Part shown: piece after piece, positions 1 through 64,000 of the stretch
Position numbering within the stretch: position 1 is the first letter of the stretch
Layout of the letters: every line of letters starts with the position of its first letter
NCBI RefSeq assembly: GCF_003952165.1
Contig: NZ_RXFT01000002.1
Span: 62,001 to 126,000, forward strand
Source: Variovorax guangxiensis
Lineage (GTDB): Bacteria > Pseudomonadota > Gammaproteobacteria > Burkholderiales > Burkholderiaceae_C
Reading direction: 5' to 3'
Length of the DNA: 64,000 nt
Position numbers and translations under genes: made by a program
Notes under the pieces: generated by a model
The model's input: only the letters and a program-made list of their open reading frames with translations
Told to the model about the DNA's origin: nothing
Database searches by the model: none

Positions 1-606
1 GGCGGCGAGCTGCTCGGCTTCACGCGCGCCACGGTGGGCCGGATGATCGAAGGCTGGCTGCTCGCCTCGCTCTTCGGCGTGCTGCTGGGCGCGGCCATCG
101 GCGTGTCGCCCCAGGTGCGCGCATGGGTGCAGCCGACGCTCGAGTTCATCCGCCCCCTGCCCGCCTCCGCGCTGCTGCCGCTGGCCATCTCCATCTTCGG
201 GCTGAACCCCGGCATGGTGCTCTTCGTGGTGGCTTTCGGCGCGATGTGGCCGGTGCTGCTGGCCACGGTGCACGGCTTCGCGGCCGTGGAGCCACGCCTG
301 TCGGAAGTGGCGCGCTGCCTGCAGATGTCGCGCGCGGCGTACATCTGGAAGATGGGCCTTCCCAACGCGATGCCCGACATCCTGGCCGGCATGCGGTTGG
401 CGCTGACCATCGCGCTGATCGTCGCGGTGGTGGGCGAGATGATCGCCTCGCAAAGCGGCCTGGGCCAGGCCATCCTGCTGGCCGCGCGCGCCTTCCGCGC
501 AAGCGACCTGTTCGCCGGCATCGTGCTGCTCGGCCTCATCGGCTTCGTGAGCAATGCGCTGCTGGCCTTCGCGGAACAGCGCCTGCTGCGCTGGCAGCGC
601 CCCTGA
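1..606 (+). CDS. ABC transporter permease, SsuC/TauC type (5' end outside window)
   Basis: Reading frame 1 is open from the first base to the TGA at 604-606, so the start lies before the window. The visible part is hydrophobic, with several membrane segments, and carries the EAA-type cytoplasmic loop that contacts the ATPase (E-V-A-R-C ... L-P-N-A-M-P-D-I-L-A-G around 304-396). This is the pattern of inner-membrane permeases importing sulfonates, nitrate or hydroxymethylpyrimidine-like compounds. It ends 44 bases before a cyclase-family gene and probably belongs to the same operon, so the cargo may be the precursor of the substrate of the next two enzymes. The exact substrate cannot be read from the sequence. 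Confidence 0.88.
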   Translation, partial: GGELLGFTRATVGRMIEGWLLASLFGVLLGAAIGVSPQVRAWVQPTLEFIRPLPASALLPLAISIFGLNPGMVLFVVAFGAMWPVLLATVHGFAAVEPRLSEVARCLQMSRAAYIWKMGLPNAMPDILAGMRLALTIALIVAVVGEMIASQSGLGQAILLAARAFRASDLFAGIVLLGLIGFVSNALLAFAEQRLLRWQRP

Positions 607-650
607 TTCCTTCGTCTTCTTCCAACACGTACACCCCACAAGGAGTTCCC

Positions 651-1457
651 ATGCCACGCAAATTCGTCGATCTCTCGATCTTTCTCGAGAACGATGTGCT
701 CTCCGACCCACCGGCCTTCGCGCCGAAGATCCAGTACTTCACGCACGAGCAGACCTACGAGCAGATCGAGCCCTTCTTTCCCGGCCTGAAAAGGGAAGAC
801 CTGCCCGACGGCGAAGGCTGGGCCGTGGAGCTGGTGCAGCTGTCGACGCACAACGGCACGCACCTCGACGCGCCCTATCACTTCCACTCGACCATGGACA
901 AGGCGCTGGGCGAGAAGAAGCCCGCCATCGCGATCCACGACGTGCCGCTCGAGTGGTGCTTCCAGCCCGGCGTGAAGCTCGACTTCCGCCACTTCGCCGA
1001 CGGCTATGTGGTGACGGCCGCCGACGTCGAGGCCGAGCTCAAGCGCATCGGCCACACGCTGAGCCCGCTGGAGATCGTGGTGGTCAACACCCGCGCGGGC
1101 TCGCGCTACGGCCACCCCGACTACGTGTCGGCCGGCGCCGGCATGGGCTACGAGGCGACGATGTACCTGCTGGAGCGCGGCGTTCGCCTCACGGGCACCG
1201 ACGCATGGAGCTGGGACGCGCCCTTCGTGCACACCGCGAAGAAGTACGGCGAGACGCAGGACGCCTCGCTGATCTGGGAAGGCCACAAGGCCGGCCGCGA
1301 CATCGGCTACTGCCACATCGAGAAGCTGCACAACCTGGAGGCGCTGCCGCCCACGGGCTTCTACATCAGCTGCTTTCCGCACAAGATCCGCGGCGCTTCG
1401 GCCGGATGGACGCGCGCGGTCGCCATCTTCGACGACGCGCTGATGGCGTCGGCATGA
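651..1457 (+). CDS. cyclase family protein (kynurenine formamidase-like metal hydrolase)
   Basis: 268 residues. The metal-binding signature of the cyclase family, H-N-G-T-H-L-D-A-P-Y-H-F, is intact near residues 66-77, as in bacterial kynurenine formamidases and related amide or lactone hydrolases that use Zn or Mn. The ATG at 651 follows an AAGGAG ribosome site at 640-645; the open frame runs much further upstream but overlaps the permease gene, so the internal start is preferred. Ten bases separate it from fahA. The context (importer, cyclase, fumarylacetoacetase) suggests stepwise hydrolysis of an imported ring compound. The substrate is unknown, and kynurenine formamidase activity should not be assumed. 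Confidence 0.85.
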   Translation: MPRKFVDLSIFLENDVLSDPPAFAPKIQYFTHEQTYEQIEPFFPGLKREDLPDGEGWAVELVQLSTHNGTHLDAPYHFHSTMDKALGEKKPAIAIHDVPLEWCFQPGVKLDFRHFADGYVVTAADVEAELKRIGHTLSPLEIVVVNTRAGSRYGHPDYVSAGAGMGYEATMYLLERGVRLTGTDAWSWDAPFVHTAKKYGETQDASLIWEGHKAGRDIGYCHIEKLHNLEALPPTGFYISCFPHKIRGASAGWTRAVAIFDDALMASA

Positions 1458-1467
1458 GGCACGGCTC

Positions 1468-2793
1468 ATGAGCATTGCACTCAACCACACGCACGACGTT
1501 CACGCGCGCAGCTGGGTCGAATCGGCCAATGCGACGGACAGCGACTTTCCGATCCAGAACCTGCCGCATGCGGTGTTCCGCCGTGCCGGCAGCGCGGAGG
1601 CATTTCGCGGCGGCGTCGCGATCGGCGACCAGGTGCTGGACCTGGCCGCGCTTGTCACCAAGCAGCAGCTCGACGGCCTCGCGCTCGACGCTGCGAAGGC
1701 GGCCGCACTGCCGGCGCTCAACGACTTCTTCGCGCTCGGCAACGCCGCATGGAAGGCGCTGCGCCACGCGCTCTTCGATCTGCTGAAGAACGACGCGCCC
1801 ATCGCCGCGGTGCAGGCCGTGCGCGAATGCCTCGTGCCGCAGGCCGAAGCCGAATACGCCGTGCCCGCGCGCATCGGCGACTACACCGACTTCTACACCT
1901 CGATCGACCACGCGCTGAACATCAGCCGACTGATGAACCCGGACGGCGATGTGACGCCCAACTTCCGATGGATTCCGATCGCGTACCACGGGCGCGTGTC
2001 GACCATCGGCGTGAGCGGCCAGCGCTTTCATCGGCCGATGGGGCAGGCGATGGCGCCCGGCGCGAAAGCGCCCACCTATCAGGCATGCGCGCGGCTCGAC
2101 TACGAACTGGAACTCGGCGTGTGGATCGGCAAGGGCAACGCACAGGGCGACGCGATTGCGCTCGAACACGCGGACGAACACATCTTCGGCATCTGCCTGC
2201 TCAACGACTGGTCGGCGCGCGACATCCAGTTCTGGGAGATGGCGCCGCTCGGGCCCTTCCTCGCAAAGAACTTCGCCACCACCATCTCGCCGTGGATCGT
2301 GACCATGGAAGCGCTCGCGCCCTACCGCCAGGCATGGACCCGCCCGTCGAACGAGCCCCAGCCGCTGGCCTACCTGGAGCACGCGACGAACCGCGAGAGC
2401 GGCGCGCTCGACATCCGGCTGGAGGTGTGGCTCGAAAGCGAAAAGGCACGCAGGGAGAAGACCGGGCCCTCGCGCCTGTCCTCCACCAGCTTCAGGCATC
2501 AGTACTGGACCGTCGCCCAGATGGTGGCGCACCACACCATGGGCGGCTGCAGCCTGAACCCCGGCGACCTGTTCGGCAGCGGCACGATCTCCGGTCCCGG
2601 CGAGGGCGAAGCCGGCGCGATCATCGAGTTGACGCGCGCTGGGCAAAGCCCGGTGAAGCTGGCCAACGGCGAACAGCGCGGCTTCCTGGAAGACGGCGAC
2701 GCGGTGCTGCTGCGCGGCTGGTGCGAGAAGCCGGGGCATGCGCGCATCGGGTTCGGGGAGAGCGGGGGGATGGTGTTGGCGGCAAAAGGCTGA
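1468..2793 (+). CDS. fahA: fumarylacetoacetase
   Basis: 441 residues, full length for the family. It hydrolyses 4-fumarylacetoacetate to fumarate and acetoacetate, the last step of tyrosine/homogentisate breakdown, in the cytoplasm. The family signature runs through the protein: I-G-D-Y-T-D-F-Y with metal ligand Asp141, the catalytic His148, the E-L-E pair (Glu213/Glu215) and N-D-W-S-A-R-D-I-Q with Asp247, followed by the A-S-G-T-I-S-G-P-like loop (here G-S-G-T-I-S-G-P). Homogentisate dioxygenase is not next to it here; instead it follows a cyclase-family gene by 10 bases, so it may serve a related acylpyruvate. A strong terminator follows the stop. Confidence 0.93.
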   Translation: MSIALNHTHDVHARSWVESANATDSDFPIQNLPHAVFRRAGSAEAFRGGVAIGDQVLDLAALVTKQQLDGLALDAAKAAALPALNDFFALGNAAWKALRHALFDLLKNDAPIAAVQAVRECLVPQAEAEYAVPARIGDYTDFYTSIDHALNISRLMNPDGDVTPNFRWIPIAYHGRVSTIGVSGQRFHRPMGQAMAPGAKAPTYQACARLDYELELGVWIGKGNAQGDAIALEHADEHIFGICLLNDWSARDIQFWEMAPLGPFLAKNFATTISPWIVTMEALAPYRQAWTRPSNEPQPLAYLEHATNRESGALDIRLEVWLESEKARREKTGPSRLSSTSFRHQYWTVAQMVAHHTMGGCSLNPGDLFGSGTISGPGEGEAGAIIELTRAGQSPVKLANGEQRGFLEDGDAVLLRGWCEKPGHARIGFGESGGMVLAAKG

Positions 2794-2809
2794 GCTGAAG
2801 CGCCAAAGA

Positions 2810-2837
2810 AAAAGGCCACCTGATGAGGTGGCCTTTT
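2810..2837. terminator. bidirectional rho-independent terminator
   Basis: An 11-bp perfect stem (AAAAGGCCACC / GGTGGCCTTTT) with a TGATGA loop, flanked by A and T runs. It can end fahA on the plus strand and the tRNA-Gly transcript on the minus strand. Confidence 0.85.
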
Positions 2838-2845
2838 CTGCGATC

Positions 2846-2921
2846 TGGAGCGGGAAAAGAGTCTCGAACTCTCGACCTCAACCTTGGCAAGGTTGCGCTC
2901 TACCAACTGAGCTATTCCCGC
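2846..2921 (-). tRNA. tRNA-Gly (anticodon GCC)
   Basis: Read on the minus strand it folds as a complete cloverleaf: acceptor GCGGGAA paired with TTCCCGC, D-arm with AGCTCAGTTGGTAGAGC, anticodon arm CAACC-TTGCCAA-GGTTG with anticodon GCC, and T-arm with the GTTCGAGAC loop region. The 3' CCA is encoded (2846-2848 in complement). The 76-base length is standard. It stands alone and no integrated element or attachment-site duplication is visible beside it. Confidence 0.97.
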
Positions 2922-3013
2922 GTGAGCCTCAGATTATATAGCGATCTTTGACGGATTTGCCCGGGTCCCGGAAAAAAGTTCTTTTTTCCCCTTTTTCCCT
3001 TGCCGGAGTGATT

Positions 3014-3919
3014 TCAGGCGTCGAACACCATCGAGCGGTGCATCGACACGCCCGCCATCAGCCCGTCCGCCGATGCCATCGTGGCGTTGGAGAACATCAT
3101 CGCCAGATCGCCCGCGCCGTAGACGCCGGGCACGGTCGTCATCTTCATCGCGTCGACGCGCAGCACCTTGCCGAGGGGGCCGTCGTCGAAGGCGCAGCCC
3201 AGCCGCTCGGCCAGCGGACTCGCGGGCCGCGTGCGCGGCGCCACGTAGAGCGCCTCGATGGGCACCAGCCTGCCGTCACCGATGCGCACACCGGTCAATT
3301 CTTGCCCCTCGCCTTCAAGGCCGGCGATGCGCCCGGGTTCGATGATCACGCCACGCGCCTGCAGCTTCGCGCGCGCCTCGGCATCGGGCCCTTCGCCGCC
3401 ATTCAGGAAGAGCGTGGTCGGGCCCCATTCGGCGATCAGCAGCGCATGGTCCGGCGGCTGCGCGCCGTGGTGATAGAGCACGCCCAGCTGGCGCTCGCTG
3501 AACTCGTAGCCGTGGCAATAGGGACAGTGCAGCACGCTCGAGCCCCAGCGTTCGCCGATGCCGGAAATCTCCGGCAGGCCGTCCTGCACGCCATAGGCCA
3601 GCAGCAGCTTGCCGGCCGAGCGGCGCTCGCCGTTGCTCAGCGATACGGTGAATCCACCTGCCTCCTCGGCACCCGCATCCACCACGGCCGCCTCGACGAA
3701 CTCGACGCTGGGATACGCAAGCAGCTTCTCGCGCGCATCCGCAATCATCTTCAGGGGCGGCACGCCGTCCTGCCCGAAGAAGCCGTGCGACGCGGCCGCG
3801 AAACGGTTGCGCGGCGCGCCGGTGTCGACGACGCAGACCTTGCGCCGCGCCCGTGCAAGCTGCATCGCAGCGGAAAGGCCGGCAAAGCTGCCGCCCACGA
3901 TCAGAGCGTCATGACGCAT
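3014..3919 (-). CDS. NAD(P)/FAD-dependent oxidoreductase, thioredoxin-reductase-like
   Basis: 301 residues. The N-terminus has a Rossmann FAD motif (V-G-G-S-F-A-G-L, residues 8-15) and the middle a redox C-P-Y-C motif at Cys132/Cys135. A second FAD contact G-A-G-D-L-A lies near the C-terminus, giving the compact fold of low-molecular-weight thioredoxin reductases. The NADPH motif is poorly conserved, so partner and electron donor are uncertain. Its start overlaps the end of the upstream Rrf2 regulator gene by 11 bases, so the two are translationally coupled, and the enzyme is probably controlled by that regulator in a redox response. True thioredoxin reductase activity is not proven. Confidence 0.87.
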
Positions 3920-4370
3920 GTTCGATGTCCTTCGATGTGAAGCCGCCGCCTGTCATGCGGCGATGGAAGTCCCTGGAAAGATCGGCCAGCGTGATGCTGT
4001 TGAAGCGCCTGAGCAGCAGCGCCTCGGCCTCGTCGCAGACGCCGTCGAGCGCCGCGTTCACCGCCTGCTCGACGATGCACCCCGGGCTCTCGGTGCGGTT
4101 GCCCATGGCCAGCAGCGCGGGCGCGCCCACCGCGTTGTGGATGTCGCCCAGCGTCACCGCCGACAAGGTGCACGACAGCACCCACCCGCCGCCATGGCCC
4201 TTGGCCGAACTCACGAACCCCGCCTGCCGCAGGCCGGCCATGAGTCGGCGCACGACCACCGGGTTGGTCTGCATCGCAACCGCGAGCGACTCGGAGGTGA
4301 CGGGCGTCTTCATCTCGGCCATGTGCAGCAGCACGTGGAGGACGGCGGAGAGCTTGCTGTCGCGTTTCAT
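3909..4370 (-). CDS. Rrf2 family transcriptional regulator
   Basis: 153 residues with the Rrf2 winged-helix N-terminus ([12 protein letters not shown]) and the V-V-R-R-L-M recognition helix. Three cysteines occur, but not in the spaced triplet of Fe-S Rrf2 proteins, so it is likely a YwnA-type redox or ligand sensor. The ATG has no ribosome site: the bases just upstream form an inverted repeat (4368-4390), so the message may be leaderless or nearly so. It is coupled to the downstream flavoprotein gene, and a membrane AraC gene starts divergently 96 bases away. Confidence 0.88.
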
Positions 4371-4390
4371 GCAACATTATGAGTTGCGTG
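4368..4390. promoter_or_regulatory. candidate Rrf2 operator
   Basis: Inverted repeat CAyGCAAC-N7-GTTGCrTG with 8-bp arms and one mismatch. It overlaps the start codon of the Rrf2 gene and lies in the divergent promoter region, the usual place for autoregulation. Binding is inferred. Confidence 0.45.
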
Positions 4391-4466
4391 TGTTTGCCAT
4401 GACGAGCGAAAGGGTCTTGCATCGCCCCGGGCGGCGAGAATCGGCCCGGCTGCACTGCCCCCTGCC

Positions 4467-5606
4467 ATGACACCCGCCACGATCACCCTGCTCGACGCCG
4501 CCCTGCGCGGCGTGCTGCTGGCCCTGCTGCTCGTGCTCGCGCTGATCCTCGGCCGCGACCGCCCTCGCCTGCCGGCGGCGCGCGCGGGCGTGTTGCTCGC
4601 GCTGGGGCTGTGCATCCAGGTCGTCGGCTCCACGCCGATGTTCGAAGCCTCCGTGCCGCGCACATGGCAGGCGCCCTTCGTCGCGGTCTCCGTCGGCAAC
4701 GCGGTGCTGTTCTGGGTGTTCGTCCGGGCACTGTTCGACGACGACTTCGCCCTGCGGCCGGTGCACGTCGCCTCATGGCTGGCCGTGGCGGCGCTGGCGG
4801 CGCTCAACTGCGCGACCGTCGCGGGCAGCGCCTCTGTGCTCGCGCCGGTCATCATGGGCATCCAGCGCGCCGTGCCGCTGTTGTTCGCGGTGCTGGCCGC
4901 GATGGCGGCGGCTTCGCAATGGCGCGCGGACCTGGTGGAAGGCCGGCGCCGGCTGCGCGTGTTCATCGTGGTGGCGGGCGTCGGCTACAGCCTCGGGATG
5001 CTGGCCGTGCGGCTGGCCTCGCCGCGCGGACAGCTCTCGGGCCCTTCCGCCACGGCCGACGTGGCGATGCTGCTGCTGATCGTGGCGGTGGTGGCGTGGC
5101 GGATGGTCCGGCTGGCGGGGTCTGAGCTCTTTCCGGCGGCGCAGGCGCCGGCCGCGATCCCGCTGCCCCCACTGCCGGCACCGCAACCTCCCGTCGAAGC
5201 ACCGGCCGATCCCCCGCCCCCTGAACCGGAACCCGGGCCAGCCTCCGACCCCGCCGAAGACCGCCTCGCCGACTCCCTCCACCACGCCATGGCGGTCGAG
5301 CACGCCTACCGCAGCGAAGACCTGAGCATCGCCGCCCTTGCCGCCCGGCTCTCGGTGCCCGAGTACCGCTTGCGCCGTCTCATCAACCAGCGGCTGGGCC
5401 ATCGGAATTTCAACGCCTACGTCAACGGCTTCCGGCTGGCCGAGGCAATGGCGGCGCTGGCCGATTCCTCGAAACGCGAGCTGCCGGTGCTGACGATCGC
5501 TCTGACCGCGGGCTTCCAGTCCATCGGCCCGTTCAACCGCGCCTTCAAGGCCGCCACGGGCCTCACGCCCACCGAATTCCGCAGGAAGAAGCTGGCCGAA
5601 TCCTGA
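4467..5606 (+). CDS. membrane-anchored AraC family regulator
   Basis: 379 residues. Residues 1-215 form about seven hydrophobic segments (near 10-28, 38-54, 70-90, 101-119, 130-150, 164-183 and 197-213), so the sensor half should sit in the inner membrane. A proline-rich linker (227-262) leads to a C-terminal AraC double helix-turn-helix (about 285-375) with the usual A-G-F-Q-S and F-R-R-K-K ending. This architecture is known for AraC-type regulators that sense an envelope or lipophilic signal, but no ligand can be assigned. It is divergent from the Rrf2 gene and 94 bases upstream of a secreted alpha/beta hydrolase, a plausible target. Confidence 0.88.
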   Translation: MTPATITLLDAALRGVLLALLLVLALILGRDRPRLPAARAGVLLALGLCIQVVGSTPMFEASVPRTWQAPFVAVSVGNAVLFWVFVRALFDDDFALRPVHVASWLAVAALAALNCATVAGSASVLAPVIMGIQRAVPLLFAVLAAMAAASQWRADLVEGRRRLRVFIVVAGVGYSLGMLAVRLASPRGQLSGPSATADVAMLLLIVAVVAWRMVRLAGSELFPAAQAPAAIPLPPLPAPQPPVEAPADPPPPEPEPGPASDPAEDRLADSLHHAMAVEHAYRSEDLSIAALAARLSVPEYRLRRLINQRLGHRNFNAYVNGFRLAEAMAALADSSKRELPVLTIALTAGFQSIGPFNRAFKAATGLTPTEFRRKKLAES

Positions 5607-5700
5607 AATCTCTGGCCGAAAACTGGCGCTCGCGGCTTTCGGCAAGACCGGGCAGCAGCACCCCGGCATCGTTTGGGCTTCCAAAGGCAAGGAACCAACG

Positions 5701-6735
5701 ATGCGACGTTCTTCTTCTCTCTTCTTCCTGTTTCTCGCGTTTTTCTGCGGTTGGGCGCGGGCCTCGATGGGCATGGCGGAGCTTCCCGCCGCGCCCGGCG
5801 ACGGCCCGGTCACGGTGTTCTATCCGTCGGCCGACGCAGCTCGACCGACCCAGCGCGCCCGCTTCACGCTCGACTTGGCCGTGCAAGGCGCGCCAGTGCC
5901 CGGCAATGGCCGGCTGGTGATCGTCTCGCACGGCTCGGGCGGCGCGCCGTGGGTGCATGCGGACATCGCGCGCAGCCTGGTCGAGGCCGGCTTCGTCGTC
6001 GCCGTGCCCGAGCACAAGGCCGACAATTACAAGGACGACAGTGACCCCGGCCCCGACAGCTGGACGATGCGCCCAGCCGAGGTTTCGCGCGCCATCGACG
6101 CGGTGGCACGCGACCCCCGCTTCGCGCCAATGCTGCGGTTCGACAAGGTCGGGATGTACGGCATGTCGGCGGGCGGCCACACGGCCCTGAGCCTGGCCGG
6201 CGGGCGCTGGTCGCCGGCCGCCTTCGCGCGGCATTGCGAGGCGAACTTGGTGGACGACTTCCAGTCCTGCGTCGGCCTCATCACGCGGCTGACCGGTGGC
6301 CCGCTCGACGGCGTCAGGAAATGGGCGGCGCTCTTCGTCATCCGCCACCGCTTCGGCGATGACGCCGCGCCGCGCGAGCACACCGATCCACGAATCGCGG
6401 CCATCGTGGCGGGCGTGCCTTCCTCGGCCGATTTCGACATGGCCTCGCTGGCCGATCCGCGCGTGCCGCTGGGCCTCATCACCGCCGGGCAGGACCGCTG
6501 GCTGATCCCGCGCTTTCACAGCGACCGCGTGCTCGCGGCCTGCCTGCCGCGCTGCGAGCTGATCGCCGACATGCCCACCGGCGGCCACGGCGCGCTGCTC
6601 TCGCCACCCCCGCCAGGACTGAGCGGGCTGATCGGCGACATGCTCGACGACCCACCGGGCTTCGACCGCCAGAATGTGTTGCCGGATGTGAACACGAAGA
6701 CAACGGCTTTCTTCCGTAAGCATCTGTTGCCTTGA
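5701..6735 (+). CDS. secreted alpha/beta hydrolase (dienelactone-hydrolase-like)
   Basis: 344 residues. A signal peptide (R-R-S ... hydrophobic core ... A-R-A-S, about residues 1-22) suggests export. The nucleophile elbow G-M-S-A-G-G-H has Ser156, the oxyanion region is S-H-G-S-G-G near residue 80, and the likely catalytic histidine is His296 in G-G-H-G. This matches the family annotated as predicted dienelactone hydrolases or platelet-activating-factor acetylhydrolase-like esterases. The substrate is unknown. Its position after the membrane AraC gene suggests joint regulation. Confidence 0.85.
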   Translation: MRRSSSLFFLFLAFFCGWARASMGMAELPAAPGDGPVTVFYPSADAARPTQRARFTLDLAVQGAPVPGNGRLVIVSHGSGGAPWVHADIARSLVEAGFVVAVPEHKADNYKDDSDPGPDSWTMRPAEVSRAIDAVARDPRFAPMLRFDKVGMYGMSAGGHTALSLAGGRWSPAAFARHCEANLVDDFQSCVGLITRLTGGPLDGVRKWAALFVIRHRFGDDAAPREHTDPRIAAIVAGVPSSADFDMASLADPRVPLGLITAGQDRWLIPRFHSDRVLAACLPRCELIADMPTGGHGALLSPPPPGLSGLIGDMLDDPPGFDRQNVLPDVNTKTTAFFRKHLLP

Positions 6736-6922
6736 TGGGCCGAACGTCGATCCGGGGGCCTAACGCACGAGCCCCCGATTTCGCCGACGGCCGATTCCCA
6801 CGCGAGCGGGCGAAAGCGGCGCACATGGCGACAGATCGCCGCACAGCCATGGTTGCACCCGGATCGATCGAATCCGATCGGTCCATGAAACCGTGACCAC
6901 GCAACGAAAGGAACAGTCACCC

Positions 6923-7366
6923 ATGAAGCAACAGCATCAACACAAGCGCATCGTCCTCGGCACCCTGCTCGCAGGCATGCTGGCCATCGGCGGCGTCGCC
7001 CAGGCGCAAGGCGTCGGGGTGGGCGTAGGGGTCAATGCCGACGTGAATGCCTCGGGCTCCACCGCAGGCACACGCGGCGGTGCGGGTGCGGCAACCGGCG
7101 CCAATGCCGGGGCCGGCGCGAACACGAATGCCGGCGGCGCAGTGAGCGGCGCCACGGGCACGGCCGGCAATGCCGTCGGCGGCGTGCTGGGCGGCGCTAC
7201 CGGCGCGGTGGGCGGAGCAACGAATGCCGTGGGCGGCGTGACCAACACCGTGGGCAACACGCTCGGCGGCGCGACAGGCGCCGTGGGCTCGGCCGGGAGC
7301 GCCGTGAAGGCGCCTGCCGTGGGCGCGAAGGCCCATGGGTCGGGCGCAGTCGACGTCAAGAAATAA
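6923..7366 (+). CDS. Gly/Ala-rich secreted protein of unknown function
   Basis: 147 residues from the ATG at 6923, which has GAAAGGA upstream; an earlier in-frame ATG at 6893 lacks a ribosome site. A signal peptide ends near A-Q-A-Q. The rest is almost entirely G, A, V, T and N in a loose repeat (G-G-A-T-G-A-V-G-G-A-T-N-A-V-G-G-V-T-N-T-V-G). Such composition suits an extended, low-complexity periplasmic or surface protein; no catalytic motif is visible. A strong terminator follows. The family is not recognised. Confidence 0.75.
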   Translation: MKQQHQHKRIVLGTLLAGMLAIGGVAQAQGVGVGVGVNADVNASGSTAGTRGGAGAATGANAGAGANTNAGGAVSGATGTAGNAVGGVLGGATGAVGGATNAVGGVTNTVGNTLGGATGAVGSAGSAVKAPAVGAKAHGSGAVDVKK

Positions 7367-7387
7367 CGACGGCAGCCACCCGATGAC

Positions 7388-7421
7388 AAAGGCCCGCGGT
7401 GCCCAGGCACCGCGGGCCTTT
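7388..7421. terminator. bidirectional rho-independent terminator
   Basis: Near-perfect 16-bp stem AAAGGCCCGCGGTGCC, loop CA, matching arm ending CCTTTT. It separates the converging Gly/Ala-rich protein gene and the minus-strand box operon. Confidence 0.85.
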
Positions 7422-7435
7422 TCACGTTGCGTCGT

Positions 7436-7879
7436 TCAGTCGGCCGGCTTGAGCTTGAACAGGCTCGTGACCTCGGCGTCGAGCACCATCAGCTCGCGCT
7501 GGTTGAAGAGCCGCCAGCGCCATCGCAGGATGCCGAGCGACGGCCGCTTCTCGGAGCGGCGCACTTCGATCACGTCGGCTACCAGCCTCAGCGCGTCGCC
7601 CGGCCGAACGGGGTTGGGCCAGCGCACATGCTCCAGCCCTGGCGACGCGAAGGATTCCGAACCGGCGAGCGCGGCCTGCACCACCAGCTTCATGGCGATG
7701 GAGCAGGTATGCCAGCCGCTTGCGATGAGCCCGCCGAAGGGGCTGTCGGCCGCCGCTTGCGCATCGGTGTGGAACCACTGCGGGTCGTAGGCCCGCGCGA
7801 ACTGCAGAAGCTCGGCCTCTGTGAGCACATAGGGCCCGGCCTCGATGACCTGGCCCGCGTGGAAGTCGGCGAACTTCAT
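7436..7879 (-). CDS. MaoC family dehydratase of the box operon
   Basis: 147 residues in a hotdog fold, with the MaoC hydratase region F-A-R-A-Y-D-P-Q-W-F-H-T-D and a following F-G-G-L-I-A-S-G-W-H helix, where Asp and His act in R-specific enoyl-CoA hydratases. The ATG at 7879 lies 10 bases after boxA, so it is the last gene of the boxC-boxB-boxA transcript; the frame stays open upstream inside boxA. It may hydrate the unsaturated acyl-CoA made by BoxD (3,4- or 2,3-dehydroadipyl-CoA) on its way to beta-oxidation, but that role is inferred. No thiolase or 3-hydroxyadipyl-CoA dehydrogenase is adjacent. Confidence 0.9.
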   Translation of the reverse strand: MKFADFHAGQVIEAGPYVLTEAELLQFARAYDPQWFHTDAQAAADSPFGGLIASGWHTCSIAMKLVVQAALAGSESFASPGLEHVRWPNPVRPGDALRLVADVIEVRRSEKRPSLGILRWRWRLFNQRELMVLDAEVTSLFKLKPAD

Positions 7880-7889
7880 CCGCCGGGGC

Positions 7890-9176
7890 TCAGTAGGTCT
7901 CGAGGTGCAGGCGGCCTTCGCGCTTGAGCGCCGCGCCCACCGTGTCCCAGTCGAGTCCGGCTTCCTTCGCCACATCGCGCAGCGCGAGCACCACGCCTTC
8001 TTCCATGCTCTTGAGCCCGCACACGTAGAAGTGGCTGGCGCCATCCTTCAGCAGCGCGGCCAGGTCGGCGGCGCGCTCGCGCATCAGGTCCTGCACGTAG
8101 CGCTTGGGTTGACCCGGCGTGCGCGAGAACGCGAGGTTGATGTCGATGAAGTCCTTGGGCAGCGACTGCAGCGGGCCGAAGTACGGCAGCTCCTGCTGCG
8201 TGCGCGCGCCGAAGAACAGCATCAGCTTGCCGCCTTCGAACTTGCCGCTCTTGCGCAGCCGGCGGCGCCACTCGGTCATGGCGCGCATCGGGGCGCTGCC
8301 GGTGCCGGTGCAGATCATCACGATGTGCGACTTCGGATGGTTCGGCATCAGGAACGAGGCGCCGAAGGGCCCCACCACCTGCACCGTGTCGCCCACCTTC
8401 AGGTCGCACACGTAGTTGGAGCACACGCCGCGCACGGGCGTGCCTTCGTGGTCTTCGGTGACGCGTTTCACGGTGAGCGAGACGTTGTTGTAGCCGGGCC
8501 GCTCGCCGTTGCGCGGGCTGGCCACCGAGTACTGGCGCGCATGGTGGCGCTTGCCGATGGCGTCCACGCCGGGCGGCACGATGCCGATCGACTGGCCCTC
8601 GAGCACCGGGAACGGCAGCGCGCCGAAGTCGAGCACGATGTGATGAGTCTCGCTGTCGAAGCCAGCCTCGGTGCAGTTGTAGTTGCCCACCACGGTGGCG
8701 GTGGTCGGTGTCTTCGGCGGAAAGAGGTTGGTGTAGGCGTGCGCGGCCGACCAGGGCGGCACGGTGGCGCCGTACTGCGCGGAGTTGAAGGCCGGCTCCA
8801 GCGCTTCGACCGCGGCCTGGGTTTGCGCTTGTGCCTGCGTCTGGGCGGGAGGCGCGGCTTCCGCGCCCGCCGACACGCCGGCCGCTTCGAGCTCCTCGGG
8901 CGAGAGTTCGGCAGGCAGCGATTCCCAGGTGAACTGCTCCTCGATGGAGTACGCGCGCACCAGCGGCATGGTGCGCCAGTTGTCGATCGAGCCCGTGGGG
9001 CACGGCGAGATGCAGGCCATGCAGCCATTGCAGACGTCGGCGCGCACGACGTAGTTGTTGTCGTCGTGCGTGATCGCGTTGACCGGGCAGGTGGCCTCGC
9101 AGGTGTTGCAGCGGATGCAGATCTCGGGGTCGATCAGGTGCTGCTTGATGACTCCGGCTTCGACGGCCATGTCCAT
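7890..9176 (-). CDS. boxA: benzoyl-CoA 2,3-epoxidase, reductase subunit BoxA
   Basis: 428 residues. It passes electrons from NADPH to the BoxB oxygenase in the aerobic, CoA-bound benzoate pathway. The N-terminus holds two [4Fe-4S] ferredoxin motifs, Cys20/23/26/30 and Cys49/52/55/59, each ending C-P. After an Ala/Gln-rich linker (about 95-125) comes a ferredoxin-NADP reductase module with the FAD contact R-Q-Y-S-V-A-S-P and the pyridine-nucleotide motif C-T-G-T-G-S-A-P. It follows boxB after 129 bases that contain a repeat element. Confidence 0.97.
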
Positions 9177-9189
9177 GTTGTTCTCCTAG

Positions 9190-9290
9190 AGCCCTCCCCC
9201 TCTGGAGGAGGGTTGGGTGGGGGCAGGCGGCGCTTGTCGTGGTCGCGCCGCTTGCCCCCATCCCGGCCTTCCCCCAGAGGGGGAAGGAGC
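9190..9290. repeat. REP/BIME-like paired palindromes between boxB and boxA
   Basis: Two GC-rich hairpins in inverted arrangement: CCTCCCCCTCTGGAGGAGG followed by GTTGGGTGGGGGC, and GCCCCCATCCCGGCC followed by a second hairpin TTCCCCCAGAGGGGGAA. The same layout recurs at 17494-17604 and, in a related version, at 58861-58979. It lies inside the box operon and could act as an attenuator or RNA stabiliser. Confidence 0.75.
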
Positions 9291-9305
9291 AATACCAAAT
9301 ACCGA

Positions 9306-10733
9306 TCAACCGAAGCGGACGTACTCGAAGTCGACCGGCTGGCGGTTGATGCCCATCACCGGCGGCGAGATCCAGCCGGCGAACTTGCCCGGCTCCACCA
9401 CGCGGCCCATCAACGATGCCACGAAAGCGAAGTCTTCGGCACTGGGCAACCACTCGTCGCGCTTGGCGGCCCATTCCACGTCGTTCACCACGCGGCCCTC
9501 GGGCGACATCTTGATGCCGGCGAGCGCGCCGATCTGGCGGTTGAACGCCTTGTGCGGCACCACCAGGCGGGTCGGGATGCCGGCTTTTTCCAGCACCTTG
9601 TTCCAGCGGCCCACGCCGGCCACCGAGTCCTTGATGAAGTCGTCGCGCAGCACTTCGTTCAGCGCGTTGAGCATCGGCACTTCCTTCTCGACGAGCTGGC
9701 CGTCCTTCACCTCGAGCACCTTGTAGGTCTGCCCCTTGAGCACGTGGTCGTCGGTGCGCTTGCCTTCTTCGTAGCGGCCCTTCAGGCCCGAGCTGTAGAA
9801 GATGGCGGCGTTGCTCGACTGGTCGGCGCCGAACAGGTCGATGGTCACGCTGTAGTGGAAGTTCAGGTAGCGCTGGATGGTGCCCAGGTCGATGCAGCCG
9901 GCCGCGCGCACCTTCTGCGGGTCGTCGGTCTTCAGCTCGTTCATGACCTGCGCGGTGCGTGCGATGACGCGCGACACGCCGCTCTCGCCCACGAACATGT
10001 GGTGCGCTTCCTCGGTCAGCATGAACTTCGTGGTGCGCGCCAGCGGGTCGAAGGCACTCTCGGCCAGCGCCGACAGCTGGAACTTGCCGTCGCGGTCGGT
10101 GAAGTACGTGAACATGAAGAACGCGAGCCAGTCGGGCGTGCGCTCGTTGAAGGCGCCCAGGATGCGCGGGTTGTTCTCGTCGCCAGAGGTGCGCTGCAGC
10201 AGCGCCTCGGCTTCCTCGCGGCCATCGCGGCCGAAGTGCTTGTGCAGCAGGTAGACCATGGCCCACAGGTGGCGGCCCTCTTCCACGTTGATCTGGAACA
10301 GGTTGCGCAGGTCGTACATGCTGGGCGCCGTGAGGCCCAGGTGGCGCTGCTGCTCCACCGACGCGGGCTCGGTGTCGCCCTGCGTCACGATGATGCGGCG
10401 CAGGTTGGCGCGGTGCTCGCCGGGCACGTCCTGCCAGGCCTTCTCGCCCTTGTGGTCGCCGAAGTGGATCTCGCGGTTGGCGTCGCCCGGGTTCAGGAAG
10501 ATGCCCCAGCGGTAGTCGCGCATCTTCACGTGGCCGAACTGCGCCCAGCCCTGCGGATCGACGCTCACCGCCGTGCGCAGGTACACCTCGTGGTTGGTGG
10601 AGCCCTCGGGGCCCACGTCGTCCCACCAGTTGATGAAGTTGGGCTGCCAGCCTTCGAGCGCGCGCTGCAGCGTGCGGTCTTCGCCGAGGTTGACGTTGTT
10701 GGGGATCTTCTCGCTGTAGTTGATCGTGCTCAT
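9306..10733 (-). CDS. boxB: benzoyl-CoA 2,3-epoxidase, oxygenase subunit BoxB
   Basis: 475 residues. The di-iron subunit converts benzoyl-CoA and O2 to 2,3-epoxybenzoyl-CoA. Candidate iron ligands Glu122, Glu152, His155, Asp213, Glu242 and His245 are all present, each two positions above the ligands I recall for the Azoarcus evansii protein. The ATG at 10733 (M-S-T-I-N-Y) has GGAAGGA upstream and is preferred over one seven codons earlier. It follows boxC after 183 bases holding nested inverted repeats. Confidence 0.97.
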   Translation of the reverse strand: MSTINYSEKIPNNVNLGEDRTLQRALEGWQPNFINWWDDVGPEGSTNHEVYLRTAVSVDPQGWAQFGHVKMRDYRWGIFLNPGDANREIHFGDHKGEKAWQDVPGEHRANLRRIIVTQGDTEPASVEQQRHLGLTAPSMYDLRNLFQINVEEGRHLWAMVYLLHKHFGRDGREEAEALLQRTSGDENNPRILGAFNERTPDWLAFFMFTYFTDRDGKFQLSALAESAFDPLARTTKFMLTEEAHHMFVGESGVSRVIARTAQVMNELKTDDPQKVRAAGCIDLGTIQRYLNFHYSVTIDLFGADQSSNAAIFYSSGLKGRYEEGKRTDDHVLKGQTYKVLEVKDGQLVEKEVPMLNALNEVLRDDFIKDSVAGVGRWNKVLEKAGIPTRLVVPHKAFNRQIGALAGIKMSPEGRVVNDVEWAAKRDEWLPSAEDFAFVASLMGRVVEPGKFAGWISPPVMGINRQPVDFEYVRFG

Positions 10734-10766
10734 GGGGGTTCCTTCCGAATACACACAAACTCGGGA

Positions 10767-10881
10767 CCGAACGCAGAAGTCGCGAAGGTTTCGCAGAAGC
10801 CGCAGAAGAAAAACCAGGGAAGGTTCTCGTGATTCTTCTTCTGCGGCTTCTGCGTAGCTTTTGTCTTCCTTCTGCGTTCGG
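10767..10881. repeat. nested inverted repeats between boxC and boxB
   Basis: Outer arms CCGAACGCAGAAG (10767-10779) and its perfect complement (10869-10881, 13 bp) enclose inner arms of 19 bp (10792-10810 and 10836-10854), also perfect, built on the unit CGCAGAAG. The transcript could fold into a long branched hairpin between boxC and boxB. The unit looks like a dispersed intergenic repeat rather than a simple terminator, since no U-run follows. Confidence 0.8.
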
Positions 10882-10916
10882 CTGTTCTTGTCTCTTCCTG
10901 TGGTCCTGTATTTGCC

Positions 10917-12593
10917 TCAGACCCGGTTCAAATCGAAGCCGGCTTTCTGGCCGGTGCCGTAGACCTTCAGCGCGCCCTTCTCGCCGACGGCGTTGGGGCG
11001 GTTGAAGATCCAGTTCTGCCAGGCCGAGAGGCGGCCGAAGATGCGGGTGACCATGTTCTCCTTGCTCGCGAAGCGCAGGTTGGCTTCCAGGCCGGTGAGC
11101 GAGTCGGGCGACATCGCGGCGCGCTCCTCGATGGCGATGCGGATCTCGTCGTCCCAATCGATGTCGTCGGGCGCGGCGGTCACCAGGCCCAGCTTCAGCG
11201 CCTCGTCGGCATCGAGCGCCTTGCCGGCGGCGGCGCGAGCGGCTTCCAGCGGCGCGGCCTCTTCATAGAAGCGGCGCTGCAGGCGGCTCTGGTCGTTCAC
11301 CATCGGGAAGAAGCCGAAGTTGAATTCGTCGAGCGTGAGCCTGGGCGCGCGCTCGGCATCGTCGGGCAGCGCGAGCATGTAGGCGCGGTCGGCCGCGAAG
11401 GCCAGTTCGGCCAGCGTGCCGGCGAAGCAGGAGCCGGCTTCGATCAGGGCGAACAGGCTGCGCGAGGACACGTCCAGGCGCGCCAGCGTGCGGCGCAGCG
11501 CGCCGATGGTCTCGCGCACCAGCCAATTGTCCTTGTTGGCGAGCATCACGGCGTCCGACGCGAGCACGGCGGCAGCGTCGCCCTCGGTCTTGAGCAGCCA
11601 GGTGCCGATGTCGAGCTCGTTGGTGCGCAGGTTCAGGATGGCGTCGTCGAGTTCGCGGCACATCGCCAGCGGCCACCATGCGGCGCCGGCTGCCTCGATG
11701 GCGGCGATGTCCGACGGCTGCGCGCCGGTGGGCGCCTTCACTGTGATGGTGGCGGTGCGCTTGCTGCGGTCGATCCGCACGTCGACGTTCGCGTACGAGA
11801 TGCCGTCGGCGCTGTCGGTGCGCTCGACGCGGGTGAGCGCCACGCCCTTGGCGTTGGACGGGCGGTCGCTGCCGGCGGCGAGCTGCGAGGCGCGCTCCTG
11901 CACGGCGGCCGCGAACTGCGCGGGCTTGGCGACGGCGTCGACCAGGCGCCAGTCGACCGCACGCTGGCCGCGCACGCCTTCGACGCTGGTGCAGAAGATG
12001 TCGGCGAGGTCATGGCGCACGTGGCGCTTGTCGGTCACGCGGGTCAGGCCGCCGGTGCCGGGCAGCACGCCCAGCAGCGGCACTTCGGGCAGCGAGACGG
12101 CGGAGGAGCGGTCGTCCACCAGCAGGATCTCGTCGCAGGCCAGCGCCAATTCGTAGCCGCCGCCGGCGCAGGCGCCGTTGACGGCCGCGAGGAACTTCAG
12201 GCCCGCGTGCTTCGACGAGTCTTCGATGCCGTTGCGCGTCTCGTTGGTGAACTTGCAGAAGTTCACCTTCCATGCGTGGCTGGAGACACCGAGCATGAAG
12301 ATGTTGGCGCCCGAGCAGAAGATGCGGTCCTTGCCGCTGGTGACGATCACGCTGCGCACCTCGGGGTGCTCGAAGCGCACGCGGTTGAGCGCGTCGTTCA
12401 GCTCCACGTCCACGCCCAGGTCGTAGCTGTTGAGCTTGAGCTTGTAGCCGGGGCGGATGCCGCCGTCTTCCGCGATGTCGAGCACGAGGCGCGCGATGGC
12501 GCCGTCGAAACTCAGCGACCAGTGGCGGTACTGGCCGGGTTCGGTGCGGTAGTCGACGCGCGGGGGCGCCTGGAGCGTGGTGGTGTCGGTCAT
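10917..12593 (-). CDS. boxC: 2,3-epoxybenzoyl-CoA dihydrolase (benzoyl-CoA-dihydrodiol lyase) BoxC
   Basis: 558 residues. It opens the ring of 2,3-epoxybenzoyl-CoA with water, yielding 3,4-dehydroadipyl-CoA semialdehyde and formate. Two crotonase-like halves are visible: the first has the oxyanion regions around C-S-G-A-N and A-C-A-G-G-G-Y-E-L-A-L-A, the second lies around residues 300-500 with E-A-G-S-C-F-A-G-T-L-A-E. The length matches known BoxC. The ATG at 12593 has AGGAG upstream; 25 extra codons further up are in frame but lack a ribosome site. First gene of the minus-strand box operon. Confidence 0.96.
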   Translation of the reverse strand: MTDTTTLQAPPRVDYRTEPGQYRHWSLSFDGAIARLVLDIAEDGGIRPGYKLKLNSYDLGVDVELNDALNRVRFEHPEVRSVIVTSGKDRIFCSGANIFMLGVSSHAWKVNFCKFTNETRNGIEDSSKHAGLKFLAAVNGACAGGGYELALACDEILLVDDRSSAVSLPEVPLLGVLPGTGGLTRVTDKRHVRHDLADIFCTSVEGVRGQRAVDWRLVDAVAKPAQFAAAVQERASQLAAGSDRPSNAKGVALTRVERTDSADGISYANVDVRIDRSKRTATITVKAPTGAQPSDIAAIEAAGAAWWPLAMCRELDDAILNLRTNELDIGTWLLKTEGDAAAVLASDAVMLANKDNWLVRETIGALRRTLARLDVSSRSLFALIEAGSCFAGTLAELAFAADRAYMLALPDDAERAPRLTLDEFNFGFFPMVNDQSRLQRRFYEEAAPLEAARAAAGKALDADEALKLGLVTAAPDDIDWDDEIRIAIEERAAMSPDSLTGLEANLRFASKENMVTRIFGRLSAWQNWIFNRPNAVGEKGALKVYGTGQKAGFDLNRV

Positions 12594-12644
12594 GCGGAAG
12601 TCTCCTGTGGGGCAGTGTTCGGAAACCGTGAACAGGAAAGATAA

Positions 12645-12710
12645 TGCACTTTCTTGCTCCGATGACATGCATCATGCTGCATGCACACAGGCAAGTCAAT
12701 GCCTGCTGCA
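12645..12710. promoter_or_regulatory. candidate BoxR operator cluster upstream of boxC
   Basis: Five TGCA sites lie within 66 bases (12645, 12668, 12678, 12682, 12707). Those at 12668 and 12678 are spaced exactly TGCA-N6-TGCA, the arrangement described for the related regulator BzdR. The site at 12645 reads TGCACTTTCTTGCT, nearly identical to one at 13742 in the boxR/boxD promoter region. Confidence 0.65.
12671..12699 (-). promoter_or_regulatory. candidate sigma-70 promoter of the boxCBA operon
   Basis: On the minus strand, TTGACT (12694-12699), a 17-base spacer and CATGAT (12671-12676). The -10 box and spacer are covered by the TGCA sites, so BoxR binding there would block RNA polymerase. 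Inferred from consensus matching only. Confidence 0.5.
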
Positions 12711-12743
12711 CTTTTTTTCAGATTTCAGGAGTCCGGAAGGCGC

Positions 12744-13688
12744 CTAGACCAGTCCCATGGACTGGCGGACGGCCGCACGCAGGGCCTGGAAGCTCTGCGG
12801 GAGCGTCTTGCCGCTGGTGTCCACCGAGAGATCGGCCTTCGAATAGAAGGCGGCACGGCCGTTCAGGATGCGGCGCAGATCTTCCATCGCTTCCTTGCTT
12901 GCGGCCATCGGGCGGGTGTCGCCCTGCGCGGCCACGCGGCCCATGTGCTCCTCGGGCGCGGCCTGCAGCCATACGGTGGTGCAGTGCGCGAGCAGCTCGT
13001 TGAAGGTGGCCGGGTCGGAGACGATGCCGCCGGGCGTGGCGATCACCACCTCGCTGTAGATCTGCACCGCCTCTTCCAGCGCGCGGCGCTCGTAGCGGCG
13101 GTAGGCGTTGGTGCCGTACAGGTCGTGGATCTCGCGCACGCTGCAGCCGGCGAGCTTTTCGATCTCGCGGCTGAGCTCGATGAAGGGAATCTCCAGGTCC
13201 TCCGCCAGCATCTGGCCCAGCGTGGACTTGCCCGCCCCGCGCAGGCCCACGAGCGCGATGCGGCGGTGCCGCGCCGGGTCGACCGAGGCGGTGCCCAGCA
13301 GTTCGCCGATGGCCACGCGCACGCGGCGCAGGTCGGCCTCGCTGCGGTGCTCCAGCAGTTCGCGGATGAGCAGCCACTCTGGCGAGCTGGTGGTCACGTC
13401 GCCCACCAGCTCGGCCAGCGAGCAGTGCAGCGCGCCAGCCACCTGTTGCAGCACCAGGATCGACGCGTTGCCGATGCCGTATTCGAGATTGGCCAGATGG
13501 CGCTCCGACACGTCGGCCGCGACAGCCACCGCCTTGCGCGTGAGCCCGCGCTGCGCGCGCAGGTTGCGCACGCGGTCGCCCAGCGCCGACAGCAGCGGAT
13601 TCTTCGCCTCCCCGGCGACGGCCTGGCCCGGCGCGCCAACGCCGCTTTCAGGCGCGGCGGCCAGCGCCGCGTCTACATGCTCGTTCAT
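12744..13688 (-). CDS. boxR: BoxR, benzoyl-CoA-responsive transcriptional regulator
   Basis: 314 residues with the two-part build of BoxR/BzdR: an XRE-type helix-turn-helix (about residues 36-95, with R-A-Q-R-G-L-T-R-K and H-L-A-N-L-E-Y-G) fused to a shikimate-kinase-like domain with an intact P-loop G-L-R-G-A-G-K-S-T at 148-156. In the known family the kinase-like domain binds benzoyl-CoA and releases repression. The ATG at 13688 follows GAGGAA. It sits between boxC (same strand, 150 bases downstream) and the divergent boxD operon, and TGCA-rich sites occur in both flanking promoter regions. It should not be annotated as shikimate kinase. Confidence 0.95.
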   Translation of the reverse strand: MNEHVDAALAAAPESGVGAPGQAVAGEAKNPLLSALGDRVRNLRAQRGLTRKAVAVAADVSERHLANLEYGIGNASILVLQQVAGALHCSLAELVGDVTTSSPEWLLIRELLEHRSEADLRRVRVAIGELLGTASVDPARHRRIALVGLRGAGKSTLGQMLAEDLEIPFIELSREIEKLAGCSVREIHDLYGTNAYRRYERRALEEAVQIYSEVVIATPGGIVSDPATFNELLAHCTTVWLQAAPEEHMGRVAAQGDTRPMAASKEAMEDLRRILNGRAAFYSKADLSVDTSGKTLPQSFQALRAAVRQSMGLV

Positions 13689-13741
13689 GCAATTCCTCGT
13701 TCTTCGCCGGGATTGTGCGCGCTCAGGGTAAACACCATAGA

Positions 13742-13823
13742 TGCACTATATTGCTTGACACTCATTGTCTCGATGCTTATTGTTCGGCAACACGCAAGAT
13801 ACTGCACACACAGTGATCCTGCA
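13742..13823. promoter_or_regulatory. candidate BoxR sites in the boxR/boxD divergent region
   Basis: TGCACTATATTGCT (13742-13755) repeats the motif seen upstream of boxC with two changes. Further TGCA sites occur at 13803 and 13820. They flank and overlap the plus-strand promoter. Confidence 0.55.
13755..13783 (+). promoter_or_regulatory. candidate sigma-70 promoter of the DUF4863-boxD-bclA operon
   Basis: Perfect -35 TTGACA (13755-13760), 17-base spacer, -10 TATTGT (13778-13783), followed about 70 bases later by the DUF4863 start. The TGCACTATATTGCT site abuts the -35 box. Confidence 0.6.
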
Positions 13824-13851
13824 AGGTAGTTCCAAAGTTCGAGGCCCCACG

Positions 13852-14346
13852 ATGTCCGACAGCAGCAGCACTCCCGCCACCGGCAAGGAAGCACTTCACC
13901 AGCTGATCGCCGGCCTGACCGCCGAAATCGCCGGCAAACCGCTCGACGGCGAGCTCGACCGGTGGCTCAACACCCACCACGGCGCCGGCAGCGCCAGCTT
14001 CGAGCAGCTGCGCCAGGCCTGCATCGGCGGCGTCGCCGAAGGCTGGCTCTGCGAGCGCGAAGGCGGCGGCATCAGGTACGGCCGCGTCTTCAAGGCCGAA
14101 GACGCGCTGCACCGCTTCTCGGTCGACGTGGTCGACATGCAGGACATCGCCGGCCCGCACCACACCCATCCCAACGGCGAGATCGACCTGATCATGCCGC
14201 TCGACGGCGCCGCCGCCACCTTCGACGGCCGGCCCGCGGGCTGGTGCGTCTACGGCCCCGGCACCGCGCATCGCCCGACCGTGGCCAGCGGCCGCGCGCT
14301 CGTTCTCTATCTGCTGCCCGAAGGGCAGATCAAGTTCACCCAATGA
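13852..14346 (+). CDS. DUF4863 family protein of the box cluster
   Basis: 164 residues. The central stretch G-P-H-H-T-H-P-N-G-E-I-D-L-I-M-P and the later R-P-T-V-A-S-G-R-A-L-V look like a cupin-type metal site (His, His, His, Glu). The family includes enzymes annotated as 4-hydroxylaminobenzoate lyase, but that activity makes little sense here. The stop overlaps the boxD start by four bases (ATGA), so the two are translationally coupled. It may handle a reactive intermediate such as the semialdehyde or a lactonised by-product; this is inference. The ATG at 13852 is preferred over an upstream in-frame start at 13765 that lies inside the promoter. Confidence 0.88.
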   Translation: MSDSSSTPATGKEALHQLIAGLTAEIAGKPLDGELDRWLNTHHGAGSASFEQLRQACIGGVAEGWLCEREGGGIRYGRVFKAEDALHRFSVDVVDMQDIAGPHHTHPNGEIDLIMPLDGAAATFDGRPAGWCVYGPGTAHRPTVASGRALVLYLLPEGQIKFTQ

Positions 14347-15893
14347 CCGAGCTTCTTCCCAACTACGTCGCCGGCCGCTGGCAAAGCGGTTCGGGCGCCG
14401 GTACGCCTCTTTTCGACCCGGTGCTGGGCACCGAACTCGCGCGCGTCGACGCCACTGGCCTGGACCTGCCGGCAGCATTCGCCTTCGCCCGCGAACAGGG
14501 CGGCAACGCGCTGCGCGCCCTCACCTACCGCCAGCGCGCGGGGCTGCTCGCGGCCATCGTGAAGGTGCTGCAGGCCAACCGCGACGCCTATTACGAGATC
14601 GCCACCGCCAACTCCGGCACGGTGAAGAACGACTCGGCCGTGGACATCGACGGCGCGATCTTCACGCTCGGCCAGTACGCCAAGTGGGGCGATGCGCTCG
14701 GCGACGTGCGCGCGCTGCGCGACGGCGACGCGGTGAAGCTCGGCAAGGAGCCGGTGTTCCAGTCGCAGCACCTGCAGGTGCCGACGCAGGGCGTGGCGCT
14801 CTTCATCAACGCATTCAACTTTCCCTCCTGGGGCCTGTGGGAGAAGGCCGCGCCCGCGCTGCTCTCCGGCGTGCCGGTGATCGTGAAGCCCGCCACGGCC
14901 ACCGCCTGGCTCACGCAGCGCATGGTGAAGGACGTGGTCGACGCGGGCGTGCTGCCGGCCGGCGCGCTTTCCATCGTGTGCGGCAGCTCGGCCGGCCTGA
15001 TGGATGCGCTGCAGCCCTTCGACGTGGCCTCCTTCACCGGCTCGGCCGAGACGGCCGCGGTGATCCGCTCGCACCCCGCCGCGGCCCAGCGCTCGGTGCG
15101 CGTGAACATCGAGGCCGACAGCCTCAACAGCGCCCTGCTGCTGCCCGGCGCCGCACCCGGCAGCGACGCCTTCAACCTGCTCGTGCGCGAAGTGGTGCGC
15201 GAGATGACGGTGAAGTCGGGCCAGAAGTGCACCGCCATCCGCCGCATCCTGGTGCCGTCGGAGCTGTATGACGCGGCGGCCGAGGCCATCGGCGCCAGGC
15301 TCGCGGGCATCACCGCCGGCAATCCGCGCAACGAGAGCGTGCGCATGGGTTCGCTGGTGAGCCGCGCGCAGCTGGATTCGGTGCGTGAAGGACTGGCGGC
15401 GCTGTGCGCGCAGGCCACCGTGCTGCACGATGGCCGCGACAAGCCCCTGGTCGACGCCGACCCGGCCATTGCCGCCTGCATCGGCCCCGTGCTGCTGGGC
15501 GCGCGCGACGCCGATGCCGCGCAGCAGGTGCACGACGTGGAAGTGTTCGGCCCCGTCGCCACGCTGCTGCCGTACCGCGACCTCGCGCACGGCATTGCGC
15601 TGGCGCACCGCGGCCAGGGCTCGCTCGTCACCTCCATATATGGAAGCGACGACGCGGCACTGGCGCAGGCCACGCTGGCGGTGGCCCCGAGCCACGGCCG
15701 CGTGCACGTCGTCAGCCCCGAAGTGGCGCAGGCCCACACCGGCCACGGCAACGTGATGCCGATGTCGCTGCACGGCGGCCCCGGCCGCGCGGGCGGCGGC
15801 GCCGAGCTGGGCGGACTGCGCGCGCTCGACTTCTATCACCGCCGCGCCGCGGTGCAGGCGAGCCCCGGCGTGATCGCCGCGCTCGGCCTCTAG
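14343..15893 (+). CDS. boxD: 3,4-dehydroadipyl-CoA semialdehyde dehydrogenase BoxD
   Basis: 516 residues, aldehyde dehydrogenase superfamily. It oxidises the aldehyde released by BoxC to 3,4-dehydroadipyl-CoA, preferring NADP in the characterised homologue. Visible active-site elements: N-F-N-F-P-S-W (Asn159 region), general base Glu257 in N-I-E-A-D-S, and nucleophile Cys296 in S-G-Q-K-C-T. The PaaZ-like sequence, with Q-K-C-T-A-I-R-R in place of the common G-Q-x-C-x-A, fits the ring-cleavage aldehyde dehydrogenase branch. Coupled to the DUF4863 gene upstream, with bclA 29 bases downstream. Confidence 0.95.
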
Positions 15894-15922
15894 AAAAGAA
15901 CACGGCCGAAGGAGACAAGACC

Positions 15923-17470
15923 ATGACCCCGCCCCCACGATTCAACTTCGCCGGACACCTGTTCGACCTCAACCGCGAACGCGCCGCGCGCACCGCCTAC
16001 ATCGACGACCGCGGCACGCTGAGCTACGGCCAGCTCGAGGAGCGCTCGCGCCGGCTGGCCGCCGCGCTGCAGGCCGCCGGCATCCGGCGCGAAGAGCGCG
16101 TGCTGCTGCTGATGCTCGACGGCAACGACTGGCCCGTGAGCTTTCTCGGCAGCCTCTATGCCGGCGCGGTGCCGGTGGCGGTCAACACCCTGCTCACGCC
16201 CGACGACTACGCCTACATGCTCGACCACAGCCGCGCGCAGGCGGTGCTGGTGTCGGGCGCGCTGCTGCCCACGCTGCAGGAGGCGATGTCGCGCGGCGGG
16301 CACGAGGTGCGCGCGCTCTTCGTGTCGCAGCCCGCCGGCGCGCTGCCCGAAGGCGCGCAGGAATTCGACGCCGCGCTCGCCGCCGTCGAACCGCTCGCGG
16401 CACCAGTGACCACGGCTTCCGACGACCCGGGCTTCTGGCTGTATTCCTCCGGCTCCACCGGCAAGCCGAAGGGCACGGTCCACACGCACGCCAACCTGTG
16501 GTGGACGGCCGAGCTCTACGGCAAGCCGGTGCTCGGCCTCACCGAGGACGACGTCTGCTTCTCGGCCGCCAAGATGTACTTCGCCTACGGCCTGGGCAAC
16601 GCGCTGACCTTTCCGCTCTCGGTGGGCGCCACCGTGGTGCTGATGGCCGAGCGCCCCACGCCCGACGCCACCTTCCGCCGCTGGGTGGAACACAAACCGA
16701 CCGTGTTCTTCGGCGCGCCCACGGGCTTCGCGGGCATGCTCGCCTCGCCCAGGCTGCCCGCGCGGGAAGCGGTGGCGCTGCGCATGTGCTCCTCGGCCGG
16801 CGAGGCGCTGCCGGGCGAGATCGCGCAGCGCTTCAAGCAGCACTTCGGCTGCGAGATCATCGACGGCATCGGCTCGACCGAGATGCTGCACATCTTCATC
16901 TCCAACCGCCCCGGCGACGTGCGCTACGGCACCACCGGCCGGCCGGTGGAAGGCTACGAGGTCGAGCTGCGCGGCGAGGACGGCCGCCCCGTGCCCGACG
17001 GCGAGGTGGGCGACCTCTACATCCGCGGCCCGAGCTCGGCGCTGATGTACTGGGCCAACCGCGAGAAGTCGCGCGAGACCTTCCAGGGCGGCTGGACCAA
17101 GAGCGGCGACAAGTACACCCGCGACGCCGACGGCTATTTCACCTACGCCGGGCGCAGCGACGACATGCTCAAGGTCAGCGGCATCTACGTCTCGCCCTTC
17201 GAGGTCGAGGCCACGCTGATGCAGCACCCGGCCGTGCTCGAGGCGGCGGTGATCGGCAAGGAAGACGCCGACGGCCTGACCAAGACCAAGGCCTTCGTGG
17301 TGCTGAAGGACGGGAGCGCGGCCACCGAGGACGAGCTCAAGGCCTTCGTCAAGGAACGCCTGGCGCCCTACAAGTACCCGCGTTTTCTCGAATTCGTGGG
17401 CGAGCTGCCCAAGACGGCGACGGGGAAGATCCAGCGCTTCCGGCTGCGCGAGAAGGAAAAGCAGGCGTGA
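15923..17470 (+). CDS. bclA: benzoate-CoA ligase
   Basis: 515 residues, ANL superfamily. It activates benzoate with ATP and CoA to benzoyl-CoA, AMP and PPi, the entry step of the box route. The P-loop Y-S-S-G-S-T-G-K-P-K is at residues 174-183, the A8 hinge and Y-A-G-R-S-D-D-M-L-K follow, and the catalytic Lys502 sits in T-A-T-G-K-I-Q-R. The A-K-M-Y-F-A-Y-G-L-G-N stretch is typical of benzoate-CoA ligases. ATG at 15923 behind AAGGAGA. A repeat element fills the 142-base gap to the next gene. Confidence 0.95.
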   Translation: MTPPPRFNFAGHLFDLNRERAARTAYIDDRGTLSYGQLEERSRRLAAALQAAGIRREERVLLLMLDGNDWPVSFLGSLYAGAVPVAVNTLLTPDDYAYMLDHSRAQAVLVSGALLPTLQEAMSRGGHEVRALFVSQPAGALPEGAQEFDAALAAVEPLAAPVTTASDDPGFWLYSSGSTGKPKGTVHTHANLWWTAELYGKPVLGLTEDDVCFSAAKMYFAYGLGNALTFPLSVGATVVLMAERPTPDATFRRWVEHKPTVFFGAPTGFAGMLASPRLPAREAVALRMCSSAGEALPGEIAQRFKQHFGCEIIDGIGSTEMLHIFISNRPGDVRYGTTGRPVEGYEVELRGEDGRPVPDGEVGDLYIRGPSSALMYWANREKSRETFQGGWTKSGDKYTRDADGYFTYAGRSDDMLKVSGIYVSPFEVEATLMQHPAVLEAAVIGKEDADGLTKTKAFVVLKDGSAATEDELKAFVKERLAPYKYPRFLEFVGELPKTATGKIQRFRLREKEKQA

Positions 17471-17493
17471 TGCACGCGCCGTCTTCCTCTTTC

Positions 17494-17604
17494 TCCCTCC
17501 CCCGCTGGGGGAGGGCCGGGGTGGGGGCATCGGCCTCCATGCAGGCACAGCCTTTGCGAGCGCCGCTTGCCCCCATCCCGACCTTCCCCCAAAGGGGGAA
17601 GGGG
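17494..17604. repeat. REP/BIME-like paired palindromes
   Basis: CCCTCCCCCGCTGGGGGAGGG plus GGGGTGGGGGC, then GCCCCCATCCCGACC plus TTCCCCCAAAGGGGGAA. Same family and layout as 9190-9290. It ends directly before the start of the hydrolase gene at 17613, so it could affect its translation. Confidence 0.75.
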
Positions 17605-17612
17605 CAAACACC

Positions 17613-18416
17613 ATGAGCACCGACTTCGCCACCATCACCTGGCGCAACCGCGAGGTGAGCATCGAATGCCAGTGGATCGCGCCCGAGCGCACCACTGCGC
17701 CGCTCGTCGTGTTCCTGCACGAGGGCCTGGGCTCGGTCGCGATGTGGAAGGACTTTCCCACCCGGCTGTGCGAAGCCGCCGGCGTGCGCGGCCTCGTGTT
17801 CTCGCGCCCCGGCTACGGCCGCTCCACGCCGCGCGCGGACGACGAGATCTGGGACGTCGACTTCATGCACCGCCAGGCGCACGAGGTGCTGCCCGCCCTC
17901 TTCGCCGCGCTCGGCCTCGGCGACCAGAAACCCTGGCTCTTCGGCCACAGCGACGGCGGCTCGATCTCGCTGCTGCATGCCTCGCGCTTTCCCGACAAGG
18001 TGGCCGGCCTCGTGGTGCTGGCGCCGCACATCTTCGTGGAGGACGTGACGGTGGCGAACATCGAGAACGCGCGCACCGCCTACCTCGGCACCGACCTGCC
18101 GCAGAAGCTGGGCCGCTATCACGACAGCGCCGACTCCGCCTTCTGGGGCTGGAACCGCATCTGGCTGCACCCGCCATTTCGCGACTGGAACATCGAGCGC
18201 GAACTCGACACCATCCGCTGCCCCGTGCTCGCCGTGCAGGGCATCGACGACGAGTACGGCACCCTCGCGCAGATCCGCGGCATCGCCGCGCGCGTGGATG
18301 GATGCGAGCTGCTGGAAATCCCTCAATGCGGGCATTCCCCGCATCGCGATCAGCCGGATCGTGTCATCGTCGCGGCCACTTCCTTCATCACCAGAAATCG
18401 GAGAGAGACACCATGA
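17613..18416 (+). CDS. alpha/beta hydrolase of the benzoate operon
   Basis: 267 residues, cytoplasmic. Nucleophile Ser113 in G-H-S-D-G-G, oxyanion segment H-E-G-L-G (36-40) and likely catalytic His in C-G-H-S-P-H-R-D-Q-P near the end. This is the fold of ring-cleavage hydrolases, lactonases and small esterases. It lies between bclA and an ABC importer and overlaps the importer's binding-protein gene by four bases, so it may release benzoate from an imported ester, or act as a thioesterase or on a stray lactone. These options cannot be told apart from sequence. Confidence 0.88.
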   Translation: MSTDFATITWRNREVSIECQWIAPERTTAPLVVFLHEGLGSVAMWKDFPTRLCEAAGVRGLVFSRPGYGRSTPRADDEIWDVDFMHRQAHEVLPALFAALGLGDQKPWLFGHSDGGSISLLHASRFPDKVAGLVVLAPHIFVEDVTVANIENARTAYLGTDLPQKLGRYHDSADSAFWGWNRIWLHPPFRDWNIERELDTIRCPVLAVQGIDDEYGTLAQIRGIAARVDGCELLEIPQCGHSPHRDQPDRVIVAATSFITRNRRETP

Positions 18417-19588
18417 CCATTCGCAGCACCGCCCGCCTCGCCTTCACGGCCATCGCCCTCGCCTCGCTGGCGGCGGCCGCCGGCGCCCAGGGCACGGGCA
18501 AGCTCAAGGTCGGCCTGATGCTGCCCTACAGCGGCACCTACACCGCCCTGGGCGTGGCCATCGAGAACGGCTTCAAGCTGTACGTCGACGAGCAGGGCGG
18601 CAAGCTCGCCGGCCGCGAGATCGAATACTTCAAGGTCGACGACGAGTCCGACCCGGCCAAGGCCACCGACAACGTCAACAAGCTCATCAAGCGCGACAAC
18701 GTCGACGTGATCGTCGGCACCGTGCACTCCGGCGTGGCCATGGCCATGGCCAAGGCCGCCAAGGAAAGCGGCACCGTGCTGATCGTGCCCAATGCCGGCG
18801 CCGACGCAGTGACGGGCCCGATGTGCGCTCCCAACATCTTCCGCAGCTCGTTCAGCAACTGGCAGCCGGCCTACGCCATGGGCGAGGTGGCGGCCAAGCA
18901 GCAGGGCAAGAAGAAGGCGATGACCATCACCTGGAAGTACGCCGCGGGCGACGAGTCGGTCGCCGGCTTCAAGGAAGGCTTCGAGAAGAACGGCGGCAAG
19001 GTCGACAAGCAGCTCACCCTGCCCTTCCCCAACGTGGAGTTCCAGGCGCTGCTGACCGAGATCGCGGCCGCCAAGCCCGATGCGGTGTACGCCTTCTTCG
19101 CGGGCGGCGGCGCGGTGAAGTTCGTCAAGGACTACCAGGCCGCCGGCCTGAACAAGACCATCCCGCTGTACGGCCCCGGCTTCCTGACCGACGGCACGCT
19201 CGACGCGCAGGGCGACTCGGCCCAGGGCATGCTGACCACGCTGCACTACGCCGACGGCCTGAACACCGCTCGCGACAACGCCTTCCGCGTGGCGTACGCC
19301 AAGTCGTTCAAGCTGCAGCCCGACGTGTACGCCGTGCAGGGCTACGACGCCGCCCAGATGCTGGGCGTTGGCCTGAACGCCACCAAGGGCGACATCTCGA
19401 AGAAGGCCGAGTTCGCGGCCGCCGTCGAGAAGGCCAGGATCGACAGCCCGCGCGGCGCGTTCACCGTGAGCAAGTCGCACAACCCGGTGCAGGACATCTA
19501 CCTGCGCAAGGTGGAGGGCAAGGAGAACAAGCTGGTGAGCACGGCCATCAAGGGCCTCGCCGATCCGGCCCGCGGCTGCAGGATGTAA
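18413..19588 (+). CDS. ABC transporter substrate-binding protein (Leu/Ile/Val-type, probably aromatic acid)
   Basis: 391 residues with a cleavable signal peptide ending A-G-A-Q (about residue 25) and the type I periplasmic binding fold of the LivJ/HmgD group (K-V-G-L-M-L-P-Y-S-G-T-Y at the N-terminus). The start overlaps the preceding stop (ATGA). Membership in an operon with benzoate activation and ring-opening genes suggests it captures benzoate or a related aromatic acid in the periplasm, as known for binding proteins beside aromatic catabolic genes; the ligand is inferred. Confidence 0.9.
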   Translation: MTIRSTARLAFTAIALASLAAAAGAQGTGKLKVGLMLPYSGTYTALGVAIENGFKLYVDEQGGKLAGREIEYFKVDDESDPAKATDNVNKLIKRDNVDVIVGTVHSGVAMAMAKAAKESGTVLIVPNAGADAVTGPMCAPNIFRSSFSNWQPAYAMGEVAAKQQGKKKAMTITWKYAAGDESVAGFKEGFEKNGGKVDKQLTLPFPNVEFQALLTEIAAAKPDAVYAFFAGGGAVKFVKDYQAAGLNKTIPLYGPGFLTDGTLDAQGDSAQGMLTTLHYADGLNTARDNAFRVAYAKSFKLQPDVYAVQGYDAAQMLGVGLNATKGDISKKAEFAAAVEKARIDSPRGAFTVSKSHNPVQDIYLRKVEGKENKLVSTAIKGLADPARGCRM

Positions 19589-19592
19589 GCAC

Positions 19593-19680
19593 ACCCCCAG
19601 GCTTCGCGCACTTCGTGTGCTGCGCCAACCCCCTTGCAGGGGGCGACACCTGCGGCCCGGCAAAGCCGGTTCCGCGGTGT
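19593..19680. repeat. dispersed repeat, copy 1
   Basis: About 88 bases that match, in reverse complement, the segment at 46551-46637. Shared blocks include GGAACCGGCTTTGCCGGGCC, GCCCCCTGCAAGGGGGTTGG and CGAAGCCTGGGG. It contains two hairpins (CCGGCTTTGCCGG and CCCCCTTGCAGGGGG) and occupies the gap between the binding-protein and LivH-type genes. Confidence 0.85.
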
Positions 19681-19733
19681 CCCGCGCAACGCACGCCTAT
19701 TGAACAACGATACCGCCCAGAGAGAACCCCCTC

Positions 19734-20606
19734 GTGGATTTCGGAACCTTCCTGGTCCAGTGCCTGAACTCGGTTCAGTACGGACTGCTTCTCTTCCTCG
19801 TGGCCTCGGGGCTGACGCTGATCTTCGGGATCATGGGCGTCATCAACCTCGCCCACGGGAGCTTCTACATGATCGGCGCCTACATGGCGTTCTCGCTCGC
19901 GCCGCTGTTCGGCGATCAGTTTCTGCTGATGCTGGTGGCCGGCGTGGTGCTGGCGGCCGTCTTCGGCTACCTGCTCGAATGGGCCTTCTTCAGCTACCTC
20001 TACCAGCGTGACCACCTGCAGCAGGTGCTCATGACCTACGGCCTGATCCTGGTGTTCGAGGAGCTGCGCTCCATCCTGGTGGGCAACGACGTGCACGGCG
20101 TGAAGGTGCCCGCGTGGCTCGACGGCAGCTTCGCGCTGGGCAGCGTGATGAGCTATCCGTGGTACCGCCTCTTCGCCTCGGCCGCCTGCATCGTGCTGGC
20201 CGTGGGCCTGTACTGGGTGGTGAACCGCACGCGCCTGGGCATGATGATCCGCGCCGGCGCGAGCAACCGCGACATGGTGCGCGGACTGGGCATCGACGTG
20301 AAGCGGCTCTACCGCATCGTGTTCGCCGCCGGTGTGGCGCTCGCCGCGCTGGCCGGCATGATCGCCGCGCCGATGTCCTCGGTGTATCCGAACATGGGCG
20401 CGAGCGTGCTCATCATCTGCTTCGTGCTGGTGGTGATCGGCGGCATCGGCTCCATCACCGGGGCGCTGGTGGCCTCGCTGCTGGTGGGCTTCGTCGACAC
20501 CTTCGGCAAGGTGTTCTTCGCCGACTTGAGCGGCATCGGCATCTACCTGCTGATGGCCATCGTGCTCATCTGGAAGCCCGAGGGGCTGATGGGGAGGCGG
20601 CCATGA
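19734..20606 (+). CDS. branched-chain-type ABC permease, LivH family
   Basis: 290 residues, about eight membrane segments, with the LivH N-terminus G-L-T-L-I-F-G-I-M-G-V-I-N-L-A-H-G. The start is GTG at 19734 behind AGAGAGAA; no ATG fits. Forms the inner-membrane channel with the LivM-type partner, whose start overlaps this stop by four bases. Part of the importer attached to the benzoate operon. Confidence 0.92.
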   Translation: MDFGTFLVQCLNSVQYGLLLFLVASGLTLIFGIMGVINLAHGSFYMIGAYMAFSLAPLFGDQFLLMLVAGVVLAAVFGYLLEWAFFSYLYQRDHLQQVLMTYGLILVFEELRSILVGNDVHGVKVPAWLDGSFALGSVMSYPWYRLFASAACIVLAVGLYWVVNRTRLGMMIRAGASNRDMVRGLGIDVKRLYRIVFAAGVALAALAGMIAAPMSSVYPNMGASVLIICFVLVVIGGIGSITGALVASLLVGFVDTFGKVFFADLSGIGIYLLMAIVLIWKPEGLMGRRP

Positions 20607-21562
20607 CAGCCATGAAGAAGAGCGCCTTCCTGCTGCCCGTGGCCTGCGCGGTCGCCGTCGGCATCGCCGGCCCGTTCATGGGCAACTACGCATCGGACTT
20701 CATCGTGAAGGTGATGATCCTGTCGATCTTCGCGCTGAGCCTGGAGCTGCTGGTGGGCATGACCGGCCTCGTGAGCCTGGGCCACGCGGCCTTCTACGGC
20801 ATCGGTGCCTACGTGACGGTGCTGGCCTCGGGCAACGAGGGTGGCAACTTCGCGCTGCTGCTGCCGGCCGCCATGGGCGTTGCGGCGCTCTATGCGCTCT
20901 TCGTCGGCGCTTTAAGCCTGCGCACGCGCGGCGTGTACTTCATCATGGTGACGCTCGCCTTCGCGCAGATGGCCTTCTTCGTGTTCCACGACACCAAGGT
21001 GGGCGGCGGCAGCGACGGCATCTACATGTACGTGCGGCCCGCCATCGGCGCGCTCGACATGGAGAACCGCACGGTGCTGTTCTACGTGGTGCTGGCCTCG
21101 CTGGTGTTCACCTACGCCCTGCTGGCGCTCATCCGGCGATCGCGCTTCGGCGCGGCGCTGGCGGGCATCCGCGTGAACGAGCAGCGCATGCGCGCCGCCG
21201 GCTTCGCTGTGTACGGCTACAAGCTCGCGGCCTTCGTGCTGGCGGGTGCGCTGGCCGGGCTCGCGGGCTTCCTGCTCGCCTCGCGCGACGGCGTGGTCAA
21301 CCCCGAGCTGATGGCCTGGCACAACTCGGGCGAGGTGCTGCTGATGGTGATCCTCGGCGGTCTCGGTCACCTGCGCGGCGCGGTGATCGGTGCCGTGGCG
21401 TTCACGCTGCTGAAGGAAATCTTCTCCACGCACGCGGTGATGGGCCCGCTGGCCGACCACTGGCAGCTGACGCTGGGGCTCACGATCATCGTGTTCGTGG
21501 CACTGCTGCCCAAGGGCCTGATCGGCCTGGTGCAACGTTTGTCGCCGAAGGGGGCCGCATGA
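20603..21562 (+). CDS. branched-chain-type ABC permease, LivM family
   Basis: 319 residues, strongly hydrophobic, with the LivM hallmark G-L-V-S-L-G-H-A-A-F-Y-G-I-G-A-Y and a C-terminal G-G-L-G-H-L-R-G-A-V-I-G-A. It pairs with the LivH-type permease. Both ends overlap neighbours by four bases, so the operon is tightly coupled. Confidence 0.92.
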   Translation: MTAMKKSAFLLPVACAVAVGIAGPFMGNYASDFIVKVMILSIFALSLELLVGMTGLVSLGHAAFYGIGAYVTVLASGNEGGNFALLLPAAMGVAALYALFVGALSLRTRGVYFIMVTLAFAQMAFFVFHDTKVGGGSDGIYMYVRPAIGALDMENRTVLFYVVLASLVFTYALLALIRRSRFGAALAGIRVNEQRMRAAGFAVYGYKLAAFVLAGALAGLAGFLLASRDGVVNPELMAWHNSGEVLLMVILGGLGHLRGAVIGAVAFTLLKEIFSTHAVMGPLADHWQLTLGLTIIVFVALLPKGLIGLVQRLSPKGAA

Positions 21563-22314
21563 CGACGACCACCACCGCACTGCTCTCCGTCGAGAAGCTC
21601 ACGCGCCGCTTCGGCGGCCTCACGGCCGTCAACGGCGTCACGCTCGACCTGCACGTGGGCGAGGTGCATGCCGTGATCGGCACCAACGGCGCCGGCAAGT
21701 CGACGCTCATCAACATGCTCTCGGGCGAGATCGAGGCGAGCGAGGGCCGCATCACGCTCGATGGCACGGACATCACAGGCCGCGCGCAATGGAAGCGCGC
21801 GCGCGACGGCGTGGGCCGCAGCTACCAGCGCACCACCATCTTCCCGGAGTTCAGCGTGCACGAGAACTGCCGGCTCGCCGCGCAGGCCGCCACGCCGAAG
21901 CCCTGGGCCTTCTGGGAGTCGTCGCGCGGCTGCGCGACCAGTAGTGCCTCGGCCGACGCTGCGCTGGAGGCCGCCGGCCTCGCGCACGAGGCGCAGCGCA
22001 TCGCCGGCACCATGAGCCACGGTGCGCAGCGCCAGCTCGAAGTGGCGATGTGCCTGGCCACCAACCCGCGCGTGCTGCTGCTCGACGAGCCCCTCGCCGG
22101 CATGGGCGCCGAGGAAACCGACCGCATGCTCACGCTGCTCGCGCGGCTGAAAGCCACGCACGCGATCCTGCTGGTGGAGCACGACATGGACGCCGTGTTC
22201 CGCATCGCCGACCGCATCACCGTGATGGTGAACGGTGCGGTCATCGCCACGGGCACGCCTCAGGAAATCCGCGAGAACCCGGAAGTGCGCACGGCCTATC
22301 TCGGAGACCACTGA
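21559..22314 (+). CDS. ABC transporter ATP-binding protein, LivG family
   Basis: 251 residues. Walker A G-T-N-G-A-G-K-S-T at 41-49, a family signature in the form M-S-H-G-A-Q-R-Q-L-E (His-Gly in place of the usual Ser-Gly-Gly), Walker B L-L-L-D-E-P and the switch His in L-V-E-H-D-M-D-A-V-F. Powers import together with the LivF-type subunit, whose gene starts one base after this stop. Confidence 0.93.
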   Translation: MTTTTTALLSVEKLTRRFGGLTAVNGVTLDLHVGEVHAVIGTNGAGKSTLINMLSGEIEASEGRITLDGTDITGRAQWKRARDGVGRSYQRTTIFPEFSVHENCRLAAQAATPKPWAFWESSRGCATSSASADAALEAAGLAHEAQRIAGTMSHGAQRQLEVAMCLATNPRVLLLDEPLAGMGAEETDRMLTLLARLKATHAILLVEHDMDAVFRIADRITVMVNGAVIATGTPQEIRENPEVRTAYLGDH

Positions 22315-22315
22315 C

Positions 22316-23017
22316 ATGCTGCTCGTGCGCGACCTCAACACCTACTACGGCAACAGCCATATCCTGCGCGGCGTGCATGCCGGCATTCCCGCGGCCACCT
22401 CGGTCGGCCTGCTCGGGCGCAACGGCATGGGCAAGACCACGCTGATCCGCACCATGATGGGCTACGTGCGCCCCGCCTCGGGCGAAGTGCAGGTCGACGG
22501 CCGCACCGTCACCGGCTTGCCGCCCGAGAAGATGGCGCGCCTGGGCATCGGCTACGTGCCCGAGGGGCGCGGCATCTTCCCGAACCTCTCGGTGCGCGAG
22601 AACCTCGTGATGAGCGAGCGCGCGGGCATCGACGGCCGGCGCGAATGGACCTTCGACCGCGTGATGGCCACCTTCCCGCGCCTGGCGGAGCGCCTGTCGA
22701 ACGGCGGCCAGCAGCTGTCGGGCGGCGAGCAGCAGATGCTCTCCATCGGCCGCGCGCTCATGACCAACCCGCGCCTCTTGATCCTCGACGAGGCCACCGA
22801 AGGCCTCGCGCCGCTGATCGTGGCCGAGATCTGGCGCGTGATCGGCGAGATCCGCGCCACCGGCATCGCCACGCTGATCGTCGACCGCGACTACCGCAAG
22901 GTGCTCGCGCACACCGACCTCGCGGTGGTGATGGAGAAGGGACAGATCGTGCGGCACGGTGCCTCGGCCGACCTGCTGGCCGAGCCGCACGCGCTGGAGG
23001 AACTGCTCGGCGTGTAG
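22316..23017 (+). CDS. ABC transporter ATP-binding protein, LivF family
   Basis: 233 residues. Walker A G-R-N-G-M-G-K-T-T (34-42), signature L-S-G-G-E-Q-Q-M, Walker B L-L-I-L-D-E-A-T-E-G-L and the LivF sequence G-Y-V-P-E-G-R-G-I-F. In the switch region it has V-D-R-D-Y in place of the usual V-E-Q-N, as an atypical LivF. Followed after eight bases by an AraC regulator. Confidence 0.92.
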   Translation: MLLVRDLNTYYGNSHILRGVHAGIPAATSVGLLGRNGMGKTTLIRTMMGYVRPASGEVQVDGRTVTGLPPEKMARLGIGYVPEGRGIFPNLSVRENLVMSERAGIDGRREWTFDRVMATFPRLAERLSNGGQQLSGGEQQMLSIGRALMTNPRLLILDEATEGLAPLIVAEIWRVIGEIRATGIATLIVDRDYRKVLAHTDLAVVMEKGQIVRHGASADLLAEPHALEELLGV

Positions 23018-23025
23018 GCCACGCG

Positions 23026-23904
23026 ATGACGCGCGAGATCAGCCTCCTCGACACATCGGGCAAGCCCCTGCCCTTCGACGGCAGGATGCTGATGAACGCG
23101 CAGGCCACGGCGTGGCAGGGCTTCGCGCTGGAGGTGCGCGCGATGTCCGGCGATGGCGAGAACCCCGCCTGCTACAACCCGCATCCGCTGATCGGCCTGT
23201 GCGTGCGCGGCCATGTGAAAGGCGCGATGACGCGGGGGCGGCGCCAGCATCCCTTCGAGTCGAACGCCGGCGGGATCTTCATCTTCGAACAGGGCTACGA
23301 GGTCGAGCGCGCGACCTGGACCGGCGAGCTCGCCGAGACCATCGTGCTGGAGATCCGCCCCGAGGCACTGCGCAGCCTCATGCCCGAGGGCGACGGCGAG
23401 CTGCACCTGCAGACGCATCTGTCGACCACCGACGCGACGCTGTCGGCCCTGGTCATCGCCATGCGCGACGAGGTGGAGCGCGGCTGCAGCTCGGGCCGCC
23501 TGCATGCGCAGGGCCTGTCGATGGCGCTCGCGAGCTACCTGCGCAACCGCTACGGAGCCACGGGCAACACCCGGCGCCCGCGCGGACGGCTCTCGCAGAA
23601 CGACCTGCGCAGGGTGTACGACTGGGTCATGCAGCATCTGTCCGAGGACTTCGGCATCGACGAACTCGCGGCCGAGCTGCACCTGAGCGCGGTGCATTTC
23701 ACGCGGCTCTTCCGCGCCAGCACCGGCGCGACGCCGTACCGCTACGTGATGGAGCAGCGCGTGCGCCACGCGCTGTCGCTGCTGCGCGGCAACCAGTCGC
23801 TCGCGGAGATCGCGCAGGCCGTGGGCTTTTCGAGCCAGGCGCATTTCACGCAGGTGTTCCGCCAGCTGGTCGGCACCACGCCAGCGCGCGCGCGGCGCGG
23901 GTAA
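23026..23904 (+). CDS. AraC family transcriptional regulator of the aromatic importer operon
   Basis: 292 residues: an N-terminal ligand domain (about 1-170, probably cupin-like) and a C-terminal AraC double helix-turn-helix (about 190-290, with I-A-Q-A-V-G-F-S-S-Q-A-H-F-T-Q-V-F). It starts eight bases after the last importer gene and so is probably co-transcribed with the benzoate operon. Together with BoxR it would give the region two regulators, one perhaps sensing free aromatic acid and one benzoyl-CoA; this division is inferred. Confidence 0.88.
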   Translation: MTREISLLDTSGKPLPFDGRMLMNAQATAWQGFALEVRAMSGDGENPACYNPHPLIGLCVRGHVKGAMTRGRRQHPFESNAGGIFIFEQGYEVERATWTGELAETIVLEIRPEALRSLMPEGDGELHLQTHLSTTDATLSALVIAMRDEVERGCSSGRLHAQGLSMALASYLRNRYGATGNTRRPRGRLSQNDLRRVYDWVMQHLSEDFGIDELAAELHLSAVHFTRLFRASTGATPYRYVMEQRVRHALSLLRGNQSLAEIAQAVGFSSQAHFTQVFRQLVGTTPARARRG

Positions 23905-24010
23905 GTCCCGGTGGAGGGTGAAGGAATCCTGCAAGCGGTGATCGCATGTCGATATACCGCGGCGGGGGGCGCGGGCAAATTCATGTCTCTACACAACAGG
24001 AGACGAGAAG

Positions 24011-25903
24011 ATGCCCAAGCCATTGCCCACCCCGCCGATCCCCATTTCCGCCGTCCTCTGCCTGAGCTTCGCCGCGGCAGCCGTGCTCACGGCCTGCGGC
24101 GGCAGCAGCTCCTCAGGCCCTGCCGTGCTGCCTCTCGTTCCCGCGCCAGCCACGGCTCCACCCGCCGGCGCGCCGCTGGCCCTGGCCTGCGATGAAAGCC
24201 TGAAGACCGCGTTCAGGCCCGACGCCGACACCACCGTGACGGTGGTGAAGCAGTTCAGGAAAGGCGACGACCTGAACCTCGACGGCAAGGCCTCGGGCAC
24301 GGTGGCGGCCAGCGACGTGTGCATGGTCAAGCTCAACGTGGGACCCGGCCATGCGGGCCCGGCCGATGCGCCATCGACCTCGCCGGGCATCGGCATCGAG
24401 GTGTGGCTGCCTTCGCAGGCCTCGTGGAACAGCCGCATCCGCGTGCTCGGCGGCGGCGGCTTCGTCGGCGACGCGGGCATCGGCGCGAAGACGCAGATCG
24501 GTGGGGCGAATGCAGCCGCCATCGCGGCGGGCGAAGGCTCGGTGAGCGCCGTGACCGACGCCGGTCATGCATCGAAGGCGCCGCTGCCTTCGGTGGACGG
24601 CTCGTTCGCGATGAACCCCGACGGCACCGTCAATACCACGCTGTGGACCGACTTCGCGAGCCGCGGCATTCACCAGATGGCCGTCAAGGCCAAGGCGCTC
24701 GCCGCCGGCTTCTACCAGCGCGACGCGAAGTACGCCTACTGGGATGGCTGCTCCACCGGCGGCCGCCAGGGCCACATGCAGGCGCAGGTGAACCCCGACG
24801 ACTTCGACGGCATCCTGGCCGGCAACAGCGCGATCAACTGGACCAGCTTTATCACCGCCGAGTTGTATCCGCAGGTGGTGATGCAGCGCGACCTTGGCGG
24901 CACGCCGCTCACGGCCGACCAGCTTTCGCTGGTGTCTTCGTCGGCGGTGAGCGCCTGCGACAGCGCGCTCACGGGCCAGCACGACGGCTTCATCAGCGAC
25001 CCCGCCGCCTGCAACTACGACCCCGCTCAGGACAAGACCGTGCTTTGCACCGCCAGCGGCGGCACCAACGCCACCGCCGCATGCCTGAGCACCGCGCAGG
25101 CGCAGGCCGTCAACAAGATCTGGTACGGCCAGACACGCGACGGCAGCGCGCCCGCGCCCGCCAGCGACATCGGCTACGGCGCCACGCTGGCATCGAACCA
25201 GCTCTGGTACGGCCTCACGCGCGGCACCGCGCTCAACAGCCCCGGCGCGCCGGGCTTCTCGCTGGCCGACTCGGTGGCCGGCGTGCCCATGCCCTTCCAC
25301 ATCGCCGCGCACCAGGTGGCGCTGAACCTGCAGGACCCGACGATCGCAACGCCGGACTTCATCAACGCCACGGGCAACGGCGCGGACAAGTGGAAGGGCC
25401 TGTCTTACGCCCAGCTCGCCAACGCGAGCGACCGCGGCAAGGCGCTGCAGACGGCCTTCGCGAACATCAACGCCGACAACCCCGACCTCGCGCGCTTCCG
25501 CGACCGCGGCGCCAAGCTGCTGACGTACCACGGGTTGGCCGACCAGCTGATTCCGAGCTCGGGTACCGCCAACTACTACGAGCGCGCGGCAAAGGCGATG
25601 GGCGGCATCGATGCACTGCAGAAGTTCTACCGCTACGTGGAGATCCCGGCGATGGGCCACTGCGCGGGCGTGGGCTCTGTCAACGGCCTCGCCGGCACCA
25701 GCCCCACGGCCAACCCGCCGCTGCCGGCGCAGAACCAGCTGTTCACGGCGCTGACCGACTGGGTCGAGAAAGGCATCGCGCCCGACAGCATGGTGATGCA
25801 GAACGCCGACAAGTCGCTCGCGCGGCCGCTGTGCACCTACCCGAAGAAGATCGCCTACCTCGGCGGCGACGTGAGCAAGGCCGAGAGCTTCGCCTGCCGC
25901 TGA
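24011..25903 (+). CDS. tannase/feruloyl esterase family lipoprotein
   Basis: 630 residues. A lipoprotein signal (L-T-A-C, Cys29) suggests an outer-membrane or periplasmic anchor. The family's disulfide-linked CS-D-HC arrangement is visible: Cys247-Ser248 in G-C-S-T-G-G-R-Q-G, Asp511 in G-L-A-D-Q and His550-Cys551 in M-G-H-C-A-G. Members hydrolyse esters of aromatic acids such as gallate, ferulate or terephthalate half-esters. Near benzoate genes it could release aromatic acids from natural esters outside the cytoplasm; the exact substrate is open. It is 106 bases after the AraC gene. Confidence 0.9.
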   Translation: MPKPLPTPPIPISAVLCLSFAAAAVLTACGGSSSSGPAVLPLVPAPATAPPAGAPLALACDESLKTAFRPDADTTVTVVKQFRKGDDLNLDGKASGTVAASDVCMVKLNVGPGHAGPADAPSTSPGIGIEVWLPSQASWNSRIRVLGGGGFVGDAGIGAKTQIGGANAAAIAAGEGSVSAVTDAGHASKAPLPSVDGSFAMNPDGTVNTTLWTDFASRGIHQMAVKAKALAAGFYQRDAKYAYWDGCSTGGRQGHMQAQVNPDDFDGILAGNSAINWTSFITAELYPQVVMQRDLGGTPLTADQLSLVSSSAVSACDSALTGQHDGFISDPAACNYDPAQDKTVLCTASGGTNATAACLSTAQAQAVNKIWYGQTRDGSAPAPASDIGYGATLASNQLWYGLTRGTALNSPGAPGFSLADSVAGVPMPFHIAAHQVALNLQDPTIATPDFINATGNGADKWKGLSYAQLANASDRGKALQTAFANINADNPDLARFRDRGAKLLTYHGLADQLIPSSGTANYYERAAKAMGGIDALQKFYRYVEIPAMGHCAGVGSVNGLAGTSPTANPPLPAQNQLFTALTDWVEKGIAPDSMVMQNADKSLARPLCTYPKKIAYLGGDVSKAESFACR

Positions 25904-25975
25904 GCGAACCGGCGGCACACTCTGTTGCAAAGCACGAAGGCGGTCTTCGGACTTCACCGGGTTTCACCTCTGTGC

Positions 25976-25990
25976 TGCGACAGCGCGACA
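25976..25990. promoter_or_regulatory. TGCGACA-type boxes upstream of the AcoR-like gene
   Basis: TGCGACA (25976-25982) and GCGACA (25985-25990) repeat the heptad found three times ahead of the sigma-54 promoter near 28451-28509, which suggests the activator also binds its own promoter region. Confidence 0.35.
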
Positions 25991-26052
25991 GCCGAATGAT
26001 GGTCGGCTGCACGGCCCGGCGTGGCCGTGCCCACCCATCCGCGAGGCTGCGC

Positions 26053-28008
26053 ATGACGTCCCTGCAATCGCGTCACATCGACAACGTCTACTCGATCGCC
26101 ACCGGCGCGGCGCTGGCCGATCCGGCGGCGAGCCTGGTCCACAAGTCGTGGGCGCGCTGCGTGCGCGACCACGGGCTCGATCCATCGAGGCCGAGCCCCG
26201 CGCGCATCCTGCCGGCGCAGGAAGTGCGCGCGCACCAGCAGCAGCTGGAGCATTTCCTGCGCGCCGCGCGCTCGGGCATGGAAGACATCTACCGCCGCGT
26301 GGCCGACCTCGGCTACATGGTGCTGCTGACCGACGCGGAAGGCATCACGGTCGACTACATCGGCAACCCCGCATGGGACGACCAGCTGCGCAAGGCCGGC
26401 CTCTACCTCGGCGCCGACTGGAACGAGGCGCACGCGGGCACCTGCGGCGTGGGCACCTGTCTGATCGAGCGCCAGCCGATGACCTGCCACCAGACCGAGC
26501 ACTTCGACGCCACGCACATCGCGCTGACCTGCACCACCGCGCCGCTGTTCGACCACAGCGGCAAGCTCACGGCCATCCTCGACGTGTCTGCCCTGCGCTC
26601 GCCAGAAGCCAGGGAGAGCCAGCATCTCGTGCGGCACCTGGTGGCCATCTACGCGCGGATGATCGAGGACGCCGACTTCCTGCGCAGCTTCCGGGGCCAC
26701 TGGATCCTGCGGCTGGGCAGCGCCTTCGGGCTGGTCGACGTGGCGGGCGAGGTGATGCTGGCCTTCGACGAAGGCGGCACGATGGTGGGCGCGAACGGCG
26801 GCGCGCGGCAGGCCTTTGCAGGGCGTGCGCTGGGCGGCGCGATATCCGAATGGCTGCACATGCCGATGGATGCGATCTGGCGCATCGGCAACGGCGGCGC
26901 GTCGGCCATGCCCTTCGCCCACACGGTGCTGCTGCCCGGTGGCGGCGAGTACCACGCGTCGCTGCTGGCGCCGCGCGTGCGCAGGCCTTCGGTCGCAACC
27001 CCTGGGGCGCCCGCCGCACGCCCGAACGACCGCCTGCCGCCGCTGGAGCGCATCGCGGGCGACGACCCGGCGATGCAGAAGCTGCTGGCGCAGGCACGCC
27101 GCCTTGTGGATCGCGGCATCCACGTGCTGGTCGAGGGCGAGACCGGCAGCGGCAAGGAAGTGCTGGCCCGCGCGCTGCACGGCGCGAGCGGCCGCGCGGC
27201 GATGCCCTTCGTGGCGGTGAACTGCGCGGCCATTCCCGATTCGCTGATCGAGAGCGAGCTGTTCGGCTACACGCCCGGCAGCTTCACGGGCGGACGCGCC
27301 AAGGGCATGAAGGGCCTGATCGCGCAGGCCGACCGGGGCACGCTGTTCCTCGACGAGATCGGCGACATGCCGATGGCGCTGCAGACGCGGCTGCTGCGCG
27401 TGCTCTCCGAGGGCGAGGTGCTGCCGCTGGGCGCAGAGTCGCCGCAGCGCGTGGACATCGCGGTGGTGGCGGCCACGCACCGCCACCTGCCCGGGCTCGT
27501 GGCCTCGGGGCGCTTTCGCGAGGACCTCTACTACCGCCTGTGCGGCGCGGTGCTGAAGCTGCCGCCGCTGCGCGAGCGCGGCGACAGGCGCTACCTGATC
27601 GAGGGCATGTTCAACGAGGAGGCCGCTGCGATGTCTTCACCGGCACGGCTGTCGGAAGAGGCGATGCAGAGGCTGCTGGCGCACGACTGGCCGGGGAATC
27701 TGCGGGAGCTGCGCAATGTGTTGAGGCTGGCGTTGGCGCTGTGCAGCGACGGCCGGGTCGGCGTGGAAGACCTCCAGCTACAGCTGCCCGCACGATCGGG
27801 CCACGTCACCCCGGCCAACGTGGCCCGTGTCGCCGCTTCTTCGGCCGACGACCCAGATGGCATCGCCGCCACCGAGCTGGTCGAACTGCTCAGGCGCCAC
27901 CGATGGCACGTGGCACGCGCGGCCGACGAACTTGGCCTGAGCCGTGCCACGGTGTACCGGCACATGAAGCGCCACGGCATCGCATCGCCGCGCAGGATGT
28001 CATCATGA
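26053..28008 (+). CDS. sigma-54-dependent activator, AcoR type
   Basis: 651 residues. An N-terminal sensor region (GAF-like, about 60-200, with G-T-C-G-V-G-T-C-L) is followed by an AAA+ domain: Walker A G-E-T-G-S-G-K-E at 362-369, Walker B with Asp434-Glu435. A Fis-type helix-turn-helix closes the protein ([14 protein letters not shown]). The sigma-54 contact loop reads G-S-F-T-G-G (409-414) where most members have G-A-F-T-G-A. The ATG at 26053 is chosen; an in-frame ATG at 25996 is possible. The likely target is the monooxygenase promoter 540 bases downstream. Confidence 0.9.
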
Positions 28009-28041
28009 GCGCCCCGAAAAAAGGAATGCAGGCGCGCCCAC

Positions 28042-28443
28042 ATGATCGAAGCTTCCCGGATGATCCCGCTGCTGGTGGAGGCCAGCCCCAGCTTCGCCGG
28101 CACGTGGGAGGAGTTCCAGGCCGAATACGCGGACGATCCTCCGATTCCGTATTACATCGTGCTCGGCAGCTTCGCGCGGCACCTCTGCGATCTCCTGGCG
28201 ACGGGCGACCACGCCACCCTGCGCCGCGTGTTCTCGGTCGTTGAAAGGCTGCACCTCGAAGGAGACTCCTTCGTGCAGGAGGCAGCCACGGTCGGCCTGC
28301 TCGAGGATCTCCAGAACGCGAACATGCACGGCCCCGGCACGTCGCCGGACCGGTTCGAGCCATTCCTGCTGCCGGAGAGCGCAAGGTGGTGGAAGAAGCT
28401 TCACGGCTTCTGGCGCGAGGACCGGCCGTTGGCGGACGACTGA
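28042..28443 (+). CDS. small conserved protein (DUF7674-like), unknown function
   Basis: 133 residues, soluble, acidic, no signal peptide, Trp- and Leu-rich C-terminus (F-L-L-P-E-S-A-R-W-W-K-K-L-H). It resembles short proteins of the DUF7674 type that sit near immunity or regulatory genes, but the match is by eye. It starts 33 bases after the activator and ends 187 bases before the monooxygenase gene. No function is assigned. Confidence 0.7.
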   Translation: MIEASRMIPLLVEASPSFAGTWEEFQAEYADDPPIPYYIVLGSFARHLCDLLATGDHATLRRVFSVVERLHLEGDSFVQEAATVGLLEDLQNANMHGPGTSPDRFEPFLLPESARWWKKLHGFWREDRPLADD

Positions 28444-28450
28444 GACGCGC

Positions 28451-28509
28451 TGCGACAGTTGTCTCGGCTTCGTCGCATGCAGCGTGCGACAAACGCTTGC
28501 GCTGCGACA
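28451..28509. promoter_or_regulatory. candidate upstream activator sites for the AcoR-type regulator
   Basis: TGCGACA occurs at 28451, 28485 and 28503. GTCGCA at 28472-28477 faces TGCGAC at 28485 to make an inverted repeat with a 7-base centre, and TGCGACA at 28451 faces a degenerate TGTCTCG. The cluster is 40-100 bases ahead of the -24 box, the usual enhancer position for sigma-54 activators. Confidence 0.55.
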
Positions 28510-28550
28510 AAACCCCGCCCAAGTCATTGATCCATCGTCGCCCCGCGCGC

Positions 28551-28564
28551 GGCACGAAAGCTGC
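28551..28564 (+). promoter_or_regulatory. sigma-54 (-24/-12) promoter of the monooxygenase
   Basis: GGCACGAAAGCTGC: the GG and GC dinucleotides are exactly 10 bases apart, and the flanking bases fit the consensus TGGCACG-N4-TTGC with C for T in two places. It lies 66 bases before the monooxygenase start, downstream of the gene for a sigma-54 activator. Confidence 0.75.
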
Positions 28565-28630
28565 GCAACGGATGCCGCGCCGCCCCCAAAAGGCGCCGCG
28601 CATCCATCAACGACGCACCGGAGACACGCA

Positions 28631-30433
28631 ATGACAGACCCCACCACCGCCCCCACCCGGGCCGCGGCCCAATGGCTCGCCGACTTCGCCGCCGCGCTCG
28701 CGCGCAACGACATCGACGCGGCCGTCTCGCTGTTCGAGGCCGACAGCTTCTGGCGCGACCTCGTCGCCTTCACCTGGAACATCCGCACGCAGGAAGGCCC
28801 CGGGGCGATCCGCGCGATGCTGCAGGCGCGGCTGGCCGACGTGCAGCCCACGGCCTTCGCGGTGGAGGGCGAGGCGACCGAGGCCGATGGCGTGGTCGAT
28901 GCGTGGTTCACCTTCGAGACGCGCGTGGCGCGCGGACGCGGCCATCTGCGGCTGCGCAACGGCAAGGCCTGGACGCTGCTCACCACCATGACGGAGCTGA
29001 AGGGCTTCGAGGAGAAGACGGGCGACAACCGCATCAAGGGCGCGGAGCACGGCGTGCACAAGGGCCGCAAGAACTGGCTGGAGAAGCGCCGCGACGAAGA
29101 AGCGTCGCTGGGCTACACCGAGCAGCCCGAGGTGGTGATCATCGGCGGCGGCCAGGGCGGCATCGCGCTCGGCGCGCGGCTGCGGCGGCTGGGCGTGCCG
29201 ACCATCATCGTGGAGCGCAATGCGAAGGCCGGCGACTCCTGGCGCAAGCGCTACAAGTCGCTGTGCCTGCACGACCCGGTCTGGTACGACCACCTGCCCT
29301 ACATGCCCTTCCCCGACGACTGGCCGGTGTTCGCGCCCAAGGACAAGATCGGCGACTGGCTGGAGATGTACACGAAGATCATGGAGCTCAACTACTGGAG
29401 CTCCACCACCGCGAAGAAGGCGCGCTTCGACGAAGCCGCGCAGCGCTGGGAGGTGACGGTCGAGCGCGAGGGCAAGCCGGTGGTGCTGCGGCCGAGGCAG
29501 CTGGTTTTCGCGCTGGGCGTGTCGGGCTACCCAAATGTGCCGAAGGTGGCTGGCGCAGAGAACTTCAAGGGCGACCAGCACCACTCCAGCCAGCACCCCG
29601 GGCCCGAGGCCTATGCCGGCAAGAAGTGCGTGGTGCTGGGCTCCAACAACTCGGCGCACGACATCTGCGCCGCCCTGTGGGAACACGGCGCGGACGTGAC
29701 GATGATCCAGCGCTCGTCGACGCACATCGCGCCCTCCCAGTCGCTGATGGAGCTTGCGCTGGGCGGGCTCTATTCGGAGCAGGCGGTGAAAAGCGGCATC
29801 GACCACCACAAGGCCGACCTGATCTTCGCGTCGGTGCCCTACAGGATCATGCACACCTTCCACATCCCGGTGTACGAGGAGATGAAGAAGCGCGACGCCG
29901 ACCTGTACGCGCGGCTCGAAAAGGCAGGCTTCATGCTCGACTTCGGCGCCGACGGATCAGGGCTCTTCATGAAGTACCTGCGCCGCGGCTCAGGCTATTA
30001 CATCGACGTGGGCGCCTCGGAGCTGGTGGCCAACGGCAGCATCCACCTGAAGAGCGGCGTGAACATCGAGCGGGTGAACGAGCGCTCGGTCACGCTGACC
30101 GATGGCACCGAGCTGCCCGCCGACCTGCTGGTGTACGCCACCGGCTACGGCTCGATGAACGGCTGGCTGGCCGACCTGATCTCGCCCGAGATCGCCGACA
30201 AGGTCGGCAAATGCTGGGGCCTGGGCTCCGACACGCCGAAGGACCCGGGGCCGTGGGAAGGCGAGCTGCGCAACATGTGGAAGCCCACGCAGGTGGACAA
30301 CCTGTGGTTCCACGGAGGCAACCTGCACCAGTCGCGGCACTACTCGCAGTTCCTGGCGCTGCAGTTGAAGGCGCGGATGGAAGGGATCGACACGCCCGTG
30401 TACGAGCGGGCCGCGTCGCACCACGTGCGCTGA
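28631..30433 (+). CDS. flavin-containing monooxygenase with N-terminal SnoaL-like domain
   Basis: 600 residues. Residues 1-140 look like a SnoaL/NTF2-like domain (W-L-A-D-F-A-A-A-L-A-R-N-D-I-D-A-A-V-S-L-F). The rest is a class B flavin monooxygenase: FAD motif I-I-G-G-G-Q-G-G from residue 170, an FMO-type F-K-G-D-Q-H-H-S-S-Q and a nucleotide motif L-G-S-N-N-S-A-H-D. The pattern suggests NADPH-dependent oxygenation of a small lipophilic compound, a Baeyer-Villiger or N/S-oxidation. It has its own -24/-12 promoter and is probably switched on by the AcoR-type activator when its substrate appears. Confidence 0.9.
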   Translation: MTDPTTAPTRAAAQWLADFAAALARNDIDAAVSLFEADSFWRDLVAFTWNIRTQEGPGAIRAMLQARLADVQPTAFAVEGEATEADGVVDAWFTFETRVARGRGHLRLRNGKAWTLLTTMTELKGFEEKTGDNRIKGAEHGVHKGRKNWLEKRRDEEASLGYTEQPEVVIIGGGQGGIALGARLRRLGVPTIIVERNAKAGDSWRKRYKSLCLHDPVWYDHLPYMPFPDDWPVFAPKDKIGDWLEMYTKIMELNYWSSTTAKKARFDEAAQRWEVTVEREGKPVVLRPRQLVFALGVSGYPNVPKVAGAENFKGDQHHSSQHPGPEAYAGKKCVVLGSNNSAHDICAALWEHGADVTMIQRSSTHIAPSQSLMELALGGLYSEQAVKSGIDHHKADLIFASVPYRIMHTFHIPVYEEMKKRDADLYARLEKAGFMLDFGADGSGLFMKYLRRGSGYYIDVGASELVANGSIHLKSGVNIERVNERSVTLTDGTELPADLLVYATGYGSMNGWLADLISPEIADKVGKCWGLGSDTPKDPGPWEGELRNMWKPTQVDNLWFHGGNLHQSRHYSQFLALQLKARMEGIDTPVYERAASHHVR

Positions 30434-30445
30434 CTTGGTGTTGTC

Positions 30446-30469
30446 CCCTCTCCCGCAAGCGGGAGAGGG
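30446..30469. repeat. single REP-like palindrome between monooxygenase and Crp-family genes
   Basis: CCCTCTCCCGCAAGCGGGAGAGGG, a perfect hairpin 12 bases after the monooxygenase stop. The same hairpin appears in 58861-58979. It may serve as a transcript end for the converging genes. Confidence 0.75.
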
Positions 30470-30480
30470 AGCGAGTCCGC

Positions 30481-31185
30481 TCACTCGCTGATGAACCGCC
30501 GCAGCCCTTCCAGGTCGATCACGGTGATGCCGCCGTACTCGATGCGCAGGAACCCGGCCTCCTTCAGCCGGTTCAACGCCGCATTGCACCGCTGGCGTGA
30601 CACGCCCGAAAGGTTCGCGATTTCTTCCTGCGAGGTCTGAAGATGCGGCTCGCTGCCCGGGTGCAGCCAGGGATGGAATAGCCCCGCCAGCGCGCGCGCC
30701 ACCTGGCTGTCGGCATCGAGCAGGCGATGCGCCGCGTAGTTGCCCATGAACCAGTGCAGCCGCTCGTTGATCTGCTGCAGAAGGAAGTGATCGAAGCCGC
30801 GCTGCGTGCGGTGCAGCCACTCGAAGGTTTCCAGCGGCAGCGCCGCCACCCTGCTCGGCCGCAGGGCGATGATGTCGGCCGAGCGCGGGAGCGCGCGCAA
30901 CAGCGTGCCTTCGCCGAACCAGCTGCCCACCGAGAGCCCGCCGAAGGTCACGGAGCGGCCATCGCTGGAGGTGATCGACCACTTGAGCAGCCCCTCGAGG
31001 GTGCCGTACCAGTGCATCGGCGTGTCGCCGCGCCGGCACAGCGCGGCGCCCGCCGCCACCTCCACCTCGCGCATCTCGTCGAGCACGCGCTCGCCCGCAC
31101 TCACGTCGAGCAGGGGGAACCAGGCCGAACCTTGCAGCAGCTGGGGGATCGTGAGCGAGGCCGCCTTGGGGGCCGGCTTGTTCAT
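30481..31185 (-). CDS. Crp/Fnr family transcriptional regulator
   Basis: 234 residues from the ATG at 31185. An N-terminal cyclic-nucleotide-binding-type beta roll (S-V-G-S-W-F-G-E-G-T-L-L, about 80-110) and a C-terminal Crp helix-turn-helix (E-E-I-A-N-L-S-G-V-S-R-Q-R-C-N) are clear. No Fnr-type cysteine cluster is present, so oxygen sensing through Fe-S is unlikely. ATGs at 31185 and 31191 are both possible, and neither has a good ribosome site. Convergent with the monooxygenase and divergent from the BKACE cluster 152 bases away, which it could regulate. Confidence 0.87.
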   Translation of the reverse strand: MNKPAPKAASLTIPQLLQGSAWFPLLDVSAGERVLDEMREVEVAAGAALCRRGDTPMHWYGTLEGLLKWSITSSDGRSVTFGGLSVGSWFGEGTLLRALPRSADIIALRPSRVAALPLETFEWLHRTQRGFDHFLLQQINERLHWFMGNYAAHRLLDADSQVARALAGLFHPWLHPGSEPHLQTSQEEIANLSGVSRQRCNAALNRLKEAGFLRIEYGGITVIDLEGLRRFISE

Positions 31186-31337
31186 GGACATAGGGCGGAA
31201 GACGGATGGCGCTGGGGCGACTTTAGCCGGTGGCGCAGCGTAAACCCTGAGCACGAATGTCGTCGCGATGACTGAGTCGGAGCGCGGCTCAAAAAAATAA
31301 TTGGGTGCCCCATGACAGACACCAGGAGCCCCCGAGC

Positions 31338-32258
31338 ATGTCGAAGCGCAAAGTGATCGTGACCATCGCCCCCACCGGCGGCATGGCGCACAAGTCGCAG
31401 AACCCCCACCTCCCCACCCAACCCGCCGAGATCGCGGCCGACGTGCTGCGCTGCTGGAACGCCGGCGCGAGCGTGGTCGCCATCCACGCGCGCCGCCCGG
31501 ACGACGGCGCCACCTGCGACGCCGACGTGTATCGCGACATCAACAGCCGCATCCGCGCGGGCGGCTGCGACATCGTCATCAACAACTCCACCGGCGGCGG
31601 CGTGCACGGCGACATGGTGAAGCCGCTGGCGGGCGACCGCTGGGAGATCGCCTGGGAAGAGCGCATCAAGGGCATGGACGCCGGCGCCGAGATGTGCACG
31701 CTGGACGCCACCACGCTCAACCTGAGCTTCGAGGGCAAGCAGATCCTGATGGACACGCCCATCACCCGTGGCCGAGAGCTGGCCGCCGGCATGAAGGCGC
31801 GCGGCATCAAGCCCGAGTGGGAAGTGTTCAGCCCCACGCACATCCTGCAGGACACGACCACGCTGATCGGCGAGGGCCACGACGACGAACCCTACTTCAT
31901 CAACCTGGTGATGAACGTGCACCGCAACTTCCAGAACGCGATGCCGTATTCGCCGCGCTTCCTGCAGATGATGGTCGACACCCTGCCCAAGGGCAGCATC
32001 TTCTGCGTGAGCGGCATCGGCCCCTCGCAGCTGGAGGCCAACGTCGCGGCGCTGCTGCTGGGCGGCCATGCGCGCGTGGGCCTGGAAGACAACCTCTACT
32101 TCCGCCAGGGCGAGCTGGCCACCAACGTGCAGCTCACCGAGCGCATCGTGCGCGTGATCCGCGAGCTCGACATGGAAGTGGCGACGCCCGCCGAAGCGCG
32201 GCAGATGATGGGCCTGCCGCGGGTGGGCACGCCGAGGCCCGAGTTCGCATTGGGCTGA
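31338..32258 (+). CDS. BKACE family (DUF849) beta-keto acid cleavage enzyme
   Basis: 306 residues, TIM-barrel. Known members cleave a free beta-keto acid with acetyl-CoA to an acyl-CoA plus acetoacetate. Family landmarks are A-P-T-G-G near the N-terminus, N-N-S-T-G-G and G-L-E-D-N, which holds the metal-binding Glu. The expected metal pair H-x-H reads A-I-H here (Ala48, His50), so the first histidine is missing. ATG at 31338 behind AGGAG. It heads an operon with a binding protein, a 3-hydroxyacid dehydrogenase and a CoA ligase, so its substrate should be made by that dehydrogenase. Carnitine-type chemistry is one possibility. Confidence 0.9.
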
Positions 32259-32298
32259 CAGCGGCACGCAGCAGGAAAAGACGAACGGAGACGAATAC

Positions 32299-33513
32299 AT
32301 GAGCAAGCTTTCCCGCACCGCCCTGGCCGTCGCGCTCGGTGCGGCATTCGCAGCAACGGGCGCCTCGGCGCAGGTGTCCGACGACGTGATCCGCATCGGC
32401 TTCATCAGCGACATGTCGGGCATCTACCGCGACTACGACGGCCCGGCCGGCGCCGAGGCCATCCGCATGGCGATCGCCGACATGGGCGGCGCCATCGGCG
32501 GCAGGAAGATCGAACTGATCACGGCCGACCACCAGAACAAGCCCGACATCGCCGCCGCCAAGGCGCGCGAATGGTTCGACGTGCAGAAGGTCGATATGCT
32601 GGTCGCCGGCGTCAACTCGGGCGCGGCCATCGCCATGGCGGGCGTGGCGGCCGACAAGAAGAAACCGTACTTCGTGGTGGGCTCGGGCGCCTCGGGCCTC
32701 ACCAACGAATACTGCTCGCCCTATACGGTGCACTACGCCTACGACACGGTGGCCATGGCGCGCGGCACCGCGAGCGCGGTGGTCAAGGCCGGCGGCAAGA
32801 GCTGGTACTTCGTGACGGCCGACTACGCCTTCGGCGCGGCGCTGCAGAACGACGCCACCAGGACGGTGCAGGCCGCGGGCGGCACGGTGGCGGGCTCGGT
32901 CAAGCATCCGCTGGGCGCGAGCGACTTCTCGTCGTTCATGCTGCAGGCGCAGGGCTCCAAGGCGCAGGTGCTGGCACTGGCCAACGCGGGCGGCGACACG
33001 GTCAACGCCATCAAGTCGGCGGCGGAGTTCGGCGTCGGCAAGAACATGAAGCTGGCCGGCATGATCATCACCATCAACGACGTGCACGCGCTGGGCCTGA
33101 AGGCATCGCAGGGCATGTACCTCACCGACAGCTGGTACTGGAACCAGAGCCCCGAGTCGCGCGAATGGGCGCGCCGCTTCTTCGACAGGCACAAACGCAT
33201 GCCCTCCTCCTTCCATGCCGGCGACTACTCGGCCGCACTGCAGTACCTGCAGGCGGTGAAGGCGGCCGGTACCGACGACGCCGACAAGGTGATGGCGCAG
33301 TTGCGCAAGACGAAGTTCAATGACATGTTCGTCAAGGGCGGCTGGCTGCGCGACGACGGGCTGATGGTGCACGACATGCACCTGATGCAGGTGAAGACGC
33401 CGGCCGAATCGAAGGAACCCTGGGACTACTACAAGGTGGTCGAGCCCATCCGCGGCGAGGCCGCATGGACCACGAAGGCGGAGAGCCGCTGCGCGCGGTG
33501 GAAATCGACATGA
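32299..33513 (+). CDS. ABC substrate-binding protein (Leu/Ile/Val-type)
   Basis: 404 residues with a signal peptide ending A-S-A-Q (about residue 25) and a type I periplasmic binding fold. No permease or ATPase gene is adjacent, so it is an orphan receptor that must borrow a transporter from elsewhere. Sitting inside a catabolic operon, it probably captures the compound degraded by these enzymes. The stop overlaps the next start by four bases. Confidence 0.88.
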   Translation: MSKLSRTALAVALGAAFAATGASAQVSDDVIRIGFISDMSGIYRDYDGPAGAEAIRMAIADMGGAIGGRKIELITADHQNKPDIAAAKAREWFDVQKVDMLVAGVNSGAAIAMAGVAADKKKPYFVVGSGASGLTNEYCSPYTVHYAYDTVAMARGTASAVVKAGGKSWYFVTADYAFGAALQNDATRTVQAAGGTVAGSVKHPLGASDFSSFMLQAQGSKAQVLALANAGGDTVNAIKSAAEFGVGKNMKLAGMIITINDVHALGLKASQGMYLTDSWYWNQSPESREWARRFFDRHKRMPSSFHAGDYSAALQYLQAVKAAGTDDADKVMAQLRKTKFNDMFVKGGWLRDDGLMVHDMHLMQVKTPAESKEPWDYYKVVEPIRGEAAWTTKAESRCARWKST

Positions 33514-34457
33514 GCACATCCCCGGAAATCCAACGCGTGGCGGTGGTAGGCACCGGCGTGATCGGCGCGAGCTGGGTCGCGTACTTTCTGGCGCACGGCC
33601 TCGACGTGAACGCGACCGATCCCTCACCCGGCGCCGAAGAGCGGCTGCGCGAAGCCGTGGCCAGGCACTGGCCCACGCTGGAGCGCTTCGGCCTCGCGCC
33701 CGGCGCGAGCATCGACCGCCTGCGCTTCCACGACAGCCTGGAAGACGCCGTCTCGGTGGCCGACTTCGTGCAGGAGAACGGCCCCGAGCGCATGGACTTC
33801 AAGATCGACCTGTTCCGCCGCATGGACGCGGCCGCGCCGCCGGAGACCATCCTCGCGTCGAGCTCGTCGGGCCTCGCGATCAGCGGCATGCAGTCGGGCT
33901 GCGCGCATCCGCAGCGCGTGGTGCTGGGGCATCCGTTCAACCCGCCGCACCTGATTCCGCTGGTGGAAGTGATCGGCGGCGAGCAGACCTCGGCCGAGGT
34001 CATCGAACGCACCATGGCCTTCTATGCGGCCATCGGCAAGCGGCCTATCCACGTGAAGCGCGAGGTGAAAGGCCACATCGCGAACCGGCTGCAGGCCGCA
34101 CTGTGGCGCGAAGCCTTCCACCTCGTCGACCAGGGCGTGGCGAGCGTGGCCGACATCGACGCGGCCATCGCGCACGGGCCCGGCCTGCGCTGGGCGGTGA
34201 TGGGGCCGTTCATGAATCTGCATCTCTCGGGTGGTGCGGGCGGCATCGAGCATGTGCTCGCGCACCTGGGCGGGCCCATCGAGGACTGGTGGAAGGACCT
34301 CGGAGTGCCGTCGATGACGGCGGAACTGAAGCGGAAGGTGAAGGATGGCGTCGATGAGGAACTGGGCGATCGCCGCACCAGCGACCTCGAATCCGCCCGC
34401 GACACCCTGCTGTTAAACCTGATTCGCGCCAAATCCGACACCGGCAGGCTCGACTGA
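33510..34457 (+). CDS. 3-hydroxyacyl-CoA dehydrogenase family protein (carnitine-dehydrogenase-like)
   Basis: 315 residues. NAD motif G-T-G-V-I-G at 14-19, catalytic histidine region G-H-P-F-N-P-P, and a C-terminal domain with G-P-G-L-R-W-A-V-M-G-P-F. The last motif resembles L-carnitine dehydrogenase and L-gulonate 3-dehydrogenase, which oxidise free 3-hydroxy acids. That fits the adjacent BKACE enzyme, which cleaves free 3-keto acids. The start overlaps the upstream stop, and the CoA ligase gene starts one base after its own stop. Confidence 0.88.
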   Translation: MSTSPEIQRVAVVGTGVIGASWVAYFLAHGLDVNATDPSPGAEERLREAVARHWPTLERFGLAPGASIDRLRFHDSLEDAVSVADFVQENGPERMDFKIDLFRRMDAAAPPETILASSSSGLAISGMQSGCAHPQRVVLGHPFNPPHLIPLVEVIGGEQTSAEVIERTMAFYAAIGKRPIHVKREVKGHIANRLQAALWREAFHLVDQGVASVADIDAAIAHGPGLRWAVMGPFMNLHLSGGAGGIEHVLAHLGGPIEDWWKDLGVPSMTAELKRKVKDGVDEELGDRRTSDLESARDTLLLNLIRAKSDTGRLD

Positions 34458-34458
34458 A

Positions 34459-36270
34459 ATGACCGACTTCCTCCTCGATGAAAACCTGATCGCCCCGCCC
34501 CGCACGGTGCGCATCGACTTCGACAACGGCTCCTTCGCGCTGCGTTCTCCGATGGCGCTGAAGCCCTATGCACGCTGCATCGGCGAATGGCTGGAGCGCT
34601 GGGCGCGCGAGACGCCCGACGCGCTGGCCTTCGCGGAGCGCGACGAGAGCGGCGAAGGCTGGCGCAAGCTGGACTACCGCGCGCTGCGCCAGGCCGTGGG
34701 CTCGGTGGCGCAGGCATTGCTCGACATGAAGCTGCCGGCGGGCCAGCCGGTGGTGATTCTTTCGGACAACGCCATCGACCACGTGGTGCTGATGCTCGCG
34801 GCCATGCACATCGGCCGCGCCGCCTGTTCGCTCTCCAGCGCCTACTCGCGCATGGCGAAGGACACCTCGCGGCTGCACGGCATGCTGCAGGCACTGAAGC
34901 CCGCGCTGATCTACGCCTCCGACGCGAAGGTGTACGGTGGCTCGCTCGCAGGCAGCGGCGTGGAGGCCGTCGCGGTGTTCAGCCGCAATGCCGACGCGCA
35001 CCCGGGCGCCATCGCCTTCGACAGCCTGCTCGCGGCGAAGGAAACGCCCGCCGTCATGGAAGCCTTCGCGAGCGTGCTGCCCGACACGCACGCCAAGTAC
35101 CTGCTGACCTCCGGCTCCACCGGCAGGCCCAAGGTGGTCATCAACACGCACCGCATGCTGTGCGCCAACCAGCAGATGATCGCGCAGACCTGGCGCTTCC
35201 TCGCACAAGAGAAGCCGGTGCTGGTCGACTGGCTGCCCTGGAGCCACACCTTCGGCGCGAATCACAACCTGCACATGGTGGTGTGCCACGGCGGCGCGCT
35301 CTACATCGACGAGGGCCGGCCCGCCCCGGGGCTGATCGAGAAGACGGTGCGCAACCTGCGCGAGGTGAAGCCCACGCTGCTGTTCAACGTGCCGCGCGGC
35401 TTCGACATGCTGCTGCCCTTCCTGGAGGCCGACGAGGCACTGGCCGCCGACGTGCTCTCGCGCCTGCGCCTGGCCTTCTACGCGGCGGCGGCGCTCGCCC
35501 CCTCCACCTGGAAGCGGCTCGAGGCGGTGGCCGTGCGCGTGCGCCCTGCGCGGCCGCTGTGGCTCACCACCTCGTGGGGCGCGACGGAGACATCGCCCGC
35601 CATTACCTCCGCGCACTGGAAGCTCGACGGCGCCGGCTGCATCGGCGCGCCGCTGCCGGGGCTTGAGCTGAAGTTCGTGCCCAACGGCGAGAAGCTGGAG
35701 ATGCGCGTCAGGGGCGTCTCGGTGTTCCCCGGCTATCGCGATGCCCCGCGCGAAACCGCGCAGGCCTTCGACGAAGAAGGCTACTACCGCATCGGCGACG
35801 CCGGCTTCCTGGCCGACCCGACGCAGCCCGCGCAGGGCGTGATCTTCAACGGCCGCGTGGCGGAGGACTTCAAGCTTTCCACCGGCACCTGGGTCTCTGT
35901 GGGCACACTGCGCGTGAAGCTGGTGTCGATGCTCGCGCCTCACGTGCAGGACATCGTGCTCACCGGCCACGACCGCGACGAGATCGGCATGCTGGTGTTC
36001 GCGAGCCCCCAGGGTGCCGCGCTTGCGCCGCAGGCCATGGGCGAACGCATCGCCGGCGTGCTGCGCGCGCTGCGCGACGAGGGCGCGGGCTCCTCGCAGT
36101 GCCCCGCCTGCGCGCTGGTGCTCGCCGAGCCGCCGAGCCTCGACGCGGGCGAGATCACCGACAAGGGCTACATCAACCAGCGCGCGGTGCTGACGCGCCG
36201 CGCGGCGGAAGTGCAGCGGCTGCATGCGCGCACGCCGGGCGATGCGCAGGTGGTGCGACTGGAGGGCTGA
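34459..36270 (+). CDS. feruloyl-CoA synthase-like acid-CoA ligase
   Basis: 603 residues, ANL superfamily, with the P-loop L-T-S-G-S-T-G-R-P-K and the region W-G-A-T-E-T-S-P-A. The long N-terminus and the F-K-L-S-T-G-T-W-V-S-V-G motif are typical of the feruloyl-CoA synthase branch. The terminal catalytic Lys is in E-I-T-D-K-G-Y-I-N-Q, also a mark of that branch. It would activate an aromatic or branched acid to its CoA ester. The substrate may be a cinnamate-like acid; ferulate itself is unproven, because no vanillin dehydrogenase or feruloyl-CoA hydratase/lyase is clearly adjacent. Confidence 0.88.
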   Translation: MTDFLLDENLIAPPRTVRIDFDNGSFALRSPMALKPYARCIGEWLERWARETPDALAFAERDESGEGWRKLDYRALRQAVGSVAQALLDMKLPAGQPVVILSDNAIDHVVLMLAAMHIGRAACSLSSAYSRMAKDTSRLHGMLQALKPALIYASDAKVYGGSLAGSGVEAVAVFSRNADAHPGAIAFDSLLAAKETPAVMEAFASVLPDTHAKYLLTSGSTGRPKVVINTHRMLCANQQMIAQTWRFLAQEKPVLVDWLPWSHTFGANHNLHMVVCHGGALYIDEGRPAPGLIEKTVRNLREVKPTLLFNVPRGFDMLLPFLEADEALAADVLSRLRLAFYAAAALAPSTWKRLEAVAVRVRPARPLWLTTSWGATETSPAITSAHWKLDGAGCIGAPLPGLELKFVPNGEKLEMRVRGVSVFPGYRDAPRETAQAFDEEGYYRIGDAGFLADPTQPAQGVIFNGRVAEDFKLSTGTWVSVGTLRVKLVSMLAPHVQDIVLTGHDRDEIGMLVFASPQGAALAPQAMGERIAGVLRALRDEGAGSSQCPACALVLAEPPSLDAGEITDKGYINQRAVLTRRAAEVQRLHARTPGDAQVVRLEG

Positions 36271-36303
36271 TTTCCGCTCGCCGGTGCAGATGACCGCCCA
36301 CTG

Positions 36304-37110
36304 CTACGGCTGCGCCAGCCACTTGCGCCACAGCACCAGCGCCTTGTCCTGGTAGCGCCGGGTGGCGGCGAGCAGCGCGGTGCGCGGCGCGGTCGACATG
36401 AGTTCGGCCGGCAGCAGCGGGTCGCGGATGATGTGCGCGATCACGGCACGGCCCAGCAGCAGCGACTCGCGCGTCGCGGTCTCGAGCTTCTGGGTGGCGA
36501 GCCGCTTCTCGCTGCGTTCCACGCCCGTCTGCAGGCGGCGGTAGTCGGCCTCCATGGCGCGCACATTCCACAGCTTGCGCGCGGCCGCCTGAGCCGCATC
36601 GTCGAGGTCGGCGATGCGGAACACCAGCGCGCCGGAGGACAGCCCCAGTGCCGCCAGGTGCTTGCGCTCGGCCGCGAGGCCGCCCGAGAGGTTGTCGGGC
36701 CGGATGTGCAGGCCCGGGTGCAGCGCGGCGAAACCGCGCAGCGACAGCGCGAGCGCGTGATGGCGCCACGCGGTCTTGTCGGCGCGCGGCACGCCGGCGT
36801 CGTGCACCGCCAGCCAGTCGCCGCGCCATGCGACGGTCTGCGCCTGCCGGTTGCGCCAGGCATCGACGGTGCGCGACAGCGCCGCGCCCTTGCGGTCGAG
36901 CATGTAGCTGCCGCGCTCGCCGCGCGCGATCTTGCCCTCGGCCGCGAGCCGCGTCAGGCCCACGCGCAGGGTCGACTCGCCGATGCCCATGAGCGCGCCC
37001 GCACGGCACAGCGCCTGCGCGCTCAGCGTGCCGCCGTCGGCCACCAGAAGGTCGAGGATCAGGTCGGGCGCGCTGGGGACGGCGACCGGCACATTACATA
37101 CTTTGTCCAT
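36304..37110 (-). CDS. PaaX family transcriptional regulator
   Basis: 268 residues. The N-terminal winged helix (D-L-I-L-D-L-L-V ... G-I-G-E-S-T-L-R-V-G-L-T-R-L) and PaaX-like central and C-terminal domains (R-P-D-N-L, D-P-L-L-P) are recognisable. PaaX proteins repress phenylacetate or related CoA-ester pathways and are released by an aryl-CoA ester. It converges on the ligase gene and diverges from a crotonase gene 77 bases away, so it probably represses this cluster in response to a CoA thioester. No good ribosome site is seen before the ATG. Confidence 0.87.
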   Translation of the reverse strand: MDKVCNVPVAVPSAPDLILDLLVADGGTLSAQALCRAGALMGIGESTLRVGLTRLAAEGKIARGERGSYMLDRKGAALSRTVDAWRNRQAQTVAWRGDWLAVHDAGVPRADKTAWRHHALALSLRGFAALHPGLHIRPDNLSGGLAAERKHLAALGLSSGALVFRIADLDDAAQAAARKLWNVRAMEADYRRLQTGVERSEKRLATQKLETATRESLLLGRAVIAHIIRDPLLPAELMSTAPRTALLAATRRYQDKALVLWRKWLAQP

Positions 37111-37187
37111 GTTTGCAGGGGAGAGAAATATTTCCTACGATCATCGTGAGCGATCGAGCATGTAAGTTTGCCCGGAAGGATGCGCGC

Positions 37188-37970
37188 ATGGCCATGCAAT
37201 ACGTGAACTGCGACACAGATGGCGCCGTCTGCACCATCACCCTGAACCGGCCCGACAAGCGCAACGCGGTCGACGGCCTGGTGGCGGCCGAACTGCGCGA
37301 AGCCTTCGGCCATTTCGAGGCCGAAGATGCATTGCGCGTCGCGGTGCTGACCGGCGCGGGCGGCCACTTCTGCGCGGGCGCCGACCTCTCCGCCGTGGGC
37401 GACCCCGCCCGCCGCAACGAGCTCGACCCCGAAGGCGGCGGCAGCGGCCCGATGGGCCCCACGCGCATGGCGCTGTCGAAGCCGCTGATCGCGGCGGTGA
37501 ACGGCTTCGCGGTGGCCGGCGGCCTCGAGCTCGCGCTGCTGGCCGACCTGCGCGTGGCCGACGAGGACGCGGTGTTCGGCGTGTTCTGCCGCCGCTGGGG
37601 CGTGCCGCTGATCGACGGCGGCACGGTGCGGCTGCCGCGCATCGTGGGCATGGGGCGAGCGCTCGACATGATCCTCTCGGGCCGCCCGGTGGGCGCGCCC
37701 GAGGCGCTCGCGATGGGCCTGGTCAACCGCATGACGCCGCCCGGCGGCGCGCTGGCCGCCGCGCAGCAGCTGGCGCGCGAGATCGCCGCCTTTCCGCAGC
37801 GTTGCATGCTGGCCGACCGGCGCTCCGCCTACGAGCAATGGGACATGCCGCTGGCCGAGGCCCTGCGCCGCGAAGGTGCGCTGGGCGTGCCGGTGGTCTT
37901 CGCCGAGGGCCAGGCCGGCGCCGCGCGCTTTGCCGGCGGCGCCGGGCGCCACGGCGAGTTCGGAAGCTGA
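37188..37970 (+). CDS. enoyl-CoA hydratase/isomerase (crotonase) family protein
   Basis: 260 residues. Oxyanion-hole motifs H-F-C-A-G-A-D-L and G-F-A-V-A-G-G-L-E-L-A are intact, and a crotonase Glu follows at G-L-E-L. At the position usually holding the second catalytic Glu the sequence is F-C-R-R-W-G-V-P-L-I-D-G-G, a form common in short crotonases of unknown activity, so hydration of the CoA ester is likely but not certain. ATG at 37188 behind GGAAGGA. It diverges from the PaaX-type gene and may act on the product of the neighbouring ligase. Confidence 0.88.
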   Translation: MAMQYVNCDTDGAVCTITLNRPDKRNAVDGLVAAELREAFGHFEAEDALRVAVLTGAGGHFCAGADLSAVGDPARRNELDPEGGGSGPMGPTRMALSKPLIAAVNGFAVAGGLELALLADLRVADEDAVFGVFCRRWGVPLIDGGTVRLPRIVGMGRALDMILSGRPVGAPEALAMGLVNRMTPPGGALAAAQQLAREIAAFPQRCMLADRRSAYEQWDMPLAEALRREGALGVPVVFAEGQAGAARFAGGAGRHGEFGS

Positions 37971-37979
37971 AAACCTGGC

Positions 37980-39371
37980 CTACCCCTGGCCGATGCGGCG
38001 CAGCGTGGTCCGCAGCGCCTTCGCGAAGCGCGGGTCGGCCATGGCGCCGACATTGAAGCGCGACCAGCGCGACACCTGCGTCGAGTCGACGGCGAAGATG
38101 CGCCCCGGCGCCATCACGATCTTGCGCGGCAGCAGCTCCTTGGCGAAGGCCAGCGAGTCGGCCACGCCGGGCAGCGCGGCCCACACGTAGAGCGACTGGG
38201 GAGTGCGCGCGAACACTTCCGCGCCGACCGACTCGAAGAGCTTCATCGCGTTGCGCGTGGCCTCGCCCAGCCGCGTCTGCAGCCGGTTCAGGTGCCGCTG
38301 GTAGTGGCCTTCGCTGAGGATGACGTCGACGGTGCGCTCGGCGTACTCCGAGCTGCTCACGTGGATCAGCGCCTTCAGGTCGGCGAGATCGCTCGCGAGG
38401 TCGGCGCCGCATGCGATGAAGCCCACGCGCAGCGCGGCCGAGAACGACTTGGAGAAGCTGCCGATGTAGATCGTGCGCTCCAGCTGGTCGAGCGCGGCCA
38501 GCCGGGGCAGCGCCGTGGGCTTGAAGTCGGCCAGCGGATCGTTCTCGACGATCAGCAGGTCGTGCTTCTGCGCGAGCTGGAGCACGCGGAATGCCTTGGC
38601 GGGCGAGATGTCGGAGCCGGTGGGGTTGTGCGCGATCGACTGGGTGAAGAAGAGGCGCGGCCGCTCGGCAACGAGCAGGCGCTCCAGCGCTTCCAGGTCG
38701 GGCCCGTCGGCCAGGCGCGGCACGCCCAGCACCTGCGCGCCCGCGAGCTTGAGCTTGCCGAACAGCGGGTAGTAGCCCGGGTCGTCCACCAGCACCTTGC
38801 CGCCGGGCGGCACGAAATAGCGGATGACGATGTCCATGGCCTCGTTGGCGCCGTGCGTGAGCACGATCTGCCGCGGCTCGGCGCCGATGCCGAAGTCGGC
38901 CAGCTTGCGCACGAGGTGATCGCGCAGCGGCGCGTAGCCGAAGCGGCTGCCGTAGCGAAAGAGCGCGCCGAGCCCCGTGCGTACGACCTTGGGGTGGTAC
39001 TTGTCGAGCCGCACGTCGGCCAGCCACTCGACCGGCGGAAAGCCGTCGCCCACGGCGATCGCGTCGGGCTCGGTCTTGAGCTGCTCGCGCATGAGCCACA
39101 CGATGTCCATCGCGCGGCCGAGGCTGCCGGCGTCTTCCTCCGCGGGCCCGGGGGCCGAGGGCCGCGCGCACACGAAGTAGCCCGAGCCGCGCCTGGGCTC
39201 GACCAGCCCGCGCGACACCAGCAGCTCGAAGGCGGCGACCACGGTGTTCTTCGCATAGCCGTGCAGCTGCGCCAGTTCGCGCAGCGAGGGGAGCTTGTCG
39301 CCGGCCTTGTAGGCGCCGCTCGCGATCTGGCGTTCGATGGCGTTGGCGAGCGAATCGGCGATGGTGGTCAT
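37980..39371 (-). CDS. MocR/PdxR-type regulator (GntR helix-turn-helix fused to aminotransferase domain)
   Basis: 463 residues. A GntR winged helix at the N-terminus (L-A-N-A-I-E-R-Q-I ... L-P-S-L-R-E-L-A-Q-L) is joined to a class I aminotransferase-like domain with the PLP-lysine context G-S-F-S-K-S-F-S-A-A-L-R. Such proteins usually regulate rather than transaminate. ATG at 39371; the frame extends 60 codons upstream into the promoter of the divergent gene and is rejected there. It lies 137 bases from, and divergent to, the HMG-CoA reductase operon, its likely target. Confidence 0.87.
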   Translation of the reverse strand: MTTIADSLANAIERQIASGAYKAGDKLPSLRELAQLHGYAKNTVVAAFELLVSRGLVEPRRGSGYFVCARPSAPGPAEEDAGSLGRAMDIVWLMREQLKTEPDAIAVGDGFPPVEWLADVRLDKYHPKVVRTGLGALFRYGSRFGYAPLRDHLVRKLADFGIGAEPRQIVLTHGANEAMDIVIRYFVPPGGKVLVDDPGYYPLFGKLKLAGAQVLGVPRLADGPDLEALERLLVAERPRLFFTQSIAHNPTGSDISPAKAFRVLQLAQKHDLLIVENDPLADFKPTALPRLAALDQLERTIYIGSFSKSFSAALRVGFIACGADLASDLADLKALIHVSSSEYAERTVDVILSEGHYQRHLNRLQTRLGEATRNAMKLFESVGAEVFARTPQSLYVWAALPGVADSLAFAKELLPRKIVMAPGRIFAVDSTQVSRWSRFNVGAMADPRFAKALRTTLRRIGQG

Positions 39372-39379
39372 GGCCTGCG

Positions 39380-39438
39380 ACTGTGACACAGCGGGCGCGA
39401 ACGGCCACCCACTGTCTCCACTGTCCCGCCAAACTGTG
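39380..39438. promoter_or_regulatory. candidate MocR operator: repeated ACTGT boxes
   Basis: ACTGTG (39380), ACTGTC (39411), ACTGTC (39420) and ACTGTG (39433) lie in direct orientation in the divergent region, with a CTGTGACACAG palindrome at 39381-39391. MocR proteins commonly bind direct repeats in such a position; binding here is inferred. Confidence 0.4.
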
Positions 39439-39508
39439 CCTTCCGGCGGCGGTACAGCCGACCTAAATTGCCTGCTCCCGAACTCGCATTCAAAAGAGAC
39501 ACGCAACG

Positions 39509-40801
39509 ATGGTCGCCGATTCCCGCCTTCCCAACTTCCGCGCACTGACACCCGCGCAGCGCCTCGAACACATCGCGGGCATCGCCTCGCTCACCGCCGA
39601 CGAGACCGCCCTGCTCGCCCGGCCCGGCGCCCTGGGCATGGACCGCGCCAACGGCATGATCGAGAACGTCATCGGCACCTTCGAGCTGCCGCTGGGCGTG
39701 GCCGGCAACTTCGTGGTGAACGGCCGCGAGTACCTGGTGCCGATGGCGGTGGAAGAACCCTCGGTGGTGGCCGCGGCCTCGTTCATGGCCAAGCTGGCGC
39801 GCGAAGGCGGCGGCTTCGAGGCATCGAGCACCGGACCGCTGATGCGCGCGCAGGTGCAGGTGGTGGGCATCGGCGATCCGCAGGGGGCGCGGCTCGCGCT
39901 GCTGCGGGCGCGCGAGCGCATTCTGGAAATAGCGAACAGCCGCGACAAGGTGCTGATCGGCCTGGGCGGCGGCTGCCGCGACATCGAGGTGCATGTGTTC
40001 GAGAGCACGCCGCGCGGCGCGATGGTGGTGATGCACCTGATCGTCGACGTGCGCGACGCGATGGGCGCGAACACGGTCAACACCATGGCCGAGGCGGTGT
40101 CGCCGCTGGTCGAGGAGCTCACCGGCGGCACGGTGCGGCTGCGCATCCTGTCGAACCTCGCGGACCTGCGGCTGGCGCGCGCCCGCGTGCGGCTCGCACC
40201 GGCCGTGCTCGCCACGCGCGAGCGCAGCGGCGAGGAAGTGGTGGAAGGCGTGATCGACGCCTACACCTTCGCGGCCGTCGACCCCTACCGCGCGGCCACG
40301 CACAACAAGGGAATCATGAACGGCATCGACCCGGTGATCGTCGCCACCGGCAACGACTGGCGCGCGGTCGAGGCAGGCGCACACGCGTACGCCTGCCGCC
40401 ATGGCCGCTACACCTCGCTCACGACCTGGGAGAAGGACAACACCGGCGCGCTGGTCGGCACCATCGAGCTGCCGATGCCGGTGGGGCTGGTGGGCGGCGC
40501 CACCAAGACGCATCCGCTGGCGCGGCTGGCGCTGAAGGTCCTCGGCGTGCAGTCGGCACAGGAGCTCGGCGAAGTGGCCGCTGCGGTGGGCCTTGCGCAG
40601 AACCTGGGCGCCCTGCGCGCGCTGGCCACCGAAGGCATCCAGCGCGGCCACATGGCACTGCACGCACGCAACATCGCGCTGGTGGCCGGTGCCGCCGGCG
40701 AGGAGATCGACGCCGTCGCGAAGCAGATGGCGGCCGAGCACGACGTGCGCACCGACCGCGCGGTGGCGCTGCTCGAAGCGCTGCGCAAGAACAAGAAGTA
40801 G
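39509..40801 (+). CDS. mvaA: hydroxymethylglutaryl-CoA reductase, degradative (class II)
   Basis: 430 residues. The four catalytic residues known from the Pseudomonas mevalonii enzyme fall at the same numbers: Glu83 (V-E-E-P-S), Lys267 (H-N-K-G-I-M-N-G), Asp283 (G-N-D-W-R) and His381 (R-G-H-M-A-L-H). E-N-V-I-G and the D-A-M-G-A-N stretch are also present. In the catabolic direction it oxidises mevalonate and CoA to HMG-CoA with NAD. HMG-CoA lyase is not in the window. Two membrane protein genes follow, so the operon probably imports and uses mevalonate. Confidence 0.96.
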
Positions 40802-40868
40802 GCAGGCAGGCAGACAGGAAGGCGTTGCGGGCCGCGCCCGCATCAACAACAACGACGGAGACGACAGC

Positions 40869-41321
40869 ATGAAGACGGACAGTGCAGGCCGCGCGAGATG
40901 GCGGCTGGTTGAAATATGGGGCGACACCGCCGACCTGGGCCACCTCGCGTGGTCGATCGCCATCGGCCTCGTGGTGAGCCTCGCGGGCTTCCTGGTGGCC
41001 AACCGCGTGCTCGCGAGCACGGTGGGCACGCCCGAGCTGGCACGGGCCTACGCCATGCTCGCGGGCCTGGGCGGCTGCGTGCTGTCGGGCCTGATCTGCG
41101 CCTGGCTCTTCACGCCCAAGCGCGAGGTGATCGAGGGCACGGGCGCCGATCCGCGCTGGCGCGAGGAAGTGCTGGCCGAACTGGCCGGCGAGCACGGCGA
41201 CCTGGGCTCGGTGGCCGACCTGCCCCCTGCGGTGGTGCGCGAGATGAAGGAGCTCGAGATCCACGACCTGTTCGCCTCGTACCGGCCACGCGCCGCGCGG
41301 CAGGAAGGCGGCGCGCCATGA
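40869..41321 (+). CDS. small membrane protein, TctB-like partner of the TctA-type permease
   Basis: 150 residues with two hydrophobic segments (about 27-49 and 58-82) and a charged C-terminal half (E-R-E-E-V ... H-D-L-F-A-S-Y-R-P). It is shorter than classical four-helix TctB proteins. It overlaps the TctA-type gene by four bases, so the products are made together and likely form one complex. No periplasmic TctC receptor is encoded nearby. Confidence 0.78.
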   Translation: MKTDSAGRARWRLVEIWGDTADLGHLAWSIAIGLVVSLAGFLVANRVLASTVGTPELARAYAMLAGLGGCVLSGLICAWLFTPKREVIEGTGADPRWREEVLAELAGEHGDLGSVADLPPAVVREMKELEIHDLFASYRPRAARQEGGAP

Positions 41322-42706
41322 TCGCCGCATCGCTGCTCGACCAGATCCTCGTCGCCACCGGCATGGGCCTTGTCGGCGCCGTGGTGTTCGCCGCCATCGG
41401 TCTCGTCTCGGGCACCGACGAGACCACCACGCTCGCGCCGCTGACGCTGCTGGTGGTGCTGCTGGGCGTACCGCCCGAGGGCGTCTTCACCTTCTTCCTG
41501 GCCGCGGCCGTGGCCAAGCACATGACGCACGCGGTGCCCACGGCGCTGCTGGGCATTCCGGGCGACACCATGGCCACGCCGCTGCTGCAGGACGCCAACG
41601 TGCTGCGCAACCTCGGCGTGCCGCACATCGCGCTGCGCAAGATGGTGTCGGGCGCGATCATCGCGGCCTTCATCTCGGTGCCGCTGGCCGTGCTGTTCGC
41701 GGTGCTGCTGGCGCCCTACGGCGCGGCCATCACCAAGGCGGCGCCGTGGATCTTCGTGGTGGCAGCCGTGGCCATCGCGTATTTCTCGAGCGGGCGCTGG
41801 GCCTCGGTGGCGACGCTGGTGCCCTTCGTGGTGGTGATCGTGGCGCTGCAGGCGCTCACGGGCAAGTACGGCGTGAAGCTCAGCATCAGCTACTTCCTGG
41901 GCATCGCCATCGGGCCGCTGGTGGCCGACCTGTTCTCGGTGATCTCGCCGGCCGCGCGTGCGCGCATGAAGCGCGAGAAGGTGCGCACCTTCTCGCTGGC
42001 GCCCGACGTGAAGGGCTGGTCGGGCTACTTCCCGAACCCGTTCAAGGTGCTAGACCGCGGGCAGGTGAAGTGGACCTTCGCGACGGCGGCCGTCTCCAGC
42101 GCCACCTTCGTGTTCAGCCCCGTCGCGATGACGGTGGTGCTCGGCGAGCTGGTGGGCTCGCGCGTGAAGCACGCCTACCATCGGCTCACGACCACGCTGG
42201 CCGCGCGCAACGGCGTGACCGAGGCCACCTACATCGCCGAGGCGCTGATTCCGCTGATCGCCATCGGCCTGCCGCTGAGCCCGGTGGCCGCGGGGCCGGC
42301 CGCGCCGCTCTTCAACGCGCCGCCCGTCTTCACCATCGACGCGGCCAGCGGCCAGACCCACAACCTGCACAACCTGCTGAGCCACTGGGAGTTCCTGGGC
42401 TACGGGATGCTGGCGGTGGTGCTGGCGGCGCTGGTGGCCTATCCGTTCACGATGAACTTCGCACGCCGCGCGGCGCTCTTCGTCTCGCGCAAGGTCAGCC
42501 ACGAGGCGATCATCGCGACCTTCGTGGGGCTGATCGTGGTGATCAGCGTGTGGGAAGGCCAGTTGCTCGGGCTGCTGGTGATCCTGACGATGGGGCTGCT
42601 GGGCGGGCTGCTGTCGCGCGCCATCGGCTTCAACACCGGCGTGCAGTTCATGGGTTACTACACGGCGGTGCTGACGGTGCCTGCGGTGGTGAAGGCCTTC
42701 GGCTGA
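41318..42706 (+). CDS. TctA family permease, putative mevalonate transporter
   Basis: 462 residues with about eleven hydrophobic segments. Family features include G-I-P-G-D near residue 80, the Y-F-L-G-I-A-I-G-P region, and N-L-H-N-L-L near residue 345. TctA proteins carry tri- and dicarboxylates with a TctC receptor, but no receptor is present here. Its place in an operon with HMG-CoA reductase suggests uptake of mevalonate. Substrate and independence of a receptor are inferred. Confidence 0.87.
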   Translation: MIAASLLDQILVATGMGLVGAVVFAAIGLVSGTDETTTLAPLTLLVVLLGVPPEGVFTFFLAAAVAKHMTHAVPTALLGIPGDTMATPLLQDANVLRNLGVPHIALRKMVSGAIIAAFISVPLAVLFAVLLAPYGAAITKAAPWIFVVAAVAIAYFSSGRWASVATLVPFVVVIVALQALTGKYGVKLSISYFLGIAIGPLVADLFSVISPAARARMKREKVRTFSLAPDVKGWSGYFPNPFKVLDRGQVKWTFATAAVSSATFVFSPVAMTVVLGELVGSRVKHAYHRLTTTLAARNGVTEATYIAEALIPLIAIGLPLSPVAAGPAAPLFNAPPVFTIDAASGQTHNLHNLLSHWEFLGYGMLAVVLAALVAYPFTMNFARRAALFVSRKVSHEAIIATFVGLIVVISVWEGQLLGLLVILTMGLLGGLLSRAIGFNTGVQFMGYYTAVLTVPAVVKAFG

Positions 42707-42722
42707 TCGGAGAAAGAGGCTG

Positions 42723-43151
42723 TCAGCGCACCTTCGCGCAGACCGCCTCGAACACCGCGCCGCTCACCGTCTCGGGCTTGCCGACGGGCGACCACCGGGT
42801 GTGGCGGCCGATGTCGAGGTCGTGCACCTCGAGCGGCCCGTTGTAGCTGACGACACGGCGCATCTTCTCGCGGCGGCCCTTGCAGTCGTAGTCGCCCAGG
42901 TAGTTGGACGCGCGGAAGGGCTGCTTGCCCACGTCGTTCTGGAGCTCGAAGTAGTCGTAGCGGGTCCAGGCCTCGACGAATTCGCCGTGGGGGCGGATCG
43001 ACGGGATCTTCAGCGAAACCTTCTTGCGGGCCGTGGTCATGAGCTGTGTCCACTCCTGCTGTTTCGGCTGGGGCTGCGCGGAGACACAAGGGACGGCGGC
43101 CACCAGCGCAAGGACGCCGACGGCGGGGATCAGGCGAAGGAACGGGTTCAC
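42723..43151 (-). CDS. surface-adhesin E family secreted protein
   Basis: 142 residues. A signal peptide (about 1-25, ending V-S-A-Q) is followed by a small domain with W-T-R-Y-D-Y, Y-D-C-K-G-R-R-E-K and a C-terminal F-E-A-V-C, giving two cysteines likely to form a disulfide. This is the pattern of the short surface-adhesin E-like domain found in many betaproteobacterial periplasmic proteins. An adhesive role is not established. Convergent with the TctA-type gene. Confidence 0.72.
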   Translation of the reverse strand: MNPFLRLIPAVGVLALVAAVPCVSAQPQPKQQEWTQLMTTARKKVSLKIPSIRPHGEFVEAWTRYDYFELQNDVGKQPFRASNYLGDYDCKGRREKMRRVVSYNGPLEVHDLDIGRHTRWSPVGKPETVSGAVFEAVCAKVR

Positions 43152-43238
43152 GGCTCGGACTCCCTGTGTGGTTCTGTATGTCTGCGTGGGCCGGCGCCGG
43201 CCGGCAGCCGGAAGATATCAAAGCAGGCCCAGGGCAGC

Positions 43239-44585
43239 TCAGCGCGGCTTCGGCTGGGTCTTCTTCGGGGTCGGCTTCGGCGCAGGCTTCGGCTTGTCGC
43301 CGCCGAACAGCTTTTCCACCTGCTGCCCCACGCGCGCCCCGATGGCGGTGCCCACACCCGGCAGCACCGCGCTGCCGATGGCCGCGCCGGTGAGCGCGGC
43401 GCCGGTCAGCGAGAGTTCGGGGTCGCTCATGCTGCCGCCCACCTTCAGCGGCACGCCGACCACGCCGTCGACGAGGTCGACCGCGATCTCGCCGTCGAGC
43501 TTGCGGTTGAAGAGCTTCAGGTTGCCGCTGGCGGTGAGCACGCCCGAGCGGGCCTTGAGGTTGCTGTACTGCATCACCACGCCGTCCTCGGTGCCCTGGG
43601 TGTCGAGGGTGCCGGTGAGTTCGTCCAGCGCGGTGGTGCCTCCTCGGCTGATGCCTGCGGTGGTGACGGCCTTGGCCACGTCCAGCCTGGTGAGCGTGGC
43701 CGGTTGGACCGAGAAGGTGGTGCGGGTGTGCAGGCTGCGGATGAGCGCGCCGAGATCCTCGGCGCTCGCCGCCTCGGCCGCGAGCGTGGTGGTGCCCGAG
43801 AACTTGCCGGCCACCGAGGTGCGGCGGCCGAAGGCCTGCACCAGGCTCTCGATGTCGATCTGGCGCGGCTCCAGGTCGGCCGAGAGCTGGAGCTTGCCGT
43901 CGGGCTGCGTCTCGAGGCGGGAGACGCCGTTCCAGGTGCCGCCGCCCACGTCGATGCGGGTGCGCCAGCGGTCCTGCCCGGCCTGGCGGTCCAGGCGCAG
44001 GCGCACCGCAGAGGGAGTGCCGGCGCGCTCGATGCGGGCCTGGCGCGGCCGCCAGCCGGGGTCGAAGCGGATGTCGCCGTCGTAGGCCAGCGAGATGTCG
44101 CGCCGGTCGATCCAGCTCACGTCGCGCCAGCGCAGCTGTTCCACGGGGACGGGCGCGAGCGTCCATGGCGCCGGCAACGCGATGACGCCCTCCCCGCTCT
44201 CCCGCGGCTTGGGCCCCTTGCCCCGGAAGGCACGCACCGAGGCGCGCGGCAACACCAGGCCGTCGACCTCGATCTCGTCCACCGCAATGACGCGCTGCAG
44301 CAGCGGCGCGAACTGCAGCTGCACGCTCACGCGGCGCAGGGTGATGGGACGGGGCTGGTCGGTGGCGATGTCGGACAGCACGAGCACGGGTACCGGCACC
44401 AGCGCCCAATGGGCGCCGCCCACCTTCAGGGCCACGCCGAAGCGCTTCTCGAAGGCCTCGGCGATCTTCGCGGCCACCTCGTCGTCGGTGGGCAGGCGCG
44501 CGCTCACCACCCACACCAGCGCGCCCACGCCCAGCAGCAATGCAACGGCGATGCCGAGGAGCCAGCGGCGCAGGGGGAGCTTCAT
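43239..44585 (-). CDS. AsmA family protein
   Basis: 448 residues. One N-terminal membrane anchor (about 7-28) is followed by a large periplasmic domain made of beta-strand repeats, and the AsmA C-terminal region L-K-V-G-G-S-M-S-D-P-E-L-S-L-T. It ends in a Lys/Pro-rich tail (K-P-K-P-A-P-K-P-T-P-K-K). AsmA-like proteins are thought to bridge the membranes and move phospholipids to the outer membrane. It is shorter than the E. coli members TamB or YhdP. Divergent from a thioesterase gene. Confidence 0.87.
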   Translation of the reverse strand: MKLPLRRWLLGIAVALLLGVGALVWVVSARLPTDDEVAAKIAEAFEKRFGVALKVGGAHWALVPVPVLVLSDIATDQPRPITLRRVSVQLQFAPLLQRVIAVDEIEVDGLVLPRASVRAFRGKGPKPRESGEGVIALPAPWTLAPVPVEQLRWRDVSWIDRRDISLAYDGDIRFDPGWRPRQARIERAGTPSAVRLRLDRQAGQDRWRTRIDVGGGTWNGVSRLETQPDGKLQLSADLEPRQIDIESLVQAFGRRTSVAGKFSGTTTLAAEAASAEDLGALIRSLHTRTTFSVQPATLTRLDVAKAVTTAGISRGGTTALDELTGTLDTQGTEDGVVMQYSNLKARSGVLTASGNLKLFNRKLDGEIAVDLVDGVVGVPLKVGGSMSDPELSLTGAALTGAAIGSAVLPGVGTAIGARVGQQVEKLFGGDKPKPAPKPTPKKTQPKPR

Positions 44586-44682
44586 CGGCGCAAGGTAGCA
44601 CGCAAAGGCGACTCGGTTTGTCAGCCGCCATCGCTATAGTTTTGGCCACTGTTACAGGCAGGAAGAAAGAAAGAGGCACTGA

Positions 44683-45105
44683 ATGCGTATCTGGAAGAAA
44701 GAGGTCTCCGTCGAGACCCTGACGAGCAACCACGTGGGCACCGTCGTCTCCGCGCTGGGCATCGAGTTCCTGGAGGTGGGCGACGACTTCATCCGCGCCC
44801 GCTGCCCCGTGGACGAGCGCACCCGCCAGCCCTACGGCATCCTGCACGGCGGCGTGTCGGTGGTGCTGGCCGAGACGCTGGGCTCCTGCGGCGCCCACTA
44901 CTCGGCCCCCGAGGGCGACCGCGCCGTGGGCCTGGACATCAACGCCAACCACATCCGCTCGGTGACCAGCGGCTGGGTGATCGGCACGGCGCGGCCGGTG
45001 CACCGGGGGCGCACCACGCAGGTCTGGCAGATCGACCTGACCAACGAGGCGGGCGAGCTGACCTGCGTATCGCGCATCACGATGGCGGTGCTGCAGGCGC
45101 GCTGA
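44683..45105 (+). CDS. hotdog-fold thioesterase, PaaI/EntH type
   Basis: 140 residues. The motif G-I-L-H-G-G-V-S-V-V-L-A-E-T (His55, Glu64) matches the active site of acyl-CoA or aryl-CoA thioesterases such as EntH and the menaquinone-pathway hydrolase. D-I-N-A-N-H-I-R-S-V-T-S-G fits too. It likely hydrolyses stray CoA or carrier-bound thioesters in the cytoplasm. It stands alone, 136 bases before a permease gene. Confidence 0.88.
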   Translation: MRIWKKEVSVETLTSNHVGTVVSALGIEFLEVGDDFIRARCPVDERTRQPYGILHGGVSVVLAETLGSCGAHYSAPEGDRAVGLDINANHIRSVTSGWVIGTARPVHRGRTTQVWQIDLTNEAGELTCVSRITMAVLQAR

Positions 45106-45241
45106 AGGCGGCGGTTTTCTTTCTCCTGCGGCAGGGTGCATGCCGGTGTTCAGGGCGGGGTTCATCACCCACAATCACGCCCCGGGAAAGCCGGGACGTC
45201 CCGGCCACCGAGCACTACATCCAACAAGAGGAGATAGAAGA

Positions 45242-46525
45242 ATGTTCAACTGGACTGAACGGCCCGCGTCCGCGCTGGCCAACGGCGCGGTGATCGCGCC
45301 CGACGAGCGGCTGCCCTGGCTGCAGACCGGCGCGATGGGCGTGCAGCACGTCATCGCGATGTTCGGCGCCACGGTGCTGGCGCCGATCCTGATGGGCTTC
45401 AACCCCAACATCGCGATCCTGATGAGCGGCATCGGCACGCTCATCTTCTACTTCGTCACCGGCGGCAAGGTGCCCAGCTACCTGGGCTCGAGCTTCGCTT
45501 TCATCGGCGTGGTGATCGCCGCCAGCGGCTACACGGGCAAGGGGCCCAACGCCAACATCGCGGTGGCGCTGGGGGGCATCGTGGCCTGCGGGGTGGTGTA
45601 CATCCTGATCGGGGCCATCGTGCAGGCCATCGGCACGGGCTGGATCGAGCGCTTCATGCCGCCCGTGGTCACGGGCGCGGTGGTGGCGGTGATCGGGCTC
45701 AACCTGGCGGGCGTGCCGGTCAAGAACATGGCGGCCGGCAACTTCGACGCCTGGATGCAGGCCGTGACCTTCCTCTGCGTGGGCCTGGTGGCGGTGTTCA
45801 CCCGCGGCATGCTGCAGCGCCTGCTGATCCTGGTGGGGCTCATTCTGGCGACGCTGGTCTACGCCGCGCTGACCAATGGCATGGGCATGGGCAAGCCGGT
45901 GGACCTGAGCGGCATCGCCAACGCGGCCTGGTTCGGCATGCCGACCTTCACCGCGCCGGTGTTCACGGCCAACGCGATGCTGCTGATCGCGCCCGTGGCG
46001 ATCATCCTGGTGGCCGAGAACCTGGGCCACCTGAAGGCGGTGACGGCCATGACCGGCCGCAACCTCGACCCGTACATGGGCCGCGCCTTCATCGGCGACG
46101 GCATCGCCACCGTGGTGAGCGGCGCCGCAGGCGGCACGGGCGTGACCACCTACGCCGAGAACATCGGCGTGATGGCGGCCACGCGCATCTATTCCACCGC
46201 CGTGTTCGTGGTGGCCGCCGTCATCGCGCTGGTGCTGGGCTTCAGCCCGAAGTTCGGCGCGCTGATCCAGGCCATTCCGCTGCCGGTGATGGGCGGCGTG
46301 AGCATCGTGGTGTTCGGCCTGATCGCCATCGCGGGCGCCAAGATCTGGGTCGACAACAAGGTCGACTTCTCGCAGAACAGGAACCTGATCGTGGCGGCCA
46401 TCACGCTGATCATCGGTACGGGCGACTTCACGCTGAAGTTCGGCGACTTCGCCCTCGGCGGCATCGGCTGCGCGACCTTCGGCGCGATCATTCTTTACGC
46501 GCTGCTGGGCCGCTCCAGGAATTGA
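45242..46525 (+). CDS. uracil/xanthine permease family, RutG-like
   Basis: 427 residues of the nucleobase:cation symporter-2 family, with about fourteen hydrophobic segments. The sequence is close to RutG through much of its length (M-G-V-Q-H-V-I-A-M-F-G-A-T-V, G-G-K-V-P-S-Y-L-G-S-S-F-A-F, V-A-E-N-L-G-H-L-K-A-V). It should take up uracil or a purine by proton symport. No rut operon or pyrimidine degradation genes surround it, so it appears to act alone. ATG at 45242 behind GAGGAGATAG. Confidence 0.9.
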   Translation: MFNWTERPASALANGAVIAPDERLPWLQTGAMGVQHVIAMFGATVLAPILMGFNPNIAILMSGIGTLIFYFVTGGKVPSYLGSSFAFIGVVIAASGYTGKGPNANIAVALGGIVACGVVYILIGAIVQAIGTGWIERFMPPVVTGAVVAVIGLNLAGVPVKNMAAGNFDAWMQAVTFLCVGLVAVFTRGMLQRLLILVGLILATLVYAALTNGMGMGKPVDLSGIANAAWFGMPTFTAPVFTANAMLLIAPVAIILVAENLGHLKAVTAMTGRNLDPYMGRAFIGDGIATVVSGAAGGTGVTTYAENIGVMAATRIYSTAVFVVAAVIALVLGFSPKFGALIQAIPLPVMGGVSIVVFGLIAIAGAKIWVDNKVDFSQNRNLIVAAITLIIGTGDFTLKFGDFALGGIGCATFGAIILYALLGRSRN

Positions 46526-46550
46526 ACTGCGAGCGAGCCCTTCCAGGGAT

Positions 46551-46637
46551 ACCGTGGAACCGGCTTTGCCGGGCCACCGGTATCGCCCCCTGCAAGGGGG
46601 TTGGCGAAGCGACACGAAGTGCCGCGAAGCCTGGGGT
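46551..46637. repeat. dispersed repeat, copy 2 (inverted relative to copy 1)
   Basis: Begins ACCGTGGAACCGGCTTTGCC and ends with CTGGGGT; it matches the reverse complement of 19593-19680 nearly base for base. It lies between the permease and minC, in a 228-base gap that otherwise shows only the likely minC promoter region. Confidence 0.85.
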
Positions 46638-46753
46638 TAGCTTGGTAACCTCATGAAAGAAGTGTTTGCCGGAGGGCCTGAGGCGGGGGCCCTTCACCGG
46701 CCTTTGGCCCGCGCCCGTTAGACTCCAACGCTTTTCGCACCGACGTTTTCCCA

Positions 46754-47512
46754 ATGGCCGATGTCTCCGCCGCGCGCACCAAGGCGGTTTTCGAATTCAA
46801 GAGCGCCACGCTGCCGCTGATCGCAGTGATCCTCAAGACGTCCGACCTGGACGTGCTGGCCGAGGCGCTCGACGCCCAGCTGGCGGATTCGCCCGACTTC
46901 TTCGAGCAGGAGCCGGTGGTGATCGACCTCTCGCTGCTGCAGGAGTCGCAGGATGACGGCGACATCGACTTCGCCGCCCTGCGCGGCCTGCTGGCACGCC
47001 ACCAGACGCAGCCCATCGCGGTGCGCGGCGGCAACGACACCCAGCACGCCGCAGCGCGCGCGGCCGGCCTCTCGGTGGCGGCCATGCCCGCGGCCCCGGC
47101 GCCCCGCGCCCCGGCCCCGCCGGCCGAGCCCCCGGCCTCCGAGGCCCCGCAGATCGTGCGCGAGGTGCCGGTGCCGGCCAACGGCACGCTGCTGATCGAC
47201 AAGCCGCTGCGCTCGGGCCAGCAGGTCTACGCCCGCGGCGGCGACGTGGTGGTAACCGCCATCGTGAGTTTCGGCGCGGAAGTCATCGCCGACGGCAACG
47301 TGCACGTGTACGCGCCGCTGCGCGGCAAGGCCATTGCCGGCGCGCGCGGCAACACCGAGGCGCGGATCTTCTCGACCTGCATGGAGGCCCAGCTGGTAGC
47401 CGTGGCCGGCATCTACCGGACCAACGAGGTGCCGCTGCCCGACACGGTGCTGGGCAAGCCGGCCCAGGTGCGCCTGGACGGCAAGAAGATTTCCATCGAC
47501 CCCATTCCCTGA
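46754..47512 (+). CDS. minC: septum site-determining protein MinC
   Basis: 252 residues. The N-terminal FtsZ-inhibiting domain (about 1-100) is followed by a proline/alanine linker (110-135), then the beta-helical C-terminal domain with R-S-G-Q-Q-V-Y-A-R-G-G-D-V-V and G-A-R-G-N. MinC blocks FtsZ rings away from midcell and is placed by MinD and MinE. First gene of minC-minD-minE; minD starts 72 bases downstream. Confidence 0.96.
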   Translation: MADVSAARTKAVFEFKSATLPLIAVILKTSDLDVLAEALDAQLADSPDFFEQEPVVIDLSLLQESQDDGDIDFAALRGLLARHQTQPIAVRGGNDTQHAAARAAGLSVAAMPAAPAPRAPAPPAEPPASEAPQIVREVPVPANGTLLIDKPLRSGQQVYARGGDVVVTAIVSFGAEVIADGNVHVYAPLRGKAIAGARGNTEARIFSTCMEAQLVAVAGIYRTNEVPLPDTVLGKPAQVRLDGKKISIDPIP

Positions 47513-47584
47513 CCGGACGAACCCGATCACGGAATGCGGCGACCCTGACAAGCAACAACTGAATCGAAACAAGAAGGAATGGCC

Positions 47585-48400
47585 ATGGCCAAAATTGTGG
47601 TGGTGACTTCGGGCAAGGGCGGCGTCGGCAAGACGACGACGAGCGCCAGCTTCGCGTCGGGCCTCGCGCTCGCGGGCAAGAAGACGGCGGTGATCGACTT
47701 CGACGTGGGCCTGCGCAACCTCGACCTGATCATGGGCTGCGAACGCCGCGTGGTGTACGACCTGATCAACGTCATCCAGGGCGAGGCCAACCTGAGCCAG
47801 GCGCTCATCAAGGACAAGCAGTGCGACAACCTGTTCGTGCTGGCCGCCTCGCAGACGCGCGACAAGGAAGCGCTCACGCAGGAAGGCGTCGAGAAGGTGC
47901 TGGCCGACCTCGCCGCGATGGACTTCGAATACATCGTCTGCGACTCGCCCGCGGGCATCGAGACCGGCGCCATGATGGCCATGCACTTCGCCGACGAGGC
48001 GCTGGTGGTGACCAATCCCGAGGTGTCCTCGGTGCGCGACTCCGACCGCATCCTGGGCATGCTCAGCAGCAAGACCAAGCGCGCCAAGGAAGGCGGCGAG
48101 CCCATCAAGGAACACCTGCTGATCACCCGCTACAACCCCAACCGGGTGGCAGGCGGCCAGATGCTCTCGCTGGAGGACATCCAGGACATCCTGCGCATCA
48201 AGCTGATCGGCGTGATCCCCGAGTCGGAGAGCGTGCTGCACGCCTCCAACCAGGGCGTGCCGGCGATCCACGACAAGGAAACCGACGTGGCCCAGGCCTA
48301 CACCGACGTGGTGGCGCGCTTCCTCGGCGAGGACCGGCCGATGCGCTTCGTCGAGGCGGAGAAGCCGGGCTTCTTCAAGCGAATCTTCGGGAGCAAGTAG
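47585..48400 (+). CDS. minD: septum site-determining ATPase MinD
   Basis: 271 residues, the usual length. Deviant Walker A K-G-G-V-G-K-T-T near the N-terminus, D-S-P-A-G-I-E-T-G and a C-terminal amphipathic membrane-binding helix (P-G-F-F-K-R-I-F-G-S-K). The ATG at 47585 is preferred over the one two codons earlier because GAAGGA abuts the first ATG. Binds the membrane as an ATP dimer and recruits MinC. minE follows after three bases. Confidence 0.97.
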   Translation: MAKIVVVTSGKGGVGKTTTSASFASGLALAGKKTAVIDFDVGLRNLDLIMGCERRVVYDLINVIQGEANLSQALIKDKQCDNLFVLAASQTRDKEALTQEGVEKVLADLAAMDFEYIVCDSPAGIETGAMMAMHFADEALVVTNPEVSSVRDSDRILGMLSSKTKRAKEGGEPIKEHLLITRYNPNRVAGGQMLSLEDIQDILRIKLIGVIPESESVLHASNQGVPAIHDKETDVAQAYTDVVARFLGEDRPMRFVEAEKPGFFKRIFGSK

Positions 48401-48403
48401 CCC

Positions 48404-48682
48404 ATGTCCTTCCTCTCGTTCCTGCTGGGCGAAAAGAAGAAGACTGCGAGCGTCGCGAAAGAGCGGCTGCAGATCATCCTCGCCCACGAGCGCTCGAGCC
48501 TCAGCGGCAAGAAGCGGCCCGACTACCTGCCCGAACTCCAGCGCGAGCTGGTGGCGGTGATTTCCAAGTACGTGTCGATCAACGCGGACGACATCAAGGT
48601 CAACCTGGAGACCCAGGACAACCTCGAAGTGCTCGACATCAAGATCGAGCTGCCCGACCCGGCTCCGACGCCGGCGCGCTGA
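48404..48682 (+). CDS. minE: cell division topological specificity factor MinE
   Basis: 92 residues. The N-terminal membrane-targeting and MinD-activating region (M-S-F-L-S-F-L-L-G ... [13 protein letters not shown]) is followed by the dimerisation domain. It stimulates MinD ATPase and drives pole-to-pole oscillation. Last gene of the min operon. Confidence 0.97.
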
Positions 48683-48718
48683 GCGCGAAGGACCTGAAGC
48701 GCAGCGCCGGGCCCGCGT

Positions 48719-49636
48719 TCAGCGCTGCGCCACGAAGCGCGCCACCTGCGTCAGCACCTCGGCTTCCTTGAGGATGCGGCGATGTCCCCATCCCTGCGTG
48801 GCTACGAGCTGCGCACCGCGGATCGCATCGCGATACGCCTGCGCGTCGGCGAAGCGGTTCACGCGGTCGTCGCGGTCATGAACGATCAGCGTGGGCTGCG
48901 CGATGCGCGGGCCCACCGCCGCCGGTTCGAGCTGCGGCATCAGCACGCCCTCGCGCGATTCGAAGCGCCGCTGCATCGCGAGGCGCGTGGCTTCGCTCAG
49001 CCCGAAGGTGTGGGCGAAGTAGCGCGTGTATTCGCGCGGCGAAGCGGGCGGAGCGAGCAGCACGAGGCGCTCGGCCGGTAGCCCGCGTGCGGCAGCCAGG
49101 GCCAGCCCGTTGGCGCCCAGCGAATGCGCGACGGCGGCGCGCAATGCATGGCCATCGGCCGCCAGCCGGGCCGCGACGTAGGCGATGGCGCGCGCGAACT
49201 GCGGCGAATTGCTCATCGTGCCGGCGCTGCGGCCATGGGCCGGCAGCTCGAGCAGCACGGGCCGCAGCCCTGCGGCGGCCACGGCCTGTGCGAGCGGCAG
49301 CATCTGGCCCGCATGGCCGCCCCAGCCATGCACAAGCAGCACCACCGGTGCCGACTCGGCGCCCGAGTCCTGCGCGGCGAGGTGGTAGATGCCGACGCTG
49401 GCCTCTTCGAAGGACCAGTCCTCGCGCCGCCATTCGGCACCGGGGCCCTGCCCGCGATAGAGCCATTTGGGCGGCAGCGGCGTGCCGAAGACGCGGTAGG
49501 CGGCGCGCACCGCCAGCGCCGGCCAGAAGCGCTGCGAGGTGGTGAGGCCGAAGCGCAGCGCGCGCATCGTGCGGCTGGGCCGGTAGTAGTTGGACTGCGC
49601 GGCGTGGCCGGCTGCTGGAGGGGAAGTGCTCGTCAT
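48719..49636 (-). CDS. alpha/beta hydrolase
   Basis: 305 residues. Oxyanion region V-H-G-W-G-G, nucleophile elbow A-H-S-L-G-A (in place of the common G-x-S-x-G), and the likely terminal His in Q-G-W-G-H-R-R-I-L. ATG at 49636; a longer open frame continues over the small membrane protein gene and is rejected. Probably a lipase- or esterase-like enzyme of unknown substrate. Transcribed with the 37-residue membrane protein 22 bases upstream, behind a TetR-type operator. Confidence 0.86.
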   Translation of the reverse strand: MTSTSPPAAGHAAQSNYYRPSRTMRALRFGLTTSQRFWPALAVRAAYRVFGTPLPPKWLYRGQGPGAEWRREDWSFEEASVGIYHLAAQDSGAESAPVVLLVHGWGGHAGQMLPLAQAVAAAGLRPVLLELPAHGRSAGTMSNSPQFARAIAYVAARLAADGHALRAAVAHSLGANGLALAAARGLPAERLVLLAPPASPREYTRYFAHTFGLSEATRLAMQRRFESREGVLMPQLEPAAVGPRIAQPTLIVHDRDDRVNRFADAQAYRDAIRGAQLVATQGWGHRRILKEAEVLTQVARFVAQR

Positions 49637-49658
49637 GGATCGGTGGTCCTTCCGGGCT

Positions 49659-49772
49659 TCAGTACCAGACCCAGTCGCGGTTGCTGCGCGGCAGGCTGCG
49701 CAGGGTGTCGCGAAGGCCCTTGATGCCAAGGACGGCCGCGTAGGCGGCTAGAAAGAGGGCAATGATCAGCAT
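49659..49772 (-). CDS. 37-residue membrane protein
   Basis: A short gene with AGGAG ribosome site eight bases before the ATG (complement of 49770-49772) and a TGA at 49659-49661. The product begins with one hydrophobic helix (M-L-I-I-A-L-F-L-A-A-Y-A-A-V-L-G-I) and ends in a polar tail (N-R-D-W-V-W-Y). It lies 22 bases upstream of the hydrolase gene and 19 bases downstream of the TCGCAC...GTGCGA operator. It may be a membrane partner or regulator of the hydrolase; the family is not recognised. Confidence 0.65.
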   Translation of the reverse strand: MLIIALFLAAYAAVLGIKGLRDTLRSLPRSNRDWVWY

Positions 49773-49790
49773 GGTGCTTCTCCTGTTTTA

Positions 49791-49806
49791 TCGCACGGCT
49801 GTGCGA
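49791..49806. promoter_or_regulatory. TetR-type operator ahead of the hydrolase operon
   Basis: TCGCACGGCTGTGCGA: perfect 6-bp arms TCGCAC/GTGCGA around four bases. The same sequence, inverted and with one mismatch, lies upstream of the tetR gene at 50474-50489, which strongly suggests that the TetR protein binds both. Confidence 0.75.
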
Positions 49807-49859
49807 AATTTTGGCAAATCGAACGCAGGGAATCCGCCTGGTTCTTGAAGGGGCCTCGC

Positions 49860-50462
49860 TCAGGCGAGGTAGCTGGAAAGAAGCCGCTGCCAGGTCTGGG
49901 TGGCGCGGTCGGCGGCCTGCGGGTCGCGCAGGAAGCGCGCGTCGTGCAGCTGGGTCATGGTCACGCCGTTGAGCTCGCTCACGAGCTGCGCCGGATCGGT
50001 GTCTGCCTTGAGCTCGCCCGTCTCGATGGCCTGCAGCACGGTGCGGCGCAGCGCGGCGCGCCAGCGGGTGATTTCGCCGAGCAGCACGTCGCGCAGCTCG
50101 CCCTCGCGGTCGTCGAACTCGAAGGCGCCGGCCATGTAGAGGCAGCCGGTGTGCATCTCGACATCGCGCGTGCGGGCGATCCAGCGCGACACGATATCGT
50201 TGAGCCGGGCCAGGCCCTTGGGCTTCTGCATGGCGGGCACGAACACATCGGCCAGGAAGCCGCGGCCGTACTCCTCGATGACGGCCTTCTGCAGCGCCTC
50301 GCGCGAACCCACGCGCGAGAACACGCCGCTCTTGGACAGGCCCAGCCTGCTGGCCACGGCCTGCAGCGTGATCGCTTCCAGGCCTTCTGCCAGCGCGAGG
50401 TTCATTGCCGCGCCGACGATGGCGGCGCGGGTGAGTTCGCTTTTCTGGGTCTTGGCGTCCAT
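49860..50462 (-). CDS. TetR family transcriptional repressor
   Basis: 200 residues from the ATG at 50462. The N-terminal helix-turn-helix (I-T-L-Q-A-V-A-S-R-L-G-L-S-K-S-G-V-F-S-R-V-G-S-R) is followed by a helical ligand domain with a typical L-L-G-E-I-T-R-W-R region. An operator in its own promoter and the same operator ahead of the downstream small protein/hydrolase genes point to one shared regulon. Inducer unknown. Both gene sets run on the minus strand, 87 bases apart. Confidence 0.9.
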   Translation of the reverse strand: MDAKTQKSELTRAAIVGAAMNLALAEGLEAITLQAVASRLGLSKSGVFSRVGSREALQKAVIEEYGRGFLADVFVPAMQKPKGLARLNDIVSRWIARTRDVEMHTGCLYMAGAFEFDDREGELRDVLLGEITRWRAALRRTVLQAIETGELKADTDPAQLVSELNGVTMTQLHDARFLRDPQAADRATQTWQRLLSSYLA

Positions 50463-50473
50463 GCGGCGAACTT

Positions 50474-50489
50474 TAGCACAGCCGTGCGA
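50474..50489. promoter_or_regulatory. TetR autoregulatory operator
   Basis: TAGCACAGCCGTGCGA, 11 bases upstream of the tetR start. It is the reverse of the operator at 49791-49806 apart from one mismatched outer base. Confidence 0.75.
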
Positions 50490-50642
50490 AATCACAAGTG
50501 CCTGGAGAAAGGCCGCTGCTGGAGCGCCTTAAAGATGTTTTGCTCATGTGAAACCAACAAACGCATCGTTCCCCGAATAAGCGCTTCTGCCGAGAATCGC
50601 CGGTCGGCCCCAGCCGGGGCTTCGATGACTCCTCCGCGCCAG

Positions 50643-51587
50643 ATGAACTTCCAACAACTGCGCTCGGTACGCGAGGCCGTTCGTTGCGGCTTCAACCTGA
50701 CCGAAGTCGCCCACACACTGCACACCTCCCAGCCCGGCGTGAGCCGGCAGATCCGCGAGCTCGAGGAAGAGCTCGGCATAGAACTCTTCGTGCGCGCCGG
50801 CAAGCGGCTCACGGGGCTCACCGAACCTGGCGGGCACGTGCTGCCGATCATCGAGCGCATGCTGATGGAGAGCAGCAACCTCAAGCACGCGGGCCAGGAG
50901 TTCGTCGCGCAGCAAAGCGGCCTGCTCTCGGTGGCGGCCACGCACTCGCAGGCGCGCTACGCGATGCCGGTGGCCGTGCAGGAATTCCGCGCGCAGTTCC
51001 CGAACGTGAAGCTGCACTTGCACCAGGGCTCGCCCAAGCAGATCGCGCAGATGCTGCTGGACGGCGAGGCCGACGTGGGCATCGCCACAGAGGCGCTGGG
51101 CGACTATCCGCAGCTGGTCGCCCTGCCCTGCTACCGCTGGACGCATTCGGTAATAGTGCCGCCGGGGCATCCGCTGCTCGACGCGCCGCTCACGCTGGAG
51201 GCGCTCGCGCGCTATCCGCTCATCACCTACGACACGGGCTTCACCGGCCGCTCGCGCATCGACGAGGCCTTCGAGCAGCGCGGACTGCAGCCCAACATCG
51301 TGCTGGCCGCGATGGACGCCGACGTGATCAAGACCTACGTGCAGCTGGGCCTGGGCATCGGCATCGTGGCCGGCGTGGCCTACGAGGCCGAGCGCGACAC
51401 GCAGCTGCGCGCAATCGACGCGGGGCGGCTCTTCGGCATCAACCTCACCAAGCTGGCCGTGCGGCGCGGCACTTACCTGCGCAAGTATGTGTACGCCTTC
51501 ATCGAATCTTTCGCGCCCACGCTGACGCGCGCGGTCGTCGAAGGGGCTCTGGGAGACCAGGAGAAGGCCTCCCACTACGAAATCTAG
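50643..51587 (+). CDS. cysB: CysB-type LysR family regulator
   Basis: 314 residues. The N-terminus M-N-F-Q-Q-L-R-S-V-R-E-A-V and S-Q-P-G-V-S-R-Q-I-R-E-L-E-E-E-L-G are those of CysB/Cbl regulators. The inducer domain has T-H-S-Q-A-R-Y near residue 100. CysB activates sulfate assimilation in response to sulfur limitation through O- or N-acetylserine; whether this copy is CysB or its paralogue Cbl cannot be decided here. Start chosen at 50643 by homology. Divergent from tetR; no sulfur genes are adjacent. Confidence 0.9.
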   Translation: MNFQQLRSVREAVRCGFNLTEVAHTLHTSQPGVSRQIRELEEELGIELFVRAGKRLTGLTEPGGHVLPIIERMLMESSNLKHAGQEFVAQQSGLLSVAATHSQARYAMPVAVQEFRAQFPNVKLHLHQGSPKQIAQMLLDGEADVGIATEALGDYPQLVALPCYRWTHSVIVPPGHPLLDAPLTLEALARYPLITYDTGFTGRSRIDEAFEQRGLQPNIVLAAMDADVIKTYVQLGLGIGIVAGVAYEAERDTQLRAIDAGRLFGINLTKLAVRRGTYLRKYVYAFIESFAPTLTRAVVEGALGDQEKASHYEI

Positions 51588-51714
51588 GCTTTGTCCAGAA
51601 GCTGGAAGCGGTTGTGTACCGGGGACGACAGAATGGTTAAAAAAGAAGTCTGAAGCTTCACACAAGCGGCGTACATTCGGGTTAATTCCTTGGCTTCCTG
51701 GAAATGGATCAGCA

Positions 51715-51981
51715 ATGGCATCGTCGACCTCGCAGCAGCAGCAACAGCAAACAAAGGCCTCCCGGAGGGCGGCCGATGCAGCGGAGCGGCGAGAACGCCT
51801 GAGACGGAGCCTGCCCGCCACGGTTGAACTGCTGCAGAGCCGACAGGCCGACCGCATCGACGACGCCGACATCGACGCGTACGTGAGCCTCAACTGGCTC
51901 GAGTGGCACGGCGGCGGCCTGCGCCTGACCATCACGGGGCGCAACGTCTGCGCCCAGTCGATACCCGCGGCATTGGCCTGA
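51715..51981 (+). CDS. small hypothetical protein
   Basis: 88 residues: a Gln run near the N-terminus (CAG/CAA repeats), an Arg/Glu/Ala-rich helix (about 15-50) and a C-terminal I-D-D-A-D-I-D-A-Y-V-S-L-N-W-L-E-W-H-G-G-G-L-like segment. The frame is open with a plausible ATG but only a weak ribosome site. It lies 127 bases after cysB. No family recognised. Confidence 0.6.
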   Translation: MASSTSQQQQQQTKASRRAADAAERRERLRRSLPATVELLQSRQADRIDDADIDAYVSLNWLEWHGGGLRLTITGRNVCAQSIPAALA

Positions 51982-52003
51982 GGGCCTTCCTTCTCCGCGC
52001 AAA

Positions 52004-52035
52004 CGAAAAAAGCCGCCGCAGTTGCTTGCGGCGGC
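52004..52035 (-). terminator. rho-independent terminator of the rcnB-like gene
   Basis: On the minus strand a 9-bp stem GCCGCCGCA/TGCGGCGGC is followed by TTTTTT, 24 bases past the rcnB-like stop. The U-run is on the minus-strand side, so it mainly serves that gene. Confidence 0.75.
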
Positions 52036-52058
52036 CTTGCGACACGTGCCGGTTCCGC

Positions 52059-52484
52059 TTACTGGCCGGCGATGATGTTCGCGATCACGCCCGTGGCGAT
52101 GGCCGCGAGCACGAAGTCGCCGCCCACGCCCACCCACTGATAGCCGCGGGGCGGCTGCTGCAGCCTGTAGGCGCGCCAGTCCTGCACCACGTAGTTGCGG
52201 CCACGGTACTCCGGCGGCACGCGGCCGCCACGACGCCATTCCGTATGCGGTTGCGGGAAACCGCGGCGGTCGAACTGGCGGCCATCCCGGAAGTCCTGGT
52301 TGCCGCGGTAGTGGTCGCCGTGCGGGCCGCGCCGATCGAAATTGCGGTCGCGCTGCTCATAGCGGCCATCGCCGGGACGGCCGTTGTTGTCGAAGCGCCG
52401 ATCCTGCGCAAAGGCACTCCCTGCGGCCATGCACATCGCGAGTGCCGCGGCGCCCACGGCCATGATCTTCGAGTTGGTCTTCAT
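52059..52484 (-). CDS. RcnB family periplasmic protein
   Basis: 141 residues from the second ATG. A signal peptide (ending A-F-A-Q) is followed by a low-complexity Arg/Asp/Gly-rich stretch (R-R-F-D-N-N-G-R-P-G-D-G-R-Y). The C-terminal RcnB domain reads R-V-P-P-E-Y-R-G-R-N-Y-V-V-Q-D-W with W-V-G-V and a final hydrophobic segment. RcnB in E. coli tunes nickel and cobalt efflux; metal specificity here is unknown, and no efflux pump gene is adjacent. Confidence 0.82.
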   Translation of the reverse strand: MKTNSKIMAVGAAALAMCMAAGSAFAQDRRFDNNGRPGDGRYEQRDRNFDRRGPHGDHYRGNQDFRDGRQFDRRGFPQPHTEWRRGGRVPPEYRGRNYVVQDWRAYRLQQPPRGYQWVGVGGDFVLAAIATGVIANIIAGQ

Positions 52485-52608
52485 CCGGAACTCCTTCATG
52501 CGTTGATGACGAGTTCATTGTGTGCCGCGCGTGTATCCGATTCGGCCGCTTCAGGTCGCGGTCAGGTGAAATCAGGTAAGCGCTGGTATCCGCGCGGCGC
52601 CTTGTCCT

Positions 52609-53205
52609 TCATGTGACTGGCACGTAGCGGTTGACCACCATGCCGCTCTCGTAGGCCGTCGAGCCCATCAGCCGCAGCTTGTGGCCCTTGTGGGGGTCGT
52701 GGAACACCGAGCGCCCCGCGCCCACGGCCGTGGGGTTCACGAAGAACTGGAACTCGTCGACCAGCCCCGCCGCCACGAGCGCCGACGCGAAGCCCACGCC
52801 ACCGATGGTGATGATGTCCTTGCCCTGTTCGCGCTTCAGCGCGTTCACTTCTTCCGCCATGCCGCCCCTTGCGATGACGGTGCGCTCCCACCGCGAAGAC
52901 TCGAGCTTGTCGGTGAGCACGACCTTGCGCGCCTCGACGATCTTCTGCGCGAAGGCGTAGTGCGGATCCGCGGGAAATCTCTTCGCGGCACGGCCCCAGT
53001 GATCGAGGTAGCCCTCCTGCACGATGAGCCGGCTCAGCAGGATGGTGTCGATGCCTTCGAAGACGGCGTTGAAGTCGCGCTTCAGCCTGTCGTCCCAACC
53101 CCAGCGATCGCCCCAGCCCCAGAGTTGCCAGTCGAGGCTGCCATTGGCCGGCGACACATAGCCGTCGACCGACATCTGCATTTGCAGGATGAGCTTTCTG
53201 GTCAT
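52609..53205 (-). CDS. dihydrofolate reductase family protein (RibD C-terminal type)
   Basis: 198 residues. The sequence M-S-V-D-G-Y-V-S-P near the start and G-G-V-G-F-A-S-A-L further on match the RibD-C/DHFR-like fold that binds NADPH. Such stand-alone proteins are often called riboflavin-biosynthesis reductase-like but usually lack proven activity. The ATG at 53205 is favoured over 53211 because AAGAGGA directly touches the first. Divergent from an HxlR regulator 142 bases away, its probable controller. Confidence 0.86.
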   Translation of the reverse strand: MTRKLILQMQMSVDGYVSPANGSLDWQLWGWGDRWGWDDRLKRDFNAVFEGIDTILLSRLIVQEGYLDHWGRAAKRFPADPHYAFAQKIVEARKVVLTDKLESSRWERTVIARGGMAEEVNALKREQGKDIITIGGVGFASALVAAGLVDEFQFFVNPTAVGAGRSVFHDPHKGHKLRLMGSTAYESGMVVNRYVPVT

Positions 53206-53274
53206 GCGCATTCCTCTTGAATCGTTGCCGGCAAGCTTCTGCAGTAGCCGGCGAGAGTTGAAGAACTGATTGCC

Positions 53275-53325
53275 AAATGCAAGCAGTTGCAGTGTTGGTC
53301 AACCGATATAAAAATGCAAGCAGTT
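53275..53325. promoter_or_regulatory. HxlR operator: two identical direct repeats
   Basis: AAATGCAAGCAGTT occurs at 53275-53288 and 53312-53325, a 14-base exact match with a 37-base period, in the divergent promoter region. The second copy lies 22 bases ahead of the HxlR ATG, fitting autorepression and joint control of the reductase gene. Confidence 0.6.
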
Positions 53326-53347
53326 TTTGAAAGAGATCGGAAAGACC

Positions 53348-53770
53348 ATGGCCTCCAGCGAAAAGTCGGCATGCCCGATCAACCTCGCGCTCGAAGTCTT
53401 CGGCGACCGGTGGAGCCTGCTGATCGTTCGCGACATGATGTTCGCGGGCAAGCGGCACTTCCGCGAGTTCCTGCAGTCGGAAGAAGGCATCTCCTCCAAC
53501 ATCCTCGCGGAGCGGCTGAACAAGCTGGTCGAGTACGGCGTGCTCTCGAAGGCCGACGACCCCAGCCACAAGCAGAAGGCCGTCTACAGCCTCACCCCGA
53601 CGGGCATCGACCTGCTGCCGGTGGTCACGCAGATCGGCATCTGGGGCCGCAAGTACCGGCCGGTGACCGAGGAAAGTGCAGCGCCTTCCGTGGCCCTCGA
53701 AAAGGGCGGCGCCGCCTTGCAGAAGAAGATGCAGGCCGAGTTGCGCAAGACGCACCTCGACTCGCACTAG
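53348..53770 (+). CDS. HxlR family transcriptional regulator
   Basis: 140 residues. The HxlR winged helix is clear: C-P-I-N-L-A-L-E-V-F-G-D-R-W-S-L-L-I-V-R-D and S-S-N-I-L-A-E-R-L-N-K-L. ATG at 53348 preferred over an in-frame TTG at 53327. The cysteine near the N-terminus is the usual site of thiol or electrophile sensing in this family. Divergent from the reductase gene. Confidence 0.9.
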   Translation: MASSEKSACPINLALEVFGDRWSLLIVRDMMFAGKRHFREFLQSEEGISSNILAERLNKLVEYGVLSKADDPSHKQKAVYSLTPTGIDLLPVVTQIGIWGRKYRPVTEESAAPSVALEKGGAALQKKMQAELRKTHLDSH

Positions 53771-53827
53771 AGCCAGAACGCGGCGGCCAACGGGCCGGCA
53801 CTCAGCCCTGGCTGGTGGAGCGAAGAC

Positions 53828-54712
53828 TCAGCCGCCGACCGTGTTGTGGGCCTGGTGCACGCGCGAGCCGCTGCCGCGCCTCGCATCGGGGTCCACCGGC
53901 GGCAGGTCGAGTTCGATCAACGCGCCGTGCGCCTTCGCCAGGTCGAAGCTGCCCGTGGACTGCGGCCTGTCGGTGTGCAGCACGAGCGCATAGGGACCTT
54001 CGCCGCGCGCCGCGAGGCGCTGGCCGAGCCTGCCCCCGCCGCCGTTCTCTCTCGGCGAGGAGAGCACCAGCACGCTGCGTCCCAGCGCGATGACGGCCAT
54101 GCGCACGTTGCTGCCGGGCACGGCCACGGGTTCGCCGACGTGAGTGTCGGCATCGGCGGCGATGCTGCTGCCGAGCAGGGCGCGGTAGCGCGCCAGCGTG
54201 GCATCGAGGTCGGCGACCGCCACCGCCAGGCTCGCGACGCCCAGGGCGCCGTTGGCGTGCACGCGCACCTCGCCTTCAGGCACTCGCAAGGCGCGCGGCG
54301 TGAGGTCGCCGCACAGGAAAGGCAGGTCGGCAGAAAGCGGGCGCGCGGTCTGCCAGCGCAGGCGTTCGCCGTCGGGCCGCACGCGGCCGCCGTCGAGCGG
54401 ACCTTCGAGCACGAGCCCCCGCCCCTTCGCATCGTCCACGGTGGCGGCGGTGTCGCGCGGCAGCAATGCGAAGTCGACGATGCCTTCGCCGTGCTTGTGC
54501 AGCAGCTGCCACCAGCGCTCGCCGGGCGAAGGCTCGCGCCACGCGATCAGCTCGAGGTAGCTGCCGTCGCCGAACACCACCAGCGCGTTGTGCGTGGCGC
54601 GGCCCGGATGCTCGCCGCCGCGCAGCACGTGGAATCCGAGCGCGCCGTAGTCGGCGATGGTACGTTCGAGGTCGTGGACCGCGATGACGATGTGGTCGAG
54701 CCTGAGTGCCAT
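53828..54712 (-). CDS. VOC/glyoxalase-like protein in the second ABC operon
   Basis: 294 residues. An N-terminal vicinal-oxygen-chelate domain begins L-D-H-I-V-I-A-V-H-D-L-E-R-T and has G-D-G-S-Y-L-E-L-I-A-W; a second, weaker module fills the rest. It resembles the glyoxalase_3-type family of uncertain function. It ends the operon on the minus strand, 27 bases after the LivF-type gene, and may modify the compound imported by the transporter. Convergent with the HxlR gene. Confidence 0.83.
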   Translation of the reverse strand: MALRLDHIVIAVHDLERTIADYGALGFHVLRGGEHPGRATHNALVVFGDGSYLELIAWREPSPGERWWQLLHKHGEGIVDFALLPRDTAATVDDAKGRGLVLEGPLDGGRVRPDGERLRWQTARPLSADLPFLCGDLTPRALRVPEGEVRVHANGALGVASLAVAVADLDATLARYRALLGSSIAADADTHVGEPVAVPGSNVRMAVIALGRSVLVLSSPRENGGGGRLGQRLAARGEGPYALVLHTDRPQSTGSFDLAKAHGALIELDLPPVDPDARRGSGSRVHQAHNTVGG

Positions 54713-54739
54713 GAATGCGTTCTCCGTGGATTTCCGGGT

Positions 54740-55587
<848 letters not shown>

Positions 55588-55591
<4 letters not shown>

Positions 55592-56448
55592 GCGGGCACC
55601 GCCTCTTCTTCATTCGGTGTTTCCACCGAGCCCACATGGCGATGGCCGAGGTAGGCCTCGATCACCGCCGGGTCGTTGCGCACCTCGTCCGGCAGCCCTT
55701 CGGCGATCTTGCGCCCGTCGTCGAGCACGGCCACGCGGTCAGACAGCTGCATCACCAGGTCGAGCTTGTGCTCGATCAGCAGGATGGCCTGGCCGCGCGC
55801 CTTCAGGCCGCGGATGATCTCCAGCATTTCGGCCGTCTCGCTCTCGTTCATGCCGGCGGTGGGCTCGTCCAGCAGCAGCAGGCGCGGCTTCAGCGCGAGC
55901 GCGCGTGCGATCTCCACGCGGCGGCGGTTGGCGTAGGAGAGGCTGTAGGCCGGGTGGTCGATGCGCGGGGCAAGGCGCTGGCCGAAGAGCGCGATGATCT
56001 CTCGCGCCTCCTCGCGCAGCGCCTCTTCCTCGCGGCGCACCGCGCCGGGCTGCACCAGCGCGAGTGCCAGCTCGGCGATGGCGCCCAGCCCGGGCACACC
56101 GCCCAGGCGCGGTTTCACGGCACGCAGCCGCGTGTGCGCGCCGACCAGCACGTTGTCGAGCACAGTCAGATTCGCGAACACGCGCCCGTGCTGGAAGGTG
56201 CGCGCCAGCCCGAGTTGCGCGAGCTGCTGCGCAGGCAGGCCGGTGATGTCGTTCCCGTCGAACAGCACCAGCCCTTCGTCGGGCCGGTCGAGGCCGGTCA
56301 CGAGGTTGAACAGCGTGGTCTTGCCCGCGCCGTTCGGCCCGATCACGCTCAGCAATTCGCCCTCGCCCACGTGCAGGTCGACCGCGTTGACGGCCGTGAG
56401 CCCGCCGAAGCGGCGCACGAGGCCGCGTATCTCAAGCAGCGACGGCAT
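55588..56448 (-). CDS. ABC transporter ATP-binding protein, LivG family
   Basis: 286 residues. Walker A G-P-N-G-A-G-K-T-T, LivG loop G-L-A-R-T-F-Q and L-L-L-D-E-P-T-A-G-M-N. The usual signature is replaced by S-L-S-Y-A-N-R-R-R-V-E-I-A-R, where Leu-Ser-Tyr stands for Leu-Ser-Gly-Gly; this form is common in LivG. The start lies 17 bases inside the osmC gene, so translation is coupled. Confidence 0.92.
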
Positions 56449-57001
56449 CGACCGTTTTCTCCCCCGCCCGAGCCTTCGAGTCGAAGTGCTTCACCTCGGC
56501 GCGGATGGTCTGCGGGTTGCGCAGCAGGTTGAGGATGGGGCAGTTGCGCTCCACCGCCTCGAACAGCGCATCGATCTCCTCGCGGCTCGCGGGCGAGTCG
56601 ATGTGCACCGTGTAGCCGATCTCGTGCGGCCAGATGGGCGTCTTCTCGTGGCCCGGCTTGCCGCCGCGCGGGTCGATGATGCCCGTCACCTCCACCTCGA
56701 GGCTCTCGAGCGGAACCTGCCGCTCGGCCGCCTGGATCAGGAAGATGTGCGTGACGCAGGTGCCCAGCACGCCCAGCTGCAGCTCGGGCGAGCTGGGCCC
56801 GAGGTCGTAGCCAGCGAAGTCCGGCGGGCTGTCGCTGATGACCTGGTGTTCGCGGATGCGCAGCCGGCGCACACCGCTGCGGCCCTCGGCTTTCACGCTT
56901 GCTTTGAGTTGCACGGGCCGCGCTGTGCCGGCTTCGATGGCGGCATTGCGCGCCAGCACGGCGGCGCGCTTCTCGGCGAGGTAGTCGTTGAGGTGGCTCA
57001 T
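56432..57001 (-). CDS. OsmC family protein within the ABC operon
   Basis: 189 residues. Two cysteines, in L-G-T-C-V-T-H and N-C-P-I-L, match the peroxidatic and resolving pair of OsmC/Ohr proteins. These detoxify organic or hydrogen peroxides. The gene is placed between the fused permease and the LivG-type ATPase and overlaps the latter. This is unusual for a transport operon and suggests the imported compound, or its oxidation, makes peroxides; alternatively the protein has another, non-peroxidase role. Confidence 0.87.
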   Translation of the reverse strand: MSHLNDYLAEKRAAVLARNAAIEAGTARPVQLKASVKAEGRSGVRRLRIREHQVISDSPPDFAGYDLGPSSPELQLGVLGTCVTHIFLIQAAERQVPLESLEVEVTGIIDPRGGKPGHEKTPIWPHEIGYTVHIDSPASREEIDALFEAVERNCPILNLLRNPQTIRAEVKHFDSKARAGEKTVDAVAA

Positions 57002-57015
57002 GGTGGTGTGTTCCT

Positions 57016-58845
57016 TCAGACAGTGCCCAGCAAACCCTGCGGGCGGAATCGGATCAGGAGAAGCAGTGCGACGCCGTAGATCAGCATCCGGTACTCCGCC
57101 GTCACGCGGAACAGCTCCGGCAGGCTCACGAGCGCCACCGCGCCCAGCAGCGCGCCGCTGATGTTTCCGAGCCCGCCGAGGATGACCATCGTCAGCGCCA
57201 GGATCGAGATCTGCGAGCCGAAGGTCTCGTGGTTGATGTACGAGTACATGTGCGCGGTGAAGGCGCCGCTCACGCCGGCTGCGAAGCCGCCGAAGCCGAA
57301 GGCCAGCGCCTTGTAGCGGTCGGGGCTCACGCCATAGGCGCGCGCGGCCACCTCGTCCTCGCGCACCGCGCGGAAGGTGCGGCCCAGGTGCGAGCGCAGC
57401 AGGCGCCACTGCAGCAGCGCGAGCAGCACCATCGCGCCGAACGAAGCCCAGTAGATGGCCTCGTTCGACGAGGCATCGCGCCCGAAGAGCGACAGCGGCG
57501 GAATGCCCGACACGCCGATGGGCCCGTGCGTGAGGCTTTCCCAGTTGAGGATGGTGAGCGCCACGATCTCGCCGATGCCCAGCGTGGCGATCGACACGTA
57601 GTGGCCGCGCAGCCTGAAGGCCGGGAAGATCAGCGCCGTGCCGATCAGCGAAGTGAGAAGGCCCGCGAGCACGATGCCCGTTCCCACCGGCAGGCGCAGG
57701 TCGAGCACCAGCAGCGACGATGCATAGGCGCCGATGGCCAGCAGCCCCGCATGGCCCAGCGAGATCTGCCCGATGGTGCCGGCCACCAGCGTGAGGCTCA
57801 GCGCGAGCGCGCCGTAGAGCCACGCGTTGGTGAGCGTCTGCAGCAGGTACGGAGACGGGTCGAACAGCGGCAGCGCCACCGCCGCTGCGAACAGCGCGAG
57901 CAGCAGGCTGCGCGGCACGTGCCAAGGTTTGCTCGGCGCGATGAAGGTGCCTGTGAGCGGCTCGGGCGGCAACGCGCGCTTGCGTCCGAACAGCCCGTTG
58001 GGCTTCCACAGCAGGATCACAAGCAGCAGCGCAAAGGCGAAGAGATTGCGGTACGGCGTGCCGAGGATCGCCACGCCGTAGCTCTCGATCAGCCCCAGCA
58101 GCAAACTGCCCGCGATGGCGCCGGGCACGTTGCCCACGCCGCCGACCACGGTAGCCACCACGCCCTTGAGCGTGGCCTGGAAGCTCATCGCCGGGCTGAT
58201 GTTGTTGTAGTACATGCCCACCAGCAGGCCCGAGAGCCCGCCCAGCGCGGCGGCGATGGCGAACACTGTCTGGTTCACGCGGTCCACGTCCACGCCCATC
58301 TGCTGCGCCGCGTCGCGGTCCTGCGCGGTGGCGCGCACGGCCCAGCCGAGTTTCGTGAAACGCAGGAAGCCGAACAGCACGGCCGCACTCGCGAGGCCGA
58401 TGCCGGCGATGAGGATGTCGAGCGCGCCGATGGTGCCGGTGCCGATCTGCAGGCGCCAGTCGGGCAACTGCGTGGGCAACGAGCGAGGGTCGGGGCTGAA
58501 CACCAGCTGCACCAGGATGTCGAGCACGAAGCTGATGCCGATGGTGGCCAGCAGCGGCGCGATGCGCGCAGCGCCCTGTAGCGGCCGTAGGCCCACGCGT
58601 TCGATCAGCATGCCCAGCGCGCCCGAGCCGATCACCACCAGCGCGATGGTCACGGGCAGCGGCGTGTGCAGGTACGTGATCGACGCCCAGCCGATGTACG
58701 CGCCCACGGTGTACACCGAGCCGTGCGCGAAGTTGATGAGATGCGAGACGCCGAAGATCAGCGCGAGCCCCACCGCCAGCAGCGCATAGATGTTGCCGAT
58801 GATCAGGCCGTTGACGGTGTAGTCGAAGAACGAAGTGAAGCTCAT
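57016..58845 (-). CDS. fused LivH-LivM ABC permease
   Basis: 609 residues. The first half is LivH ([16 protein letters not shown], residues 27-42). After a hinge (about 285-310) with [11 protein letters not shown] comes LivM ([19 protein letters not shown]). A single polypeptide thus provides both membrane halves that are separate in the 19.7 kb importer. It is transcribed toward the osmC gene with 14 bases between them. Substrate unknown. Confidence 0.92.
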
Positions 58846-58860
58846 GGCATGCCGGCTTTG

Positions 58861-58979
58861 CCCCCTCTCCCGCGTGCGGGAGAGGGTTGGGGTGAGGGTG
58901 CAGCGGCCGATGCGAGGGACTGCTGTTTTGCGAAGGCCCCTGCCCTCACCCTGGCCCTCTCCCGCAAGCGGGAGAGGGA
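58861..58979. repeat. REP/BIME-like paired palindromes
   Basis: CCCTCTCCCGCGTGCGGGAGAGGG with GTTGGGGTGAGGGT, then CCTCACCCTGGCC with a second hairpin CCCTCTCCCGCAAGCGGGAGAGGG. They lie tail to tail in the 151-base gap between the binding-protein gene and the fused permease gene, inside the operon. Confidence 0.8.
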
Positions 58980-58996
58980 ACGACGCGCGAGACTGC

Positions 58997-60181
58997 TCAT
59001 TTCGATGCAGCCACCGCCGCCTTCTCGTCCAGCTGCGCCCACCTGCCGTCCTTCACGACGAGGTTGACGCTCTTCACGCCGATGATCCGCCGCGTCTGCG
59101 CATCGAAGCTGGCCTTGCCGAAGATCACGCTGGGCACGTCCTTGATCTTGTAGAAGGCGTCGCGCACGGCCTTGCGGTCGGCACCGGGGCCTGCCTGGCG
59201 CAGCGCGGCGGCGGCGTACACCACCGCGTCGTAGGCGTAGGCGTTGAAGGCGTCGGGCTCCTTGCCGTACCTGGCGCGGAAGCTCTTCACGAAGTCCTGC
59301 ACCTCGGCGCGCGGCTCGTCGGGATAGAAGGCAGTGTTGGTGTAGATGCCGTTCACCGCCGCGCCGCCGAGCTCGATGAACTTCGGCGAATACACCGAGC
59401 CCACCGCGGCGATGGGCTGCTTCAGCCCCACGCTGCGCACCTGGCCCGCGATGAGCGCGCCGTCGGGGTAGTAGGAGATGAGCAACAGCCCGTCGGGGTT
59501 GGCGTCGCGCACGCGCACCAGCGACGATCGGAAGTCCTTCTCGTCGGGCTGGTAGCCCTCGGCGATGGCGACCTGCGCGCCGCGCTCCTGCGCGGCCTTC
59601 ACGAGCACGTCCTTGCTGGTGCGGCCCCAGTCGGTGTTCAGATACAGCACGGCGATGCGCTTGAAGCCCAGCGTCTTCACCGCGAGCTCGGCCAGCAGTG
59701 GCTGCGCGTCGGCCTGGCTGATGGAGGGGCTCCAGATGTAGTCGCCGCCCTTGGTGAAGTCGGGGTGCGAGTTGGTGAAGCCCAGCTGCACCAGGCCCGC
59801 GCGCTGGTAGATGGGCGAGGCGGCCATCGAGGCCGGGCTGGAGAAGTCGCCGAGCTCGATGAGCACGCGCTTGTCGTTCACCAGCTTCTGCGCGATGGCC
59901 ACCGACTGGCGCGGGTCGCTCTGGCTGTCTTCGAAGTTGTAGGCCAGCGGACGGCCGTGGATGCCGCCCTGCGCGTTGATGTGCTCCAGCGCGAGGTCGA
60001 AGCCGGCCTTCCACTGCGCGCCGTACTGCGCGTTCTGTCCGGTGACGGGCCCGCTCACGCCGAACCACACCGGCTCGCCGGTGGCAGGTGCGGCCAATGC
60101 GGCAAAAGGCGCGGCCAGCAGGGCCATGGAGAGTGCGGTCACATGACGCAGGAAGCGGTGGCGGTTCAAGAGCAGCGGCAT
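58997..60181 (-). CDS. ABC substrate-binding protein of the second importer
   Basis: 394 residues from the ATG at 60181; earlier in-frame ATGs lie in the promoter region. A signal peptide ([12 protein letters not shown] ... A-L-A-A) is followed by a Leu/Ile/Val-type periplasmic binding fold ([13 protein letters not shown]). It belongs with the fused permease, LivG and LivF genes downstream. Ligand unknown. Confidence 0.9.
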
Positions 60182-60347
60182 GGTGTCGTTCGGGTCCGGT
60201 GATGGATGGGAGAGGTGCGGGGAGCCAGTCATTCTTCGCCCGCGCTCCACACCGGGGAACGAACAAAAACGGGGAGGCTTATGCGCTTTCCGAGCAAAGG
60301 GACAAGCACTCGCGCGGCTTCGGTGCTGCGTTTAAGCTGCGCGCCAC

Positions 60348-60986
60348 ATGAAGCGACGACACCTTCTCCATCTGCTGGCGGGCGTATCCGCTGCGAGCCT
60401 CCTGGCGGCATGCGGCAGGCGCAAGCCCTCGACGGCGGCGCTGAAGTCCGGAGCCCACGTGCTGGCCCTGGGCGACAGCCTGACCTTCGGCTACGGCGCG
60501 CCGCCCGAGGCGTCATGGCCGGTGAAGCTGGGCGAACTCACTGGCTGGCAGGTCGAGAACGCGGGCGTCAATGGCGACACCTCGGCGGGCGCGCTGCAGC
60601 GCCTGCCAGGTCTGCTGGGCGGCGCGAGCTACGACGCGATCCTGATCGGCATCGGCGGCAACGACATGCTGCGTGGCGTGTCGGCCGCATCCACGCGCGA
60701 CAACCTCGTGGAGCTCGTCACCCAGGCGCGCGCGCACACGCCCTACGTGGCCGTGCTGGCGACGCCCGCGCCCGATGCGATGCGAGCGGCGGTGGGGTCG
60801 CTCAGCGATGCGCCGTTCTACGAAGAGGTGGCGAAGGCACAGCAGGCGCTGCTGGTCGCCAACGTGTATTCGAGCGTGCTCTCGGATTCGTCGCTGCGCT
60901 CCGACCGCATCCATGCGAATGCGCGAGGCTACGAGAAGGTCGCGCAGCTCCTGGCGGATCAGCTCAAGTCCGCTGGCTGGCGTTGA
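60348..60986 (+). CDS. GDSL-type esterase/lipase, lipoprotein
   Basis: 212 residues. Lipobox L-L-A-A-C with Cys22 suggests an envelope anchor. The SGNH hydrolase blocks are complete: G-D-S-L with Ser44, the Gly/Asn blocks (N-A-G-V-N-G-D-T, I-G-G-N-D) and the Asp186/His189 pair in S-D-R-I-H. It resembles TesA-type arylesterases. Its 3' end overlaps the converging CYTH gene by 23 bases. Confidence 0.9.
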   Translation: MKRRHLLHLLAGVSAASLLAACGRRKPSTAALKSGAHVLALGDSLTFGYGAPPEASWPVKLGELTGWQVENAGVNGDTSAGALQRLPGLLGGASYDAILIGIGGNDMLRGVSAASTRDNLVELVTQARAHTPYVAVLATPAPDAMRAAVGSLSDAPFYEEVAKAQQALLVANVYSSVLSDSSLRSDRIHANARGYEKVAQLLADQLKSAGWR

Positions 60987-61491
60987 GCAGGTCGACGTAG
61001 GCGCCCTGCACCAGCTGGCCGGTGCGCACGCCCAATTGCGCCATGAGTGCATGCGCCTCGGCGATGCCGGCCTCGGCCGACTCGCCCTCCTCCAACACCA
61101 CTTCGAGCTCGAGGAATTCGCCAAGCCCTTCCACGCGATCGAGGTGGATGCGCGTGCGGCCCGCGAGGAACAGCCGGCGCTGCTTGCGCACCCGGCCCGC
61201 CTGGCCCCAGGCGAGCGTGAGCGATTCGCGCAGCACGTCGGGCGTGGCGCAGGGCGTGATCAGGTAGAACGATTCCTTCGGACCGCTGCTGTTGGCGCGA
61301 CGATAGAAGATCAGCTCCGCGCGGTCGGGCGCGAAGGTGCGCAGCTTGAGGCGGTCGGCGCCGTCGGTGCAGCGGAAGAAGGTGTCTTCCTGCGCGATCT
61401 CGATGGGGCCCTTGTCGGCCAGTGTCGCGGCGATGGCTGCAACGCGTTCCACGCTGTCGATGCGGGCCTTGATTTCTATGTTTCTAGACAT
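60964..61491 (-). CDS. CYTH domain protein (class IV adenylate cyclase/ThTPase-like)
   Basis: 175 residues. N-terminal N-I-E-I-K-A-R, a variant of the E-x-E-x-K motif, and conserved R-L-K-L-R, I-H-L-D-R-V-E-G-L-G-E-F-L-E-L-E-V match the CYTH tunnel fold that handles triphosphates. CyaB-like cyclase, thiamine triphosphatase or polyphosphatase activity are all possible. First Met at 61491. Follows a secreted protein gene by 10 bases. Confidence 0.87.
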   Translation of the reverse strand: MSRNIEIKARIDSVERVAAIAATLADKGPIEIAQEDTFFRCTDGADRLKLRTFAPDRAELIFYRRANSSGPKESFYLITPCATPDVLRESLTLAWGQAGRVRKQRRLFLAGRTRIHLDRVEGLGEFLELEVVLEEGESAEAGIAEAHALMAQLGVRTGQLVQGAYVDLLNASQRT

Positions 61492-61501
61492 CTCGGGAAG
61501 C

Positions 61502-61861
61502 TCAAGGCGCGCTGCCTTGCGGGCCCACGGACGGCGGTGCAGCACGCCCGCTCGATCCTGGCGAGAGCTTGCGCCCGAAGGCCTCGCCCACCCGGCGCAC
61601 GGGCCGGCTGGCCTTTTCCGACACGTTGTTGACGCCGCGCCGCGTAGCTGCGTCGGCGCGGTCGATGCTGCGGCCGGCGGCGTTGGTGCCGCGCTGCACG
61701 CTTCCCACAACCTTGCCGCCGCGCGAGGGCGACTTGAGCGTATGGGCGCGCTGCGCCTTCGGCGGGTTGTCGGCGCTCTGGGCCTGCGCGAGACCGGGCA
61801 GGCACAGCATCGCGGACATCGCCACGGCAAGCGGCGCGTGGAGAGAGAAGGAAAGTTTCAT
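61502..61861 (-). CDS. small basic secreted protein, unknown
   Basis: 119 residues with a signal peptide (L-A-V-A-M-S-A-M-L-C-L-P-G-L-A-Q-A-Q) and a basic, Ser/Gly/Arg-rich mature part (R-S-I-D-R-A-D-A-A-T-R-R-G-V-N-N-V). The start overlaps the adenosyltransferase stop by four bases. No domain is recognised; it may be an exported, disordered protein. Confidence 0.68.
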   Translation of the reverse strand: MKLSFSLHAPLAVAMSAMLCLPGLAQAQSADNPPKAQRAHTLKSPSRGGKVVGSVQRGTNAAGRSIDRADAATRRGVNNVSEKASRPVRRVGEAFGRKLSPGSSGRAAPPSVGPQGSAP

Positions 61862-62457
61862 GGAGCCTCCTTGGTGTCTGTGTCTTCCGCTGCCACAGCG
61901 GCAGCACGCGCCATGCGCTCGCTCTTCCAGTAGACGTCGTCGCCGCCGTCCATGCGGTTGAGCACGCGCGCGAGCACGAAGAGCAGGTCGCTGAGCCGGT
62001 TGAGGTATTGGCGCAGCGCGTCGTTGAGTTGTTCGACGGCGCCCAGCGCCACCACGGCACGCTCGGCCCTGCGCGCCACCGTGCGGCACACATGCGCGAG
62101 CGAGGCCGCGCGTGTGCCGGCGGGCAGGATGAATTCAGCCAGGCGCGGCAGCGCGGCGTTGTGTTCGGCGAGCGCGTTGTCGAGCTGCAGCAGGGCCTCG
62201 GACTTCAGCAGCGTGAAGCCCGGCATCGACAGCTCGCCGCCAAGGTTGAAGAGCTGGTGCTGCACATCGACCAGCAGCTCGCGCACGGGCTCGGGCATAG
62301 GCTCGCACAGCAGCACGCTGATGTTCGAGTTGAGTTCGTCCACGTCGCCCATCGCGTGCACGCGCAGGTTGTCCTTCGACACGCGCGTGTTGTCGCCGAG
62401 GCCGGTAGTGCCGTCGTCGCCCGTTCGGGTGGCGATCTGGGAAAGTCGGTTGCCCAT
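61858..62457 (-). CDS. cob(I)alamin adenosyltransferase, PduO type
   Basis: 199 residues. The PduO ATP-binding N-terminus R-T-G-D-D-G-T-T-G-L-G and S-K-D-N-L-R-V-H-A-M-G-D-V-D-E-L-N-S are intact, as is the C-terminal L-N-R-L-S-D-L-L-F-V-L-A-R. It adenosylates reduced cobalamin to coenzyme B12 for mutases. The ATG at 62457 follows GCAGGAG. It lies 19 bases after the DinB gene, and the small secreted protein gene overlaps its stop. Confidence 0.93.
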   Translation of the reverse strand: MGNRLSQIATRTGDDGTTGLGDNTRVSKDNLRVHAMGDVDELNSNISVLLCEPMPEPVRELLVDVQHQLFNLGGELSMPGFTLLKSEALLQLDNALAEHNAALPRLAEFILPAGTRAASLAHVCRTVARRAERAVVALGAVEQLNDALRQYLNRLSDLLFVLARVLNRMDGGDDVYWKSERMARAAAVAAEDTDTKEAP

Positions 62458-62476
62458 GGGCGCTCCTGCTTCTTTC

Positions 62477-62977
62477 TTACTGCGCGACGGTCGATGCGTC
62501 GATCTTGCCCGCCAGCCATTGCAGACCGGCGAGGTGCTGCTGGTCATGGCTGCAGAGGTAGTGGATGAGGCTGCGCATCGTGAGCGGGCCGTAGCCTTCG
62601 AACACTGCCGTGCGCGCGAGCTGTGCGTCGCTCAGGCTGGAGATGATCTCCATCGTCTGCGCGCGCGCCATGCGGAAATCGGCCAGCACCTGCGCCGCAT
62701 CGGCCGCTCCGTAGTTGCGCTCGATGGCCAGCGGCTCGCTGTCGATGGATGCGAGCGTGGGATGCGATTCGGCCAGCGTGCGCCGGAAGCGCACGTGGTA
62801 GCCCTCGATCTCGATGTCGCGCACATGGCAGAGCTGCTCGATGGCGGTGAAGGCCTCGCTGGGCACGCCTTCCCACGAAGGCGGCGTCCAGTGCCTGAAG
62901 GCGAAGGGAATGGCCGCGTAGTGGGCCTCCAGCTGCGAGGGGAAGGCCGCAAGGGCGCTGAGTGTGGTGGGGTTCAT
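62477..62977 (-). CDS. DinB family metal-binding protein
   Basis: 166 residues in a four-helix pattern with three likely metal histidines: His51 (L-C-H-V-R-D), His144 and His148 (S-H-D-Q-Q-H-L). DinB-fold proteins include thiol-dependent transferases for bacillithiol, mycothiol or glutathione, but many are unassigned. It starts the minus-strand run with the adenosyltransferase and diverges from the lactate dehydrogenase-like gene. Confidence 0.87.
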   Translation of the reverse strand: MNPTTLSALAAFPSQLEAHYAAIPFAFRHWTPPSWEGVPSEAFTAIEQLCHVRDIEIEGYHVRFRRTLAESHPTLASIDSEPLAIERNYGAADAAQVLADFRMARAQTMEIISSLSDAQLARTAVFEGYGPLTMRSLIHYLCSHDQQHLAGLQWLAGKIDASTVAQ

Positions 62978-63050
62978 GTTTTTCCGAAGCGCATTATGGT
63001 GCTCGCTCCGTAGAATGGCCGATCACCCCCACCCCGCCAGGAGACAGCCG

Positions 63051-64000
63051 ATGAACGCCCCGACCCAAACCTCGCACCTGATGCCGGAGCTTCATCTGCG
63101 CGACGTCCCCGAGAGCCTGATCGAGGCGCTGAAGGCACGCTTCGGCGCCAACTGTTCCACGGCGATGGCGGTGCGCACGCAGCACGGCCGCGACGAGTCT
63201 TCCTTCGACGCGCCGCCCCCCTCCGCCGTGGTGTTCGCCGAGAGCACGCAGGATGTTGCAGACGCGGTGAAGCTCGCGAGCGAGCACAGCGTGCCGGTCA
63301 TTCCCTTCGGCGTGGGCTCCTCGCTCGAAGGCCACCTGCTGGCGGTGCAGGGCGGCATCAGCATCGACGTCTCGCGCATGAACAAGGTGCTGTCGGTGAA
63401 TGCCGACGACCTCACGGTGACGGTGCAGCCCGGCGTCACGCGCAAGCAGCTCAACGAAGAGATCAAGAGCACGGGCCTGTTCTTCCCCATCGACCCGGGC
63501 GCCGACGCCTCCATCGGCGGCATGACGGCCACGCGCGCCAGCGGCACGAACGCGGTGCGCTACGGCACGATGCGCGAGAACGTGCTGGCGCTCGAAGTGG
63601 TGACGGCCGCGGGCGAAGTCATCCGCACCGGCACGCGCGCGAAGAAGTCGTCGGCCGGCTATGACCTCACGCGCCTCATGGTGGGCAGCGAGGGCACGCT
63701 GGGCGTGGTCACCGAGATCACGCTGCGCATCTACCCGCTGCCCGAGGCGGTGTCCGCGGCGATCTGCTCGTTCCCGAGCATCGAGGCCGCGGTGCGCACC
63801 ACCATCGAAACCATCCAGCTCGGCGTGCCGATCGCGCGCGTGGAGCTGATCGACGTGAACACGGTGCGCATGGTGAACGCCTACGCCAAGCTGAACCTGC
63901 GCGAGGAACCGATGCTGCTGATGGAGTTCCACGGCTCGCCCGCCGGCGTGAAGGAGCAGGCCGAGACGGTGCAGGAGCTCGCGAGCGGCCACGGCGGCAA
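63051..64000 (+). CDS. FAD-binding oxidoreductase, D-lactate dehydrogenase (cytochrome)/GlcD-like, 3' end outside window
   Basis: The frame is open from the ATG at 63051 (behind CCAGGAGAC) to the window edge, 316 codons. FAD-binding type 4 features are visible: I-P-F-G-V-G-S-S-L-E-G-H near residue 84, I-D-P-G-A-D-A-S-I-G-G-M and G-S-E-G-T-L-G-V-V-T. The closest known group is LDHD-type D-lactate dehydrogenase, passing electrons to the respiratory chain; D-2-hydroxyacid or glycolate oxidation is also possible. It is divergent from the DinB gene, 73 bases away. Confidence 0.92.
   Translation, partial: MNAPTQTSHLMPELHLRDVPESLIEALKARFGANCSTAMAVRTQHGRDESSFDAPPPSAVVFAESTQDVADAVKLASEHSVPVIPFGVGSSLEGHLLAVQGGISIDVSRMNKVLSVNADDLTVTVQPGVTRKQLNEEIKSTGLFFPIDPGADASIGGMTATRASGTNAVRYGTMRENVLALEVVTAAGEVIRTGTRAKKSSAGYDLTRLMVGSEGTLGVVTEITLRIYPLPEAVSAAICSFPSIEAAVRTTIETIQLGVPIARVELIDVNTVRMVNAYAKLNLREEPMLLMEFHGSPAGVKEQAETVQELASGHGG

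Follow-up and report, generated by a model that had tools for sequence, protein, structure and literature searches.

Background

The usual annotation of DUF849 proteins is 3-keto-5-aminohexanoate cleavage enzyme or BKACE. In the reference enzyme Kce, the metal site is His46/His48/Glu230. In the L-carnitine dehydrogenase route, carnitine dehydrogenase is combined with a BKACE, and the ferulate and cinnamate CoA pathways combine feruloyl-CoA synthase with a hydratase and proceed beta-oxidatively with a thiolase. According to PMC6365646, an SDR feeds the BKACE of the deoxyribonate pathway. PMC4922564 reports DUF849 groups G6 and G7 as 'not BKACE' and gives benzoylacetate, after Bastard et al., as an in vitro substrate of some DUF849 enzymes. 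Tyr145 of Kce is an active-site Tyr, as stated in PMC12871164.

The DNA described here is a window of 64,000 nucleotides, the whole stretch analysed, from the soil bacterium Variovorax guangxiensis, and it carries a small conserved operon near benzoate-degrading genes. Our literature search found no published description of its unit of DUF849, dehydrogenase and ligase genes.

Results

The conserved operon consists of a divergent Crp/Fnr-type regulator gene followed, on the plus strand, by genes for a DUF849 protein (31338..32258), an ABC-type periplasmic binding protein (32299..33513; PF13458, 359.6 bits), a 3-hydroxyacid dehydrogenase of the L-carnitine dehydrogenase/lambda-crystallin type (DH; 33510..34457) and a feruloyl-CoA-synthase-like, AMP-binding acyl-CoA ligase (34459..36270). 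A preliminary description of this DNA had reported that junctions of four bases or one base join five catabolic genes. Two of the four junctions are of this kind, namely the ATGA overlap of 4 bases between the binding-protein and dehydrogenase genes and the 1 base between the dehydrogenase and ligase genes. However, 40 bases separate the DUF849 and binding-protein genes, and there is no short ligase/crotonase junction because a PaaX-type gene lies antisense between the two (convergent gap of 33 bases, divergent gap of 77 bases). All of the reported genes are present, but the boundaries of the unit were drawn wrongly, the PaaX-type/crotonase pair being outside the conserved operon. The Crp/Fnr-type gene (30481-31185), a dyad (31258-31272) and a complete box cluster (7893-23014) were absent from that description.

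The divergent regulator gene (30481..31185, minus strand) encodes a Crp/Fnr-family protein (PF00027, 61.2 bits; PF13545, 46.9 bits). A copy with at least 60% identity is found in 66 of 80 loci, and copies of 58% identity lie near the DUF849-DH pair in loci L240 and L241. An inverted-repeat site is conserved at the divergent Crp-DUF849 promoter. In the window this operator-like dyad, TGTCGTCGCGATGAC (31258..31272, plus strand), is a predicted Crp/Fnr-protein site; the exact motif TGTCRTCGCRAYGAC lies 65 bases upstream of the DUF849 gene, has a single exact copy in the genome, and occurs once per locus in 64 of 71 loci (L122-L192). The gap between the PaaX-type and crotonase genes holds no copy, the dyad belonging to the Crp-DUF849 gap. 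A conserved AATAAT (31296..31301, plus strand) is a candidate -10 element. Its spacing from the dyad is conserved, with ATAAT starting 31-32 bases past the dyad's central base in 57 of the 64 loci (32 in the window), a geometry near that of class II activation. Judged from this arrangement of sequence, the Crp/Fnr-family protein would bind the dyad and control the operon.

The PaaX-type HTH regulator gene (36304..37110, minus strand; PF07848, 29.3 bits, cut-off 24.8), under which the operon had previously been placed, is a variable neighbour, and its product misses the PaaX repressor cut-off of TIGR02277 (45.4 bits vs. 264.55). The crotonase gene divergent from it (37188..37970, plus strand; PRK08259, 394 bits, cut-off 273) encodes a protein with the first catalytic Glu but Cys at the second position (the pair is Glu144/Glu164 in rat enoyl-CoA hydratase), and so lacks the two Glu residues of a canonical enoyl-CoA hydratase; both are present in the seven hydratases from related clusters with which it was aligned. 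PaaX occurs in at least 10 and the crotonase in at least 14 of the 80 named loci, counts that are lower bounds, with 68 of the 80 loci extending at least 9 kb downstream. The core carries these two genes as a variable addition, and the PaaX-type protein probably exerts local control of the crotonase gene, not of the operon.

The preliminary description had read these genes as a single regulon of five enzymes under the PaaX-type protein that combined free-acid and CoA-ester routes. All of the genes are indeed present, and in loci L103-L105 and L107, where PaaX is absent, the crotonase gene lies directly behind that of the ligase. Such a regulon is nevertheless very improbable given how few loci hold either gene, the further genes that separate PaaX from the ligase in L102 and L106, and the location of the dyad. 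Gene order in relatives, which was to decide the matter, is conserved for DUF849, DH and ligase but not for PaaX and crotonase.

We also compared the DUF849 protein with Kce and other family members. It exceeds the gathering score of PF05853 (265.5 bits vs. 24.8) and keeps His50 and Glu250, which correspond to Kce His48 and Glu230, but has Ala48 at the position of Kce His46. All 81 of the close relatives share this Ala, as do L231, L232, L233 and L235, whereas His occupies the position in all 31 other DUF849 rows, 28 of which were drawn from 44 matches outside the window's own genome. The resulting AxH clade (branch support 100/98) occurs in Variovorax, Acidovorax, Comamonas, Achromobacter and others, and the alignment indicates that it departs from the strict BKACE metal site (His46/His48/Glu230). 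The window protein also has Phe164 at the position of Kce Tyr145, a weak criterion because Phe is common among the other DUF849 rows as well, a clade-specific loop at residues 193-200, and Met16 at the position of Kce Glu14, a residue that binds the substrate amino group. Since a metal-binding residue kept by the compared relatives is lost, the chemistry of AxH proteins may differ from that implied by the family name, and neither cleavage nor CoA dependence is assured. The earlier unqualified claim that this BKACE uses acetyl-CoA to cleave beta-keto acids was therefore too strong, the ligand being Ala in every clade member examined.

The DH contains both 3HCDH domains (PF02737, 164.2 bits; PF00725, 49.4 bits), and its best model is the L-carnitine dehydrogenase equivalog PRK07066, whose cut-off it misses (346.6 bits vs. 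414). His141, Glu153 and Asn192, which include the His-Glu dyad of the family, are invariant in 12 aligned rows. The closest solved relatives, judged by name, are enzymes of non-CoA substrates, and the DH belongs to this free-acid group. At E 1e-60 the genome has no second DH of this type. Of 299 family genomes, 12 and 14 carry the DH and an AxH DUF849 protein, and 11 carry both (hypergeometric P of 1e-16 by genome and 2e-8 by genus, figures that still include genome kinship), and the DH and ligase genes are adjacent in 74 of 76 genomes. The proposal that the BKACE-family, carnitine-dehydrogenase-type and ligase genes form a conserved unit thus held up. In nine Achromobacter/Bordetella loci and L236, an SDR gene follows that of DUF849 and the DH is absent, a pairing that matches the deoxyribonate pathway and counts in favour of a dehydrogenase acting together with DUF849. 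Of the two routes suggested earlier, one on free acids and one on CoA esters, the free-acid step from DH to DUF849 is the best reading. The earlier inclusion of the crotonase in the unit is not supported.

The binding protein is replaced by a TctC receptor, or missing, in some relatives. The ligase does not reach the cut-off of its best NCBIfam model, feruloyl-CoA synthase PRK12582 (653.1 bits vs. 777); a paralogue in the same genome scores 722.2 bits and the homologue in L237 776.7 bits. Elsewhere, homologues of the ligase gene are the last gene of a benzoate-CoA-ligase/Liv operon in 8 of 60 loci, and others are accompanied by genes for a thiolase, an SDR, a hydratase or an acyl-CoA dehydrogenase. 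The thiolase of that cluster type is found in 0 of 30 DUF849 loci vs. 8 of 30 others (5 at ≥73%). In the ligase clusters of L085, L086 and L113, which are related to those of the ferulate/cinnamate CoA pathways, an SDR and a thiolase stand in place of DH and DUF849. Ligase, hydratase, DH and DUF849 genes all point in one direction in L035, L036 and L237, and the two hydratases checked (L035 and L237) are of the PRK08150 type with both catalytic Glu. These clusters would fit a CoA-ester route in which the four enzymes replace a round of beta-oxidation, with DUF849 acting on a 3-oxoacyl-CoA instead of a thiolase, and an altered metal site would suit an altered substrate. However, the operon lacks such a hydratase in the window and in most compared loci, the window crotonase is without its second Glu, the DH falls in the free-acid group, and we know of no DUF849 protein that acts on beta-ketoacyl-CoA. 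We therefore regard this route as improbable.

A complete box cluster for aerobic benzoyl-CoA degradation lies upstream of the operon within the window, with boxA (benzoyl-CoA 2,3-epoxidase subunit; 7893..9176; TIGR03224, 747 bits, cut-off 459.2), boxB (9309..10754; TIGR03225, 887.2 bits, cut-off 499.1) and boxC (10920..12593; TIGR03222, 976.4 bits, cut-off 712.3), all on the minus strand and above equivalog cut-offs. On the same strand is a gene for a BoxR-type regulator with HTH and shikimate-kinase-like parts (12747..13688; PRK08154, 456.2 bits, cut-off 204). The plus strand encodes 3,4-dehydroadipyl-CoA semialdehyde dehydrogenase (14343-15890; PRK11903, 927.3 bits, cut-off 444), a benzoate-CoA ligase family protein (15923-17467; TIGR02262, 789 bits, cut-off 375.25), and an alpha/beta hydrolase with a Liv-type ABC transporter (binding protein, two permeases, two ATPases; 17613..23014). 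This pathway is the concrete neighbour of the operon, where control by PaaX and aryl-CoA had been expected. In many relatives the hydrolase/Liv genes stand next to the Crp-DUF849 operon or ahead of it, and the operon lies less than 50 kb from boxB in 58 of the 60 testable genus genomes, those with both on one contig (median 22 kb), a synteny within one genus that is not independent evidence. In seven Acidovorax loci (L147, L160, L162, L163, L170, L173, L183), box genes immediately precede Crp-DUF849-TctC-DH-ligase; other or Liv genes intervene in two Acidovorax isolates (L145, L165), and a Methylibium MAG (L186) has DUF849 behind the box hydrolase, without DH or ligase. In L237, from another family, a BoxR-type gene diverges from a binding protein-ligase-DH-DUF849-hydratase operon.

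L240 and L241 have Crp-MFS-DUF849-DH, in which the pair is adjacent and the ligase is missing; box genes are absent from about 10 kb around this core, and the examined stretch contains no box/Liv gene (60% identity) in 30 of the 80 named loci, nine of them Achromobacter/Bordetella; an aromatic substrate is therefore not forced. The core of Crp, transporter, DH and DUF849 might instead degrade an aliphatic 3-hydroxy acid (carnitine-like, a sugar acid or other), with proximity to box in Comamonadaceae being historical and the ligase serving box alone. The DUF849 gene of Trinickia, which lies among phosphotriesterase-family, porin, MFS, class III aminotransferase and amidase genes, is in keeping with this, as are the carnitine dehydrogenase model that the DH matches best, the want of another such DH in the genome, and the ligase homologues in benzoate-CoA-ligase/Liv operons without DH or DUF849. 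However, the DH falls short of the carnitine cut-off, Met replaces the Glu that binds the substrate amino group in Kce, the ligase gene is a nearly constant neighbour, and the L237 operon, from another family, has a divergent BoxR-type gene beside it. On balance we consider a non-aromatic module rather unlikely.

Discussion

Our preferred explanation, which we hold tentatively and at slightly less than even chances, is that of a Crp/Fnr-controlled operon for acid uptake and side-chain cleavage that serves the box pathway. The ABC-type binding protein, for which relatives have TctC or MFS proteins instead, would help to import the acid. The DH would form the beta-keto acid by oxidizing a 3-hydroxy acid, for which a 3-hydroxy-3-arylpropanoate is the likeliest candidate. 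The AxH protein would then cut the beta-keto acid between C2 and C3, with the aryl-acyl part most likely passed to CoA (benzoylacetate to benzoyl-CoA), and box would degrade the benzoyl-CoA. The ligase may broaden the range of acids used, since it would activate a related aryl acid of the cinnamate or benzoate type, and the PaaX-crotonase pair would be a later neighbour outside the core. We favor this route because DH and AxH DUF849 co-occur, box genes are near, and ligase homologues end benzoate-CoA-ligase/Liv operons. Against it, a CoA-ester ligase and a free-acid DH/DUF849 pair need a thioesterase to form one line, and the operon contains no thioesterase gene; the DH also scores highest against the carnitine dehydrogenase model.

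The AxH clade has lost a metal ligand, yet keeps its DH partner and Crp/Fnr neighbour in most compared genomes, and often box. It is conceivable, if doubtful, that the clade is no BKACE in the strict sense and that its active site, rebuilt or metal-free, belongs to a new enzyme of carbon-carbon cleavage that, together with the DH, replaces a thiolase in the breakdown of aryl side chains and delivers benzoyl-CoA to box. This raises the question of whether acids of the benzoylacetate type reach aerobic benzoyl-CoA degradation by a non-thiolase cleavage, and what role the variant metal site plays.

Comparison with known systems

As in the deoxyribonate oxidation pathway (PMC6365646), a dehydrogenase would supply a DUF849 enzyme with a free beta-keto acid, and the genes are clustered with transporters; the window differs in its dehydrogenase family, Crp/Fnr neighbour, aryl-type ligase and box neighbourhood. 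The box pathway itself is the adjoining lower pathway and is complete in the window, but the operon is not among the known box genes. With the ferulate/cinnamate CoA pathways the operon shares the ligase subfamily and, in part, a hydratase pairing, although it has DH and DUF849 instead of a thiolase and a ligase below the PRK12582 cut-off. The L-carnitine dehydrogenase route has the same DH family and DUF849 pairing, whereas the window DH is below the carnitine cut-off and has aryl ligase and box neighbours. Relative to Kce, the AxH clade has Ala for the metal ligand His46 in every member examined, Phe for Tyr145 and an extra loop, but the window protein keeps the equivalents of Arg246, Glu250, Asp251, His50 and Glu162. 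It belongs to the same family (PF05853) as the BKACE/Kce enzymes of lysine fermentation and the relatives that were screened in vitro in the work of Bastard et al. (2014) reported in PMC4922564, and its partner enzyme could make beta-keto acids.

Gene organization and conservation

The operon is real and conserved. It begins with a gene for a DUF849/PF05853 protein, the family of beta-keto acid cleavage enzymes (window 31338-32258), followed on the same plus strand by genes for a periplasmic binding protein (32299-33513), a carnitine-dehydrogenase-like 3-hydroxyacid dehydrogenase (DH; 33510-34457) and an acyl-CoA ligase (34459-36270). A Crp/Fnr-family gene (30481-31185, minus strand) diverges from the DUF849 gene. 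Beyond the ligase lie a PaaX-type gene (36304-37110, minus strand) and a plus-strand crotonase gene (37188-37970), which is read away from it. The preliminary description had the catabolic genes joined by four-base or one-base junctions; this holds for the binding protein and DH genes, which overlap by ATGA, and for the DH/ligase junction of one base, but not for the DUF849 and binding protein genes, which are separated by 40 bases, nor for the crotonase, which the antisense PaaX-type gene cuts off from the ligase.

We compared two sets of loci that share some genomes: a ligase-centred set of 60, picked from searches of 395 different genomes (100 from the genus and 299 from the family, four in common), and a DUF849-centred set comprising the best 80 of 365 relatives, for which counts use stated identity thresholds and include loci cut by contig ends. 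DH was found in 64 of the 80 DUF849 loci, the ligase in 61 (DH being present in all 61) and a Crp homologue (60% identity or more) in 66. An ABC binding protein occurs in 41/80 and a TctC receptor (at least 75%) in 21/80. Since not all 80 loci extend 9 kb downstream of the DUF849 start (74 reach at least 5 kb and 68 at least 9 kb), the counts for PaaX (at least 10/80) and crotonase (at least 14/80) are lower bounds.

Among the 100 genus genomes, 76 carry DH (at least 72% identity), and a same-strand ligase adjoins it in 74 of these; one exception is a contig break (G029) and the other (G064) has no such ligase. Across the 299 family genomes, DUF849 proteins with Ala at the position of metal ligand His46 of Kce, the characterised lysine-fermentation enzyme (AxH type; HxH where the His is kept), occur in 12 and DH in 14, with both in 11 compared to 0.56 expected (hypergeometric test: 1e-16 for genomes, 2e-8 for genera; relatedness left in). 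One genome (G342) has DUF849 without DH, the gene lying at a contig start with one TGA within the match, and three (G237, G295 and G359) have DH only. Ligase homologues are also found without DH/DUF849. Loci L240 and L241 have a Crp-MFS-DUF849-DH core and no ligase, and DUF849 is followed by an SDR, with no DH seen, in L236 and nine Achromobacter/Bordetella loci. Given the co-occurrence, the ligase-less loci, the loci with SDR for DH and the counts over 80 loci, it seems that DH and DUF849 form the core partnership, that the ligase often accompanies them and that PaaX-crotonase is a neighbour that varies between loci. The gene set first proposed stands in its core, but not in its outer parts or its regulator.

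Several neighbouring features deserve mention. Loci L193-L201 and L236 combine a Crp homologue (38-44%), a binding protein, an AxH DUF849 and an SDR, without DH; in L193 a class I fumarase-like gene comes next after the unit. The ligase match in L052 (G034:C24:132459-134327) is in two pieces, a possible frameshift. An FMO-type monooxygenase with an N-terminal SnoaL-like domain (window 28631-30433), preceded by a sigma-54-type regulator gene (26053-28005), was considered as an operon member; it is near the operon in 9/80 loci and was regarded as a neighbour. On the other side, a degradative-type HMG-CoA reductase (39509-40801; 428.5 vs. a cut-off of 259.95) adjoins a MocR-like regulator and lies near a TctA-type gene (41318-42703), a stretch that is possibly a mevalonate uptake/degradation unit.

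Control of the operon

The regions upstream of DUF849 align on the dyad TGTCRTCGCRAYGAC. It occurs exactly, in one copy each and 54-130 bases before the DUF849 start, in 64 of the 71 loci L122-L192 (missing from L161, L169, L171, L179, L181, L184 and L186), and in 93/239 loci overall, many of which overlap or are without this promoter. The sole exact copy in the V. guangxiensis genome is at window 31258-31272, 65 bases before DUF849. Counted from the dyad's central base, ATAAT starts 31-32 bases further on in 57/64 loci (32 in the window); in the other seven it was not found within 60 bases. This spacing is close to the geometry of class II Crp/Fnr activators, and the dyad is a predicted site of a Crp/Fnr-type protein, which we infer would bind there.

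Allowing two mismatches, the gap between PaaX and crotonase holds no copy of the dyad, and across the whole window the only match is the dyad itself, on both strands; as the two-mismatch pattern is expected 3.68 times in the window by chance, only the exact conserved dyad is informative. With one mismatch, the genome gave 10 + 7 matches vs. 4 + 4 for a backward control pattern, so a wider regulon is not claimed. Between 31100 and 38000, a consensus scan detected no sigma-70-type promoter; terminator-like sites in the same interval numbered 6 vs. 2.6 expected, none directly behind the ligase. The limited conservation of the PaaX-type gene (at least 10/80 loci) and the position of the dyad in the Crp-DUF849 gap speak against regulation of the operon by the PaaX-type protein, as initially supposed, and this reading was rejected.

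The dehydrogenase, ligase and crotonase

Carnitine catabolism was considered as the role of the operon and is less likely: with the L-carnitine dehydrogenase model DH reaches 346.6 bits, under the cut-off of 414, and the DUF849 protein has Met at the position of Kce Glu14. The nearest solved relatives of DH are pyridine-carboxylate dehydrogenase and lambda-crystallin, presumably members of a group working on free acids or alcohols.

The ligase is closest to the feruloyl-CoA-synthase-like subfamily, below its cut-off. A related-type thiolase was found in 0/30 DUF849 loci vs. 8/30 other ligase loci (five matches at 73% or above and three at 24-37%), and a thioesterase is absent from the operon. 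The crotonase was also considered as the pathway hydratase. It has the first catalytic Glu and Cys at the second, whereas both Glu residues are present in the seven aligned hydratases from related clusters (the PRK08150 type was confirmed in three of them, plus one more); without the second Glu, this role is weakened.

A variant DUF849 clade

Kce residues His46, His48 and Glu230, which we take to be its metal ligands, align (2Y7D) with Ala48, His50 and Glu250 of the window protein. Ala48 is present in all 81 proteins from the window and L122-L201, and its equivalent also in L231, L232, L233 and L235 of other families. His occupies this position in 29/29 other DUF849 loci examined (28 of 44 matches outside the V. 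guangxiensis genome, all Pseudomonadota, and L234), as it does in Kce and in the genome's second DUF849 copy. In a tree of 49 rows, a branch supported at 100/98 separates all 18 Ala rows from the rest; the tool flags long branches among the non-Ala rows. A loop of residues 193-200 exceeds the length seen in the solved relatives aligned. Kce Tyr145 corresponds to Phe164 of the window protein, Phe being common across the family; PMC12871164 implicates Tyr145 in catalysis. The second copy, of HxH type (L120:5889-8423, G000:C12, outside the window), is preceded by genes for an intradiol-dioxygenase-like protein and an SDR.

Association with the box pathway

What makes this operon interesting is the variant clade of its DUF849 protein and the link between that clade and the aerobic benzoyl-CoA (box) pathway. 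Window 7893-23014 encodes boxA, boxB, boxC, a BoxR-type regulator, a semialdehyde dehydrogenase, benzoate-CoA ligase, a hydrolase and a Liv-type (ABC) transporter. Of the 76 DH genomes, 60 have DH and boxB on a single contig; the other 16 were excluded from the distances (boxB on a different contig in 15, no boxB in one). In each of these 60 genomes the two genes are encoded on opposite strands. They are a median of 22 kb apart, the distance being no more than 50 kb in 58 genomes and no more than 30 kb in 53. The operon lies directly behind box genes in seven Acidovorax loci (L147, L160, L162, L163, L170, L173 and L183), with Liv genes in between in L165 and other DNA in L145, and behind Liv genes in four Pseudacidovorax loci, two Xenophilus E41 loci and many Variovorax. 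The box hydrolase of a Methylibium MAG (L186) is followed by a DUF849 gene with neither DH nor ligase; in Variovorax J22R193 (G052; L033 and L161) boxB is flanked by a DUF849-binding protein pair and, on the opposite side, Crp-DH-ligase. L237, from a different family, has a BoxR-type gene divergent from an operon that encodes a binding protein, ligase, DH, DUF849 and a PRK08150 hydratase. Counting against this link, 30/80 loci, nine of them Achromobacter/Bordetella, have no box or Liv gene within the available stretch, and none was seen near L240/L241.

A gene of the 4-hydroxylaminobenzoate lyase family (PF16155; window 13852-14343) heads the plus-strand box genes. Behind the box-Liv cluster and an AraC-type gene lies a Tannase/feruloyl esterase family gene (24011-25900; PF07519, 263.9 bits), suggestive of aryl esters; it was set aside as evidence because, when the genes of the 60 loci and the window were clustered, it came out as a singleton.

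Proposed function and comparison with known systems

Most likely, DH would oxidise an imported 3-hydroxy acid, DUF849 would cleave the beta-keto acid so formed, and the resulting acyl-CoA would enter the box pathway. In the simplest case, 3-hydroxy-3-phenylpropanoate would give benzoylacetate and then benzoyl-CoA. Acids of the cinnamate or benzoate type are the probable substrates of the ligase.

Among the matches listed, the titles and abstract openings of literature on DUF849/BKACE, feruloyl-CoA synthase, benzoylacetate, 3-hydroxy-3-phenylpropionate, the box pathway or Variovorax aromatic acids contain no description of this operon, and our literature search found no paper combining 3-keto-5-aminohexanoate cleavage with feruloyl-CoA and aromatic substrates. 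For a keto acid cleavage enzyme together with benzoyl-CoA, the one match listed is a paper on phloroglucinol. According to PMC4922564, some DUF849 groups act on benzoylacetate and two others are 'not BKACE'; the one paper found to link benzoylacetate with BKACE reports this activity in vitro. With regard to the missing thiolase, a comparable case, in which a DUF849 protein would replace downstream steps of the beta-ketoadipate pathway, is raised in PMC8963497.
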